Position numbers and translations under genes: made by a program. From IMG/VR virus record IMGVR_UViG_3300031977_000093, positions 1-35,195 of that record: a stretch of 35,195 nt of DNA; one strand, given 5' to 3'. This stretch comes from a virus. Below the pieces are notes generated by a model. The model was not told where the DNA came from and searched no databases. It saw only the letters and a program-made list of their open reading frames with translations. Positions 1 through 35,195 of the stretch are shown here, one piece after another; within the stretch, counting starts at the first letter, position 1, and every line of letters begins with the position of its first letter.

Positions 1-2
1 AA

Positions 3-773
3 ATGGCTGTTAAGAAAACTACAGAAGGTGCAATGGTTACTGCTTTGGAGCATGCTAACATTACATTGCGATTAATTGGAACAACACCGTTCTATTATAA
101 TTCGATGAGCGTAAAGGCGAAGCGTGATCTATTAATTGGGAGTGCCCCGAAGACCACGGCTGAAAAGCGTGAGATTAAGCACAATCCCGAACAAGAGTTT
201 AGAGATTCTGTTTATAAGAAAAGCTACGGAAAAACGCATTTGTATTTTCCACCTGCTGCGATCAAGCAAGCGATGGCTACGGCTGCGATTGAAACGAAGG
301 GTGTTGCAAGAACCAATGTTCAGCGTTTGCTTTTCTTTCCTCAATTGGAGACTGAAATCTACGGCAGACCATATTTGAAGATCGACACGGTTCGCATGGC
401 GAACATTAACAAAACGCCCGATATGAGAACCCGAGCATATTTGCCCGAGTGGTGTGCGGAGATTAATGTTTCGTTTGTACAACCCACGTTATCCGCAACA
501 GATGTGTTTACGTTGTTGCAGAACGCAGGTTCGATTGTTGGCTTGGGTGATTTTCGTCAGGAGAAGGGGCGAGGTGCTTATGGGTGCTTCACTGTGACTG
601 GCGAGGATTTACCGAACTGGAAAGATTACAAAGCCGATTGGAATCGCATTACGAAAGAGGGAATGGAAGCGCAAAAACTTGCGATGGCAAACCCCGAGTG
701 TGCAGATGAAATGACTGAAGAGTTGATGGGTTATCTTAATGAAGAACGTGCCCGTCGCATGGTAGCGGCATAA
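3..773 (+). CDS. Phage protein of unknown function with RAMP-like (Cas7/Cas5-like) features
   Basis: A 256-residue protein whose ATG lies 2 bases from the window edge, so its ribosome site and promoter are outside. Three features recall RAMP-superfamily RNA-binding proteins: an N-terminal strand-rich segment (about residues 18-36), a segment reading YFPPAAIKQAMATAA (about 82-96) that resembles the IPGSSLKGxxR motif, and a glycine-rich stretch GLGDFRQEKGRGAYGCF (about 179-195) placed like the RAMP G-loop (GhGxxxxxGhG). The C-terminal ~50 residues are charged and helical. Similar proteins of unknown function occur in many phages; that is recall, not a search. The ordered pentanucleotide array starts 58 bases downstream on the same strand, so the two are probably co-transcribed. 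The RAMP assignment is inference only. A phage recombination or structural protein with an unrelated fold is the main alternative. Confidence 0.6.
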   Translation: MAVKKTTEGAMVTALEHANITLRLIGTTPFYYNSMSVKAKRDLLIGSAPKTTAEKREIKHNPEQEFRDSVYKKSYGKTHLYFPPAAIKQAMATAAIETKGVARTNVQRLLFFPQLETEIYGRPYLKIDTVRMANINKTPDMRTRAYLPEWCAEINVSFVQPTLSATDVFTLLQNAGSIVGLGDFRQEKGRGAYGCFTVTGEDLPNWKDYKADWNRITKEGMEAQKLAMANPECADEMTEELMGYLNEERARRMVAA

Positions 774-831
774 AGGGGGTGCGTTGGCAAGCATTACAGG
801 TGGGCATTGCCTATGTCCATCTGAACGACAC

Positions 832-1108
832 GGCAAGGCAAGGCGGTCATGGCTCGGTCCGGTAAGATAAGGCACGTTGTGGCTTGGTTTGGTCCGATGT
901 GGTTGCGGTATGGCGGTCAAGGTTAGTCCCGGCGAGGCGTGGCGCGGTAAGGTATGTTGTGGTGATACACGGTATGTTACGGCGGTCATGGAATGGCACG
1001 ATTCGGTATGGTGCGATTTGGTCTGGTTCGGCTCGGTCCGACAAGGTTAGGCGGTTCAGGCGAGGCATGGCGCGGTATGTTGCGGTGCGGTGCGGTCTGG
1101 TTCGGCAT
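832..1108 (+). repeat. Nested pentanucleotide array (GGYNN pentads in ~69-nt units)
   Basis: The stretch between the genes ending at 773 and starting at 1178 is not coding. From 832 it reads as 48 successive pentads of form G-G-Y-N-N: 47 begin with G, 37 begin with GG, and 47 have C or T at the third base (the exception is GGAAT at 990). The phase is broken only by a 9-nt linker, GGCGGTCAT or a close variant, at 842, 912, 981 and 1050, spaced 70, 69 and 69 nt. Each full unit is the linker plus 12 pentads; the last has 10 and the array starts with two lone pentads. One pentad (901) has six bases. Pentads differ at positions 4 and 5. Units B (912) and D (1050) share a run around GGCGAGGC..GGCGCGGTA. 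G-rich, C-poor strand asymmetry is strong. Bases 774-831 before it hold nothing recognised. Confidence 0.9.
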
Positions 1109-1122
1109 AGACCATAAACCAA

Positions 1123-1149
1123 GGTGGGGGATCACGCAGATTCCCCACC
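1123..1149 (+). terminator. Stem-loop after the pentad array, possible terminator or processing hairpin
   Basis: GGTGGGG (1123-1129) pairs perfectly with CCCCACC (1143-1149); a G-T and an A-T pair extend the stem to 9 bp around a 9-nt loop. The downstream sequence ACTTTTAACA has a short T run, too weak for a clear intrinsic terminator. It lies 15 nt after the array and before the ribosome site of the next gene, so it could end or stabilise the 3' end of an array RNA, or attenuate transcription into the operon. Confidence 0.6.
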
Positions 1150-1177
1150 AACTTTTAACATTAAATAGGAGAAGAAA

Positions 1178-1702
1178 ATGGAAGATAGAGTTGACTCCAT
1201 TTGGAACAAAGACGAGCGTCAGAAGATTGTTGATGATTATCTGAAAGAGACTCGTCGCAACATGTATAAAGTGGATGAGTTCACAGATTGGCTTGAGGAC
1301 AGGCCAGATCATCCATGTTATGAGCGGTTCTTTGGTTCTGGTGATAAAGAGGCTGCGCGTCAGCATCGAATGTCATTAGCGCGTCAGTTGATTAGCGGCT
1401 TACGGATTCAGGTTCATATTCCACCAGTCAAGAAAGTTGATGTCAGTGATTTGGCAAAGGCTATCAGCTATGAGGCACCCGCATTTCTTAGCCCCCAATC
1501 GAGTCGGCGCAGTGGTGGCGGCTATGTGCCATATGATCCAGACAGTGAAGATTCGAGAGCTGAGTTGCGTAGGCAGGCTGCATCTGATTTGGCGCGTTGG
1601 TTGAATCGTTATCGCGGATGCGTTGAGGCGTATGGCGTAAGTGTGCAACCGATTGAAGAGATTGCGAGTGCGCTGCGAGGTGGAGAAGAGGAAGCGGCAT
1701 GA
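1178..1702 (+). CDS. Conserved phage protein of unknown function
   Basis: A 174-residue soluble protein. The ATG follows a good ribosome site (AGGAGAAG, 1167-1174) directly after the array hairpin. Around residues 38-80 it has WLEDRPDHPCYERFF followed by an Arg/Ala-rich helix (AARQHRMSLARQLISGLRI), a pattern I associate with small phage proteins of the form 'DP.HPLY..F.W.D..AA..YR...AR.LI', all without known role. The middle (about 95-120) is Ser/Gly/Pro-rich and probably a linker, and a second helical part follows. Its last four bases overlap the next start (ATGA), so translation is likely coupled. No catalytic motif or membrane segment is visible. Confidence 0.75.
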   Translation: MEDRVDSIWNKDERQKIVDDYLKETRRNMYKVDEFTDWLEDRPDHPCYERFFGSGDKEAARQHRMSLARQLISGLRIQVHIPPVKKVDVSDLAKAISYEAPAFLSPQSSRRSGGGYVPYDPDSEDSRAELRRQAASDLARWLNRYRGCVEAYGVSVQPIEEIASALRGGEEEAA

Positions 1703-2076
1703 AGACGCGTTACGAAGAGATCGAAGAAGCTGCTGTTAAGTTCCACAGGGAGAATCCCAAGGTGTGGGAGTGTTTTGTTCGGTTTACGTTTGAGGTTATT
1801 CACCGAGGCTTTCGAAATTACTCTGCGAAGGGTGTGTTTGAGCGCATTCGGTGGGAGACAGATGAAGCGGATGTGGACGGCAAGTCCACATTCAAACTTA
1901 ACAACAACTACAGCGCATTCTTTGCTAGGTGGTTTATGGATACTTATCCCGAACATGATGGGTTTTTTCGCTTGAGGGCAATGCCGAGTGAGTTGCAACT
2001 TGCGAAGAATTTGCCAGAGTTAGGACCGCAAGACTTTCCAGAGTTAAAGCGACACAGTTTTGAGGATTTGCCATGA
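1699..2076 (+). CDS. Conserved phage protein of unknown function
   Basis: A 125-residue protein overlapping both neighbours by 4 nt. Recognisable blocks are FHRENPKVWECFVRF (about 15-29), RIRWETD (about 49-55), FKLNNNYSAFFARWFM (about 64-79) and PEHDGFFRLR (about 83-92). This is a recurring phage family (ENPEVW..F, IRWET, NN..SA.YAR.F, P...GFF..R) that I recognise by pattern; its biochemical role is unknown to me. There is no signal peptide or membrane segment. The W/Y/F/R-rich core and the position beside a Fis-type DNA-binding protein fit a small nucleic-acid or regulatory factor, but that is a guess. Confidence 0.75.
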   Translation: MKTRYEEIEEAAVKFHRENPKVWECFVRFTFEVIHRGFRNYSAKGVFERIRWETDEADVDGKSTFKLNNNYSAFFARWFMDTYPEHDGFFRLRAMPSELQLAKNLPELGPQDFPELKRHSFEDLP

Positions 2077-2414
2077 GCGTTTTAGAAGACACGATGTGCA
2101 TGCATTATGTTCGGGATAGGCTGAACGGCATTGTAACCGAGAGCGACATGCTGCGGTTTATTGACGAGATTGACCACAACTTGCAGATCAACGAGGAGTG
2201 GCGACAGGCTAACCCGAACATTTCTGACGAGCACGATGCGATTGATCCTGACGACTTTGATGTGCAGGGAGCGATTGACAATGTGAAGCGTAATTACATT
2301 GAAAGGGCAATGGCCCGATCAAAGAACGTGACTGAGGCTGCGAAGTTGTTAGGGTTAAAGAACTATCAGACGTTGCAGAATTGGATGGACAAGTTGGGAG
2401 TTGATTATGATTGA
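2073..2414 (+). CDS. Small protein with C-terminal Fis-type helix-turn-helix
   Basis: 113 residues. The last ~40 (from about NYIERAMARSKNVTEAAKLL) match the Fis/NtrC C-terminal DNA-binding helix-turn-helix: a YIERAM helix, a turn, a recognition-type 'TEAAKLLGLKNYQTLQNWM' segment, and the end. The N-terminal ~70 residues are acidic and helical with no recognised domain; there is no AAA+ module, so it is not an NtrC-like activator. It is probably a DNA-binding or architectural regulator acting on phage promoters. It overlaps the preceding gene by 4 nt and the following gene by 8 nt. Confidence 0.75.
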   Translation: MSVLEDTMCMHYVRDRLNGIVTESDMLRFIDEIDHNLQINEEWRQANPNISDEHDAIDPDDFDVQGAIDNVKRNYIERAMARSKNVTEAAKLLGLKNYQTLQNWMDKLGVDYD

Positions 2415-2628
2415 GGATGATGGCTTTGAAACTGTGATTGGTTTGGACCCGCAGAAGAAGAAAACCTACAATGTTGAAGTTGAGGGCGTTGTAAAGCGTG
2501 TGTTTCGAGTTGAGGCTGCGAACAGTGCTATGGCGTCGAGACTGGCGCGTAGTGAGTTCATTATTGAGTTCGGTGGGACTGATCGTGATGAGTTGTTCGT
2601 TGGCGACATTTGGAAGGAAGCACCATGA
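2407..2628 (+). CDS. Small phage protein of unknown function
   Basis: A 73-residue protein. The ATG at 2407 is preferred over the in-frame TTG at 2401 because a GGGAG ribosome site sits about 7 nt upstream of it. It is predicted mostly as beta strands (YNVEVEGVVKRVFRVEA) followed by a helix (NSAMASRLARSEFII), a compact alpha/beta layout seen in many small phage proteins. No motif identifies its job. It overlaps both neighbours, so it is translated as part of the operon. Confidence 0.65.
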   Translation: MIEDDGFETVIGLDPQKKKTYNVEVEGVVKRVFRVEAANSAMASRLARSEFIIEFGGTDRDELFVGDIWKEAP

Positions 2629-2861
2629 TTTATTACTTTACTGCTTTGGTGATTACTTACAGTATGGACGCAGGGAGTGTGACGACTTCATACATTTGGT
2701 ACGATAGGGAGCGTCATTGCCGAGAGGCATTGCAGGAGCTTGCTGATCCTATCTACAATCAGATTTATGAGTTGTACGAGGACACGAGTATGCAGTGCGT
2801 TGTATCTGATCAAGTGTCGTTTGTGTTAAGGCCGAAGCTACGGGAGAGCAAGGATGGATGA
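2625..2861 (+). CDS. Small phage protein of unknown function
   Basis: A 78-residue protein starting at ATG 2625 with GGAAGG about 8 nt upstream; an in-frame TTG 15 nt earlier is less likely. The N-terminus MIYYFTALVITYSMDAGSV is hydrophobic, but with YSMDAGSVTTSYIWYDRERHC it reads better as paired strands of a soluble fold than as a membrane anchor. Two cysteines are present. The start overlaps the previous stop by 4 nt (ATGA). Function unknown. Confidence 0.6.
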   Translation: MIYYFTALVITYSMDAGSVTTSYIWYDRERHCREALQELADPIYNQIYELYEDTSMQCVVSDQVSFVLRPKLRESKDG

Positions 2862-3018
2862 GAGACTGGCGATTGTGAGCAAAGAAGTTAAGCGTTTGCA
2901 GCGGAAGGTTGACGATGCTGAGTGGGAAGGCGATCCGAGGCTTGCACAATTGGCGCAGGAGTTGGCGCATTATAAGAAGTTAGAGGACGAAGGCGAGGTG
3001 TATGAGCCTAAGTTCTGA
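2854..3018 (+). CDS. 54-residue coiled-coil protein
   Basis: A short reading frame, MDERLAIVSKEVKRLQRKV and onward, overlapping the previous gene by 8 nt and the next by 17 nt, with GGGAG about 9 nt before its ATG. The sequence is almost entirely charged helix with heptad-like hydrophobics (L5, I7, V8, V12, L15, V19), so a coiled coil or small dimeric helix hairpin is likely. Operon spacing and the ribosome site support it being real; the overlap with the next start is the weak point. Confidence 0.55.
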   Translation: MDERLAIVSKEVKRLQRKVDDAEWEGDPRLAQLAQELAHYKKLEDEGEVYEPKF

Positions 3019-3211
3019 AAAAGTGGAGAAGATTGTTGATGATCTTCTCCAAGAATTACCTGAGCAGATGTCGATTTCGGACACGCGCAATTTGGTTTGC
3101 GAATTATTGTTCGGGTTAGGATTGCACCCAGACGACCTACCTATCTTTCTGCTGATGGTTGTCGATGCGTATATGGGTGAGCGCAGAGTTGATATGATGA
3201 ATCGAAAGTGA
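3002..3211 (+). CDS. Small helical protein of unknown function
   Basis: A 69-residue protein (MSLSSEKVEKIVDDLLQELP...) with GGCGAGG just upstream of its ATG. It appears as two or three amphipathic helices with a DTRNLVCELLFGLGLHPDD turn in the middle and a hydrophobic patch LPIFLLMVVDAYMG. That patch is short and bounded by charged residues, so a membrane helix is possible but not convincing. Last of the tightly overlapped small genes before the low-complexity protein. Confidence 0.6.
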   Translation: MSLSSEKVEKIVDDLLQELPEQMSISDTRNLVCELLFGLGLHPDDLPIFLLMVVDAYMGERRVDMMNRK

Positions 3212-3215
3212 TAGA

Positions 3216-3235
3216 CTCCAAATAACTTTTTGGAG
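3216..3235 (+). promoter_or_regulatory. Hairpin sequestering the ribosome site of the next gene
   Basis: CTCCAAA (3216-3222) is perfectly complementary to TTTGGAG (3229-3235) with a 6-nt loop. The right arm contains GGAG, the only plausible Shine-Dalgarno for the ATG at 3245 (9 nt spacing). In the mRNA the site would be base-paired, so translation of the following gene may be repressed, temperature-sensitive or dependent on an upstream event. Confidence 0.6.
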
Positions 3236-3244
3236 ATTGTCCTG

Positions 3245-4090
3245 ATGGTAATGATGTCACCATATGCTGATTCACTTAGAAGAAACCCTCAATTGCCGAG
3301 ACGTGCTGCACAGGCGGCAACGATGATGCCACAGCAATCTGGTGGACTTGGTGCTTTGTTTCGACAAATGGGCATGGGCAATCTTTTTTCGCAAAGACCC
3401 CAATTCGAAGGCAGACCCGCACCACAGCTAACAACAGCAGATGTCCCTCTTCAGGCCGAGCAAAGGCGTATACAAGAGTTACGTGCTGCGCAACCCGCGA
3501 ATCCATTTGAGGGCAACGAGCAGTATCAGGCGTTGATGGAGTTTCAGCAGAGCCTAGCACCGAGCCAAGAGCAGCAGCAGCGTTTGCAAGAGTTGCAGTC
3601 AGCGTTTGAGGGCACAGGTGCGTATAAAGATTACCGCATTAATCAGTTGCAGAACCAGTTGCAGCAGCGACAGTTTAACCCGAGAATGGGCATGGGCTTA
3701 GGCGGCATGCGCCCGATGGGAATGCAGCCGTATCAAGGCTTTGGACGACCTCCGATGATGCAGCAGCCGATGCCAATGCCGCGTGGTGGATACAATCAGT
3801 ATCAGCAGCAACCGCAGCCAATGAGACAGTTCGGCGCGATGGGCTACAATCAGCCGCAACAGCAGTACATGAATCCATATCAGCAGATGCGTCCGCAGCC
3901 ACAGCAGTTTGGTGGTTATGGAATGGGTCAGCAGATGGGCGGATACGGAAGTTACGGTCAGATGCCGAACCCGTACCAGCCGCAGCAGATGGGCTATAAC
4001 ACGAACAACTATTCGAATTACGCCCAGCCAGCGCAAAATCAGTTCCAAGGTTACGGCGGAATGCAAGCACAAAGTCAGGGCGTTTTTTAA
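3245..4090 (+). CDS. Q/G/M/P/Y-rich low-complexity phage protein
   Basis: 281 residues from ATG 3245, chosen because GGAG lies 9 nt upstream; an in-frame TTG at 3230 would place the ribosome site inside the gene. The N-terminal ~45 residues are ordinary (MSPYADSLRRNP), a helical Q/E-rich part follows (about 65-145, with EQQQRLQELQ), and the last ~140 residues are a low-complexity tract of Q, G, M, P, Y and N, with repeated 'NPYQ', 'MGMG' and 'QQQ' phrases. Such composition is typical of prion-like, phase-separating segments or flexible virion linkers; phage structural proteins with Q/G-rich tails also exist. CAG/CAA and GGN codons make the DNA itself repetitive. No enzyme motif. Function unknown. 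Confidence 0.7.
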   Translation: MVMMSPYADSLRRNPQLPRRAAQAATMMPQQSGGLGALFRQMGMGNLFSQRPQFEGRPAPQLTTADVPLQAEQRRIQELRAAQPANPFEGNEQYQALMEFQQSLAPSQEQQQRLQELQSAFEGTGAYKDYRINQLQNQLQQRQFNPRMGMGLGGMRPMGMQPYQGFGRPPMMQQPMPMPRGGYNQYQQQPQPMRQFGAMGYNQPQQQYMNPYQQMRPQPQQFGGYGMGQQMGGYGSYGQMPNPYQPQQMGYNTNNYSNYAQPAQNQFQGYGGMQAQSQGVF

Positions 4091-4133
4091 AAAAACCCCT
4101 TGAGCAGATTGTTTGATTTTTGATAGAAAGTGT

Positions 4134-4211
4134 TGAGGCGGCATACCATCGTTTTTGTTGGTTGGGTTAAGCTACCGAATGCGCTATTCTCACATTTTAA
4201 CCGCCGCCTCA
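4134..4211. repeat. Widely spaced inverted repeat between convergent genes
   Basis: TGAGGCGGC (4134-4142) is the exact reverse complement of GCCGCCTCA (4203-4211), 60 nt apart, in the gap where the plus-strand operon (ends 4090) meets the minus-strand operon (ends 4215). It could pair in either transcript and act as a loose bidirectional terminator, but no T tract follows. A GTTTTTTAAAAAAAC palindrome at 4082-4096 overlaps the upstream stop codon. The rest of the gap shows nothing. Confidence 0.4.
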
Positions 4212-4214
4212 CGA

Positions 4215-4571
4215 TCACTCTATTGGGAGTTTATACTTCGCTTTTGCTTGGCTTACGCTTTGTTGCGATGTCCCGATCATGTCAGCGATTTCTCCGACAC
4301 GAAAGCCACGAATAAGCATTCTGTTAATGATTGCTGCCTGCTTTGGTAAGTCGCTTGCTTTGATCTTTTTGGTCTTTGGACGACCACCCTTTGAGCCGTT
4401 CATCTTTGCCTGTAGGTGATTGTCGGACATGTAGTTAGGTGATGTTTTCTTGCGACCTTCTTTATCTACCTGATCTTGCCAACATTGTGCGTATGCTTGT
4501 TCAAACGGAAGCCCCATTTTGACTAGAGCTTTCAGAGTTTGCATTGGTGTTAATTCGTTCTTCGATTCCAA
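4215..4571 (-). CDS. Putative small DNA-binding protein
   Basis: 118 residues, starting from a TTG at 4571 with GGAG 7 nt upstream; an ATG 27 nt inside has no ribosome site. The C-terminal third (RGFRVGEIADMIGTSQQSVSQAKAKY) reads as a helix-turn-helix, with 'EIADMIGTSQQSVSQ' as the core. A basic GSKGGRPKTKK segment before it resembles an AT-hook-type minor-groove motif. The N-terminus is a short helical domain (MQTLKALVKMGLPFEQAYAQ). It overlaps the upstream gene by 71 nt in another frame. Probably a late-acting regulator at the end of the replication operon; target unknown. Confidence 0.6.
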   Translation of the reverse strand: MESKNELTPMQTLKALVKMGLPFEQAYAQCWQDQVDKEGRKKTSPNYMSDNHLQAKMNGSKGGRPKTKKIKASDLPKQAAIINRMLIRGFRVGEIADMIGTSQQSVSQAKAKYKLPIE

Positions 4572-4716
4572 GTTCCCTCTCCATCATTTTTATAAGGTGT
4601 TCAAGTTCTTCGACTTGTTGCTTTAGTGTAAAACGACGACGCGCCGTTGCTTCGTCTTTCATGGACTGCAATCGGCGCGTCAATAGTATTTTAATCTGCG
4701 TGTACTGCTCGGTCAT
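4501..4716 (-). CDS. Small coiled-coil protein
   Basis: 71 residues with an almost continuous charged helix (LLTRRLQSMKDEATARRRF then KQQVEELEHLIKMMEREL) that has coiled-coil spacing, and a polar S/N/Q-rich tail. The ATG is 3 nt after the upstream stop, with a weak TTAGG ribosome site. Its last 71 nt are shared with the next gene in a different frame. The tail could be read-through of a gene that really ends functionally earlier. Function unknown. Confidence 0.5.
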   Translation of the reverse strand: MTEQYTQIKILLTRRLQSMKDEATARRRFTLKQQVEELEHLIKMMERELGIEERINTNANSESSSQNGASV

Positions 4717-4719
4717 TGC

Positions 4720-4947
4720 CTAATCCCATCTAGCGTTTCCTTTTAAAACGATAGCAGGGCCAACAATGCCTGTCCCGCAGATTTTAGTAGCTTCTTCGTT
4801 AAATGGCAAACCGTCTAGCAACCCTTCTTCGTTTACTAGAATTTGCCAGTCTTGATGCGTAGGTGATCGAACCATTTCAACCAAGCCTCCGACCAATCCT
4901 TGAGCCTCTTCGAGACTCGGCCTTCGATCTTCAAATACATGAATCAT
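4720..4947 (-). CDS. DUF3846-like phage protein
   Basis: 75 residues that match the pattern of the DUF3846 family: a GGLVE block (about 20-24, 'LQ.LVGG.IE'), then WQILVNEEGLLDGLPFN (about 34-50, 'vNEeG...LP.N') and a closing GTGIVGPAIVL strand (about 58-68, 'IvG.a.vl'). Members occur in phages and plasmids and have no established biochemical role. The start has an excellent ribosome site (AAGGAGAAGTAA-ATG) and a plausible promoter 28 nt upstream, so this gene may begin a short three-gene transcript at the end of the replication operon. Confidence 0.7.
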   Translation of the reverse strand: MIHVFEDRRPSLEEAQGLVGGLVEMVRSPTHQDWQILVNEEGLLDGLPFNEEATKICGTGIVGPAIVLKGNARWD

Positions 4948-4974
4948 TTACTTCTCCTTCTTTGTAGATTGGGA

Positions 4975-5003
4975 TTTATACCAAGTATTCCCATAGTATG
5001 CAA
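4975..5003 (-). promoter_or_regulatory. Putative sigma70-type promoter for the DUF3846-like gene
   Basis: On the minus strand, TTGCAT (+ coordinates 4998-5003) and TATAAA (4975-4980) are separated by exactly 17 nt, and the start codon at 4947 lies about 28 nt past the -10. The -10 is 5/6, the -35 only 3/6. It sits directly after the hairpin terminator of the preceding gene, which supports a new transcription start. Confidence 0.5.
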
Positions 5004-5005
5004 GT

Positions 5006-5029
5006 AAAAAGTTAACCGGGAGCGCCCGG
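5006..5029 (-). terminator. Intrinsic terminator after the replicative helicase gene
   Basis: Read on the minus strand, CCGGG-CGCT-CCCGG forms a 5-bp GC stem with a 4-nt loop (arms at 5025-5029 and 5016-5020), followed by TTAACTTTTT (T run at 5006-5010). Flanking GTTAAC copies on both sides can extend the pairing imperfectly. It lies 35 nt beyond the stop at 5064. Confidence 0.7.
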
Positions 5030-5063
5030 CAGTTAACCAAAATAACCCGAACAATTTATCGTG

Positions 5064-7292
5064 TTAGATGTTATCGCGCCCGGTTTGGCGTTCGTATTCG
5101 CCGCGAGCCAGAGGTCCGTCCATAGTTCCGAGCCACTTCTCTTCGCCGCTTGTCGTTAGTGCGTACTTACGGATCATGCCTTGCTCCATGGCTTTGGTCA
5201 CCAGTTCTTTAACTGTGGTGCGCTTGCCTGCATTTTTGAGAGCAATGATGCATGGTTCTGTAGGCTCTGATTCCTGCACGACATTGTAAACGCCATCGTT
5301 CTTACCATCGTGGGTAAGCGCACGACCATCGTTTTCACGCATACGGACTAGATCGACAAGATGGGCGAGTCGATCACGCTGCGTCTGTGATAGGATGAGC
5401 GATGCGATGTCCACGCTGCGATCTTCAAGCAACCCTGTGTCTGGATTACGGATGAAGTGTCGGATGTCACGATTAGCAGGACCGTTGGATTTAACGACTG
5501 CGCCATCGAACACGGCGTTGCGTGTATAGGCGATTTGCAGATCACGGCAGCGTTGCTTGGCTGTGCCTTCGTCAACTTGCCAGACAGCGAATGCCGAGCG
5601 AACGCCATCAACGATAGCTGATGTACCGCGAATAAGATTCCGCGCTTGCTCTGGTGTTGTGACTGGATCACTGTCTCTGATCTTCGCCATGTGGTGGTTA
5701 ACGATCACAGTTGCCGCTGTTTCTGTTGCCATCTGCGCAAGAAGACCCATGAATGCAGCACCCGCTGCGGGGTCAGCGTTCACATCTGCGTGAACAAATG
5801 ACGCGAGAGGGTCAATGATAATCAGCTTGAGGTTTTCAAGTTCGAGCATTTGATCGTAGATGCGAGAGAACTCTTCGCCCATAAGGTAGGTATTGTCAAA
5901 CTTATGCATGATTGGAAACACGCCGCCCAAGTTGGGTAGCGGTAGAACACGCAGATTGTGATCATAGTGTTCGCGGTATCCCATGGGATCAAGCCGAGCA
6001 ATTCTGCGGTGCATCTCGTCTTTGTCGTCTTCTGCTGTGATGAGGATAACATCACCATGCTCTGCGACCAGACCACCGAATGCGTTTTGCATGGATGCGC
6101 CCGAGGCGACCTTCATGGCTAAGTCGAGCGTCATCATGCCTTTACCCGAGTCACCCGCTGCTGCGAATACCACTGGCACCCCGAGCGGAATTGTATCGCT
6201 GATCAGAAACTTTTGCTGTGGCGCAGACCCGACGAAATACTTGTTTATAAGCAGGCTTTCGTCCAAAAGCGAGATTGGCTTTTTTACTTTACTTTCATGG
6301 GTTTGCAAAAACTTGTTGATGTCAAATTCTTCTTCGATAGCATCCGCTGCGTCCCACTTTTCTGGCTTTGTCGATGGGATGTGCAGCGTCACTGTGGACT
6401 TTGCGCCTGCGGCTTTTGCTTGCGCTTCGACAATGCGAGCGAGCTTTTTGCCTGCCTCGTCATTGTCAGGCCAAAGGATTACTTCTTTGTTTCTGAAGGG
6501 AGAGAAGTCAAATTTTGAGGCCGTGTTTTCGGACAGCATACCTGCACCACCGATAGTGCATGTGGCAGCGTATCCGAGTTCCGTGAGTGCATCGGCACAC
6601 TTCTCTCCCTCAACCCAAATCACCTTGTCCGCTGCAAGAACATCGGGTATGTTATACAGGGGTCTGGGTTCGGGTAAACCTTGGCGTCCATTCATAAACT
6701 GGCGGAATTGTTTCTTAGGCTTCCCAGCACTATCTCGAACAATTTCGCCAGTCTCATCTCTATCAAAGTATTTGCGCACCGTTACGATCACTTCGCCGTG
6801 TTCGTCTGTGTAGGTGTATTCGTCTTCGAATGGTGTCTGCGGCCCGATCTGCATTTTGACAGGCTTGGCCTCTGGCGGTTTAAAACCGTTCGTTGTTGTG
6901 GTGTTGGTTACCTGAAAGTTACTAGAGTTGTTCGGCTTAACGATGTTCTCAGGCACAGGTGCGAATGCTGTGGGCAGGTAGTCAGAGAAGTATTCTGCTG
7001 TCTCTGCAATGGACCATCCCTTGCCTTCTTTTAGAATTTTGCAAATGCCACCAACGCCATCACCAGATTCAAAATCTTTGCCATTTAAGAACCATGGACT
7101 ATTGATGTCGATGTTAATTCTAAGCGATTGCCCACGTTCACCACTAAGAGAACCGAGCATAAAATCGTTGCCGCGACGAATCCCTTCAGGGAAAGTATCG
7201 AACAGCATTTGCAACTGAACTGTACGAGGAACTTCCCGAGAAATACGTTCAGCCACTTCTTTCGATGTCTTGCCAAACTGTAAAATATTCAT
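5064..7292 (-). CDS. TOPRIM primase-helicase fusion (replicative RecA/RepA-type helicase)
   Basis: 742 residues. The N-terminal ~110 residues contain a primase-like segment. A TOPRIM domain follows at about 222-310: VIWVEGEKCADAL (conserved Glu at 228) and LWPDNDEAGKKLA (the DxD at 276-278). A RecA-fold ATPase occupies about 365-610: Walker A AAGDSGKGMMT (378-388), Walker B LIIIDPLASF (490-499) and the NHH sensor segment (532-534). The C-terminus looks like a small winged-helix. This is the RepA/AAA_25 helicase architecture of phages and plasmids, fused to a primase: it should unwind and prime the phage replication fork. No DNA polymerase was found in the window, so host polymerase or a gene beyond the edge must elongate. 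ATG 7292 has only a weak GGAAAC ribosome site. A terminator follows the gene. Confidence 0.88.
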   Translation of the reverse strand: MNILQFGKTSKEVAERISREVPRTVQLQMLFDTFPEGIRRGNDFMLGSLSGERGQSLRINIDINSPWFLNGKDFESGDGVGGICKILKEGKGWSIAETAEYFSDYLPTAFAPVPENIVKPNNSSNFQVTNTTTTNGFKPPEAKPVKMQIGPQTPFEDEYTYTDEHGEVIVTVRKYFDRDETGEIVRDSAGKPKKQFRQFMNGRQGLPEPRPLYNIPDVLAADKVIWVEGEKCADALTELGYAATCTIGGAGMLSENTASKFDFSPFRNKEVILWPDNDEAGKKLARIVEAQAKAAGAKSTVTLHIPSTKPEKWDAADAIEEEFDINKFLQTHESKVKKPISLLDESLLINKYFVGSAPQQKFLISDTIPLGVPVVFAAAGDSGKGMMTLDLAMKVASGASMQNAFGGLVAEHGDVILITAEDDKDEMHRRIARLDPMGYREHYDHNLRVLPLPNLGGVFPIMHKFDNTYLMGEEFSRIYDQMLELENLKLIIIDPLASFVHADVNADPAAGAAFMGLLAQMATETAATVIVNHHMAKIRDSDPVTTPEQARNLIRGTSAIVDGVRSAFAVWQVDEGTAKQRCRDLQIAYTRNAVFDGAVVKSNGPANRDIRHFIRNPDTGLLEDRSVDIASLILSQTQRDRLAHLVDLVRMRENDGRALTHDGKNDGVYNVVQESEPTEPCIIALKNAGKRTTVKELVTKAMEQGMIRKYALTTSGEEKWLGTMDGPLARGEYERQTGRDNI

Positions 7293-7326
7293 TATCTTGT
7301 TTCCATACCCAAACAGACCACTACAT

Positions 7327-7360
7327 ATGGGGTTGCGTTAGTAGCGCACCCCATTTTTTT
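7327..7360 (+). terminator. Plus-strand (antisense) intrinsic terminator inside the minus-strand operon
   Basis: ATGGGGT (7327-7333) pairs with ACCCCAT (7348-7354); one bulged T then lets GCG (7335-7337) pair with CGC (7345-7347). A run of T (7354-7360) follows on the plus strand, giving a textbook intrinsic terminator oriented against the flanking genes. Read on the minus strand the hairpin is not followed by T, so it would not stop the operon. It overlaps the stop codon of the nuclease gene. Confidence 0.7.
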
Positions 7361-8142
7361 TATTCATTCCAACAAGTCTCACGAAACTCGCAGAATTTGC
7401 ACAGGAAAAAATCTTTACTTTGCGCTATGCGGGGTAGAATGTCACCCGCTTTCGCACTCGTCAAGATATTCACTGCGCGATCACTCGCTTCTTGCGCCAG
7501 AACAGGATTGTACGGCACTAGCTCGTAATAGATTTCAGACGTATTTTTATTGACCACTGTGAAGAGCGCAGGGTTTTCCGTTAGCTCCATATACGTCTGG
7601 TATAAAGCAATCTGCGTTGCATACACTGGGTTGGCTTTTGCAACACCATGGCGCATGAATGCTTTGAACTTTGAATCGTTTGCTGACTTATTTTCCCACA
7701 AACATGGATAGCCCATGGCGACAGGACCATCACAGACTACGCCGTCTATGTGGCCTCTGATCTGATCATCAGCGATTGAGAACCCAAATTGTTCGCCTTG
7801 TGAGTCTTCTGTCCGCAGATCAAACCCTGCATCCTTGATCCACTTAGCTGCGTAATCTTCGATCTCGTGACCGAACTGAAAGATGCGCAGCGTTTGTGCG
7901 CTGAACTCTTTGTCTGGGTCCACAGGATAGTTGAGGTAGCGATACTGTATCTTGCGCTGACATTCGTCACCGATACTAGATGCGCCAATGTACTTGCGGC
8001 GTTCGCGTTTCTTTTCGCCTGCGACAATGGCATTGTCTACCGCTGCTTTGATGTGCTCAACAATTGGGTCATCCTTAGAAGGGGATTGATGTAGAAGGCC
8101 AAGTGCCTGTTGACTTAAAGTAGGTTTCTTCGAGCTTTCCAA
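7360..8142 (-). CDS. Cas4/RecB-type PD-(D/E)XK nuclease with probable Fe-S cluster
   Basis: 260 residues. RecB-nuclease motifs appear in order: FGHEIED (90-96, metal/DNA-binding His), GHIDGVV (130-136, catalytic Asp133), WENKS (149-153, Glu150 and Lys152) and YATQIALYQTYM (174-185, Gln motif). Four cysteines, C61 in GDECQRK and C248, C251 and C257 in CKFCEFRETC (C-x2-C-x5-C), match the 4Fe-4S ligand pattern of Cas4 and AddB. It should resect or trim DNA ends during phage recombination, beside a Sak4-like ATPase. There is no CRISPR array or Cas1/Cas2 nearby, so a stand-alone phage exonuclease is the better reading. The start is TTG 8142 with CGGAG 7 nt upstream; no ATG exists until deep inside. 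It overlaps the next upstream gene by 68 nt. Confidence 0.85.
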   Translation of the reverse strand: MESSKKPTLSQQALGLLHQSPSKDDPIVEHIKAAVDNAIVAGEKKRERRKYIGASSIGDECQRKIQYRYLNYPVDPDKEFSAQTLRIFQFGHEIEDYAAKWIKDAGFDLRTEDSQGEQFGFSIADDQIRGHIDGVVCDGPVAMGYPCLWENKSANDSKFKAFMRHGVAKANPVYATQIALYQTYMELTENPALFTVVNKNTSEIYYELVPYNPVLAQEASDRAVNILTSAKAGDILPRIAQSKDFFLCKFCEFRETCWNE

Positions 8143-8299
8143 TGTTGATCTCCGCTGCTAGACGTTCTGCTTCCTGTAATCCAAAGATTAGTGTGTGGAC
8201 CTGCTCTTCTGTTAAGTCAGAGAACCGTGTGTCCCACCCAAACTTTCCTAGTATATGCGCCAATTCTTCGATTGGCTTTGGTGCTGATGGCACTGTCAA
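8075..8299 (-). CDS. Small helical protein of unknown function
   Basis: 74 residues with a TTG start at 8299 (GGAG 8 nt upstream), overlapping the previous gene's stop as TTGA. The core FSDLTEEQVHTLIFGLQEAERLAAE (about 26-50) reads as two amphipathic helices. The C-terminal ~22 residues overlap the nuclease start in another frame and are unremarkable. Position between two replication genes and its own ribosome site support expression; no family recognised. Confidence 0.55.
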   Translation of the reverse strand: MTVPSAPKPIEELAHILGKFGWDTRFSDLTEEQVHTLIFGLQEAERLAAEINIGKLEETYFKSTGTWPSTSIPF

Positions 8300-8601
8300 T
8301 GTACTGTCTCCTCTCGTGACCCGAACAATTCTATGACTTCATCTACTTCTTCCGGGTCTGCATCTTTGTTTCTGAAGCCGATGTTTAATACTTCTGAACC
8401 TTTGATGATGACTGTGGCTGTGCCGAACAGAACTGTGTGCTCTGCGTCATAGATATGCTCTTCGATAACTTCGTTCGCTATCTCTTGGACTTCGCCTAAA
8501 TCTTCTGGATCATTGACCCAACACACCATCTCAATTTCAGATGTTTCGATATTCTCCTCACTCTTTTCTGCAATCATGAGGTACATTTCAAATCTCGGCA
8601 T
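8296..8601 (-). CDS. Acidic phage protein of unknown function
   Basis: 101 residues from ATG 8601 (GGAG about 7 nt upstream); a TTG 15 nt earlier is a weaker option. Strongly acidic (many D/E in EKSEENIETSEIEM, NDPEDLGEVQEIANEVIEEH and DADPEEVDEVIELF) with alternating strands and helices, a ferredoxin-like layout. Acidic small phage proteins sometimes mimic DNA or inhibit host nucleic-acid enzymes, but there is no specific evidence here. Overlaps the upstream gene by 14 nt and couples to the next by a TTGA overlap. Confidence 0.6.
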   Translation of the reverse strand: MPRFEMYLMIAEKSEENIETSEIEMVCWVNDPEDLGEVQEIANEVIEEHIYDAEHTVLFGTATVIIKGSEVLNIGFRNKDADPEEVDEVIELFGSREETVH

Positions 8602-8752
8602 TCGGTTTCTCCACAATGCGTTTGGCTAAATCAGAGATTAGATTAGCCGTGGCTCTTGTGGTTAACTCTACATGACCGACCTCTTTGCCGTCTACCCACA
8701 TGTAAACGACTGGTCCAGTCTCGCCATCTCGTACCGTAATTAGCTTTATCAT
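8588..8752 (-). CDS. Small beta-rich phage protein
   Basis: 54 residues (MIKLITVRDGETGPVVYMW...) starting at ATG 8752, which overlaps the helicase stop as ATGA; a longer frame to 8941 would run inside the helicase gene and has no ribosome site. The first half is a beta hairpin (VVYMWVDGKEVGHVEL), the second a helix (TTRATANLISDLAKRIVE). Function unknown; translation is coupled to the helicase. Confidence 0.6.
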   Translation of the reverse strand: MIKLITVRDGETGPVVYMWVDGKEVGHVELTTRATANLISDLAKRIVEKPNAEI

Positions 8753-10443
8753 TCTGCCGCCTGTTGCATGATTTTTTGTTGTGCTTGATTGTAGTGCGCC
8801 TTGTAACGATGCTCGGTCCATAGGAAGCCAAGAGCGCAGCTTGCGCGGTACTTGGTCCATGAAAAGTCCATGACGTTTACTTCGACGCCTGCATCTCTTA
8901 GCAATTGGATTTGCTTTGCCGATGCTTTTTGGTTGAGCCAACGCTTGGTTTTGTTTGCTGCGCTGTCATCTTCGATCTCACGCAGGAAGTCATCTGCTGC
9001 TCGCATTGCGTTGATCTTATCGCCAATGGCTACTGTGCGCACTGGCATGGACTGTGGCTTGACCATAGCAACCCAAAAGTCATTGACGTATAGCGGAGCG
9101 ATACAGACAACACCTTTGAATCCCAAAGCCATCATAATGTCGCTTTCTGGGAACGGTTCGATCCACAGGAATGGTGACATCTTCATTAGATCGTACTCGG
9201 TCATTACAAAGTTTTCGAGTACATCCTTTTCGGCTTTCTGGAAGATGTGACCGCAGAATGGGCATTCGCGTGTGGTTGGTGCAACCTCAGCTTCACACTC
9301 TGGGCATACCTTAACTGGGGCTTCACCACCCTCTCGCTTGACCGCGCCATCTAGGTTGGCTGTGTCATCAAGAGAACCGTGCGTAATAACGGACGTTCCA
9401 AAGTCCATGACGATGCAGTCTGTCTTGACTGTGTTCGGATATAGCTCTGGATCAACGATGCGCAGCCCACGACCAATCATCTGCACCATAGTGCCCTTCT
9501 GGGAGCAGGGACGCGTCAGGACAACACAAGAGACTGGTGGGGCGTCAAACCCTTCTGTAAGCACCGCTACGTTCACAATCACCTGTGTGTCGCCATGCTC
9601 TAGGTCATGCAGCATTTGCTCACGCTCGGCTTTGTCTGTCTCTCCTGTGACGTAATCAGCTTTAACGCCTGCGAGCAAGAACGCTTCGCAAAGATGTTCG
9701 GCATGTTTGACTGTCGAGCAGAAGACAACGGTCTTGCGATCACCTGCCTTCGCCTGCCATTCCCGAACAATTCTATCGTTAATGACTTGGCGGTCCATGA
9801 TCGCGGCGACCTCTTCCATGTCATACTCTTTGCCGCGCTTCGTGACTTTGTTCAGGTCATCGTTTACGCCAAGGTCAACGACAAACGTCTTGGGGCGCAC
9901 GAGGTAACCTTCGTGAATAAGTGTTGCCAGTTCGATCTGGTGTGCGCAGTTATTGAATACTGAGCGTAAGCCTTTGCCATCGCCACGGTTGGGCGTAGCT
10001 GTGAAGCCCACGATCTCTGCGCTGTCATTGTCTTCAAGGATCGCGTCAATCACACGACGATACGTGGGAGCCGCTGCATGGTGACCTTCGTCAATGACGA
10101 CCATATCGAACTTGGGACGCTGTGCGAGATTGCGTTCACGCGAAATGGTCTGAACCATTGAGAACACTGCATCTCCTTCCCAATGCTTAACCGTACCGTT
10201 GACGATACTGGTGGTCATCAGGGGGTTTACCTTTTTGAACTTGGATTGGTTTTGCTCAACAAGTTCGTCGCGGTGTTGGACGACAAGAATCTTTTTGCCC
10301 TTCTTATGACGCTTGCCTACGAGCGCAGAGAGCATGATGGTTTTGCCTGCACCTGTTGGTGCGACAACTAGGGTATTGCCGTGCTTGTCGAGGGCACTGA
10401 GTGCGTCGTTGACGGCTACCTCTTGGTAGGGACGTAATAACAT
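8749..10443 (-). CDS. SF2 DEAD/DEAH-box helicase with C-terminal zinc ribbon
   Basis: 564 residues. Superfamily 2 motifs in order: Q-motif-like RPYQ (4-7), Walker A APTGAGKT (28-35), motif II DEGHH (118-122), motif III TATP (148-151) and motif VI QMIGRGLR (321-328), followed by a CPEC...CPFC zinc ribbon (C380, C383, C394, C397) and a ~165-residue C-terminal region of unknown role. This is the phage UvsW/RecG/SSL2-like helicase type that remodels branched DNA or assists replication and recombination. The next genes upstream are the DUF669-like and Sak4-like genes, so a role in the recombination pathway is likely. ATG 10443 lacks a strong ribosome site. Confidence 0.88.
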   Translation of the reverse strand: MLLRPYQEVAVNDALSALDKHGNTLVVAPTGAGKTIMLSALVGKRHKKGKKILVVQHRDELVEQNQSKFKKVNPLMTTSIVNGTVKHWEGDAVFSMVQTISRERNLAQRPKFDMVVIDEGHHAAAPTYRRVIDAILEDNDSAEIVGFTATPNRGDGKGLRSVFNNCAHQIELATLIHEGYLVRPKTFVVDLGVNDDLNKVTKRGKEYDMEEVAAIMDRQVINDRIVREWQAKAGDRKTVVFCSTVKHAEHLCEAFLLAGVKADYVTGETDKAEREQMLHDLEHGDTQVIVNVAVLTEGFDAPPVSCVVLTRPCSQKGTMVQMIGRGLRIVDPELYPNTVKTDCIVMDFGTSVITHGSLDDTANLDGAVKREGGEAPVKVCPECEAEVAPTTRECPFCGHIFQKAEKDVLENFVMTEYDLMKMSPFLWIEPFPESDIMMALGFKGVVCIAPLYVNDFWVAMVKPQSMPVRTVAIGDKINAMRAADDFLREIEDDSAANKTKRWLNQKASAKQIQLLRDAGVEVNVMDFSWTKYRASCALGFLWTEHRYKAHYNQAQQKIMQQAAE

Positions 10444-10469
10444 TGGAACACCTATTCGCTAGAAAAGTG

Positions 10470-10536
10470 AGGGGGGATTGCGGCCCACGGCCCCCCTGTC
10501 CGTGGTCTAGCAGGCGCGGATTGGCCTTGCCGCTAG
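10470..10536 (-). other. Two stem-loops between the DUF669-like and helicase genes
   Basis: AGGGGGG (10470-10476) pairs with CCCCCCT (10491-10497) around a 14-nt GC-rich loop, followed on the minus strand by TCACTTTTC. A second, CTAGC-A-GGC/GCCGCTAG (10507-10536, one bulge), begins right after the stop at 10538. Together they may form an attenuator or RNA-stability element that lowers helicase expression; a proper T tract is missing. Confidence 0.45.
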
Positions 10537-10537
10537 A

Positions 10538-11158
10538 TTAGCGTTGCGCCCATGACGGAACAGCACCAGACGCTTGAGGCTGCGCGGGGGCAGCTTGCAT
10601 TGTCTGTGCAGCCGCAGGGGTCTGCATTACTGGAGCTTGTCCACTTGGAACGAACTCCCGCGAATTAGGTGTCAGGGCAGCGATCAGACGATTGCTATCA
10701 GAGTAACCGTTTGTGCCCTTCTTGATTCCGACCTTAGCACAGATTTCTAGTGCGTTTAAGTCAAAAACGCCAGAAATATTACGAGCTTGCTGTGCTTCTG
10801 GTGACATATCCGCAGGATCAATGTTACGCGCACTTTCGATCAAAGACTTCAGTGTACGCAAACCAATCTCTTTGGCTTGTGGAATGCCGCTCTGACCCAT
10901 CTTGTCGCCATCGACAAACACACGGTCCCAGAACTTGCGACGATCATACTCACCGCCCACAATTGTGAACTCCAGTTCCATCCACTTCGCCGCTGTGGAC
11001 ATGGACTTCTTGAACCATGCGCCTTGACCGAACTCAGGGATTTCCATGTCGCCTTGCTTGACGACCATGACTGCGCGGCACACTGTGCCGTTAGGGATTA
11101 GCGAGAACTCACGCTCTTGTGGGTTATCGTCTGCGGGTACATTGTTTAGATTAAGCAT
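10538..11158 (-). CDS. DUF669-like putative ssDNA-binding protein
   Basis: 206 residues. About residues 60-80 contain KWMELEFTIVGGEYDRRKFWDRV, the 'L.L.F.I..GeY..R..WDR' core of DUF669-type phage proteins, then a helical part and a C-terminal P/A/Q/M-rich low-complexity tail (about 170-206) ending VPSWAQR. DUF669 members sit next to Sak4-type ATPases and are thought to be OB-fold ssDNA-binding proteins; the tail here is not acidic as in SSB, which is unusual. It overlaps the Sak4-like gene by 8 nt, so the two are probably made as partners. Assignment by pattern, not by search. Confidence 0.7.
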   Translation of the reverse strand: MLNLNNVPADDNPQEREFSLIPNGTVCRAVMVVKQGDMEIPEFGQGAWFKKSMSTAAKWMELEFTIVGGEYDRRKFWDRVFVDGDKMGQSGIPQAKEIGLRTLKSLIESARNIDPADMSPEAQQARNISGVFDLNALEICAKVGIKKGTNGYSDSNRLIAALTPNSREFVPSGQAPVMQTPAAAQTMQAAPAQPQASGAVPSWAQR

Positions 11159-12023
11159 TTACTTGCTCCTCTTCGCTAGAGTTTTGAGTTGCAGGATCAA
11201 CGAATGTCAAATCCTTTGGTTGGTCTGGAGAGCCACTGGACATTTTGTCCATCAGTTTACCCAGATGTGGCTCTTCCAATACGTCGAGGCGACCTGAGCG
11301 ATCTTTCGCAGGGTAACCCCATTCGTTCAGAGGCTGACAGACGAACGCACGATACTGACCGTGGTCACCTGAAAGAACAGCCATTGTGATCATTTCGTCA
11401 ACAATCCCGGGCAATTCACGCCCTGTCTTGCTGCCTTCGATCTGTAGAGCGTATTGCTTACGCCCGTAATCATCTGTGATTTCGTCAAGAATGCCAACGA
11501 AAACCACATTCTTTTCGCGGATGTGCTGCAAGTGAGTTAGCCAAGACATCATCTCACGACCATGCATGCCATAGGCTGCACGGGTGTCTAGCTTGCCAGA
11601 CCGCTCTGAGCGTGAGTCTGGTTGCTGTAAGCACCACTGAAAGCATAAACGCCCTGCAACTGTGATAGAGTCTACAAAGAGCGTATCATACTTCTGCATG
11701 ATCTCCACGCTGTCGCCAAACATCGACACGACGTAATCGTAGTGCGCTTGACTGTATGGTTGATCTTCGCTCAACGCGGGATTTGGACCCCCAATGAAAC
11801 ATGCGAGGTCACGACACTCTTGCCATGTTCGTGGACGCAATACGTCAACAGGGAATCCTTCGATAGCGGCATCGCCTGCTTCCAAGTCCAAGAACAGAGT
11901 GGTGCTAGGGTTTAGGGTACGAGCCAGTGTGGTTTTACCCACACCGCTTGCACCGCATACTACGATCTTGTGGCCTTTCTTTTCAGCTAGGCGTTGATCG
12001 GCTGTGATAATTTGTAGGGCCAT
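11151..12023 (-). CDS. RecA-fold ATPase, Sak4/AAA_24 type single-strand annealing factor
   Basis: 290 residues. Walker A is GASGVGKTT (24-32) and a Walker B-like hydrophobic strand YDTLFVDS (112-119) follows; a further strand, NVVFVGILDE, leads into a basic segment. This matches the short RecA-like Sak4/AAA_24 phage proteins that promote annealing and strand exchange with an SSB partner. Here that partner would be the overlapping DUF669-like protein, and the Cas4-type nuclease would supply 3' single strands. The C-terminus (from about 255) is polar and unstructured. ATG 12023 overlaps the upstream stop by 1 nt. Confidence 0.8.
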   Translation of the reverse strand: MALQIITADQRLAEKKGHKIVVCGASGVGKTTLARTLNPSTTLFLDLEAGDAAIEGFPVDVLRPRTWQECRDLACFIGGPNPALSEDQPYSQAHYDYVVSMFGDSVEIMQKYDTLFVDSITVAGRLCFQWCLQQPDSRSERSGKLDTRAAYGMHGREMMSWLTHLQHIREKNVVFVGILDEITDDYGRKQYALQIEGSKTGRELPGIVDEMITMAVLSGDHGQYRAFVCQPLNEWGYPAKDRSGRLDVLEEPHLGKLMDKMSSGSPDQPKDLTFVDPATQNSSEEEQVNA

Positions 12024-12421
12024 TAGTCTACCTCTTCGATTAAGAAACCACCAACTTCCACGCTACGGCATGGTTCAAGCATTTCTTGAATAGCAGGTGG
12101 TGCGGCTGTGTATTTACGCTCGTCTACTGCAAGCGTAAGTTTTCCATAGTGACGTGCGTCCTGCTCTGGCATGGACTGCAACACGTTACCAAGCTCGTCT
12201 TGGTCCCACACAACTTTCTTGCGTACCGTAGCTTTGAGCTTACGATTACCCGCAACAATATATGTGGTGCCAAAGTCTTTACCGTCTGCGCGTAATGCGT
12301 CACGGGCTTGGTCCAAGAACATATCTGAGATTTGTTGTTCGACATCTTTGAGTTCGACCTTCAAGTCCGCGATCACGTACTTGAGTTCTTCTCGACGTTC
12401 GAACAGTTCACGACTATTCAT
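12023..12421 (-). CDS. Conserved phage protein, first gene of the replication operon
   Basis: 132 residues. An N-terminal coiled coil (LFERREELKYVIADLKVELKDVEQQISDM, about 6-34) leads into a beta-rich part with KDFGTTYIV, KKVVWDQDELGNVL and FLIEEVD at the C-terminus. I recognise the 'GKDFGT...KKVeWDQ..L...' layout from proteins encoded beside Sak4-type ATPases in many phages, but no role is established that I can name. ATG 12421 has AAGGA about 7 nt upstream and a leader of roughly 30 nt from the divergent promoter. Confidence 0.7.
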   Translation of the reverse strand: MNSRELFERREELKYVIADLKVELKDVEQQISDMFLDQARDALRADGKDFGTTYIVAGNRKLKATVRKKVVWDQDELGNVLQSMPEQDARHYGKLTLAVDERKYTAAPPAIQEMLEPCRSVEVGGFLIEEVD

Positions 12422-12457
12422 GTCGATTCCTTTCCGCTTTAAATTACTAGAAACCCA

Positions 12458-12486
12458 TCTATCCCATATAGCTTGGGATATGTCAA
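12458..12486 (-). promoter_or_regulatory. Minus-strand promoter of the replication operon
   Basis: On the minus strand a perfect TTGACA -35 (+12481-12486) is followed after 17 nt by GATAGA (+12458-12463) with an upstream TGG, an extended -10 (TGnGATAGA). The start codon at 12421 is ~37 nt beyond. The -10 is only 3/6, which is compatible with regulated transcription. Confidence 0.65.
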
Positions 12487-12533
12487 CAACTTTTTTACAT
12501 AAATTTTTTTATTGACATCCCATTTGATATGGG
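12460..12533. promoter_or_regulatory. Paired operators overlapping the divergent promoters
   Basis: TATCCCA-N7-TGGGATA (12460-12480) is a perfect palindrome lying between the -10 and -35 of the minus promoter. CCCAT-N5-ATGGG (12519-12533) is a palindrome with the same CCCA half-site in the spacer of the plus promoter. A protein dimer contacting both would control both directions, in the manner of a phage switch. Which protein does so is not shown: the RHH protein at 13365, the Fis-type and the HTH gene are candidates. Confidence 0.7.
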
Positions 12534-12540
12534 TTATAGT
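12512..12540 (+). promoter_or_regulatory. Strong plus-strand sigma70 promoter
   Basis: TTGACA (12512-12517), 17-nt spacer, TATAGT (12535-12540): a perfect -35 and a 5/6 -10. It drives the gene at 12623 through an ~80-nt leader. The AT-rich region upstream (12487-12511, with T runs) would act as an UP-like element. Confidence 0.8.
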
Positions 12541-12555
12541 GGGATTATAGAGGAT

Positions 12556-12619
12556 GAGAGTTCTAGCTCTCTTATTTTCAACCGAGGCGAAAGCCTCCCC
12601 TATACTCTGAAAGGAGTAT
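12556..12619 (+). promoter_or_regulatory. Structured 5' leader with ribosome-site hairpin
   Basis: Three consecutive hairpins: GAGAG-N6-CTCTC (12556-12571), then GAGGC-GAAA-GCCTC (12584-12597, a stable GNRA tetraloop), then ATACTC-TGAAAG-GAGTAT (12602-12619). The last one contains the Shine-Dalgarno GGAG of the gene at 12623 in its right arm. The layout suggests translational control (repressor protein, thermometer or riboswitch-like) rather than a passive leader. No known riboswitch aptamer is recognised. Confidence 0.65.
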
Positions 12620-12622
12620 GCC

Positions 12623-12970
12623 ATGTCTAACACTATCCCCTTCGGCCTGACCTTCCGTGGTCAGAAATCCTACACTCAATCTGAAGTCTCGCACTTCATT
12701 GAAATCGCTGACTCTGTTGGCGACGACGAGTTGCGCATCAAATATGTTGCGTTCCTTGAAGCCTTCCTTGACGGGAAGATCAAGCCATCAACGCAAGTTG
12801 ATATTGATGTCATGCTTTGCTTTCAGGGCGATTTAGATAATCGCGCTGACATCGACTACCGCGAGGGCCACTGGGATGATGAACCCCAGATTCTCGCGGG
12901 TGGCAAATACTTTGCCAAGCAAGCCAAAAAGCTGATGGACCACATCAGCAAAAATGTGCGGATCGGCTGA
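12623..12970 (+). CDS. Unknown protein under the divergent switch promoter
   Basis: 115 residues (MSNTIPFGLTFRGQKSYTQ...). Mostly helical with a moderately acidic composition; no helix-turn-helix, zinc-binding or catalytic motif seen. It is one of only two plus-strand genes in the middle of the window. It has its own strong promoter, operator and structured leader, and an intrinsic terminator just after its stop, making it a single, tightly regulated transcription unit. That setting is typical of an early phage regulator, repressor or host-takeover protein; which one cannot be told from sequence. ATG 12623 has AAAGGAG upstream. Confidence 0.65.
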   Translation: MSNTIPFGLTFRGQKSYTQSEVSHFIEIADSVGDDELRIKYVAFLEAFLDGKIKPSTQVDIDVMLCFQGDLDNRADIDYREGHWDDEPQILAGGKYFAKQAKKLMDHISKNVRIG

Positions 12971-12979
12971 TCGCACTGT

Positions 12980-13003
12980 GGGGGCTAACGCCCCCCTTTT
13001 TTT
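12980..13003 (+). terminator. Intrinsic terminator overlapping the convergent nuclease stop codon
   Basis: GGGGGC (12980-12985), loop TAAC, GCCCCC (12990-12995), then a C and seven T: a strong plus-strand terminator for the gene at 12623. The minus-strand DUF1064 gene ends at 12985, so its last three codons and stop are inside the hairpin. Confidence 0.85.
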
Positions 13004-13362
13004 GACAAGAATATCTCAATGCCATGGACAGCTTTCATCAGCTTCTTCTTTAATTTGAACTCAGGAGTTTCGACGCCCTTGGCATCTTCGACAACTTCGT
13101 ACCAGTCACCGTTCTTGTCCTGCTTTTGATAGCGGAAGTCTGCAATGTAGGCGCAAATCTTTTCACCGTTGATCGCTATGTTGTATCGCACCTGTAGCTC
13201 AAGGTCTTTGACCCGCTCTGCGCGTTCGAGCGATTTGAGATACAGGTAACGCTCTGACTCCCACTTGGAATCAAACTTGATACCATCCACAGTTACTTTC
13301 TTGTTGCCGTACTTGGGTCTTGACCCACGCCGCTTGGGATTATATACAGTAGGAAACGTCAT
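12985..13362 (-). CDS. DUF1064 (PD-(D/E)XK-like) phage endonuclease
   Basis: 125 residues. It has the DUF1064 layout: basic N-terminus RPKYGNKKVTVDGIKFDS (about 15-32), then SKWESERYLYLK (32-43, 'FdSk.Ea.ry..L'), then a core with CAYIADFRYQ (70-79) and YEVVEDAKGVETPEFKLK (about 87-104, the D/E-x-K pair EDAK). DUF1064 proteins are small phage nucleases of PD-(D/E)XK type proposed to resolve or cleave branched DNA; the exact substrate is not proven. ATG 13362 has GGAGGA about 11 nt upstream, lying inside the divergent gene. The C-terminus ends in KKGGR where the terminator sits. Confidence 0.8.
   Translation of the reverse strand: MTFPTVYNPKRRGSRPKYGNKKVTVDGIKFDSKWESERYLYLKSLERAERVKDLELQVRYNIAINGEKICAYIADFRYQKQDKNGDWYEVVEDAKGVETPEFKLKKKLMKAVHGIEIFLSKKGGR
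13320..13348 (+). promoter_or_regulatory. Plus-strand promoter inside the DUF1064 gene start
   Basis: TTGACC (13320-13325) and TATACA (13343-13348) are 17 nt apart; both match four or more consensus bases. The predicted RNA start is near 13355, giving a very short leader (about 10 nt) to ATG 13365, or 25 nt to ATG 13380. Confidence 0.55.
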
Positions 13363-13364
13363 TT

Positions 13365-13598
13365 ATGGGAAAGTCCTCCATGCCAAATCCAGTAAAATAC
13401 AAATCAGTCGGTGTTTCAATAGAGGCTTACGACAAATTAGTTTACATCGCAGAAAAAGAAGATCGTGCTATCGGGCGACAGCTATCGCGTATGATTGACG
13501 AAGCATACGATGAAATTCAAGCGCGTGTAAATGCACGGCAGTCATACCGCCCTGCCGCAGTTGGCATTGGCGGTATCGCATCAGTTATCGAAGACTAG
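13365..13598 (+). CDS. Ribbon-helix-helix (Arc/CopG-like) DNA-binding protein
   Basis: 77 residues. YKSVGVSIEAYDKLVYIAEKEDRAIGRQLSRMIDEAY (about 12-48) fits the RHH fold: a beta strand (KSVGVSI) followed by two helices with the typical turn, a small dimeric DNA-binding regulator found in toxin-antitoxin systems, plasmids and phages. The remaining 25 residues are polar. It could bind the operators at 12460-12533. Either ATG 13365 or ATG 13380 may be the start; the latter has GGGAAAG nearby. It is divergent from the DUF1064 gene, with 2 nt between the two start codons, and overlaps the end of the convergent late operon by 4 nt. Confidence 0.75.
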   Translation: MGKSSMPNPVKYKSVGVSIEAYDKLVYIAEKEDRAIGRQLSRMIDEAYDEIQARVNARQSYRPAAVGIGGIASVIED

Positions 13599-16500
13599 AG
13601 TAGTCCCGCACTTCCCAGACCACCGAGCAATGTAGACGCAATGTATGGATTGCGCTTTGCTCTCTCACGCAAGTTAGCCTGCTGTAACGCTCTCGCCTGT
13701 AACGCTTCTGGATCAGGAGAGTATGAGATCGAAGGCATGGCAACTTCTGGAACACTTGTTCGGCTTGGAGTCGGCGCTGTGGGTTGTGTTGGCTCCGTGC
13801 CACGAATCTGCTGTGGGCTTGTAAGAAGCTGACCAGTAGCTTGACGAGTACCAACCTGACCACGATTGATTGCACCAAGTGTAGCACCTACACCACGGCC
13901 CAAGCCTGCTGCTCTCTCCGTTAGAGATGCACCTTCACCCGCAACTTGTGCTGCTGATGAGTTAAGAGCCTGAGACAAGCTCTGTGCCGCTGCCTGTGGG
14001 CTTGTGCGCCCTGCTTTGACCTCTAATGCGCTGCGCATAACAGTTGGGTTATTCAGCATGTAATTAAGAACGCGGAATCGACCTGCCTTTGGCAAGTTCT
14101 TCATTGGGTTCGTAAACTGACCAGTGCGGATCGCATCAGCCGCAAGTGATCCTGCGCCTCGTGCCCCAGTGTCACGCAAGAAGACGAGATCATCAGACAA
14201 TTCTTTAATGTCTTTTACTGTCTGCTCGCCTAATACCTTGTTGAGCATTTCAGGCTTATAAGACTCTAGCGCGTTACGAAGAGAGTAAGCTGCTTTCTCG
14301 TTAATGAAGATGTCTTCGTCTACAGACCCAAGAATATCATTAACAATTGTTCGTCTTATTGTCTCTTTTGCTTCCGGGCTATCATCAAAGAACTTGAGAA
14401 TCCGGTTGATTTGAGCACGGGTCATGTTGCGGTTGACGATGGCTGCTGCCGCTTCTTCTGGATCAAGAGCACCTGCATTCAGTCTTTTAAGAATGCTAGA
14501 AGATGCCGCTTCTTCCAGCCCGACCTGCGCATCACGAACGCTACGAAGAGTTTGAACAATGCTCGCATCAGGGTTTTGAGATACAATGCGTTGCAGTGTA
14601 TCGTCATCAATCTTCTTGATGCCCCCATATGCAAGAGATTTTGCTAGGTTCTGCACTTCAGGCCATTGCTCACCAAACAACAGCTTGCCAGTCTTGTCCT
14701 TGTTCATACGCTTGATTTTGCCGTAGAACTGGACGCCGTTGAACTTTGTTGGATCAGCAAAGTCTTTGTTAGAATCAAGCAATGCTTCATCAAGATAGCG
14801 TTTAGCCAAGTCTTGCCGAACAACTTCCTTTTGACCTTTTGCTGCCTCTAATGCAGCTTCGATACGTGCAGGAGTTTGAATGATCTTGTCGTAGTTTCTA
14901 CCGACTTCTAGCTTAACATTGACGCCCGGCTCACCAAGATTCCGAACAATTCCTAGATTCTCAAGGCGGTTAAACATACGCATTTCAGCACGATACGCTT
15001 GGTTCGCTGTTTTCAGCAAGTCCATGGCATCACGCATCTTGCGAGCATTCCCCGCACCGCCAACGCCTGTCAACTTAACATTGCCGCTTAACATGTTATC
15101 AACTGTGTTGCGCATATCGACCAACAAGCGACGAGGCGTTGTGTCTGAGATACTTAGACGAGGGTCCATCAATGTGTCTTGGATATTCTTGCGCAATCCA
15201 CGTAGACCGTTGAACGTTGTATAACCTTCTTTTGTTCCACGCGTTACAAGGTCATTGATCTGGCGACCAATCTCTGTGAACTCTTGTGGTGCAACAGATG
15301 CCGCGCCACCATACTTGCTGTCGATAACATCATCGAAGCGTGTCTTCAGTGCGCTGACATCAAAGACAGGTAGCTCACCACCTTCAGCCTGAACAGTTCT
15401 GCCATTTAGATTGATTGGCCCTGAAATCTCTGCGAGCTTATCATCAACAGCTTTGTAGTTGGTGTTGGCACCTTTGGCGAACTCATCATAGTTATACATC
15501 AACACGTCAAGAACGGCATCATCAATCTCTGTGCCCTCTTTTGTGGACTTAGTAAGAACAGAGATTGTGTCGTCAATCGCAGACATATGCGCTTTTTGCG
15601 CATCTTCTAAAGCTGTCTTTAACTGGGCTGCTTTCGCAGGTGCAGCATCGGCAATAACCTTTGCAAGATCATCGGTTGTGGCACCTGCAATCATCTTACC
15701 AGTCTTATCCATGATGCCTGCGTCTTGCAGTAGTTTTTCTTTTTTGTTCAATGCAAAGACAACGTTTTGAACAGCACGTTTTTCTTTGCCTGAAATGGCT
15801 TCAGCAATCTGAGATGCACGAGATACAGCCGCAGGCATACCCGCTGCTTCATAGCTCGGCATACCACCTTCATCCATAATTCTAAGAGCTTGCTCGGCTT
15901 GTCCCTGACCTAGCTGACGCTCACCTTGGCCCATAGCACGAGCGGCTGCGCTTGCGCCTTTGCCTGCACCCTGAATGAGCGCACGACCTGCTTTGAACGT
16001 ACCCATAGTCGCAAGGTCAATTGTCCCTGCCAACGCACCTTCTAAGGCTGCTTGTTTGGCGACTTCAGCACCACTTTGCTTCTGCAATCCAAGCAGGCTC
16101 TCAATGCCTTCTTCAAGAAGCTGACCACCCGCTGCACCTGCACCTGCACCCACAGCACCACCGATTAGCGTCGGGGCACCGATGATACCACCGATAACAG
16201 AACCGATAGTCTCTGGTGCTAATCCTGCTACATCTGCAACGTCACGAAGACTAAAGCCCTCTTCTTCAATTACAAGATTTGTATCTGTAGGATCATAGCC
16301 TAGCTTTGCTTGCCCTTCAGGTGTTAGAGCAAGGCGACCTTTTCTGTCCTTGGTGAATCCAGTTTCACCTACTTGCTGCATTAAGAAGTTTTCTTTTTCT
16401 TCTGGCGTTTCCATGAAGGATAGCTTTGCGCGTAGTCCACCACCTGCACCTGTGGTGTAATCAAAGCCTTCGTCTTTGCCAGACACAGTTTTTTCTAACT

Positions 16501-16636
16501 CTGCAAAACTTTTTGGCTTACGCATACCAAGAGAACTACCAGACTGAGATGAGCGAAATTCCTGCAATAATTCTTGCGGTGACTTCTCTTTATTCTGGCT
16601 CTCTCTGAACTGACGGAGTTGCTCTTGAGGGGTCAT
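13595..16636 (-). CDS. Large internal virion (DNA-ejection-type) protein
   Basis: 1013 residues, last gene of the late operon. The N-terminus (about 1-60) is polar; a hydrophobic/glycine-rich segment follows at about 140-180 (ETIGSVIGGIIGAPTLIGGA then VGAGAGAAGG), typical of membrane-interacting ejection proteins. The remainder is long amphipathic helix with many A/E/K/L. Proteins of this size and layout form the inner core of short-tailed phages or are ejected into the periplasm. No lytic transglycosylase motif was found. Function by position and composition only. The start ATG 16636 has GGAG about 9 nt upstream. Confidence 0.65.
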   Translation of the reverse strand: MTPQEQLRQFRESQNKEKSPQELLQEFRSSQSGSSLGMRKPKSFAELEKTVSGKDEGFDYTTGAGGGLRAKLSFMETPEEKENFLMQQVGETGFTKDRKGRLALTPEGQAKLGYDPTDTNLVIEEEGFSLRDVADVAGLAPETIGSVIGGIIGAPTLIGGAVGAGAGAAGGQLLEEGIESLLGLQKQSGAEVAKQAALEGALAGTIDLATMGTFKAGRALIQGAGKGASAAARAMGQGERQLGQGQAEQALRIMDEGGMPSYEAAGMPAAVSRASQIAEAISGKEKRAVQNVVFALNKKEKLLQDAGIMDKTGKMIAGATTDDLAKVIADAAPAKAAQLKTALEDAQKAHMSAIDDTISVLTKSTKEGTEIDDAVLDVLMYNYDEFAKGANTNYKAVDDKLAEISGPINLNGRTVQAEGGELPVFDVSALKTRFDDVIDSKYGGAASVAPQEFTEIGRQINDLVTRGTKEGYTTFNGLRGLRKNIQDTLMDPRLSISDTTPRRLLVDMRNTVDNMLSGNVKLTGVGGAGNARKMRDAMDLLKTANQAYRAEMRMFNRLENLGIVRNLGEPGVNVKLEVGRNYDKIIQTPARIEAALEAAKGQKEVVRQDLAKRYLDEALLDSNKDFADPTKFNGVQFYGKIKRMNKDKTGKLLFGEQWPEVQNLAKSLAYGGIKKIDDDTLQRIVSQNPDASIVQTLRSVRDAQVGLEEAASSSILKRLNAGALDPEEAAAAIVNRNMTRAQINRILKFFDDSPEAKETIRRTIVNDILGSVDEDIFINEKAAYSLRNALESYKPEMLNKVLGEQTVKDIKELSDDLVFLRDTGARGAGSLAADAIRTGQFTNPMKNLPKAGRFRVLNYMLNNPTVMRSALEVKAGRTSPQAAAQSLSQALNSSAAQVAGEGASLTERAAGLGRGVGATLGAINRGQVGTRQATGQLLTSPQQIRGTEPTQPTAPTPSRTSVPEVAMPSISYSPDPEALQARALQQANLRERAKRNPYIASTLLGGLGSAGLL

Positions 16637-16650
16637 TCGTGTACTCCACG

Positions 16651-18504
16651 CTATTTTTTGAAGTCATCTAACGTTAAGTTAGTGCCATAAACCTTGTTCA
16701 TTGCATCAAGTTCTGCCTGAGTTGGCATGTCGGAAACGTTGCCGCCAAACCTGATACCTGCATTTTGCTCTAGCCATCCTACAGCACGATCAAGGTTTTG
16801 CTGAGGTTTAACGATGGTCAAGTCATAAATATCTTTAAGCTGACGCTTAATGAGTTCAACGTCACCGCTTGTCCAGCTAATTTCACCAATACGCTTTGCA
16901 ACCAACTTACGGTCATTGTCTGATAGCGTTTTGCCAGATTCTTTAAGAATGTTTGTTGCTTCGTCAATCGCAAGATTGTTAAGCATTTGCTTTGCCTGAG
17001 CAACTGAACTTGGCATATCACCCGCAGATACGCCAAAGTTTCTCAATGCCTGTTGCATTCCGCTGAGGATTTGCTTTGGAATTGATACACCTTCGTTCAA
17101 GTTTGCAAGCAAAGTTTCGAACTTCTCTGCGCCTGAGTTGATGCTTTCTTGATATTCCATGAAACGACGAGCGACTGTCTCAGGGTCTTCTGCTATCTTA
17201 AACGAAGTTGGCGTAATGCCTTTATAGTTTGCATCAGCAGGAGCCGCTAACACTTGTAGCTCAGGCGGCACATCGTCAGCTTTACCGCCGATCAGTGACA
17301 CACGCTCATACGATCCCCACTGATCGCCAAGATCAACGCCCTCTGCGCGTTTCTCCAGTATCGCAAGGCGATCAGACGCATCAATGAACTCATAGTTTTT
17401 ATCAAAGTCTGGGTTTTGAATAAGTTTATTAAGTTCAAACTTGTTCAAGTCAACAAACTGGCCTTCATCAAAAGCAGCAAACTCTTCACCTTTGCCACCC
17501 TTTTTATAGACCCAGTATTTGCCACGGTTCATCAGCTTCTCTTGGTTCGCAGCATCTGTAGCCCGATCAGTTGCTCGGGTTTGTAGCGCATACTTACCAG
17601 CAGCTAATGCCGCTGCTCGCGCATCTGCTTGAGCCTTCTCTAGCTTAGGCAATGCTGCTTCGCTCGCTTCGCCCAGCGCAGCCAGCGCACCTCGGAAACC
17701 TTTGCCACCAGCTTTGTTGTTCATGAGGACAGCACCAGCAGCCATCAAAGCAGCAGCTTTGTTCGGCTTACCGCTAATGTCTATGCCCGTCGCTTCTTGG
17801 AACTCTTTCTTGTAGTCGTCCAAAGTCATTTCTTTTTTCTTTGGACCTGCGCCACGACTGTCTCCGATCAAATCATCCATAGCAGCAATGAACATTTGTT
17901 CGGCTGCATTCTTAGAATCAGCGAGCGGCATAGACTTTAGACCACCCTGACCTTCTGCAATCTGGGCTTCTCTGGCTCTAAAGTCTTCTGCTCGTTGCGC
18001 GTCTTTTTTCTTTTGCGCTGCTACAGTATCAAACTGTGCATCCAGAGCGGCTTGAATTTGTGCGTCCAACTCTGCCTTTGCTTCGCGCCCTTGGCGTTCA
18101 GCGCGTGTTTCAGGCATTCCTTTTGTGAGACCCTCACCTGTTGGGTCATATTTAAAGATTTCACCCGGCATATAATCATCAGGCAAGAAGTCTGGTGCAC
18201 CAAGTGTTGGGTCTGTCTCACCAAAAATGTCTACAAGATCAGTGCCTAAAGGCAACTCAGACTCTGAAATTTTACCAGACTGAACATCCCGAACAAATTG
18301 TGACGGACCAGTTAGGTAGTCAAGCGTTGCTTCACCCATCTTCTGTGGTGCATCAATGAGATAATCAGCAATACCGCCCAATCCTTCCATAAGAGACAAG
18401 GGGACTTGCGCTGCTGCACCAATTCTAGTTTTAGCGGGTGATAATCCAAACGGTCCTGAACGGCGTTGAAGTTCTCTATTATACGCGTCTAATGGATCAG
18501 CCAT
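16651..18504 (-). CDS. Putative internal virion protein
   Basis: 617 residues, helical and alanine/lysine-rich, between two other large late proteins with 14- and 9-nt gaps. An acidic, proline-containing N-terminal part (about 60-130) leads into a charged coiled segment (AKAELDAQIQAALDAQFD), a glycine/alanine stretch near 260-285 (NKAAALMAAGAVLMNNKAGG) and a mixed C-terminus. No enzyme motif. Position and composition make it a probable core or ejection component acting with its neighbours during DNA delivery. The ribosome site is AAGAGG, 6 nt before ATG. Confidence 0.55.
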   Translation of the reverse strand: MADPLDAYNRELQRRSGPFGLSPAKTRIGAAAQVPLSLMEGLGGIADYLIDAPQKMGEATLDYLTGPSQFVRDVQSGKISESELPLGTDLVDIFGETDPTLGAPDFLPDDYMPGEIFKYDPTGEGLTKGMPETRAERQGREAKAELDAQIQAALDAQFDTVAAQKKKDAQRAEDFRAREAQIAEGQGGLKSMPLADSKNAAEQMFIAAMDDLIGDSRGAGPKKKEMTLDDYKKEFQEATGIDISGKPNKAAALMAAGAVLMNNKAGGKGFRGALAALGEASEAALPKLEKAQADARAAALAAGKYALQTRATDRATDAANQEKLMNRGKYWVYKKGGKGEEFAAFDEGQFVDLNKFELNKLIQNPDFDKNYEFIDASDRLAILEKRAEGVDLGDQWGSYERVSLIGGKADDVPPELQVLAAPADANYKGITPTSFKIAEDPETVARRFMEYQESINSGAEKFETLLANLNEGVSIPKQILSGMQQALRNFGVSAGDMPSSVAQAKQMLNNLAIDEATNILKESGKTLSDNDRKLVAKRIGEISWTSGDVELIKRQLKDIYDLTIVKPQQNLDRAVGWLEQNAGIRFGGNVSDMPTQAELDAMNKVYGTNLTLDDFKK

Positions 18505-18513
18505 ATAAACCTC

Positions 18514-20217
18514 TTATCCCATTTGGTTTAGACCCTGCATCGTTGCATATGTACCAACGCCCTGCATGAATGGGTCTACTTGTGTCTGCGGTGTCTGCGT
18601 ATATTGACTATACATAGATGCTGATGGCGATCCTGCCACGAATGTCTGACCATAGCTGTACGGTGCCAAGGCTTGCTGTGTTTTCGATAGAAGATTTTGA
18701 CGAGCAAAGTCTTCTGCCTGTTGAGCATATTGACGCTCTTTGCCGCCCATTTCATACATGAACTGCATATCGGCAGGAGACATACCTGCGAACACACGAC
18801 CAATGTCTGCCGCTGTTCCTGCTAACTGACCATACGCTTGACCGATGTCTGCCTGCGCACCGCCGATCTGACCGTATGTTTGACCAAGGCCACCCATCAA
18901 TCGACCTGCTTCTAGGCTGCGCTTCTTCTCGTCCTCAGCCGCTCTTGCTTGCGCTTCTGCGCTTGAAAGACCCATGCTACGATACATGTCAGCCGCTTTC
19001 AGCATGCGATCTTCACCAGACTCAAATGCCTGTGCTTCTGCGCCCAATTGCGTTGTGCCTAAGCGACCAAGCTCCTGACCTCCAGCCAATTGACGCTTCA
19101 TGGCATCTTCATATGCTTTCTGCTTCATTTGGCCTTCGGTAGTTGCGGCTGCTAGACCACGTTTCGCTGCATCTTCAAACGCCTGTGATTCAAGGATAGT
19201 GCCCTTTGCGCCTAGTTCACCAGTTAGGCCAGAGGCTTGTAGCGCACGTTTGCGTTCGGCTTCATCAGTCGCCATAGCGTTTGCCATAGCTTTGTCGTAG
19301 CCTTGAGACATAAGGTTCGCAACGGTTTGCTGCTTTGTTTCTTCAATGGCGCGTTCAGTCTCTGCGGCCTGAACACCTGCACGAGAACCGCCGAAAGCCC
19401 CTGCACCAATCGCTTGTGCGGCACCTGCTTGACGACGCTTTGCACCTTCACGATCAATCTTTCTTAAAGCAGCATCAATGACCTGCTCTTTGTAGGGGTC
19501 CATAAACTCTGTGACTTTATTAGGATCAAAGCCACCTAATCCTTGTTCAGCAAGTTCAAATGCACGACCAGTTCTGCGGTCAAAGGCACCTTCTGCGCCA
19601 AACTGACCGCCTGAGTCTAGGCTTTGCGGTGCAAATTGACCGAGGCCACCTTTAATGGCTTCTTGCGCACCACCTAGTAAGGCTTGCCCACGACCTTGCG
19701 CGTCAAAAGTATCTGTGCCTTGCTGAATATCGCTACGAATACCTGACAGCGCAGTGTCATAGATGTTCTTTACACCTGTATCGCCACGGCCCTCTTGCAA
19801 ATATGTCTTCGCATCTGGGAAGTAATCTGTAAGTGCTTTTTCAATACTAGCTGCGCCAGTTGCTAACTCTGTGCCTGCTTCTGGCAAATAGCGTGGCTTG
19901 CCATCTTCAGTTTGGAAGTACGGCAGGTAACGATCCATAAACGCTTGGCGTTGCTCTGCGTCACCAAGTGTAGCTGTTACAGCCGCCTGAAGTGGATCAG
20001 CACCTGCCTGAACGTAGTCTGGAATGTTAAACAGTTCAGGATCATCAATGATCCCGCCCATCAGCGTTCCAGCAGGAATTACTTCTCCAGTTACTGGATC
20101 AGTCGTTTCTTCAGTCGTGGGCGTACCAAAGATTCGGGCAAGAAGTGCCTGATCTATGTCTTGAATATACTGCGGACGCGCCTGCGTTATCGTGGATTCT
20201 GTTACTGTATCAGCCAT
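18514..20217 (-). CDS. Putative structural/internal virion protein, repetitive A/G/Q-rich
   Basis: 567 residues. It contains EFMDPYKEQVIDAALRKIDRE (about 235-255), a block I associate with marine phage structural proteins ('fmdPY...Vid..l..I.r'), then alanine/glycine/glutamine-rich segments with recurring LG/AG/AQ motifs. The C-terminus has aromatic-rich repeats ending ATMQGLNQMG. It begins 1 nt into the previous stop (TAATG). It is likely a virion protein of the ejection complex or a tail component. Confidence 0.6.
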   Translation of the reverse strand: MADTVTESTITQARPQYIQDIDQALLARIFGTPTTEETTDPVTGEVIPAGTLMGGIIDDPELFNIPDYVQAGADPLQAAVTATLGDAEQRQAFMDRYLPYFQTEDGKPRYLPEAGTELATGAASIEKALTDYFPDAKTYLQEGRGDTGVKNIYDTALSGIRSDIQQGTDTFDAQGRGQALLGGAQEAIKGGLGQFAPQSLDSGGQFGAEGAFDRRTGRAFELAEQGLGGFDPNKVTEFMDPYKEQVIDAALRKIDREGAKRRQAGAAQAIGAGAFGGSRAGVQAAETERAIEETKQQTVANLMSQGYDKAMANAMATDEAERKRALQASGLTGELGAKGTILESQAFEDAAKRGLAAATTEGQMKQKAYEDAMKRQLAGGQELGRLGTTQLGAEAQAFESGEDRMLKAADMYRSMGLSSAEAQARAAEDEKKRSLEAGRLMGGLGQTYGQIGGAQADIGQAYGQLAGTAADIGRVFAGMSPADMQFMYEMGGKERQYAQQAEDFARQNLLSKTQQALAPYSYGQTFVAGSPSASMYSQYTQTPQTQVDPFMQGVGTYATMQGLNQMG

Positions 20218-21308
20218 TACGCCATGCCCTCCAGTTTATCCATCATGCCATACATTTTCTGGATGCCTCTATTAACGTCACCGTTGCCTGCGCCCTTGAC
20301 TGCATCACGAGTCATTACGAACTCGCCTGCCGTTAGCATAGCAGGAACATCATCTTTTGTGCCAGAACCTTCGCTCGGCATGATGCCACCGTCACGGCGT
20401 GGGAAATATGTTGGACCACCCTTGTTCAACTGAATAAAGTTTGAGTTTGGGTTGGGGTTCTCTTCAAAGTACCGCTCAATTTGCTCTGCGGTTCCTCTTG
20501 GTCGGCGCACTGTTCTTAACTTAATTCTATCTGGATCAGCCATTATTTCACTATACGAGCGATTTGCTCGTGCCGCTGCAAGATCAGCCGCTGAAGGTGT
20601 GTCATCTGGCGGGAATATTGCGTCCATCAGCTTAGAACCAAGGCCCATTGCCAATGCCTCACCTACTTCTGTGTTCAACATACGACCAATGCCGTCTTTT
20701 GGATCAAGGCCAAAGAACTCACCGATACCAAGCAAACCTTCTTTGTAGCCGCTTGATATGGGGTCTGGTTTGTTTTGGTTCTTTAATGCAGATTCCAAAT
20801 AATCTTTACGTTCGCCGGGCTTTTCGAATATGTTGCCGCGACCACCTTTAATATTGCTAGGAGCCACTTCATCAATATCTCCAAATCCAAAGGCTTGAGC
20901 CAATGAAGTGTCACCTGACAAAGCACCAAGGCCACCACCAATGGCACCGCTTACGAGCGCATCACGCAGACTTGGCTTGCGACCTTGAAGAAGATCGCCC
21001 AAAACTTGAGTTGTTACAGCCTGACCTGCGGAGCTGCCAAGAAACTTCTTGCCAACGTCTAGCCCCTTTTTAAACAAGTCCTTAATACTAAAGAACTCAG
21101 GCTCACCAGTTGCAGGGTTGATGCTGTTGTATCCAGAACCGACTGTATAACGCAATGGGTCCATGCCAGAATCACGAAACGCTACACCTAATCCTTGGGC
21201 TACTTCGGGGTTTTCCTGCAACACATCTTGAGGCACAACCATCTCGCCCGGAGCTACGTGAGCCATCATGGTATCGCCGTTTCTACCGTACCTTGCCATG
21301 TCTTGCAT
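20217..21308 (-). CDS. Virion-associated protein with two copies of a G-E-[FM]-V motif
   Basis: 363 residues. The N-terminus has GDTMMAHVAPGEMVVPQDVL (about 11-30) and the C-terminus DVPAMLTAGEFVMTRDAV (about 320-337): two versions of a block common in short-tailed marine phage virion proteins ('D.vpa.L..GEfVm..dav'), followed by GNGDVNRGIQKMYGMM. Between them are glycine/alanine-rich helices (SLRDALVSGAIGGGLGALSG). An internal duplication or a module that closes around a partner is suggested. It probably works in the virion with the next two large proteins. Start ATG 21308 has GAGG about 8 nt upstream; a second Met at residue 4 is possible. Confidence 0.65.
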   Translation of the reverse strand: MQDMARYGRNGDTMMAHVAPGEMVVPQDVLQENPEVAQGLGVAFRDSGMDPLRYTVGSGYNSINPATGEPEFFSIKDLFKKGLDVGKKFLGSSAGQAVTTQVLGDLLQGRKPSLRDALVSGAIGGGLGALSGDTSLAQAFGFGDIDEVAPSNIKGGRGNIFEKPGERKDYLESALKNQNKPDPISSGYKEGLLGIGEFFGLDPKDGIGRMLNTEVGEALAMGLGSKLMDAIFPPDDTPSAADLAAARANRSYSEIMADPDRIKLRTVRRPRGTAEQIERYFEENPNPNSNFIQLNKGGPTYFPRRDGGIMPSEGSGTKDDVPAMLTAGEFVMTRDAVKGAGNGDVNRGIQKMYGMMDKLEGMA

Positions 21309-21360
21309 ATTATAACCTCGTGATCACTGCCATTAAGTTACCAAATGTCGGCATAAATTA

Positions 21361-21591
21361 CTAGAGTGTAGACCCAGAAAGAGCTTCAGGCATTGTTACT
21401 TGAATACTTGTACTGCGTTTTTCACCGCCAGTCCAAGAATTATTGCACTGTGGACAGTTGCCGTCTGGGTAGCTTGCAATCTCTTCTGGCGTGTCAACCG
21501 CGTTGTCACAGTTAGCACAATGAACTGTGTCTGTGCTTGTTGAGGGTCGCCATTTTGACCCATTTGCCATTGTAATAATAGTATCACTCAT
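21361..21591 (-). CDS. Small zinc-ribbon protein
   Basis: 76 residues with two CxxC pairs, CANC (C25, C28) and CPQC (C46, C49), separated by 17 residues: a classic zinc-ribbon. It is in the late operon and overlaps its neighbour by 4 nt (ATGA), so it may bind a virion protein or nucleic acid during assembly. No membrane segment. Confidence 0.7.
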   Translation of the reverse strand: MSDTIITMANGSKWRPSTSTDTVHCANCDNAVDTPEEIASYPDGNCPQCNNSWTGGEKRSTSIQVTMPEALSGSTL

Positions 21592-21884
21592 GATGTTGTC
21601 ACCGTTACATATCCAACTTGTCCTGTGCCTTGCGAGCCACGAACATGTGGAGTGTTGATTTCAGCGACTTTGAGATAGCCGCCATGGTTAAAGACGCCGC
21701 CTAACTCTAGGCCACTGTCGTCTGTTTGCAAGGCAGTAAAGACTGTAAACGTGTTACGGCCCTCACCTGCGTTCTGTATTTGCTCAAGATACGTGGAGTA
21801 CGCTCGAACTAACTCTGCAAAATATTGATAATCGTACTCTTCAGGCGGGACTGGAAAGAACGGTAAGGTAAGGTTTCTGGACAT
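21588..21884 (-). CDS. Small late phage protein of unknown function
   Basis: 98 residues. The N-terminus MSRNLTLPFFPVPPEEYDYQYF is aromatic/proline-rich, then a helix LVRAYSTYLEQIQNAGEG, then a beta-rich second half ending GSQGTGQVGYVTVTTS. The form recurs in marine phage structural modules as I recall it. Its last base is shared with the next gene's start. Probably a small virion or tail component. Confidence 0.6.
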   Translation of the reverse strand: MSRNLTLPFFPVPPEEYDYQYFAELVRAYSTYLEQIQNAGEGRNTFTVFTALQTDDSGLELGGVFNHGGYLKVAEINTPHVRGSQGTGQVGYVTVTTS

Positions 21885-24253
21885 TACCTTCTCCCGTCTG
21901 GCCTTACTTCAACCCTCGGGGAACCAAGTCTCCATGCTACGCCTGTGTCATCGCTTTCAATCCTGAAGGCGAACGATCTACCTCTAAGCCGAACAAATAT
22001 CTGGTCTGTGAACTGCTCTACCGGGACACTGGCTGTTTTAGCAACAGAACCATTGTTCGAGTTAGAGTAGTTTGTACCCGGGAAGTTGCGCACTTTCAGC
22101 GTCATTGTGGCACTAGGTGTAGGGTTTGACGAGTCACGGAACGTCATATCTGGTATCAGACGCTTCATGAATACAAATTGTTCGCCTTCTCCAAGGTCCA
22201 TTTGGCTGGACTCAATGTAGGCGCTAATGCCTTGCGCTGGGCTTGTGCTGCCATCATCAAAGCCGATTTCATGCAAGTACAAGGAGTGATCTGTGCCAGC
22301 AGCAATAGGCTCGGCATTCACGCCACGATCTAGCCAGACCGTGCGAGACAAAGTGCCATAGTACCATACTTTTTGCTGATAATTGTAGGTAACGTAGCGA
22401 TCATTTTCATTGCTTGAGGCTGATGGATAGAACCACGTTACCTCAGAGAATGCAGTGTTGGTGGACGCTGTAACCTTTTCAAGCTGATCATTATTGATGT
22501 CAGTGAAGACGTAATCACGCACAGCACAGGGCAAACGCTGCACGGCACCGCCGTAGACGTAGAACTCTTCTGCGCCCATCCAGAACACATTGTCCTCAAC
22601 GTTAATCGCCGCAAGCGGACCCGCAATCGTAATGTTTTCAGAGATGGCGTTGATACCAAAGGTGAACGGCGGTCCAAGGTACTGCATGGCGTGTAGCGAT
22701 ACATCAGTAAAGACAAGCACCTGCTGCCTTGTTTCGATAGCGGTTACAATCTGCGACCCAGAACCAATTCGCAAATCACCTGCTGTGTTTTCGACGTTCG
22801 CATTCCAGTTAAGAATGTTTTCTTGGTCGGAGAAGCGAATAAGCAAGGGGTCTTGAATGCCCGGGGCTGTCTCAGCGTCACAACCAAATGCAATCACATG
22901 GCGATCTCGGTCAGAAACAAGAACCTGTTTCGCAACAGTTGGTGTGTTATTGTAGTTTTCTATCTGGTCTACTGTAATCGTTAGATCATTAGCAGGCGTT
23001 GCCCCACCCAAGCTCGTGCCAAGAATGGTTATTGTATCAGAAACCTGATAGTTCACACCACCACCAACGATACTGACGATGTTGTAAACACCGCTAACTG
23101 CTTCAATGATGAACTCTGCACCACCACCAGAGCCACTTGTGCTGTCCTGCGTAACGCGTGTGTATGTCGCAGAGCCTGTGGATGTACCAGACGATGAAAT
23201 GGCAGCTATGGTGCCTGTTGAGCCTAGCAAAACAGCACGATTAGCTGTGCCGTTTGTCTTGTCCCAATAGTAAATGCCAGCGTCACGCACGTTAATAATA
23301 AGGTCTTCACCAAAGTTATCGTGTGACCAAATACGCAATGTTTGACCAGATGCTGTCAGGGATGATGCTGAACCCCAAGCCCCACGGCCCCAAGTTCCTG
23401 CACCCCAACCGTTACCCACGATAGTCGTATCAAGACCAGTGTTAATCTGATATGTACCAACAACGCTTGCCCCGCCGCTACCACTATCTGAAGTCGTTGC
23501 GAATACATACGTTGGGTTTAGACCAGTTGATGTCGTTATGCTGCCGATTGTAGAAACTTCACGCGCTTCTACCTGATAGGTATCACTGTCCACAATCGCT
23601 GTGATCTGATACTCTTGGTTAAGAACATCTGCGGTTATCGCATCGCCAAGAGTTGCGGCACCTGAGAACGTAACAAAGTCATTCTCCAACGCGCCATGAT
23701 CTGTGTCAGAAACGATCAATGTTGCACATGTAACTGCATCGCCAGATGTGTGCGCTGCTGCCGTAGTATCATTTACCCCACGAGTACAGCCCGTCAGGAT
23801 ATTACCTGATATTGATGCATACGTGATGATTTCATCGTTAATCTTGATACGTCCAGAGTCAGGAAAGCCTGTGCTTGACGTTAAGGTAATGTCAGTATCA
23901 ATGATCGCAACATCAGCACCAAGCGTGTTTGCATTCGCTGTAAATGTTACATCGCCTGCGCTTGTCGTTGTGCGAATAGGTGTGATGTCAGAGTATCCGC
24001 CACCTTCGTTAATGTAATACTTCAGGTGCGTACCAACGCCAATGTAGCTTGTGCCGTCCAGAGCTACCCAAGGGTGTAGAGCGCGGCATGTGCCTAAAAA
24101 GTTGGTGCTAGACTGCTTAATCCAGCCACCAATCTTTTCAGGATACCCAAAGCGAAAACGTACTTTGTCCATGTCAAACCACCCACCTTCGTTGGTGTAT
24201 GAAGTGGTTTCACGGTTTATTCCGGGTCGAAACTGAAGTTTTGTGAACGGCAT
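21884..24253 (-). CDS. Large beta-rich structural protein (tail-associated)
   Basis: 789 residues, rich in T, S, G, V and I and mostly beta. The N-terminus PFTKLQFRPGINRETTSY then YTNEGGWFDMDKVRFRFGYP and KIGGWIKQ (to about 46) is a block shared by virion proteins of short-tailed marine phages; a GTWGRGAWG motif occurs near 287-295, matching GWGRGTWGQLAW in the 32367 gene. The middle holds 'ITYASISGNILTGCTRG'-like sequence reminiscent of carbohydrate- or receptor-binding structural domains. It is probably a tail or adhesion protein. Start ATG 24253 has AGGAG 8 nt upstream. A -10 and a palindrome lie just upstream. Confidence 0.7.
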   Translation of the reverse strand: MPFTKLQFRPGINRETTSYTNEGGWFDMDKVRFRFGYPEKIGGWIKQSSTNFLGTCRALHPWVALDGTSYIGVGTHLKYYINEGGGYSDITPIRTTTSAGDVTFTANANTLGADVAIIDTDITLTSSTGFPDSGRIKINDEIITYASISGNILTGCTRGVNDTTAAAHTSGDAVTCATLIVSDTDHGALENDFVTFSGAATLGDAITADVLNQEYQITAIVDSDTYQVEAREVSTIGSITTSTGLNPTYVFATTSDSGSGGASVVGTYQINTGLDTTIVGNGWGAGTWGRGAWGSASSLTASGQTLRIWSHDNFGEDLIINVRDAGIYYWDKTNGTANRAVLLGSTGTIAAISSSGTSTGSATYTRVTQDSTSGSGGGAEFIIEAVSGVYNIVSIVGGGVNYQVSDTITILGTSLGGATPANDLTITVDQIENYNNTPTVAKQVLVSDRDRHVIAFGCDAETAPGIQDPLLIRFSDQENILNWNANVENTAGDLRIGSGSQIVTAIETRQQVLVFTDVSLHAMQYLGPPFTFGINAISENITIAGPLAAINVEDNVFWMGAEEFYVYGGAVQRLPCAVRDYVFTDINNDQLEKVTASTNTAFSEVTWFYPSASSNENDRYVTYNYQQKVWYYGTLSRTVWLDRGVNAEPIAAGTDHSLYLHEIGFDDGSTSPAQGISAYIESSQMDLGEGEQFVFMKRLIPDMTFRDSSNPTPSATMTLKVRNFPGTNYSNSNNGSVAKTASVPVEQFTDQIFVRLRGRSFAFRIESDDTGVAWRLGSPRVEVRPDGRR

Positions 24254-24275
24254 TCAACGATCTCCTGATACCCAG

Positions 24276-24326
24276 ATTATACATATTTTGAACAATTGTT
24301 CGAGTTATCTTTTTTGAAAAAATAAG
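24276..24326 (-). promoter_or_regulatory. Putative promoter and operator within the late operon
   Basis: On the minus strand a perfect TATAAT (+24276-24281) lies 23 nt before the ATG at 24253. No good -35 is present; in its place is the perfect 12-bp palindrome GAACAATTGTTC (24290-24301). That is the layout of a factor-dependent promoter. A near-palindrome of T and A runs (24306-24326) follows. It could start a separate transcript for the structural genes after the lysis cassette. GAAC-N4-GTTC also resembles a Gram-positive LexA-type site, but the host is unlikely to use that. Confidence 0.5.
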
Positions 24327-24335
24327 CCGAACAAG

Positions 24336-24959
24336 TTATGATAGCCACCCATAAATCTTTTTGGTCTTTTCAATACGATCATCAAGACCATGGTAGCCAC
24401 CATTCACACGCCTTGTGATGCTCTTGATGATACTGTCATTAACGCCCTTATCAGCAAGCCCAAACAGTCCGTTCTTTTCAAAAAAGAAGATTGCGCTGTC
24501 CATAGCAAGCTCATCGGCAATAGGTGATGGATCATCTACAAGGCTGTCACGACCAATATGCTCGGCAAACGCACGAACGTTGTCCTTGCCTGTCAACTGA
24601 ATGAAACCTTTTCCCGCGTACAGCCAGCCATCATTAGACCCCGCTGCATTGCCCATGCGTCCGTTATAGACCTTGTTTGCCAGCTTCTGGGGGTTCATTG
24701 CGTATGGTGCGGCTTCAGCCTCTGATGCAAAGCGTGAGGGCCACACACGGCACATTGTAGATGCGCGGTAGTTTAGGTTCTCTTCGCTAATCATAAAGTT
24801 TCCGCTTTCGTGCGCTGCCTGACCTAACAAATGCGCCCCACGATTTGGAGACAACTTGTAGTGATCTGCAATTGCACGGGCGGTATTAGGGCCAAATGCC
24901 CCATCTGCTGTTACGCCACACTTGGTTTGCAGCATCTTTAATGCATCACCCTTTGCCAT
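24336..24959 (-). CDS. GH19-type endolysin with N-terminal peptidoglycan-binding repeat
   Basis: 207 residues. About 11-33 resemble PG_binding_1 (TKCGVTADGAFGPNTARAI); the rest is a glycoside hydrolase family 19 fold: GQAAHESGNF (46-55) carries the likely catalytic Glu51, SEENLNYRA (58-66) the second acidic region, and GKGFIQLTG (115-123) the substrate-cleft block. It should cleave peptidoglycan at the end of infection, reaching the periplasm via the holin; there is no signal peptide. It overlaps the next gene by 1 nt (TAATG). The family is common in phages. Confidence 0.88.
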   Translation of the reverse strand: MAKGDALKMLQTKCGVTADGAFGPNTARAIADHYKLSPNRGAHLLGQAAHESGNFMISEENLNYRASTMCRVWPSRFASEAEAAPYAMNPQKLANKVYNGRMGNAAGSNDGWLYAGKGFIQLTGKDNVRAFAEHIGRDSLVDDPSPIADELAMDSAIFFFEKNGLFGLADKGVNDSIIKSITRRVNGGYHGLDDRIEKTKKIYGWLS

Positions 24960-25324
24960 TATTTCATACTCCCCTTCATATCAAGCATCCCTTCATGGTC
25001 ACGATTGATGTATTTGAGTTCGTTTTCAAGCAACGCTACACGCTGCTGTAGTGCAGTAATCGCACCGATTGTACGAGCTAGATTGTCATGGTCTTCCCAC
25101 AACTCGTCTAGCTCGTCCCAAAGATACCCAATCTCCATAAATGCATCTTTTACATCACGCTTGAGATTGACGTTATCTTCGATAGCCATCTTTGATCCAA
25201 GCTGACTAACTGTTTCTTCAAGGCTTGCTATAGTTGCGGCCTGCTGTGATACCCACCAGACACCGCCTGCAAGCTGCACAGCCATTGCCGCCACAAGAGC
25301 TATAGGTACTTTCAGGTTTTCCAT
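24959..25324 (-). CDS. Membrane-anchored coiled-coil lysis protein, possible spanin
   Basis: 121 residues. One N-terminal transmembrane helix (KVPIALVAAMAVQLAGGVWWV, about 5-25) and then a long charged coiled coil to the end. This is the shape of an inner-membrane spanin (Rz-like), and it is encoded between the endolysin and the putative holin, but there is no overlapping Rz1-type lipoprotein, so another membrane role is possible. Starts and stops overlap the neighbours by 1 nt each (TAATG). Confidence 0.6.
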   Translation of the reverse strand: MENLKVPIALVAAMAVQLAGGVWWVSQQAATIASLEETVSQLGSKMAIEDNVNLKRDVKDAFMEIGYLWDELDELWEDHDNLARTIGAITALQQRVALLENELKYINRDHEGMLDMKGSMK

Positions 25325-25707
25325 TACTTCCTCTTAAAGAACGCCTGTGCCCCTCGGATTCCAAAGGACGCACTTATTGCAATTCCAAGGCTGTAAAAAT
25401 ACCAGTCTGGTGCCTTGTTAAGCTGCTCAAAGCCTCGGTCTACCCAACCTTCTGCACCCGGAATCCAACACAAAATCAATGGAATCGACAGGATAATTAC
25501 GAACCATTCGTCCTTCCATGACGACGTAGAACCCTCTGCCATGATCCGCTCCCAGTCCGCTATGGACGTTTCCTTAGAAAGCATGATCTTAGCTTTGGCT
25601 TCGGCCTCAGTTAGCTTGAGTTTAGCAGACGCAGCTTGTGCATCGGCTTTACCTTTAAGCCAACCACCTGCGAGTTCAGTTATTGGTCCTATTAGTGCTT
25701 GTAGCAT
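25324..25707 (-). CDS. Putative holin (GTA_holin_3TM-like)
   Basis: 127 residues. The N-terminal half is a helix rich in A/K/E (AASAKLKLTEAEAKAKIML), followed by two clear membrane segments (FVIILSIPLILCWIPG, about 68-83, and YFYSLGIAISASFGIRG, about 102-118), and the first ~14 residues may be a third. The layout and the 'WKDEW...P...PDWY' flow match the GTA_holin_3TM family of holins, which act in the inner membrane to release the endolysin. It sits next to the endolysin cassette. Assigned by layout, not by search. Confidence 0.65.
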   Translation of the reverse strand: MLQALIGPITELAGGWLKGKADAQAASAKLKLTEAEAKAKIMLSKETSIADWERIMAEGSTSSWKDEWFVIILSIPLILCWIPGAEGWVDRGFEQLNKAPDWYFYSLGIAISASFGIRGAQAFFKRK

Positions 25708-26013
25708 CTACTTTCCTCCCGCCATGTTAGAAAAGCCAAAGTATGCCGCTGTTACGCCAGATACGGCAACAACATAGACCGCTGCAATATCTGCAAGCAA
25801 ACCAGCGGCTGTATCTAACGCTAAGAAAGAAGCTAGTACAATAAGAAGCGGATACGCAAGCATTCCGCTCAGAGCAAACCACGTCATACGCAGTTGTGCG
25901 TCACGCTTATGGTCCGCATCTTCCATTTGGCGACGGCGATCCTCAAGCATAATTTCACGCTCATCAGGGTCTATAGTGCCGTTGCTATTTAGGTCATAGT
26001 CATCCTTTGTCAT
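25708..26013 (-). CDS. Two-transmembrane protein with N-terminal EF-hand loop
   Basis: 101 residues. Residues 7-18 (DLNSNGTIDPDE) are a canonical 12-residue EF-hand calcium loop (D1, N3, N5, I8, D9, E12). A charged helix follows, then two membrane segments (ALSGMLAYPLLIVLASFLAL and IAAVYVVAVSGVTAAYFGF). It lies immediately before the putative holin with no gap, so it may be a second holin or an anti-holin. A lone EF-hand loop in a phage membrane protein suggests calcium binding may tune pore formation; that is inference. Confidence 0.65.
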   Translation of the reverse strand: MTKDDYDLNSNGTIDPDEREIMLEDRRRQMEDADHKRDAQLRMTWFALSGMLAYPLLIVLASFLALDTAAGLLADIAAVYVVAVSGVTAAYFGFSNMAGGK

Positions 26014-26176
26014 TCAAGTACCTCTCCGCAATACGCTTATGGTGCGTAATTATAACAACTTTTCCGTATTTGTCATATACCACGTATTGCCCCAACTTAT
26101 TGTATCTTAACGTTGAAGCAGAAGATTCCTGAATTTTGGTTTTTTCTGAGGACTTTTGCTTTGTTTTTCTCGGCAT
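26000..26176 (-). CDS. 58-residue basic protein, overlapping gene
   Basis: MPRKTKQKSSEKTKIQE... then LRYNKLGQYVVYDKYGKVV: a basic tail leading into a small beta-hairpin/helix domain ending in RIAERYLNDKG. It overlaps the upstream 26097 gene by 80 nt in another frame and the EF-hand gene start by 14 nt. Both overlapping frames look like proteins, so the true start could be further inside. Found by reading the sequence; expression is unproven. Confidence 0.5.
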   Translation of the reverse strand: MPRKTKQKSSEKTKIQESSASTLRYNKLGQYVVYDKYGKVVIITHHKRIAERYLNDKG

Positions 26177-26261
26177 AACACGCGTCTTCAGTAGAAAATG
26201 TTCCTAGTTGATAATGCTCTAGGTTGCCATTTAAAAGATGTATCCAGACAAGAACCCACAT
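26097..26261 (-). CDS. 54-residue phage protein, overlapping gene
   Basis: MWVLVWIHLLNGNLEHYQLG then TFSTEDACYAEKNKAKVL and FCFNVKIQ: the form of many small phage proteins ('..G....y.lG.F.t...C...k..A'), with two cysteines that could pair. ATG 26261 overlaps the upstream stop as TGATG. Plausible by pattern and position; no role known. Confidence 0.6.
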   Translation of the reverse strand: MWVLVWIHLLNGNLEHYQLGTFSTEDACYAEKNKAKVLRKNQNSGIFCFNVKIQ

Positions 26262-26728
26262 CACCAGCGATCCAGATAAACGCCTAAATAATATATGCCC
26301 AGAATAACGCCTGTTGAAGCAAGAGCAATAACAGTAACAGTTTGTATAAGCTCAATCTGTTCCTCACGCTTTTTCATTGCTGCTTTCTTGGCTTCTTGTC
26401 GCGCTTTACGCGCTTCAGCTTGCCACTGAATCCAGCGGTCCCACTGCCCCGGTCTTCCGTACAAGCGGATGTAAGACTCTAATTCTTTGCGCTGTTCTCT
26501 TATTTTTTCAAGTTGCTGGAACTCTTCCCAATCACCTTCAGCACCACCCGTGATAGCAGTGATCGGACTGTTCTTCTTACGCTGAACAGCATCCTTAAGT
26601 TCTTCTTCCGCTGTAAGAAATTTACCCACATTGGACATTAAATCCGCTGTTTCACGCCCATTGGCAATGCATGTGCGTATTACAGAATAAGCCGCATTTG
26701 CTGCGGCAATGGTTTCCAGAATAGCCAT
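26261..26728 (-). CDS. Membrane-associated coiled-coil protein of unknown function
   Basis: 155 residues: an N-terminal helical part (AILETIAAANAAYSVIRTCI), a coiled region, 'EFQQLEKIREQRKELESYI' and 'GRPGQWDRWIQWQAEARKAR' (about 91-110, recognisable from marine phage proteins), and one transmembrane helix near the C-terminus (about 128-151). It belongs to a group of small late membrane proteins beside the lysis cassette; function not established. Confidence 0.6.
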   Translation of the reverse strand: MAILETIAAANAAYSVIRTCIANGRETADLMSNVGKFLTAEEELKDAVQRKKNSPITAITGGAEGDWEEFQQLEKIREQRKELESYIRLYGRPGQWDRWIQWQAEARKARQEAKKAAMKKREEQIELIQTVTVIALASTGVILGIYYLGVYLDRW

Positions 26729-26826
26729 TAGGTCAGATTTAACCTCGCAGGACAGAGATAATCGGGACTTACACGATATACTCTATCATAATATCCGAAG
26801 CGTTTCGACCCACAGTCGTAAAAGCA

Positions 26827-26880
26827 GGCTTTATAAAAGCCCAGTTGGAAACTCTGGCCCCAAGCTATCAGGACCAGAGT
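26827..26880 (-). terminator. Two hairpins after the small late gene at 26889, possible terminator
   Basis: Read on the minus strand: ACTCTGG-N16-CCAGAGT (26851-26857 with 26874-26880), then GGCTTT-TAT-AAAGCC (26827-26841) followed by TGCTTTTACG. The second has a short T tract. It probably separates the fibre module from the lysis module. The rest of the 160-nt gap (26729-26888) shows no clear promoter, although TATTAT/TATGAT-like sequences are present. Confidence 0.45.
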
Positions 26881-26888
26881 GCATATCA

Positions 26889-27113
26889 TTACTCAGCCGC
26901 TACGTCAGTAGCGTCAGCCTCAAGGGACTGAGCCAACGCATTTACAAACGCTTCACGACCAAAGGCCAACTGATCTACGTTGAAACGCGCACTACCTAGC
27001 TTGCGGTCCAGATCAGTAATGTGGTTGACCATAGCAATCTGCTCTTGGGTCAGGTCGTCAACGTTGTATTCTTTGTCGTTGACACTGATGGTTTTCTTTT
27101 CATCTTTCGCCAT
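26889..27113 (-). CDS. Small late protein, DUF6447-like
   Basis: 74 residues: TISVNDKEYNVDDLTQEQIA (about 8-27, 'i.i.g.eY.lddLs.e'), a helix with LDRKLGSARFNVDQLAFGREAF and a polar tail. This is the form of the DUF6447 family in marine phages, role unknown. AAGGAG lies 8 nt before ATG 27113. Confidence 0.6.
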   Translation of the reverse strand: MAKDEKKTISVNDKEYNVDDLTQEQIAMVNHITDLDRKLGSARFNVDQLAFGREAFVNALAQSLEADATDVAAE

Positions 27114-27135
27114 CGTAAGTCTCCTTTATGTTAAA

Positions 27136-27495
27136 TTATTCTGCGGCTGGTGCCCAAGGCATTCCGTCAGACTGTGAGTTTGCACGATCAATTTGACCTT
27201 GCACCTTCTCTGTACGGTTTGCTTCGACACGCGCTTTTGCTTCTGCGGGTGTTTCGTCGCCTTCAACTAGGCTTGCATATACCCAGTTTAGAACGTCCGC
27301 TTCAGTCAAATCCGCGTATGGGATGTAGTCTGGGCTTGATGGATCGGGGTCGCAACGCAACTTACCGCTCTCTGTAGCAGTGTAAACGGGATCACCGTCG
27401 CTTGCCGCTACGCAAGACCAATAGACGAGGATTACTCCGCCGTCTGCATCATTATGCGTCATGTTGTTGACGCTCCAAGTACAAGTAATAGCCAT
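27136..27495 (-). CDS. Tail-fibre-associated small protein (DUF7936-like)
   Basis: 119 residues. It begins MAITCTWSVNNM, like the next gene's MAITYTWEF, and has 'FIPYADLTEADVLNWVYASL'-type sequence (about 58-76, 'LTe..v..Wv'). Such proteins sit beside fibres in marine phages and are grouped here as DUF7936-like by recall. Together with the neighbour it is a tandem pair, so gene duplication is likely. Ribosome site AAGGAG 9 nt upstream. Confidence 0.6.
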   Translation of the reverse strand: MAITCTWSVNNMTHNDADGGVILVYWSCVAASDGDPVYTATESGKLRCDPDPSSPDYIPYADLTEADVLNWVYASLVEGDETPAEAKARVEANRTEKVQGQIDRANSQSDGMPWAPAAE

Positions 27496-27509
27496 TGTTT
27501 GTTTCTCCT

Positions 27510-27899
27510 TTATGGCTGGGTTACAAAGGGTAAAGTTGTTGAAGTCGATGGAGTGTACTTTCGCCAGAAGTAACCTCTAGTCATGCCAGAATCGACATCT
27601 AAACCATCTAATCCATCAGAAAGTATTTGACGCCAGTAAGCCAGTTCACCTGTAAGCATTGCGCCTTCAATCATAGCTTCAACTTGAGTTTGAGTTAGGT
27701 TTTGGAACTCAACAAAAGTAGTTAAATCCGAAGTGTCTAACTTTACCGTGTCAGATGTAGTTGCTTCTAACGCTACGCCATCTCTTGTGTCGGTCGCTTT
27801 TAGCCGCCAGTCTATTTCGGTGATAACATTTGTATGTGCGCCGATTGTTTCCGTTTTTACGGAGTTCTGATCGAACTCCCATGTATATGTAATTGCCAT
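27510..27899 (-). CDS. Tail-fibre-associated small protein, paralogue of the gene at 27136
   Basis: 129 residues: MAITYTWEFDQNSVKTETIG, a beta-rich middle (DWRLKATDTRDGVALEATTS), then FQNLTQTQVEAMIEGAMLTG and an aromatic C-terminus. The shared start and LTxxxV block with the 27136 gene point to duplication. Possibly a chaperone or fibre-tip partner, as it follows the large fibre gene directly. Confidence 0.6.
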   Translation of the reverse strand: MAITYTWEFDQNSVKTETIGAHTNVITEIDWRLKATDTRDGVALEATTSDTVKLDTSDLTTFVEFQNLTQTQVEAMIEGAMLTGELAYWRQILSDGLDGLDVDSGMTRGYFWRKYTPSTSTTLPFVTQP

Positions 27900-27900
27900 A

Positions 27901-30900
27901 TTAGACCACCTTTTCTATGCCAAAGTAGTTTGCGCCCATCACGTTAAGAACGGCTGTTCCTGCCAAACTTGTAAAACCAATTCGGGCAGCAATGGGGTCA
28001 ATTCCCCCGCTGTCAGAAAAGGCTGTTGTGAATGATGCTGTATCGCCACCGCTGTCACGCACAGAGAAGCCGATGCCGCCATTGTAATGCTGCGCCCGAA
28101 CAAGATACCACGCGGCGGCATTTCCAGATGCTCCGCCATCAATTTCAGATATTGTTATAAAGAAGTGCGCCGTAGACCATTGGTTCGTTGTGCTATCAAG
28201 GTAGTAATCTATATAAATCGAGCCACTAGCAGACGCTTCAGATGTGGCAACAACAGTAGGTTCAACAAGGCTATTTACTGACCAACCGACTGTTCGAGTA
28301 GAAAGCATTTGCTCTTCATTAAGACGCATACCCTCTTGGAAAGCATTAGTAGAAGCTGTGTCGTTTACATAAAAACGTAAGTCTCTTCCGTAGCCTCCAT
28401 ATTCCCCAGTTCTAAACGAGGCAATTCCCGCGATACCCTGTGCGCCCGTAGCGTCTTTCCAAGTGATCGCATTACCCGTACCGTTACCTGTATTACTGTT
28501 GTACAAGGTTAATCCGGGCGGGATCGTACCAGATGTGTGAGAAGAACCTGCCGCATTCAAGTTCATCAAGTTTTCACCGCTTGAAGCGTGAATGTTTACT
28601 CGGTTGTTTCCTGCATCCACGAATATGGCATGAGTGTCTGTGTCACTCTCAACACGGAAGTCATTCAAAGAGCGACTATTCTCGTTAAAGATTGCGCCTT
28701 CGGAACACAAGTCTAATGCTCGTGCCGATCCTATATCACTTGCATTGTCTGACGTACTCCAAGTGTAGAACGAAATAGCGTTATTATAGTTTCCACTGCC
28801 ATCGTGCCGAGTGCGAATACTATGAGCATAGTTGTATGACTGATCGTAGCCCAGACGTACTTGAACGCCACCGCCTCCTGCGCCATTAGTGTCGCCAGCT
28901 CGTAAAGTTAAAGCAGTAGACGACTGTGAACCAAATACATCAAGATAAGATTGCGGATTAGACACACCAACGCCCACACGATCAACACCCGCTTCAACAA
29001 ATAGCATATGGGTGTTGTTATTTGACTCAACACGGAAGTCAATGTCGTTACTGCTATCATTAAACACATTGCCTTGGGGGTAAGACCATTTTTGGAAACG
29101 GCGAACATTGTTCGTATTGTCTACGTCTAACGTGACTTCAAAAGCCGCTGTGGTAAAGTCAGAACCTGTAGATTCCCTAATGCCAGAAAAAGAAAGCGCA
29201 GTAGAGTTGCCTGTGTTTTGTGCAAGCTGCAATATCCGATATGCAGACCCCGCTGCGGAAGCCATTGTGGTGGGGTTGGATACCACCGCAGTTGTGGAAG
29301 TGAACACAGTCCCGCTGATGTTACTTCCAACCTGAAATAATCCGTTATAGTTATTTGCTGTGCCTGTTCTTCCAATAGATACATGATCGTAACTTGCATC
29401 CAAAAACAGCATATGACTGTAGTTGTCACTCTCGACGCGGAAGTCGTTATAAGAGACTCCATCTTCGTTGAAAATTGCGCCTGTGGTTGCGTAGACACTA
29501 AAAACATCAATCTGGGATGAGTTATAAGTGTCTGAAGGCGTCATATACATATTCATCTGGCCTAGATAGCCATTTGTTCCATAACCCAACATGTCCATCT
29601 GGACCATTGCATTCGTTGCGCCACTGTCGCCCCTTTTGATACGCTTTCTAATCTTACGACCAGCGGATGAACTTGTTCTGAAAATTAATTCTTGAGCAGT
29701 TGAGTTGTCCAACCCCATACGAACATCGCCGCTATTTAAAATCATCATCTGAACGGCTAAGTCTGTAGCTTGAGCATCATCAGCACCAGAAGGGGCTGTT
29801 TCAAACCTGTGCGTACCCGTATTCATCTGATAACGAGCCGCTGCGCCCGTTGTCAGGTATCTGTTTGTGCCATCTGTATTGACATACAAGTTTTGGTCGA
29901 TAGTCATACGACGATCACTTGAGCCATTGCTCAGTGACCACATTGAGGCAACTGGACCCAGTTTAATTGAGGTTGTGTCGAATCCAGTATAAAAATCACT
30001 GTTTGTGGTGTTCAGGGCAAGGCCACCTGTGCTACCATCTAAGAACAAAGCATTGCTGCGGCTGCTGCTTTCAATACGGAAGTCGTAGTCATTTCCATTA
30101 TCGTTGAAAACAGCAGCACCAGACGAATTTCCGAGCGTAAAGCGTGTAGTAGCATTTGTTGCAAAAGAAATAGCATTGTCTTCACGGTTCTGGATGAAAA
30201 AAGTGTTGCCAGACATGAAGAGTTCAGTGCCATCAGAAGACGTGTTTCCTGTGGTGCTATTTCTAAATGCAAGCCTTGGTATTGTTGTGTCATAAATACT
30301 AATACCGCTCCCACTAGGGTGAGTTGGAGCATTTGTACCAACGCCAATTAAACCGTCAGATTTTATGAAGAGCGCGTTAGCCGCAGAAGATGTTTCAAAA
30401 TTGTACCCACCTGCTTCTGAGTCAAAGTTCGCATTAGCGCCAGAAAAATCTAAAGTAAGCGCACCCGCTGTTCCTGTATCTCTTGTAAACTTAATTACAT
30501 CTGTTGCACCCGTGACATTTACCTCAAGAGGTACACTCGGTGCCGCAACATTGACGCCCACCCGATCATTCGTGCTATCGACGTACAGGGTGTCGGTGTC
30601 TACGGTTAGGTCGCCATTTAAAACAGTATTGCCAGTTACAGTAAGTGTTGTTGTATCAACTGTCATTGCTGTAGACGCATCAATATCAACAGTAGGCGCA
30701 ACAATCTCAACTTCAGTATCCGCATCAATATCCAACTGCCCGTCGGCGGACGAACTAATTTTTAAAGCAGTATCGCGAAATTGAAGCTCATCGGTTGTTG
30801 TCATCTGAATAGCATTGCCACCCGATGTATTCCCGTTGGCAAGAACTTCGGACAGTTCGTTATTGGCACCAACCTGTGTATCCACATACGCCTTGATCGA

Positions 30901-31452
30901 CTGTTGTGTTGCCAACGCTGTCGCGCTGTCCGATGCCATGTTGTCTTCGTCTAAGATCGCGGTAACCGACACGCTACCCAAGCGCAGGCTGTCAAAGTAC
31001 GCATTGTTGAAGACGTTCGCAGCTACCGCACCAGAACCCGCACCGTCGAAGTAAATAACCGCTGTCGTTCCCGCAGGAACCTCGTAGTCGTTACTTGCGT
31101 TGTACGTCCCTTGGAACAAGATAATGCTGCGCGATCCCGCCAGAGCGTTGCGGATGTAAATAATCTTTTCCGCATCATTCGGCGTCAACTGCACATAGGC
31201 CGTCGCACCTAGATCGCCGCCATCATTAAAGATAACCATGCGGTTACGACCATCGGAGGCCGCGCCGTCACTGATTGGCAACGTATTCGGGGAACCAGAA
31301 GTTCCTGCCGATGCAAGCGTTACTGTGACCTGACCGTCAAGAGCCGTATCTAGTAAGCTCAAGTTTGTATTTGTTGTATCGCCCCATGTACCAGACTGTT
31401 CTCCTGTACCAATGAGTTCGATGCCGTTGTTAAGCGTATATGTACTTGCCAT
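27901..31452 (-). CDS. Large tail-fibre/receptor-binding protein with repeated shaft motif
   Basis: 1183 residues, the largest gene here. The N-terminal ~150 residues (GIELIGTGEQSGTWGDTTNT, about 10-29) resemble the attachment domain of marine phage fibres. The shaft contains five copies of a block 'FN.....DFR.ES....HaLF.da...v.ig' at about 341-373, 447-480, 659-694, 796-830 and 919-954. The remainder is beta-rich (T/S/N/G). The last ~120 residues differ in composition and may be a trimerising or receptor-binding tip. Domains suggest a homotrimer; no intramolecular chaperone or peptidase motif was recognised. Confidence 0.78.
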   Translation of the reverse strand: MASTYTLNNGIELIGTGEQSGTWGDTTNTNLSLLDTALDGQVTVTLASAGTSGSPNTLPISDGAASDGRNRMVIFNDGGDLGATAYVQLTPNDAEKIIYIRNALAGSRSIILFQGTYNASNDYEVPAGTTAVIYFDGAGSGAVAANVFNNAYFDSLRLGSVSVTAILDEDNMASDSATALATQQSIKAYVDTQVGANNELSEVLANGNTSGGNAIQMTTTDELQFRDTALKISSSADGQLDIDADTEVEIVAPTVDIDASTAMTVDTTTLTVTGNTVLNGDLTVDTDTLYVDSTNDRVGVNVAAPSVPLEVNVTGATDVIKFTRDTGTAGALTLDFSGANANFDSEAGGYNFETSSAANALFIKSDGLIGVGTNAPTHPSGSGISIYDTTIPRLAFRNSTTGNTSSDGTELFMSGNTFFIQNREDNAISFATNATTRFTLGNSSGAAVFNDNGNDYDFRIESSSRSNALFLDGSTGGLALNTTNSDFYTGFDTTSIKLGPVASMWSLSNGSSDRRMTIDQNLYVNTDGTNRYLTTGAAARYQMNTGTHRFETAPSGADDAQATDLAVQMMILNSGDVRMGLDNSTAQELIFRTSSSAGRKIRKRIKRGDSGATNAMVQMDMLGYGTNGYLGQMNMYMTPSDTYNSSQIDVFSVYATTGAIFNEDGVSYNDFRVESDNYSHMLFLDASYDHVSIGRTGTANNYNGLFQVGSNISGTVFTSTTAVVSNPTTMASAAGSAYRILQLAQNTGNSTALSFSGIRESTGSDFTTAAFEVTLDVDNTNNVRRFQKWSYPQGNVFNDSSNDIDFRVESNNNTHMLFVEAGVDRVGVGVSNPQSYLDVFGSQSSTALTLRAGDTNGAGGGGVQVRLGYDQSYNYAHSIRTRHDGSGNYNNAISFYTWSTSDNASDIGSARALDLCSEGAIFNENSRSLNDFRVESDTDTHAIFVDAGNNRVNIHASSGENLMNLNAAGSSHTSGTIPPGLTLYNSNTGNGTGNAITWKDATGAQGIAGIASFRTGEYGGYGRDLRFYVNDTASTNAFQEGMRLNEEQMLSTRTVGWSVNSLVEPTVVATSEASASGSIYIDYYLDSTTNQWSTAHFFITISEIDGGASGNAAAWYLVRAQHYNGGIGFSVRDSGGDTASFTTAFSDSGGIDPIAARIGFTSLAGTAVLNVMGANYFGIEKVV

Positions 31453-31461
31453 TTTGCGTTC

Positions 31462-32367
31462 CTATGCTGCTATGTCATCCCAGCCCGGAGTTTGGGACGG
31501 TGTATCGTCACTCCACGATGGGGTAGAAGATGGTGTTACGGGAGTATAACTCGGATTTTGATTTGGAACAATCCTGCCCCAAACAAGAACTTGGCCTGCC
31601 TCGCCAGTTCCTTCAACGCCTGTCACATTGACAGTCGCCTGTGCGTCTATTGATACCTCACCTACTTCACCAGTGCCTTCAACACCAGTGACGTAAACTT
31701 TTGTTGTAACTGTAATAACAGTTCCAGTGCCGACTTCGCCAGTAGCTTCAAGTCCAGTGACTGGAGCATTAGCGTCGGCTATCGTCGTAACTTCTTCAAC
31801 AAATGTGGTTGCCTCAAGACCAAGAACAGGAGTGTTGGCCTCAGCGACAACTGTTACGTTACCAACAGATGCAGTTCCTGCAACACCTGTTGGATAAACA
31901 TTTGCAATAGCTATAACGGTAACATCGCCAACGCCACCTGTAGCTTCTAATCCTGTTGGGAATGCATTTGCTTCTGCTACAACAGTGACTGAGCCAACTG
32001 CCATCGTAGCTTCAAGGCCAGTAACGGGAACATTGGCGTCGGCATTGACTGTTGCATCACCAACAGTTCCTGTGCCCTCAACGCCAGTCGGATAAATGTT
32101 CGCCTTACCTATGACGTTGGCTATTGTGCCAACTTCACCAGTGGCCTCTAAACCTGTTGGGAACGCATTCGCTTCCGCAACAACTGTCACTGTCCCTACA
32201 GAACCTGTAGCGTCCAAGCCAGTTACAGGAACGTTGGCTTCAGCAACAACTGTTACTGAACCAACATCACCTGCGGCACCAGCGTTGGTAATGGAGCCTT
32301 CATTCCAAGCAAGCTGACCCCATGTCCCTCGGCCCCAGCCAGTTAAAGGGACAATGACATCCGTCAT
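31462..32367 (-). CDS. Tandem-repeat virion protein, probable fibre or decoration protein
   Basis: 301 residues. The N-terminus has GWGRGTWGQLAW (10-21), similar to a motif in the 789-residue structural protein. Residues 37-258 are ten tandem repeats of 22-23 residues of the type SVTVVAEANVPVTGLDATGS, and the tail (about 259-301) is P/S/T/W-rich (PSYTPVTPSSTPSWSDD). Beta-rich, with a strict period, so a beta-helix or stacked-sheet shaft is likely. Repeat number could vary by recombination. Confidence 0.7.
   Translation of the reverse strand: MTDVIVPLTGWGRGTWGQLAWNEGSITNAGAAGDVGSVTVVAEANVPVTGLDATGSVGTVTVVAEANAFPTGLEATGEVGTIANVIGKANIYPTGVEGTGTVGDATVNADANVPVTGLEATMAVGSVTVVAEANAFPTGLEATGGVGDVTVIAIANVYPTGVAGTASVGNVTVVAEANTPVLGLEATTFVEEVTTIADANAPVTGLEATGEVGTGTVITVTTKVYVTGVEGTGEVGEVSIDAQATVNVTGVEGTGEAGQVLVWGRIVPNQNPSYTPVTPSSTPSWSDDTPSQTPGWDDIAA
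31594..32259 (-). repeat. Ten ~66-69-bp tandem coding repeats
   Basis: Codons 37-258 of the 31462-32367 gene are ten in-frame repeats. The unit core is V-T-V-V-A-E-A-N-x-P-V-T-G-L-E-A-T-G-x-V-G. Two units have 23 codons (TIANVIGKANIYPTG and TGTVITVTTKVYVTG). Units differ in sequence, so they are old, but the third and sixth to seventh are the most divergent. Confidence 0.8.
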
Positions 32368-32843
32368 TAGGCTATCCGAATAATCGCGTTACTTGCGTCC
32401 GCTGTTGGAAAGACAATGGTAAAATCACCAGCCGTTGATGTTTTGTCCGCGCCAAAGTCCAGAACAACAACTGTTGGATTTGCTAAGGTTACACTTTCGT
32501 CAGCGTTCAAAGTAGTGGCATTGGGAGTTGTATTATAAATCAACGCCCCACGAGCCGTAATTGTCGCTGTCGTAAAGGTTTCATCTGCAAAGTCTGTAAA
32601 ACCTGTTGTACCTGAAGATGTCGGCGCAACATTTGACAAAGCCTGACCACCCGCAGAATAACCTGTGCCTGAAACTTCGTTAGTGGCAGTGTAGGTAGTT
32701 GTCGCAGCAGTAAACGATGCATTGTTATCATAAAGTGCGATATTAAAAGTATCGCCGCCATTTGCGTTTGTACCAAAATCGTGAACACCGAACAAAAGCT
32801 CTTTCTTGAACGATGTGCACATGAAATTACCAGTAAAGGCCAT
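32367..32843 (-). CDS. Beta-rich virion protein common in marine phages
   Basis: 158 residues: FTGNFMCTSFKKELLFGVHD (about 3-22), NIALYDNNASFTAATTTY, then TNEVSGTGYSAGGQAL, ARGALIYN and a C-terminal PTADASNAIIRIA. This is a frequent small virion protein of marine podoviruses by pattern recall; it may be a head-decoration or tail protein. Starts with AGGAG 8 nt upstream. Overlaps the repeat gene by 1 nt. Confidence 0.65.
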   Translation of the reverse strand: MAFTGNFMCTSFKKELLFGVHDFGTNANGGDTFNIALYDNNASFTAATTTYTATNEVSGTGYSAGGQALSNVAPTSSGTTGFTDFADETFTTATITARGALIYNTTPNATTLNADESVTLANPTVVVLDFGADKTSTAGDFTIVFPTADASNAIIRIA

Positions 32844-32844
32844 G

Positions 32845-33141
32845 TTACATTCTCCTTATAAGTTCAGCAAGCTCTGGGTGTCCTGCGTCATTGATTGCGT
32901 TATACACCGTAGTTCTATCACTTTTTACTGCTTCGCGTAAGTAGAACTCGATTACTTTTGTGATGTTGCGCTTGTAGGCAAGTGCTTGATCACGAATGGC
33001 AGGTGGCGCAGTATCTGCCACCTGAACAATTTTATCTGCACACCTTTGAGCAACTTCTTCAGGTGTAAAGCCGCGACCACTGGTGGTGTGGACCTCGACC
33101 TTAAAGTCTTCAGATAAGTCCATTTTTAGTGCAGGTATCAT
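32845..33141 (-). CDS. Small late phage protein of unknown function
   Basis: 98 residues: KVEVHTTSGRGFTPEEVAQR (about 14-33), a helical middle, then REAVKSDRTTVYNAINDAGHP (69-89) and LAELIRRM. Recognisable from marine phage late operons ('RG.TPEE.A..c.dKI...', 'SDRTT.y....aGh'), always without a named role. Mostly helical and soluble; overlaps the upstream gene by 4 nt. Confidence 0.65.
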   Translation of the reverse strand: MIPALKMDLSEDFKVEVHTTSGRGFTPEEVAQRCADKIVQVADTAPPAIRDQALAYKRNITKVIEFYLREAVKSDRTTVYNAINDAGHPELAELIRRM

Positions 33142-33785
33142 GTTTTCTCCCTCAGAATCAGACCTGTACGGTACGCATCAGTAACCTCTTGTGACTCGCC
33201 AAAGTTCTTGACGCGTGACAGAGCCTCAGTAAAGCGTTGCGTATAGTTCTGTATTAGATCACCTTCACCTTTCATAAACGTATATGCCTCAATGAGACTA
33301 CCGTATAACAAGGCCACTGATGCGTTTGTGCTCAACCACGTTGTGTCTCCACCTGCACCAGCCGTCAAAGACAGTGGTCGATAGAAATAGTGAAGCTCAA
33401 CTGCGTAGTTGGAATCAGGTGTTGGACCCAAAATAAGGTTACTAATGTCAAACTGCGCGTAATAGCGAGGTGCACCAGTAGTTGCGCCATTTGGGTTAAA
33501 AGACTGGATAAAGTTTACATCTTTAAACAGTACAAACTCTTTATTGCTGCCATTCGTGAACGAAAGACTAAATGGAGCAAGATAATCACTGGGAAGCGCA
33601 AGATACTGATTACTTGCAGTCATATTACCGCTTTGGTTCTTGCGAAACACCTCTAGCTGCGCAATCTTCAGGATGCGCTCTTCAGCATTCTTGATGAATA
33701 TATCAAGATTGTTCACAAAGGTTGTCTCTGTGTTTTCAGTGTAATCTTGAATCGCTGTTTTCAGTTCGTCGTATGTAAAGCTCAT
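33138..33785 (-). CDS. Head-tail adaptor / tail accessory protein (P22 gp4-like type)
   Basis: 215 residues. An N-terminal helical bundle (FTYDELKTAIQDYTENTETT then NLDIFIKNAEERILKIAQL) leads into a beta core (about 55-150) and a C-terminal helix (RFTEALSRVKNFGESQEV). This helical plus beta layout is like P22-type head-completion proteins that cap the portal and connect the tail. Two such genes here flank a small 101-residue protein. Assigned by layout and position. Confidence 0.65.
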   Translation of the reverse strand: MSFTYDELKTAIQDYTENTETTFVNNLDIFIKNAEERILKIAQLEVFRKNQSGNMTASNQYLALPSDYLAPFSLSFTNGSNKEFVLFKDVNFIQSFNPNGATTGAPRYYAQFDISNLILGPTPDSNYAVELHYFYRPLSLTAGAGGDTTWLSTNASVALLYGSLIEAYTFMKGEGDLIQNYTQRFTEALSRVKNFGESQEVTDAYRTGLILREKT

Positions 33786-34087
33786 GAGATCACCACTGTA
33801 ACTTTGCCAACATAAGCAATCGTATTCATGCGATTCTTAGGTGTTGGGTAAATATTGTCTCCTACGCTCACAGAAACCGCTCCAGCTTCTGGATCGGGGC
33901 GTGGATTGCGCAATGCTTGTGGATCAGGAACCGCTCTTAGTGGCTCTAACTGTGGATGCTTTGGCTCCCACTCGTCTTTACCCACAAGAGAGCCTGTCCA
34001 CTCTTTGCGCATGTCTTTTAACCGATAGCGAAAGCCTGATCGGTCAGAAATACCGTATGCCCACTTACCTGTGGCATATTTAGACAT
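33782..34087 (-). CDS. Small late protein, DRSGFRY family
   Basis: 101 residues: GISDRSGFRYRLKDMRKEWT (about 12-31), then WEPKHPQLEPLRAVPD and RNPRPDPEAGAVSV. The form 'sDRSGFrY......eW.G..V...eWEPKHPQL.P' recurs between adaptor genes of marine phages. Related members sometimes carry CxxC pairs at these places; none is present here, so a zinc site has probably been lost. Probably a small structural linker. Confidence 0.65.
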   Translation of the reverse strand: MSKYATGKWAYGISDRSGFRYRLKDMRKEWTGSLVGKDEWEPKHPQLEPLRAVPDPQALRNPRPDPEAGAVSVSVGDNIYPTPKNRMNTIAYVGKVTVVIS

Positions 34088-34748
34088 ATCGGTAGTTCCT
34101 CAAGTCTGGGGCAACGCGGAAAGACGCGCGATCACGGTCTTCGTCCATTGCTCGGTTAAGTTCTTCTTCATACAGTGCCTTGAGCATCTGCATGCGATCT
34201 GGTGCGCGTTTCACGCTTATGTAGTAGGCCAAACCTGCCGCTAATGCTGGGTAGAAACGGAACGGAACACCAAGAGTATTAGTGTATGTGTCCGCGTCAT
34301 CCAATCTTGTTAGTGCGTCATAGATAATCACATCTGTATTGTTATCTGGCAAAGGCCACAGCTTTAATACAGGCGTGATTTGACGATCCACAAAGTATTG
34401 TGTGGGTCGAGCTTGAGTCGATTTTGTAGGAATATTAAGATATTCGTCACGACTAATGCGATCTAGCGCGTAATCTGTGCCAGATCGACGTACAACTAAA
34501 GACAAAATGTCGATAACATCTGTTCCTAAGTCATAATCTCCATCATTTGATGTTACTGTGATTGTGCGCTGCTCAATCGTCCATTGATTCAAGCCACGGT
34601 TGGCCCAATCAGCAAACATCAGGTTCATAGACCGCTTGGCAGTCTTTAGATCGTACCCTGTACGAACCTCCAAACCGCACCGTTCAAAGGCTTCTTCGAT
34701 GTAATCAGCTACATCTAGCTCAAAGTCTGTTGATCCTGATACGGTCAT
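34080..34748 (-). CDS. P22 gp4-like tail accessory/head-completion protein
   Basis: 222 residues: FERCGLEVRTGYDLKTAKRS (about 18-37), LMFADWANRGLNQWTIEQR (43-61), a central beta region and a helix NRAMDEDRDRASFR at the end. It matches the P22 gp4-like tail accessory group that closes the portal and docks the tail. It overlaps neighbours at both ends (4 and 8 nt). This is the clearest evidence for a short-tailed virion. Confidence 0.75.
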   Translation of the reverse strand: MTVSGSTDFELDVADYIEEAFERCGLEVRTGYDLKTAKRSMNLMFADWANRGLNQWTIEQRTITVTSNDGDYDLGTDVIDILSLVVRRSGTDYALDRISRDEYLNIPTKSTQARPTQYFVDRQITPVLKLWPLPDNNTDVIIYDALTRLDDADTYTNTLGVPFRFYPALAAGLAYYISVKRAPDRMQMLKALYEEELNRAMDEDRDRASFRVAPDLRNYRYV

Positions 34749-35023
34749 TTCTTCTTCCTCTTGAGCGATTTAACGCGCTTGGGCTTACCCGCAGGCTGAC
34801 CAAGACGTTTCTTTTGAGATATTCTACTACGCTTTTCGCTCGCTGTCATCTCTGATGCTGTCTTGGGGGTCTTCGAACTTACACGTTTTGTCGGACGACA
34901 GTATGGAGTGCCACGTTTTTCGCCCTTCTTTCGACCACAAGCCTTGCCCGTGCGGACATCTTTCCAGTCTTCCTTGAACCAGCGTTTGAGTGCAGCACCC
35001 TTTTTTGTCTTCCGTACAGCCAT
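34745..35023 (-). CDS. Small, highly basic protein (DUF5872-like)
   Basis: 92 residues, over one third K/R, with LKRWFKEDWKDVRTGKACGR (12-31), GTPYCRPTKRVSSKTPKTAS (38-57) and a lysine-rich end (PKRVKSLKRKKK). The 'WFkE.W.D......CGR......YP.CRP..RV..KTPKT' order is that of DUF5872 by recall. It probably binds DNA inside the head. Two cysteines are present. Start codon overlaps the upstream stop by 1 nt (TAATG). Confidence 0.65.
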   Translation of the reverse strand: MAVRKTKKGAALKRWFKEDWKDVRTGKACGRKKGEKRGTPYCRPTKRVSSKTPKTASEMTASEKRSRISQKKRLGQPAGKPKRVKSLKRKKK

Positions 35024-35195
35024 TAGCTCATCTTCGTCACTTTACGACGGTTCGATTGAACCTTACCACAACCATTCGCAATCACCTCACCGCCTTTTAA
35101 CATACGGCGCACTGGGCGTTTGCGATACTCATTTGATGGCTCAATAACGCCACCCATAGCCTTCTTTACAGGCTTTTTCTTACTGTTTCCCCAGT
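35023..35195 (-). CDS. Small basic late protein, cut by window edge
   Basis: A frame open to the right edge with at least 56 codons, ending WGNSKKKPVKKAMGGVIEPS onwards and KGGEVIANGCGKVQSNRRKV..TKMS. The 'KGGe.vA.GCG.v..nrRKkTk' end is that of small basic proteins in marine phages. Its start may be the ATG near 35157 or lie beyond the edge. Its stop and the next start share TAATG. Confidence 0.6.
   Translation of the reverse strand, partial: WGNSKKKPVKKAMGGVIEPSNEYRKRPVRRMLKGGEVIANGCGKVQSNRRKVTKMS

What the first reader, a model, noticed from the sequence alone, without database searches (positions are those of the whole stretch)
832..1108. A doubly periodic pentanucleotide array of 48 GGYNN pentads in ~69-nt units with a conserved linker
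Direct reading shows that 47 of 48 successive 5-base blocks start with G and have C/T at the third base, with positions 4-5 free. The register is reset only by a 9-nt linker beginning GGCGGT at 842, 912, 981 and 1050 (spacing 70, 69, 69). The two internal spacings equal the linker plus exactly twelve pentads. This is neither CRISPR nor a simple microsatellite: nested period, constant and variable positions and exact unit size look selected. One variable pair per pentad gives 24 free bases per unit. Such a transcript could be an RNA coated in 5-nt steps or a guide-like molecule.
Basis: seen in the sequence. Interest (0 to 1): 0.9.

Follow-up and report, generated by a model that had tools for sequence, protein, structure and literature searches.

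The report
Phage VIPR gapped-guide RNA locus
The repeat is the guide array of a VIPR system, a recently described CRISPR-like weapon that phages carry. Each 5-base block holds two letters of an address, and here the four addresses spell out conserved genes of competing phages.

Summary
The array is real and far beyond chance. It is the guide array of a VIPR system (Viral Interference Programmable Repeat; preprint PMC13142463, April/June 2026), in which a RAMP protein (Vipr) uses RNAs of alternating GGY/NN and reads the NN pairs against DNA with one skipped base.

Evidence here: the gene just upstream (3-773) belongs to a family whose profile matches the solved SUSP1 Vipr protein (PDB 36pp, E=1.3e-37), and its model has a Csm3/Cas7-type fold. 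Homologs lie beside such arrays in 88 of 120 viral loci. The '9-nt linker' is a 4-nt reset (GGCG) plus an ordinary pentad.

Decoded by the published 1-nt skip rule, all four guides match conserved phage genes in IMG/VR: major capsid protein (13/13 pairs), phrog_13678 of HMO-2011-type phages (12/13, over 120 contigs), T7-type primase/helicase (10/13, weakest) and family-A DNA polymerase (10/11). For one guide, 0 or 3 skipped bases gave 0 hits and 1 hit (a sister array).

A 96%-identical relative carries a wholly different first guide, so guides turn over as cassettes.

The system is already described; this is a new member with decoded targets. Transcription, binding and interference were not tested.

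The parts
3..773 (+). vipr gene: 256-aa RAMP-family protein (phrog_4652), presumed to coat the array RNA; upstream end may be cut by the window edge
   Evidence: Profile of the family hits PDB 36pp_D 'SUSP1 Vipr protein' E=1.3e-37; AlphaFold2 model pLDDT 91.5 matches Csm3/Cas7-type RAMPs; invariant G176, G180, R185, G194
832..841 (+). two leading pentads GGCAA GGCAA before the first reset; not part of a matched guide
   Evidence: Direct reading; identical in the relative L377
842..911 (+). guide unit 1 (70 nt): GGCG + 13 blocks; NN = AT TC CC AA AA AC GT TT TT CC GT GC AT; predicted target HK97-type major capsid gene, antisense strand
   Evidence: 13/13 pairs in L363, L364, L365 and 12/13 in L367 with 1-nt skip; target protein PF05065
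901..906 (+). 6-nt block GGTTGC; read as GGTT+GC it gives the pair GC, which matches the target codon, so the extra base lies in the constant part
   Evidence: Pair 12 mismatches as TG and matches as GC in all four unit-1 targets
912..980 (+). guide unit 2 (69 nt): NN = AA TA CC GA GT GC AA AT GT GA AC AT (AC); predicted target phrog_13678 gene next to the capsid gene of HMO-2011-type phages
   Evidence: At least 120 contigs at 10-12 of 13 pairs with 1-nt skip; 0 hits with skip 0; 1 with skip 3
981..1049 (+). guide unit 3 (69 nt): NN = AT AT AC TC AT GC TT CT TC TC (CC AA TA); predicted target T7-type primase/helicase, antisense strand
   Evidence: 10/13 pairs in L378-L381 and L383, also L371; protein family phrog_239
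1050..1108 (+). guide unit 4 (last): NN = CA GA AT GC AT GC GC GC CT TC (AT); predicted target family-A DNA polymerase motif
   Evidence: 10/11 pairs in L374 and L376; PF00476
1123..1149 (+). strong hairpin (11 bp, 5-nt loop) after the array followed by ACUUUUAACA; terminator-like or RNA 3' tail
   Evidence: RNA fold -21.8 kcal/mol, z -5.4; similar hairpin after the array in L043 and before it in L020 by reading
1178..1702 (+). 174-aa candidate vipr-accessory (vap) gene (weak phrog_15946)
   Evidence: jackhmmer finds its family in 30 of the array loci fetched from elsewhere; in the close relatives it lies beside vipr

Best explanation
The locus is a phage-borne VIPR system. The array at 832-1108 is transcribed into RNA whose GGY blocks are gripped by successive Vipr subunits (gene 3-773), leaving the NN dinucleotides to pair with DNA. 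Each NN reads two target bases and one base is skipped, so a 69-nt unit specifies about 12-13 codons' worth of target with the wobble base ignored. Each of the four units starts at a 4-nt GGCG reset and encodes one guide. The predicted targets are conserved genes of other phages (major capsid protein, the phrog_13678 gene beside a capsid gene, primase/helicase, DNA polymerase), so the complex most likely silences competing phages in a shared host. Shown here: array, family membership and fold, association, target matches. Inferred from the published system: transcription, RNA coating, DNA binding, repression. Units may be separate guides or overlapping RNAs; I cannot tell.
For: Family profile of the adjacent protein matches the solved SUSP1 Vipr; the single sequence also does, weakly, in the glycine-loop region (E=0.0037). 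AlphaFold2 model (pLDDT 91.5) matches Csm3/Cas7-type RAMPs, VIA Z up to 10.3 over 158 residues. Homologs next to degenerate GGYNN arrays in 88/120 viral loci (86 on the same strand), and in 4/120 cellular loci, all four with varied pentads rather than microsatellites; also in isolate phages UmaThurman, Brocalys and Ecliptus. All four guides match phage genes under the 1-nt skip rule: U1 13/13, U2 10-12/13 in at least 120 contigs, U3 10/13, U4 10/11. Skip controls for U2: 0 and 1 hit. No target in the phage itself: at most 6 pairs at skip 1. A guide of L043 (Vipr 85% identical) hits the capsid gene in 15 contigs that had been fetched with the window's U2 guide. Mechanism from PMC13142463.
Against: No RNA, binding or interference data for this phage. 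The U3 match stops at 10 of 13 pairs and is the weakest. The remaining viral guides, tested as a set against the small pool of fetched loci, gave hardly more matching guides than shuffled guides (5 versus 0-4; only the L043 guide stands out, 19 guide-locus pairs in all versus at most 5). The U1 and L377 unit-1 guides had no convincing site in 385 alphaproteobacterial chromosomes; the other guides were not tried there. The vap assignment rests on position and co-occurrence only. Skip 2 was not scanned across IMG/VR.
Confidence: 0.95

Rival explanations
1. A degenerate pentanucleotide microsatellite made by slippage and drift, without function.
For: Plain GGYNN microsatellites are common in bacterial chromosomes.
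Against: Those have few distinct pentads and no vipr gene beside them; the phage arrays have mostly different pentads, a fixed -1 reset and a vipr neighbour. The NN strings match conserved phage genes in 3-nt steps, which drift cannot give.
Confidence: 0.01
2. A protein-binding RNA decoy or assembly scaffold, like TRAP-type 5-nt-step RNA binding, where GGY is the signal and NN is spacer.
For: The 5-nt period and conserved triplet resemble the (G/U)AGNN repeats bound by TRAP (from memory).
Against: If NN were only spacer it would not match target genes; it matches four of them. The adjacent protein is a RAMP related to Vipr.
Confidence: 0.02
3. A VIPR locus used in this phage mainly to regulate the phage's own or the host's genes rather than rival phages.
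For: The published complex is a programmable repressor that can silence genes from either strand.
Against: No guide has a skip-1 match above 6 pairs in the phage's own 35 kb; the U1 guide has none with 3 or fewer mismatches in 385 alphaproteobacterial chromosomes. Matches found are capsid and replication genes of other phages.
Confidence: 0.04

Closest known systems
VIPR systems, SUSP1 and Pseudomonas fulva type II (PMC13142463)
   Same: RAMP-fold Vipr protein detectable by sequence (PDB 36pp), GGY/NN repeat array, number of repeats per guide (10-13 matched, 9-16 published), 1-nt skip targeting, targets in other phages, candidate accessory gene nearby.
   Different: Four guides sit head to tail in one short array with only a 4-nt GGCG reset and no obvious 3' tail between units; array lies between vipr and the candidate vap gene; targets are genes of marine/alphaproteobacterial phage groups rather than satellites or Pseudomonas prophages. 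The type (one of seven) could not be assigned because the supplement was not readable.
Class 1 CRISPR-Cas (types III and VII; Csm3/Cas7)
   Same: Predicted fold of the coat protein (VIA Z about 10); guide units in an array; RNA presumably coated by repeated subunits.
   Different: Only one RAMP found; no cas genes recognised among the neighbours searched and no CRISPR repeats; address spread over NN pairs instead of a contiguous spacer.
TRAP-bound leader RNA (from memory, not tested)
   Same: Triplet plus 2-nt spacer repeated in 5-nt steps.
   Different: Different triplet, different protein, no base-paired target.

Membership tests
VIPR | Vipr protein, a single small RAMP homolog with glycine-rich loop | tested here: met
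   PDB 36pp_D E=1.3e-37 with the family profile; RAMP fold; invariant glycines and R185
VIPR | Non-coding array of alternating GGY and variable NN, 9-16 repeats per vrRNA | tested here: met
   13 pentads per unit, 10-13 of them matching target
VIPR | Targets read with a 1-nt skip | tested here: met
   Computational: all four guides; controls for guide 2 with skip 0 and 3; not shown biochemically
VIPR | Accessory vap gene in the locus | tested here: inconclusive
   Co-occurring 174-aa gene family but no sequence of published vap1-6 available to compare
VIPR | 3' tail with conserved structure on the vrRNA | tested here: inconclusive
   Hairpin at 1123-1149 after the whole array; no tail between units by reading
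VIPR | vrRNA transcribed and bound by Vipr; represses target | not testable with these tools
   Needs small-RNA sequencing, pull-down and a reporter assay
CRISPR-Cas class 1 | Identical direct repeats separating contiguous spacers, with cas genes | tested here: not met
   No CRISPR-type repeat: Tandem Repeats Finder, Rfam and direct reading; no cas effector operon among the neighbours searched

The most novel reading that the evidence does not exclude
VIPR arrays are actively updated: the unit nearest the vipr gene (unit 1) is swapped for a new guide between 96%-identical phages while units 2-4 stay nearly identical, implying a process that converts a target sequence (xNN) into GGYNN form and inserts it, that is, a guide-acquisition mechanism unlike CRISPR adaptation. 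Plain recombination between arrays of different phages would explain the same data.
Probability: 0.08. Interest if true: 0.92.

Novelty: new member of a known kind. Interest (0 to 1): 0.5.

Why it matters
VIPR was described only in April 2026, mainly from an E. coli phage and a Pseudomonas prophage. This locus gives a computational test of the gapped code in an uncultivated phage: four guides, each matching a conserved gene of other phages, among them HMO-2011-type phages. It also supplies two details useful for decoding other arrays (a recurrent -1 reset, and a 6-nt block that still reads as one pair) and a clean case of guide turnover between close relatives, which bears on the open question of how such guides are made.

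Tried and rejected
Rfam: no family. BLASTN of the array against phages and plasmids: only short chance matches, as expected for a degenerate repeat. RNA folding of single units: no consistent structure (z from -2.2 to +1.6), so a structured RNA is not supported within the guides. Literature on pentanucleotide repeats in phage genomes: nothing. Looking for one rival phage that carries all four targets: the targets lie in different contigs; one 45-kb contig (L286) has the U2 target and a 2-mismatch U3 site. Looking for host chromosome sites for U1 and the L377 unit-1 guide: none convincing. Other arrays' guides against the fetched loci: number of matching guides hardly above shuffled controls, except for the many loci of one L043 guide. 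An alignment of the window with the wrong slice of L377 was discarded; the right comparison is.

Full report
WHAT IS THERE. Window 832-1108 (+) holds 52 five-base blocks (two leading blocks, then 13, 13, 13 and 11), 50 of which have G first and a pyrimidine third (direct reading). The frame is shifted at 842, 912, 981 and 1050. The same -1 reset is seen in other arrays as GGCA+GGYNN, GGCG+TTCAN, GGCA+GTCCA or GGCC+GTCAN. One block, 901-906 GGTTGC, has six bases. In a frame-penalised parse the array scores 47.5 against at most 24.5 in 1000 Markov resamples of itself.

HOW WIDESPREAD. A scan for eight consecutive GGYNN in IMG/VR returned its 120-locus limit; nearly all are arrays of many different pentads. 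A scan of bacterial and archaeal genomes with ten repeats also hit its limit, but those are mostly plain microsatellites. A jackhmmer search with the window's 256-aa protein finds a homolog in 88 of the 120 viral loci, 86 on the array's strand, and in only 4 of the 120 cellular loci, all four with varied pentads (L142, L151, L162, L168). Named isolates Gordonia phage UmaThurman, Mycobacterium phage Brocalys and Gordonia phage Ecliptus have the same pairing of gene and array.

THE PROTEIN. The 256-aa protein is phrog_4652, function unknown. In a 45-sequence alignment R144, W150, G176, G180, R185 and G194 are invariant. The AlphaFold2 model has mean pLDDT 91.5. Foldseek's best solved structures are Csm3/Cas7-type RAMP subunits of type III and VII CRISPR complexes, VIA Z 10.3, rmsd 3.5 over 158 residues. 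The family profile matches PDB 36pp chain D, named SUSP1 Vipr protein, at E=1.3e-37.

THE KNOWN SYSTEM. PMC13142463 (bioRxiv 2026.04.26.720920) describes VIPR: a phage RAMP protein, Vipr, with vrRNAs of 9-16 GGY/NN repeats that recognise double-stranded DNA through the NN pairs with one skipped target base, repress transcription and act against competing phages. The window meets the two sequence-level criteria, protein and array.

DECODING THE GUIDES. I read the NN pairs after each GGCG as NNxNNx... and scanned IMG/VR with nine consecutive pairs (18 fixed bases; I expect of the order of one or two chance hits if the collection holds roughly 50 billion bases, an assumption). Unit 2 reached the 120-locus limit; all 120 match 10-12 of 13 pairs, and the target proteins examined belong to phrog_13678. 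Unit 1 gave 8 hits, three of them 13/13 pairs and one 12/13 once the 6-nt block is read as GGTT+GC, on the antisense strand of an HK97-type major capsid gene. Unit 4 gave 4 hits, two of them 10/11 in family-A DNA polymerase. Unit 3 gave 2 hits with one set of pairs and 7 with another, five of the latter 10/13 in T7-type primase/helicase, antisense. Controls with unit 2: zero skipped bases 0 hits; three skipped bases 1 hit, which is a sister array, not a target. The window itself has no skip-1 match above 6 pairs.

WHERE THE GUIDE BEGINS AND ENDS. In units 1, 3 and 4 the first pair after GGCG matches the best targets; in unit 2 it matches in about a third of targets. In all units except unit 1 the last one to three pairs fail. 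Pair 13 of unit 2 differs from all 120 targets and holds one of only two positions in units 2-4 that differ in the relative L377. I infer that a guide starts just after GGCG and uses about 10-13 pentads.

THE TARGETED PHAGES. phrog_13678 homologs are found in HMO-2011-type phages of SAR116, Roseobacter and SAR11 hosts. A guide of L043, whose Vipr is 85% identical to the window's, matches the start of the major capsid gene in 15 of the contigs fetched with unit 2; since this guide played no part in fetching them, this is independent support. The unit 1 target is closest to Rhizobium, Sinorhizobium and Labrenzia phages, the unit 3 target to Roseobacter phages. A virion protein of the window phage is itself most similar to phages of Gammaproteobacteria, Roseobacter and Pelagibacter. 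A shared alphaproteobacterial host range is therefore plausible but inferred.

GUIDE TURNOVER. L377 comes from a 56-kb contig that is 95.8% identical over about 9 kb. Its units 2-4 differ from the window at 2 of 197 bases, one in a Y position and one in the last pair of unit 2, while unit 1 is a different guide of 65 nt. I could not scan IMG/VR for that guide's target; two 3-mismatch sites in 385 bacterial genomes are at chance level.

LIMITS. As a set, the other viral guides hardly exceeded shuffled controls in number of guides matched within the 3.3 Mb of fetched loci, so the test of the skip rule rests on the window's four guides and L043's. The supplement of the preprint was not readable, so the VIPR type, the vap families and the published staggered arrays could not be compared. 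Nothing here shows transcription or activity.

Noticed in passing
L119 (guide at reverse-complement position 2929) and L069:9246-10004: A guide of L119 matches 10 of 16 pairs (9 consecutive) inside the vipr gene of L069, which would be one VIPR phage aiming at another's VIPR; such cases are reported in PMC13142463.
   Followed up: partly
window 2073-2414: 113-aa gene with a Fis-type helix-turn-helix downstream of the candidate vap gene; found only in the window's own array locus among those tested.
   Followed up: no
window 30671-30737: Short imperfect 21- and 24-nt tandem repeats inside the 1183-aa reading frame on the minus strand.
   Followed up: no
window 7360-12023, minus strand: Recombination/replication block: Cas4-domain exonuclease (phrog_1990), helicase (phrog_16) and Sak4-like annealing protein (phrog_124).
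   Followed up: no
L142 (Aureimonas ureilytica contig): Bacterial contig with vipr (47% identical), the candidate vap gene and a GGCA-reset array; possibly a prophage or plasmid.
   Followed up: no

Follow-up and report, generated by a model that had tools for sequence, protein, structure and literature searches.

Palindromic sites common to early, cargo and regulator promoters in a family of bacterial viruses, and a putative phage autorepressor

A linear-classed virus record from IMG/VR, analysed over its whole length of 35,195 bp and referred to here as the window, carries the same type of palindromic site in three promoters, namely those of a leftward early operon, a rightward cargo gene and the gene for an RHH-like 72-aa protein. 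We propose, with a probability of about 0.7 and from sequence comparison, that an autorepressor encoded by the phage, most probably the RHH-like protein, uses these palindromes as its operators and would restrict early and cargo expression to a pulse. On entry, host RNA polymerase would fire the unrepressed early/replication, cargo and repressor promoters; the accumulating repressor would then bind TGGGAT-type half-sites over the -35/-10 spacer and shut the early and cargo promoters together with its own. Such a shut-off would make expression of early and cargo genes a pulse, and a cargo unit with its own operator, promoter and terminator would thereby join the early regulon.

Palindromic sites in three promoters of the window

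An earlier note on this DNA had described two divergent promoters with perfect TTGACA boxes and matching palindromic operators. Both boxes and both palindromes lie where it had placed them (Table 1), and a third copy of their common pattern, CCCAN7TGGG, which it had missed, is found in the promoter of the RHH-like gene. The pattern occurs three times in the window versus 0.20 times expected, a number that none of 100 shuffles reached, and all three copies fall in promoter spacers within a span of at most 876 bp. Neither TTGACA nor TGGGATA is enriched by itself (19 versus 28.5 expected and four versus 2.5 expected, respectively), and what exceeds chance is the dyad and its promoter placement. 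The description of the operators as matching holds for the half-sites, which are the common part; the whole sites are not close copies, operators 1 and 2 being identical at 12 of 17 positions (11 of 17 on the opposite strand, shuffle p 0.07). An extra TGGGATT half-site begins at 12540, beside operator 2.

The cargo promoter is the sole TTGACA-N15..19-TATANT in the 35,195 bp (0.09 expected) and ranks first in a consensus promoter scan of positions 1-18000, in whose list the minus promoter is absent. The latter, which sits before the 132-aa gene, the Sak4-like ATPase and the replication genes, has a -10 box that matches the consensus at three of six positions when read by eye at N17. About 30 bp past the early -35 box, the motif TCTAG (window 12447-12450) is kept in both clades described below and in left-arm promoters, where it is perhaps a transcription start or an RNA element.

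Table 1. Genes, promoters and putative regulatory sites around the divergent promoters of the window
Feature	Positions	Strand	Description
Sak4-like AAA ATPase	11151-12023	-	second in leftward early operon
132-aa core gene	12023-12421	-	first in leftward early operon
Leftward early promoter	12458-12486	-	TTGACA 12486-12481, 17-bp spacer, weak -10 GATAGA
Operator 1 (putative)	12460-12480		TATCCCA-N7-TGGGATA, over spacer and -10 of early promoter
A+T-rich stretch	12487-12511		between both -35 boxes; possibly UP-element-like
Rightward cargo promoter	12512-12540	+	TTGACA-N17-TATAGT, -35 at 12512-12517
Operator 2 (putative)	12519-12533		CCCAT-N5-ATGGG, within cargo promoter spacer
Short hairpin	12556-12571	+	GAGAGTTCTAGCTCTC, in cargo leader
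Cargo gene, 115 aa	12623-12970	+	alpha-helical model, no known family
Terminator-like hairpin	12980-12995	+	with T run, closes cargo unit; first in terminator list
DUF1064 / Holliday junction resolvase-like gene	12985-13362	-	
Promoter of RHH-like gene	13320-13348	+	TTGACC-N17-TATACA, inside opposite-strand DUF1064 gene; kept in relatives
Operator 3 (putative)	13324-13338		CCCACGCCGCTTGGG, overlaps -35 and spacer of RHH-like promoter
RHH-like putative autorepressor, 72 aa	13380-13598	+	alternative ATG 13365

Conservation of the sites and co-variation with the RHH-like protein

Loci for comparison were drawn from three sets: the best 80 of 140 confirmed relatives of the 132-aa gene (viral contigs, one scan), 80 loci from an RHH-like alignment (268 confirmed) and 64 loci reached via far-clade members. 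By the identity of their RHH-like protein to that of the window, they were divided into a near clade (at least 60%) and a far clade (below 50%).

TTGAC stands upstream of the 132-aa gene in every distinct sequence except the truncated loci L045 and L075. The 36 distinct near-clade early promoters carry the site exactly (22), with one mismatch (nine), with two (four) or with four (one), while all 16 distinct far-clade early promoters differ from it by at least three mismatches. Sites within one mismatch are accordingly found in 31/36 near versus 0/16 far early promoters, and the site of the RHH-like promoter is exact in 34/34 near versus 0/17 far sequences (Fisher 2e-9 and 7e-14, respectively, values that overstate independence because the distinct sequences come from related phages); all 17 far-clade RHH-like promoters have two mismatches. 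The association of site and protein is mainly one clade split, and common descent therefore accounts for part of it. Among 16 distinct exact early sites, compared as 23-mers, the half-sites and the adjoining T and A are fixed and the centres vary. In locus L029, upstream of 6001, the early operator stands about 10 bp away from its usual place with respect to TTGAC; the half-sites are retained there, and the centre is inverted. The site at the RHH-like gene lies at -57 to -59 in all 56 further loci, which are those of the 80 in the second set that remain when 24 with contigs already in the first set are left out.

Whole records gave the same picture. All 19 near-clade records match, 17 at both the early and the RHH-like promoter and two at the RHH-like promoter only, with a total of 40 sites versus four for the reversed pattern. 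G005 and G018 have matches outside these promoters, identical in sequence but lying on opposite strands, and the additional match in G013 is a further early promoter. In 13 more records, 7/7 near-clade members match and 3/6 far-clade members have one stray match each. The element common to far-clade promoters is TTNGNAAAGTNTGGGAT, in a single orientation per promoter; a simple co-varying dyad for the far clade was dropped for this reason, and the TGGGAT half alone is common to both clades.

The RHH-like gene adjoins DUF1064 in nearly all loci that extend to it. Its product is the fastest-diverging neighbour, with 32-48% identity in the far clade versus 70-80% for the 132-aa protein; the N-terminal KYKS is invariant, and the residues after it differ between the clades. 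In both clades a variable linker is followed by a conserved acidic tail like GGIASVIED (window 13560-13598), possibly a partner-binding tail.

Lost synonymous variation inside DUF1064

The RHH-like promoter overlaps the DUF1064 coding sequence. Across 77 distinct DUF1064 genes of the near clade, the amino acid is conserved at 76 codons, nine of which are without synonymous variation; eight of the nine are codons 6-9, 12-14 and 16, that is, within codons 6-16 (hypergeometric 2e-8). These eight cover the -10 box, the half-sites with flanking ATT, the -35 box and, on the opposite strand, the codon that immediately precedes the -35. The centre codons 10 and 11 vary synonymously (fractions 0.25 and 0.20; the amino acid of codon 11 is 73% conserved, and this codon is hence outside the 76). 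The pattern is weaker in 41 far-clade genes, where codons 8, 13 and 14 show no synonymous variation and codon 9 a fraction of 0.05. Loss of synonymous variation over promoter and half-sites is direct evidence that the DNA, and not only the protein, is under selection. DUF1064 offers a clear case of a putative operator inside the coding sequence of another gene, seen as lost synonymous variation.

An exchangeable cargo slot under the local site type

The slot that separates DUF1064 from the 132-aa gene was compared in 97 distinct contexts, 67 of them empty (52-61 bp) and 30 with cargo. By blastp the cargo falls into eight unrelated families, the 115-aa family of the window in 16 contexts plus seven others. 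In the near clade, five of ten distinct promoters of the 115-aa family carry the CCCA-type site exactly and eight of ten within two mismatches; with all families pooled, 13 of the 15 distinct cargo promoters of the near clade are within two mismatches (four have two), and those of L098 and L117 are without an inverted dyad.

Members of the 115-aa family occur in the near and the far clade alike. In L083 and L069, two far-clade loci, the promoter of this cargo resembles the local early promoter (14/17 bases) and is not of the CCCA type; L069 stops within DUF1064, so that its RHH-like gene is not visible, and it was assigned to the far clade from its early promoter. Five far-clade loci have a cargo promoter that equals the early promoter of the same phage at 14-15 of 17 bases. 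In the separate mismatch comparison of promoters, one of five far-clade cargo rows (L082) is an early promoter picked by mistake. As the same cargo family bears the local site type in each clade, operator type goes with the phage more than with the cargo. In the window, the A+T-rich DNA that lies between the -35 boxes resembles the 3' end of DUF1064 found ahead of the early promoter where relatives have an empty slot, a likeness that suggests how cargo units got inserted. The early operon varies at a second place, the junction of the 132-aa gene and Sak4, where L014-L025 and similar loci have an extra 0.9 or 1.8 kb.

The structural model of the 115-aa cargo is good (pLDDT 85.5), and a Foldseek search with it gave no match at E 0.001 in PDB or BFVD. 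Searches for the family of the cargo, including Pfam, returned no match, and tblastn with the 115-aa protein had no match in 50,697 records. Two cargo families look papain-like by eye (GDC...H and CGP...H), with no match in Pfam. From position and variability, our guess is a counter-defence role for the cargo, which may benefit the phage.

Further promoters of the same type

The site served as bait in two scans, one of them with the pattern TTGACANCCCAN7TGGG, and 125 loci (L264-L388) drawn from both were compared with the family genes. Among the matches listed, most are unrelated contigs, presumably found by chance, and operator-bearing rightward promoters occur in L270, L288 (two), L308, L320 and L335, beside the Fis-type gene or at the matching position. 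Relatives of full length thus carry promoters of this kind on the rightward early operon. The record G003 (L011), 96-99% identical to the window in early proteins, has a similar promoter, TTGACATACCATATGACTTGGGATTATATGGG, with one mismatch about 345 bp beyond the left end of the window; still further out lies a second TTGACA promoter, which has CCCA half-sites. The window probably ends before such left-arm promoters. In several rightward early promoters, read by eye, half-sites of the TGGGAT type are spaced by about 10 bp over the -10 box, and TCTAG stands near the start. A non-coding stretch of about 400 bp in the left part of the window (774-1178), GGT/GGC-rich on the plus strand, is 93% identical to G003 along its entire 405 bp and unmatched in the stretch of G020 that was searched.

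Candidate binders and other readings of the sites

Three proteins had been named beforehand as candidate binders, the RHH-like, the Fis-type and the HTH protein. Of these, the RHH-like protein is the best fit, since the third site lies in its promoter and its divergence tracks the site, and it would on these grounds be the protein that binds and represses. Its assignment to the RHH proteins is weak and comes from a sequence pattern. RHH_7 was weakly matched in 6/35 members and RHH_5 in 2/35, none convincingly; PF01402 had no match in the window, the protein staying below the RHH family cut-off, and NCBIfam returned nothing coherent. A PDB search had its best RHH entry at E 0.38. Alignment by hhalign with 24 RHH_1 domains from the order of the metagenomic relative (a Rhodobacteraceae MAG, see below) reproduced the strand-helix-helix register with a probability of only 0.2, which is not significant, even though its sum of probabilities (16.4) stands above those of four other comparisons (0.8-7.3). 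AlphaFold models the monomer as a single helix (pLDDT 69) that lacks a two-helix break. Libraries, PDB and monomer model thus do not establish the protein as RHH. Used as a tblastn query, it had no match in 50,697 records.

Binding of the sites by the Fis-type protein (2073-2414), the HTH protein (4215-4571) or a host regulator appears unlikely. Both phage proteins have HTH-type matches, the Fis-type gene is present in 12/19 records, and an operator-bearing early promoter adjoins it in relatives. However, Fis-type identity ranges over 45-100% among near-clade members and is 56% between the clades and so does not track the operator type, as RHH-like identity does; the HTH protein was found in only 8/19 records and not in the operator-bearing 55.6-kb G026, an argument from absence that is weakened by the fragmentary state of the records; and the upstream regions of both genes are without a site in the window.

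It is somewhat less probable still that the shared letters reflect a duplicated early-promoter module, alike by descent and bound by RNA polymerase only, with no repressor. Cargo and left-arm promoters of both clades do have in common A+T-rich upstream DNA, TTGACA and a TGGGATA-TATGGG core. Yet the offset of the dyad from the -35 box differs among the three promoters of the window, and the halves are fixed where the centre varies, also in the RHH-like promoter, which is otherwise different and lies inside another gene. Regulation of an operator-like kind by a phage protein is well supported, and this part of the earlier claim stands.

The form of the region had further been likened to a phage genetic switch, but a lambda-like bistable choice between lysis and lysogeny by two divergent regulators is very improbable: divergent promoters with operators are present, whereas a tyrosine integrase (PF00589; serine integrases and partition genes lay outside this search) was found in 0/18 phage records of the family, the plus-side unit is dispensable, being absent from most contexts and replaced elsewhere by unrelated genes, neither divergent transcript encodes the putative regulator, and the lone match among bacterial genomes is a contig without an integrase match.

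Host and lifestyle

The window encodes replication genes (a Sak4-like ATPase, a helicase, a primase/helicase and the DUF1064 resolvase-like protein) as well as structural proteins and an endolysin. Its one relative among bacterial genomes is that contig, 24.6 kb of a Rhodobacteraceae MAG, which makes a Rhodobacteraceae host probable; the virus is bacterial and its host is probably a marine member of that family. A megablast search with window positions 1-25000 for the nearest phages and an Rfam search gave no match. The structural protein at 21887-24253 is about 36% identical to those of Roseobacter phages CRP-901/902 and of pelagiphages. Phages of the CRP-901/902 type are termed strictly lytic in the available part of their description, the text of which mentions neither a promoter nor a repressor (PMC10149686).

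A broader reading, less likely than not, is that a widespread family of probably virulent marine phages has an entry-pulse regulon, new and strongly diverged RHH-like repressors and a fixed slot that collects counter-defence genes adopting the local operator. If it is true, the operator could serve as bait for unknown counter-defence genes in uncultured Rhodobacteraceae phages. The proposed regulon supplies a rule of gene control that can be tested genome-wide in a large group of uncultured phages, for which one scan of viral contigs confirmed 140 relatives of the 132-aa gene, and yields a short list of cargo genes that have no known function and whose expression probably accompanies that of the replication genes. 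A literature search over titles and the starts of abstracts, with full text from open-licence PMC articles, found no report of this regulon.

Comparison with known systems

The Arc repressor of phage P22 has other operator letters and belongs to a temperate phage. To our knowledge, there is no exchangeable cargo slot under Arc. It does resemble the proposed repressor as a small RHH phage protein, described as binding a 21-bp operator in two adjacent major grooves, and the 21-bp span of operator 1 fits that length (PMC12645479). The archaeal virus RHH regulators SvtR and AvtR are reported to repress their own promoter and to bind other viral promoters, and are like the proposed repressor in autorepression and imperfect inverted repeats; they differ in having archaeal promoters and, for SvtR, a structural gene as the main known target (PMC5569661). 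For archaeal anti-defence genes, a conserved early regulatory sequence common to variable accessory genes and usable as bait has been described, but with TATA/BRE promoters and, in the sections of that report at hand, no single autorepressor with matched sites (PMC11065993).

Aca repressors of anti-CRISPR operons act at an inverted repeat in the core promoter and make expression self-limiting after entry, according to the part of the source available (PMC9410906). The inverted repeat in the core promoter is likewise found here, and self-limiting expression is what we propose. Unlike in Aca systems, the RHH-like gene is split from the cargo by the opposite-strand DUF1064, and the cargo is not a known anti-CRISPR and has no family match; the described Aca families are helix-turn-helix proteins in an acr operon, as phage repressors likewise are helix-turn-helix proteins in the available text of PMC8708921.

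Reg(p576) of the pLS20-family clade II plasmids is an RHH repressor acting on its own promoter and on those of variable establishment genes, with transient expression on entry and variable gene content as in the proposed phage regulon (available text of PMC8708921). In the phage, too, the gene for the putative regulator has a putative operator in its core promoter, and the same operator type recurs in promoters of variable accessory genes (13/15 near; eight families over both clades). Reg(p576) belongs to a conjugative Bacillus plasmid, whereas the carrier here is a phage without a detected integrase whose replication operon stands under the same operator type. While we do not claim membership in either group, the arrangement fits one that would work like those of the Reg(p576) plasmids and the Aca proteins.
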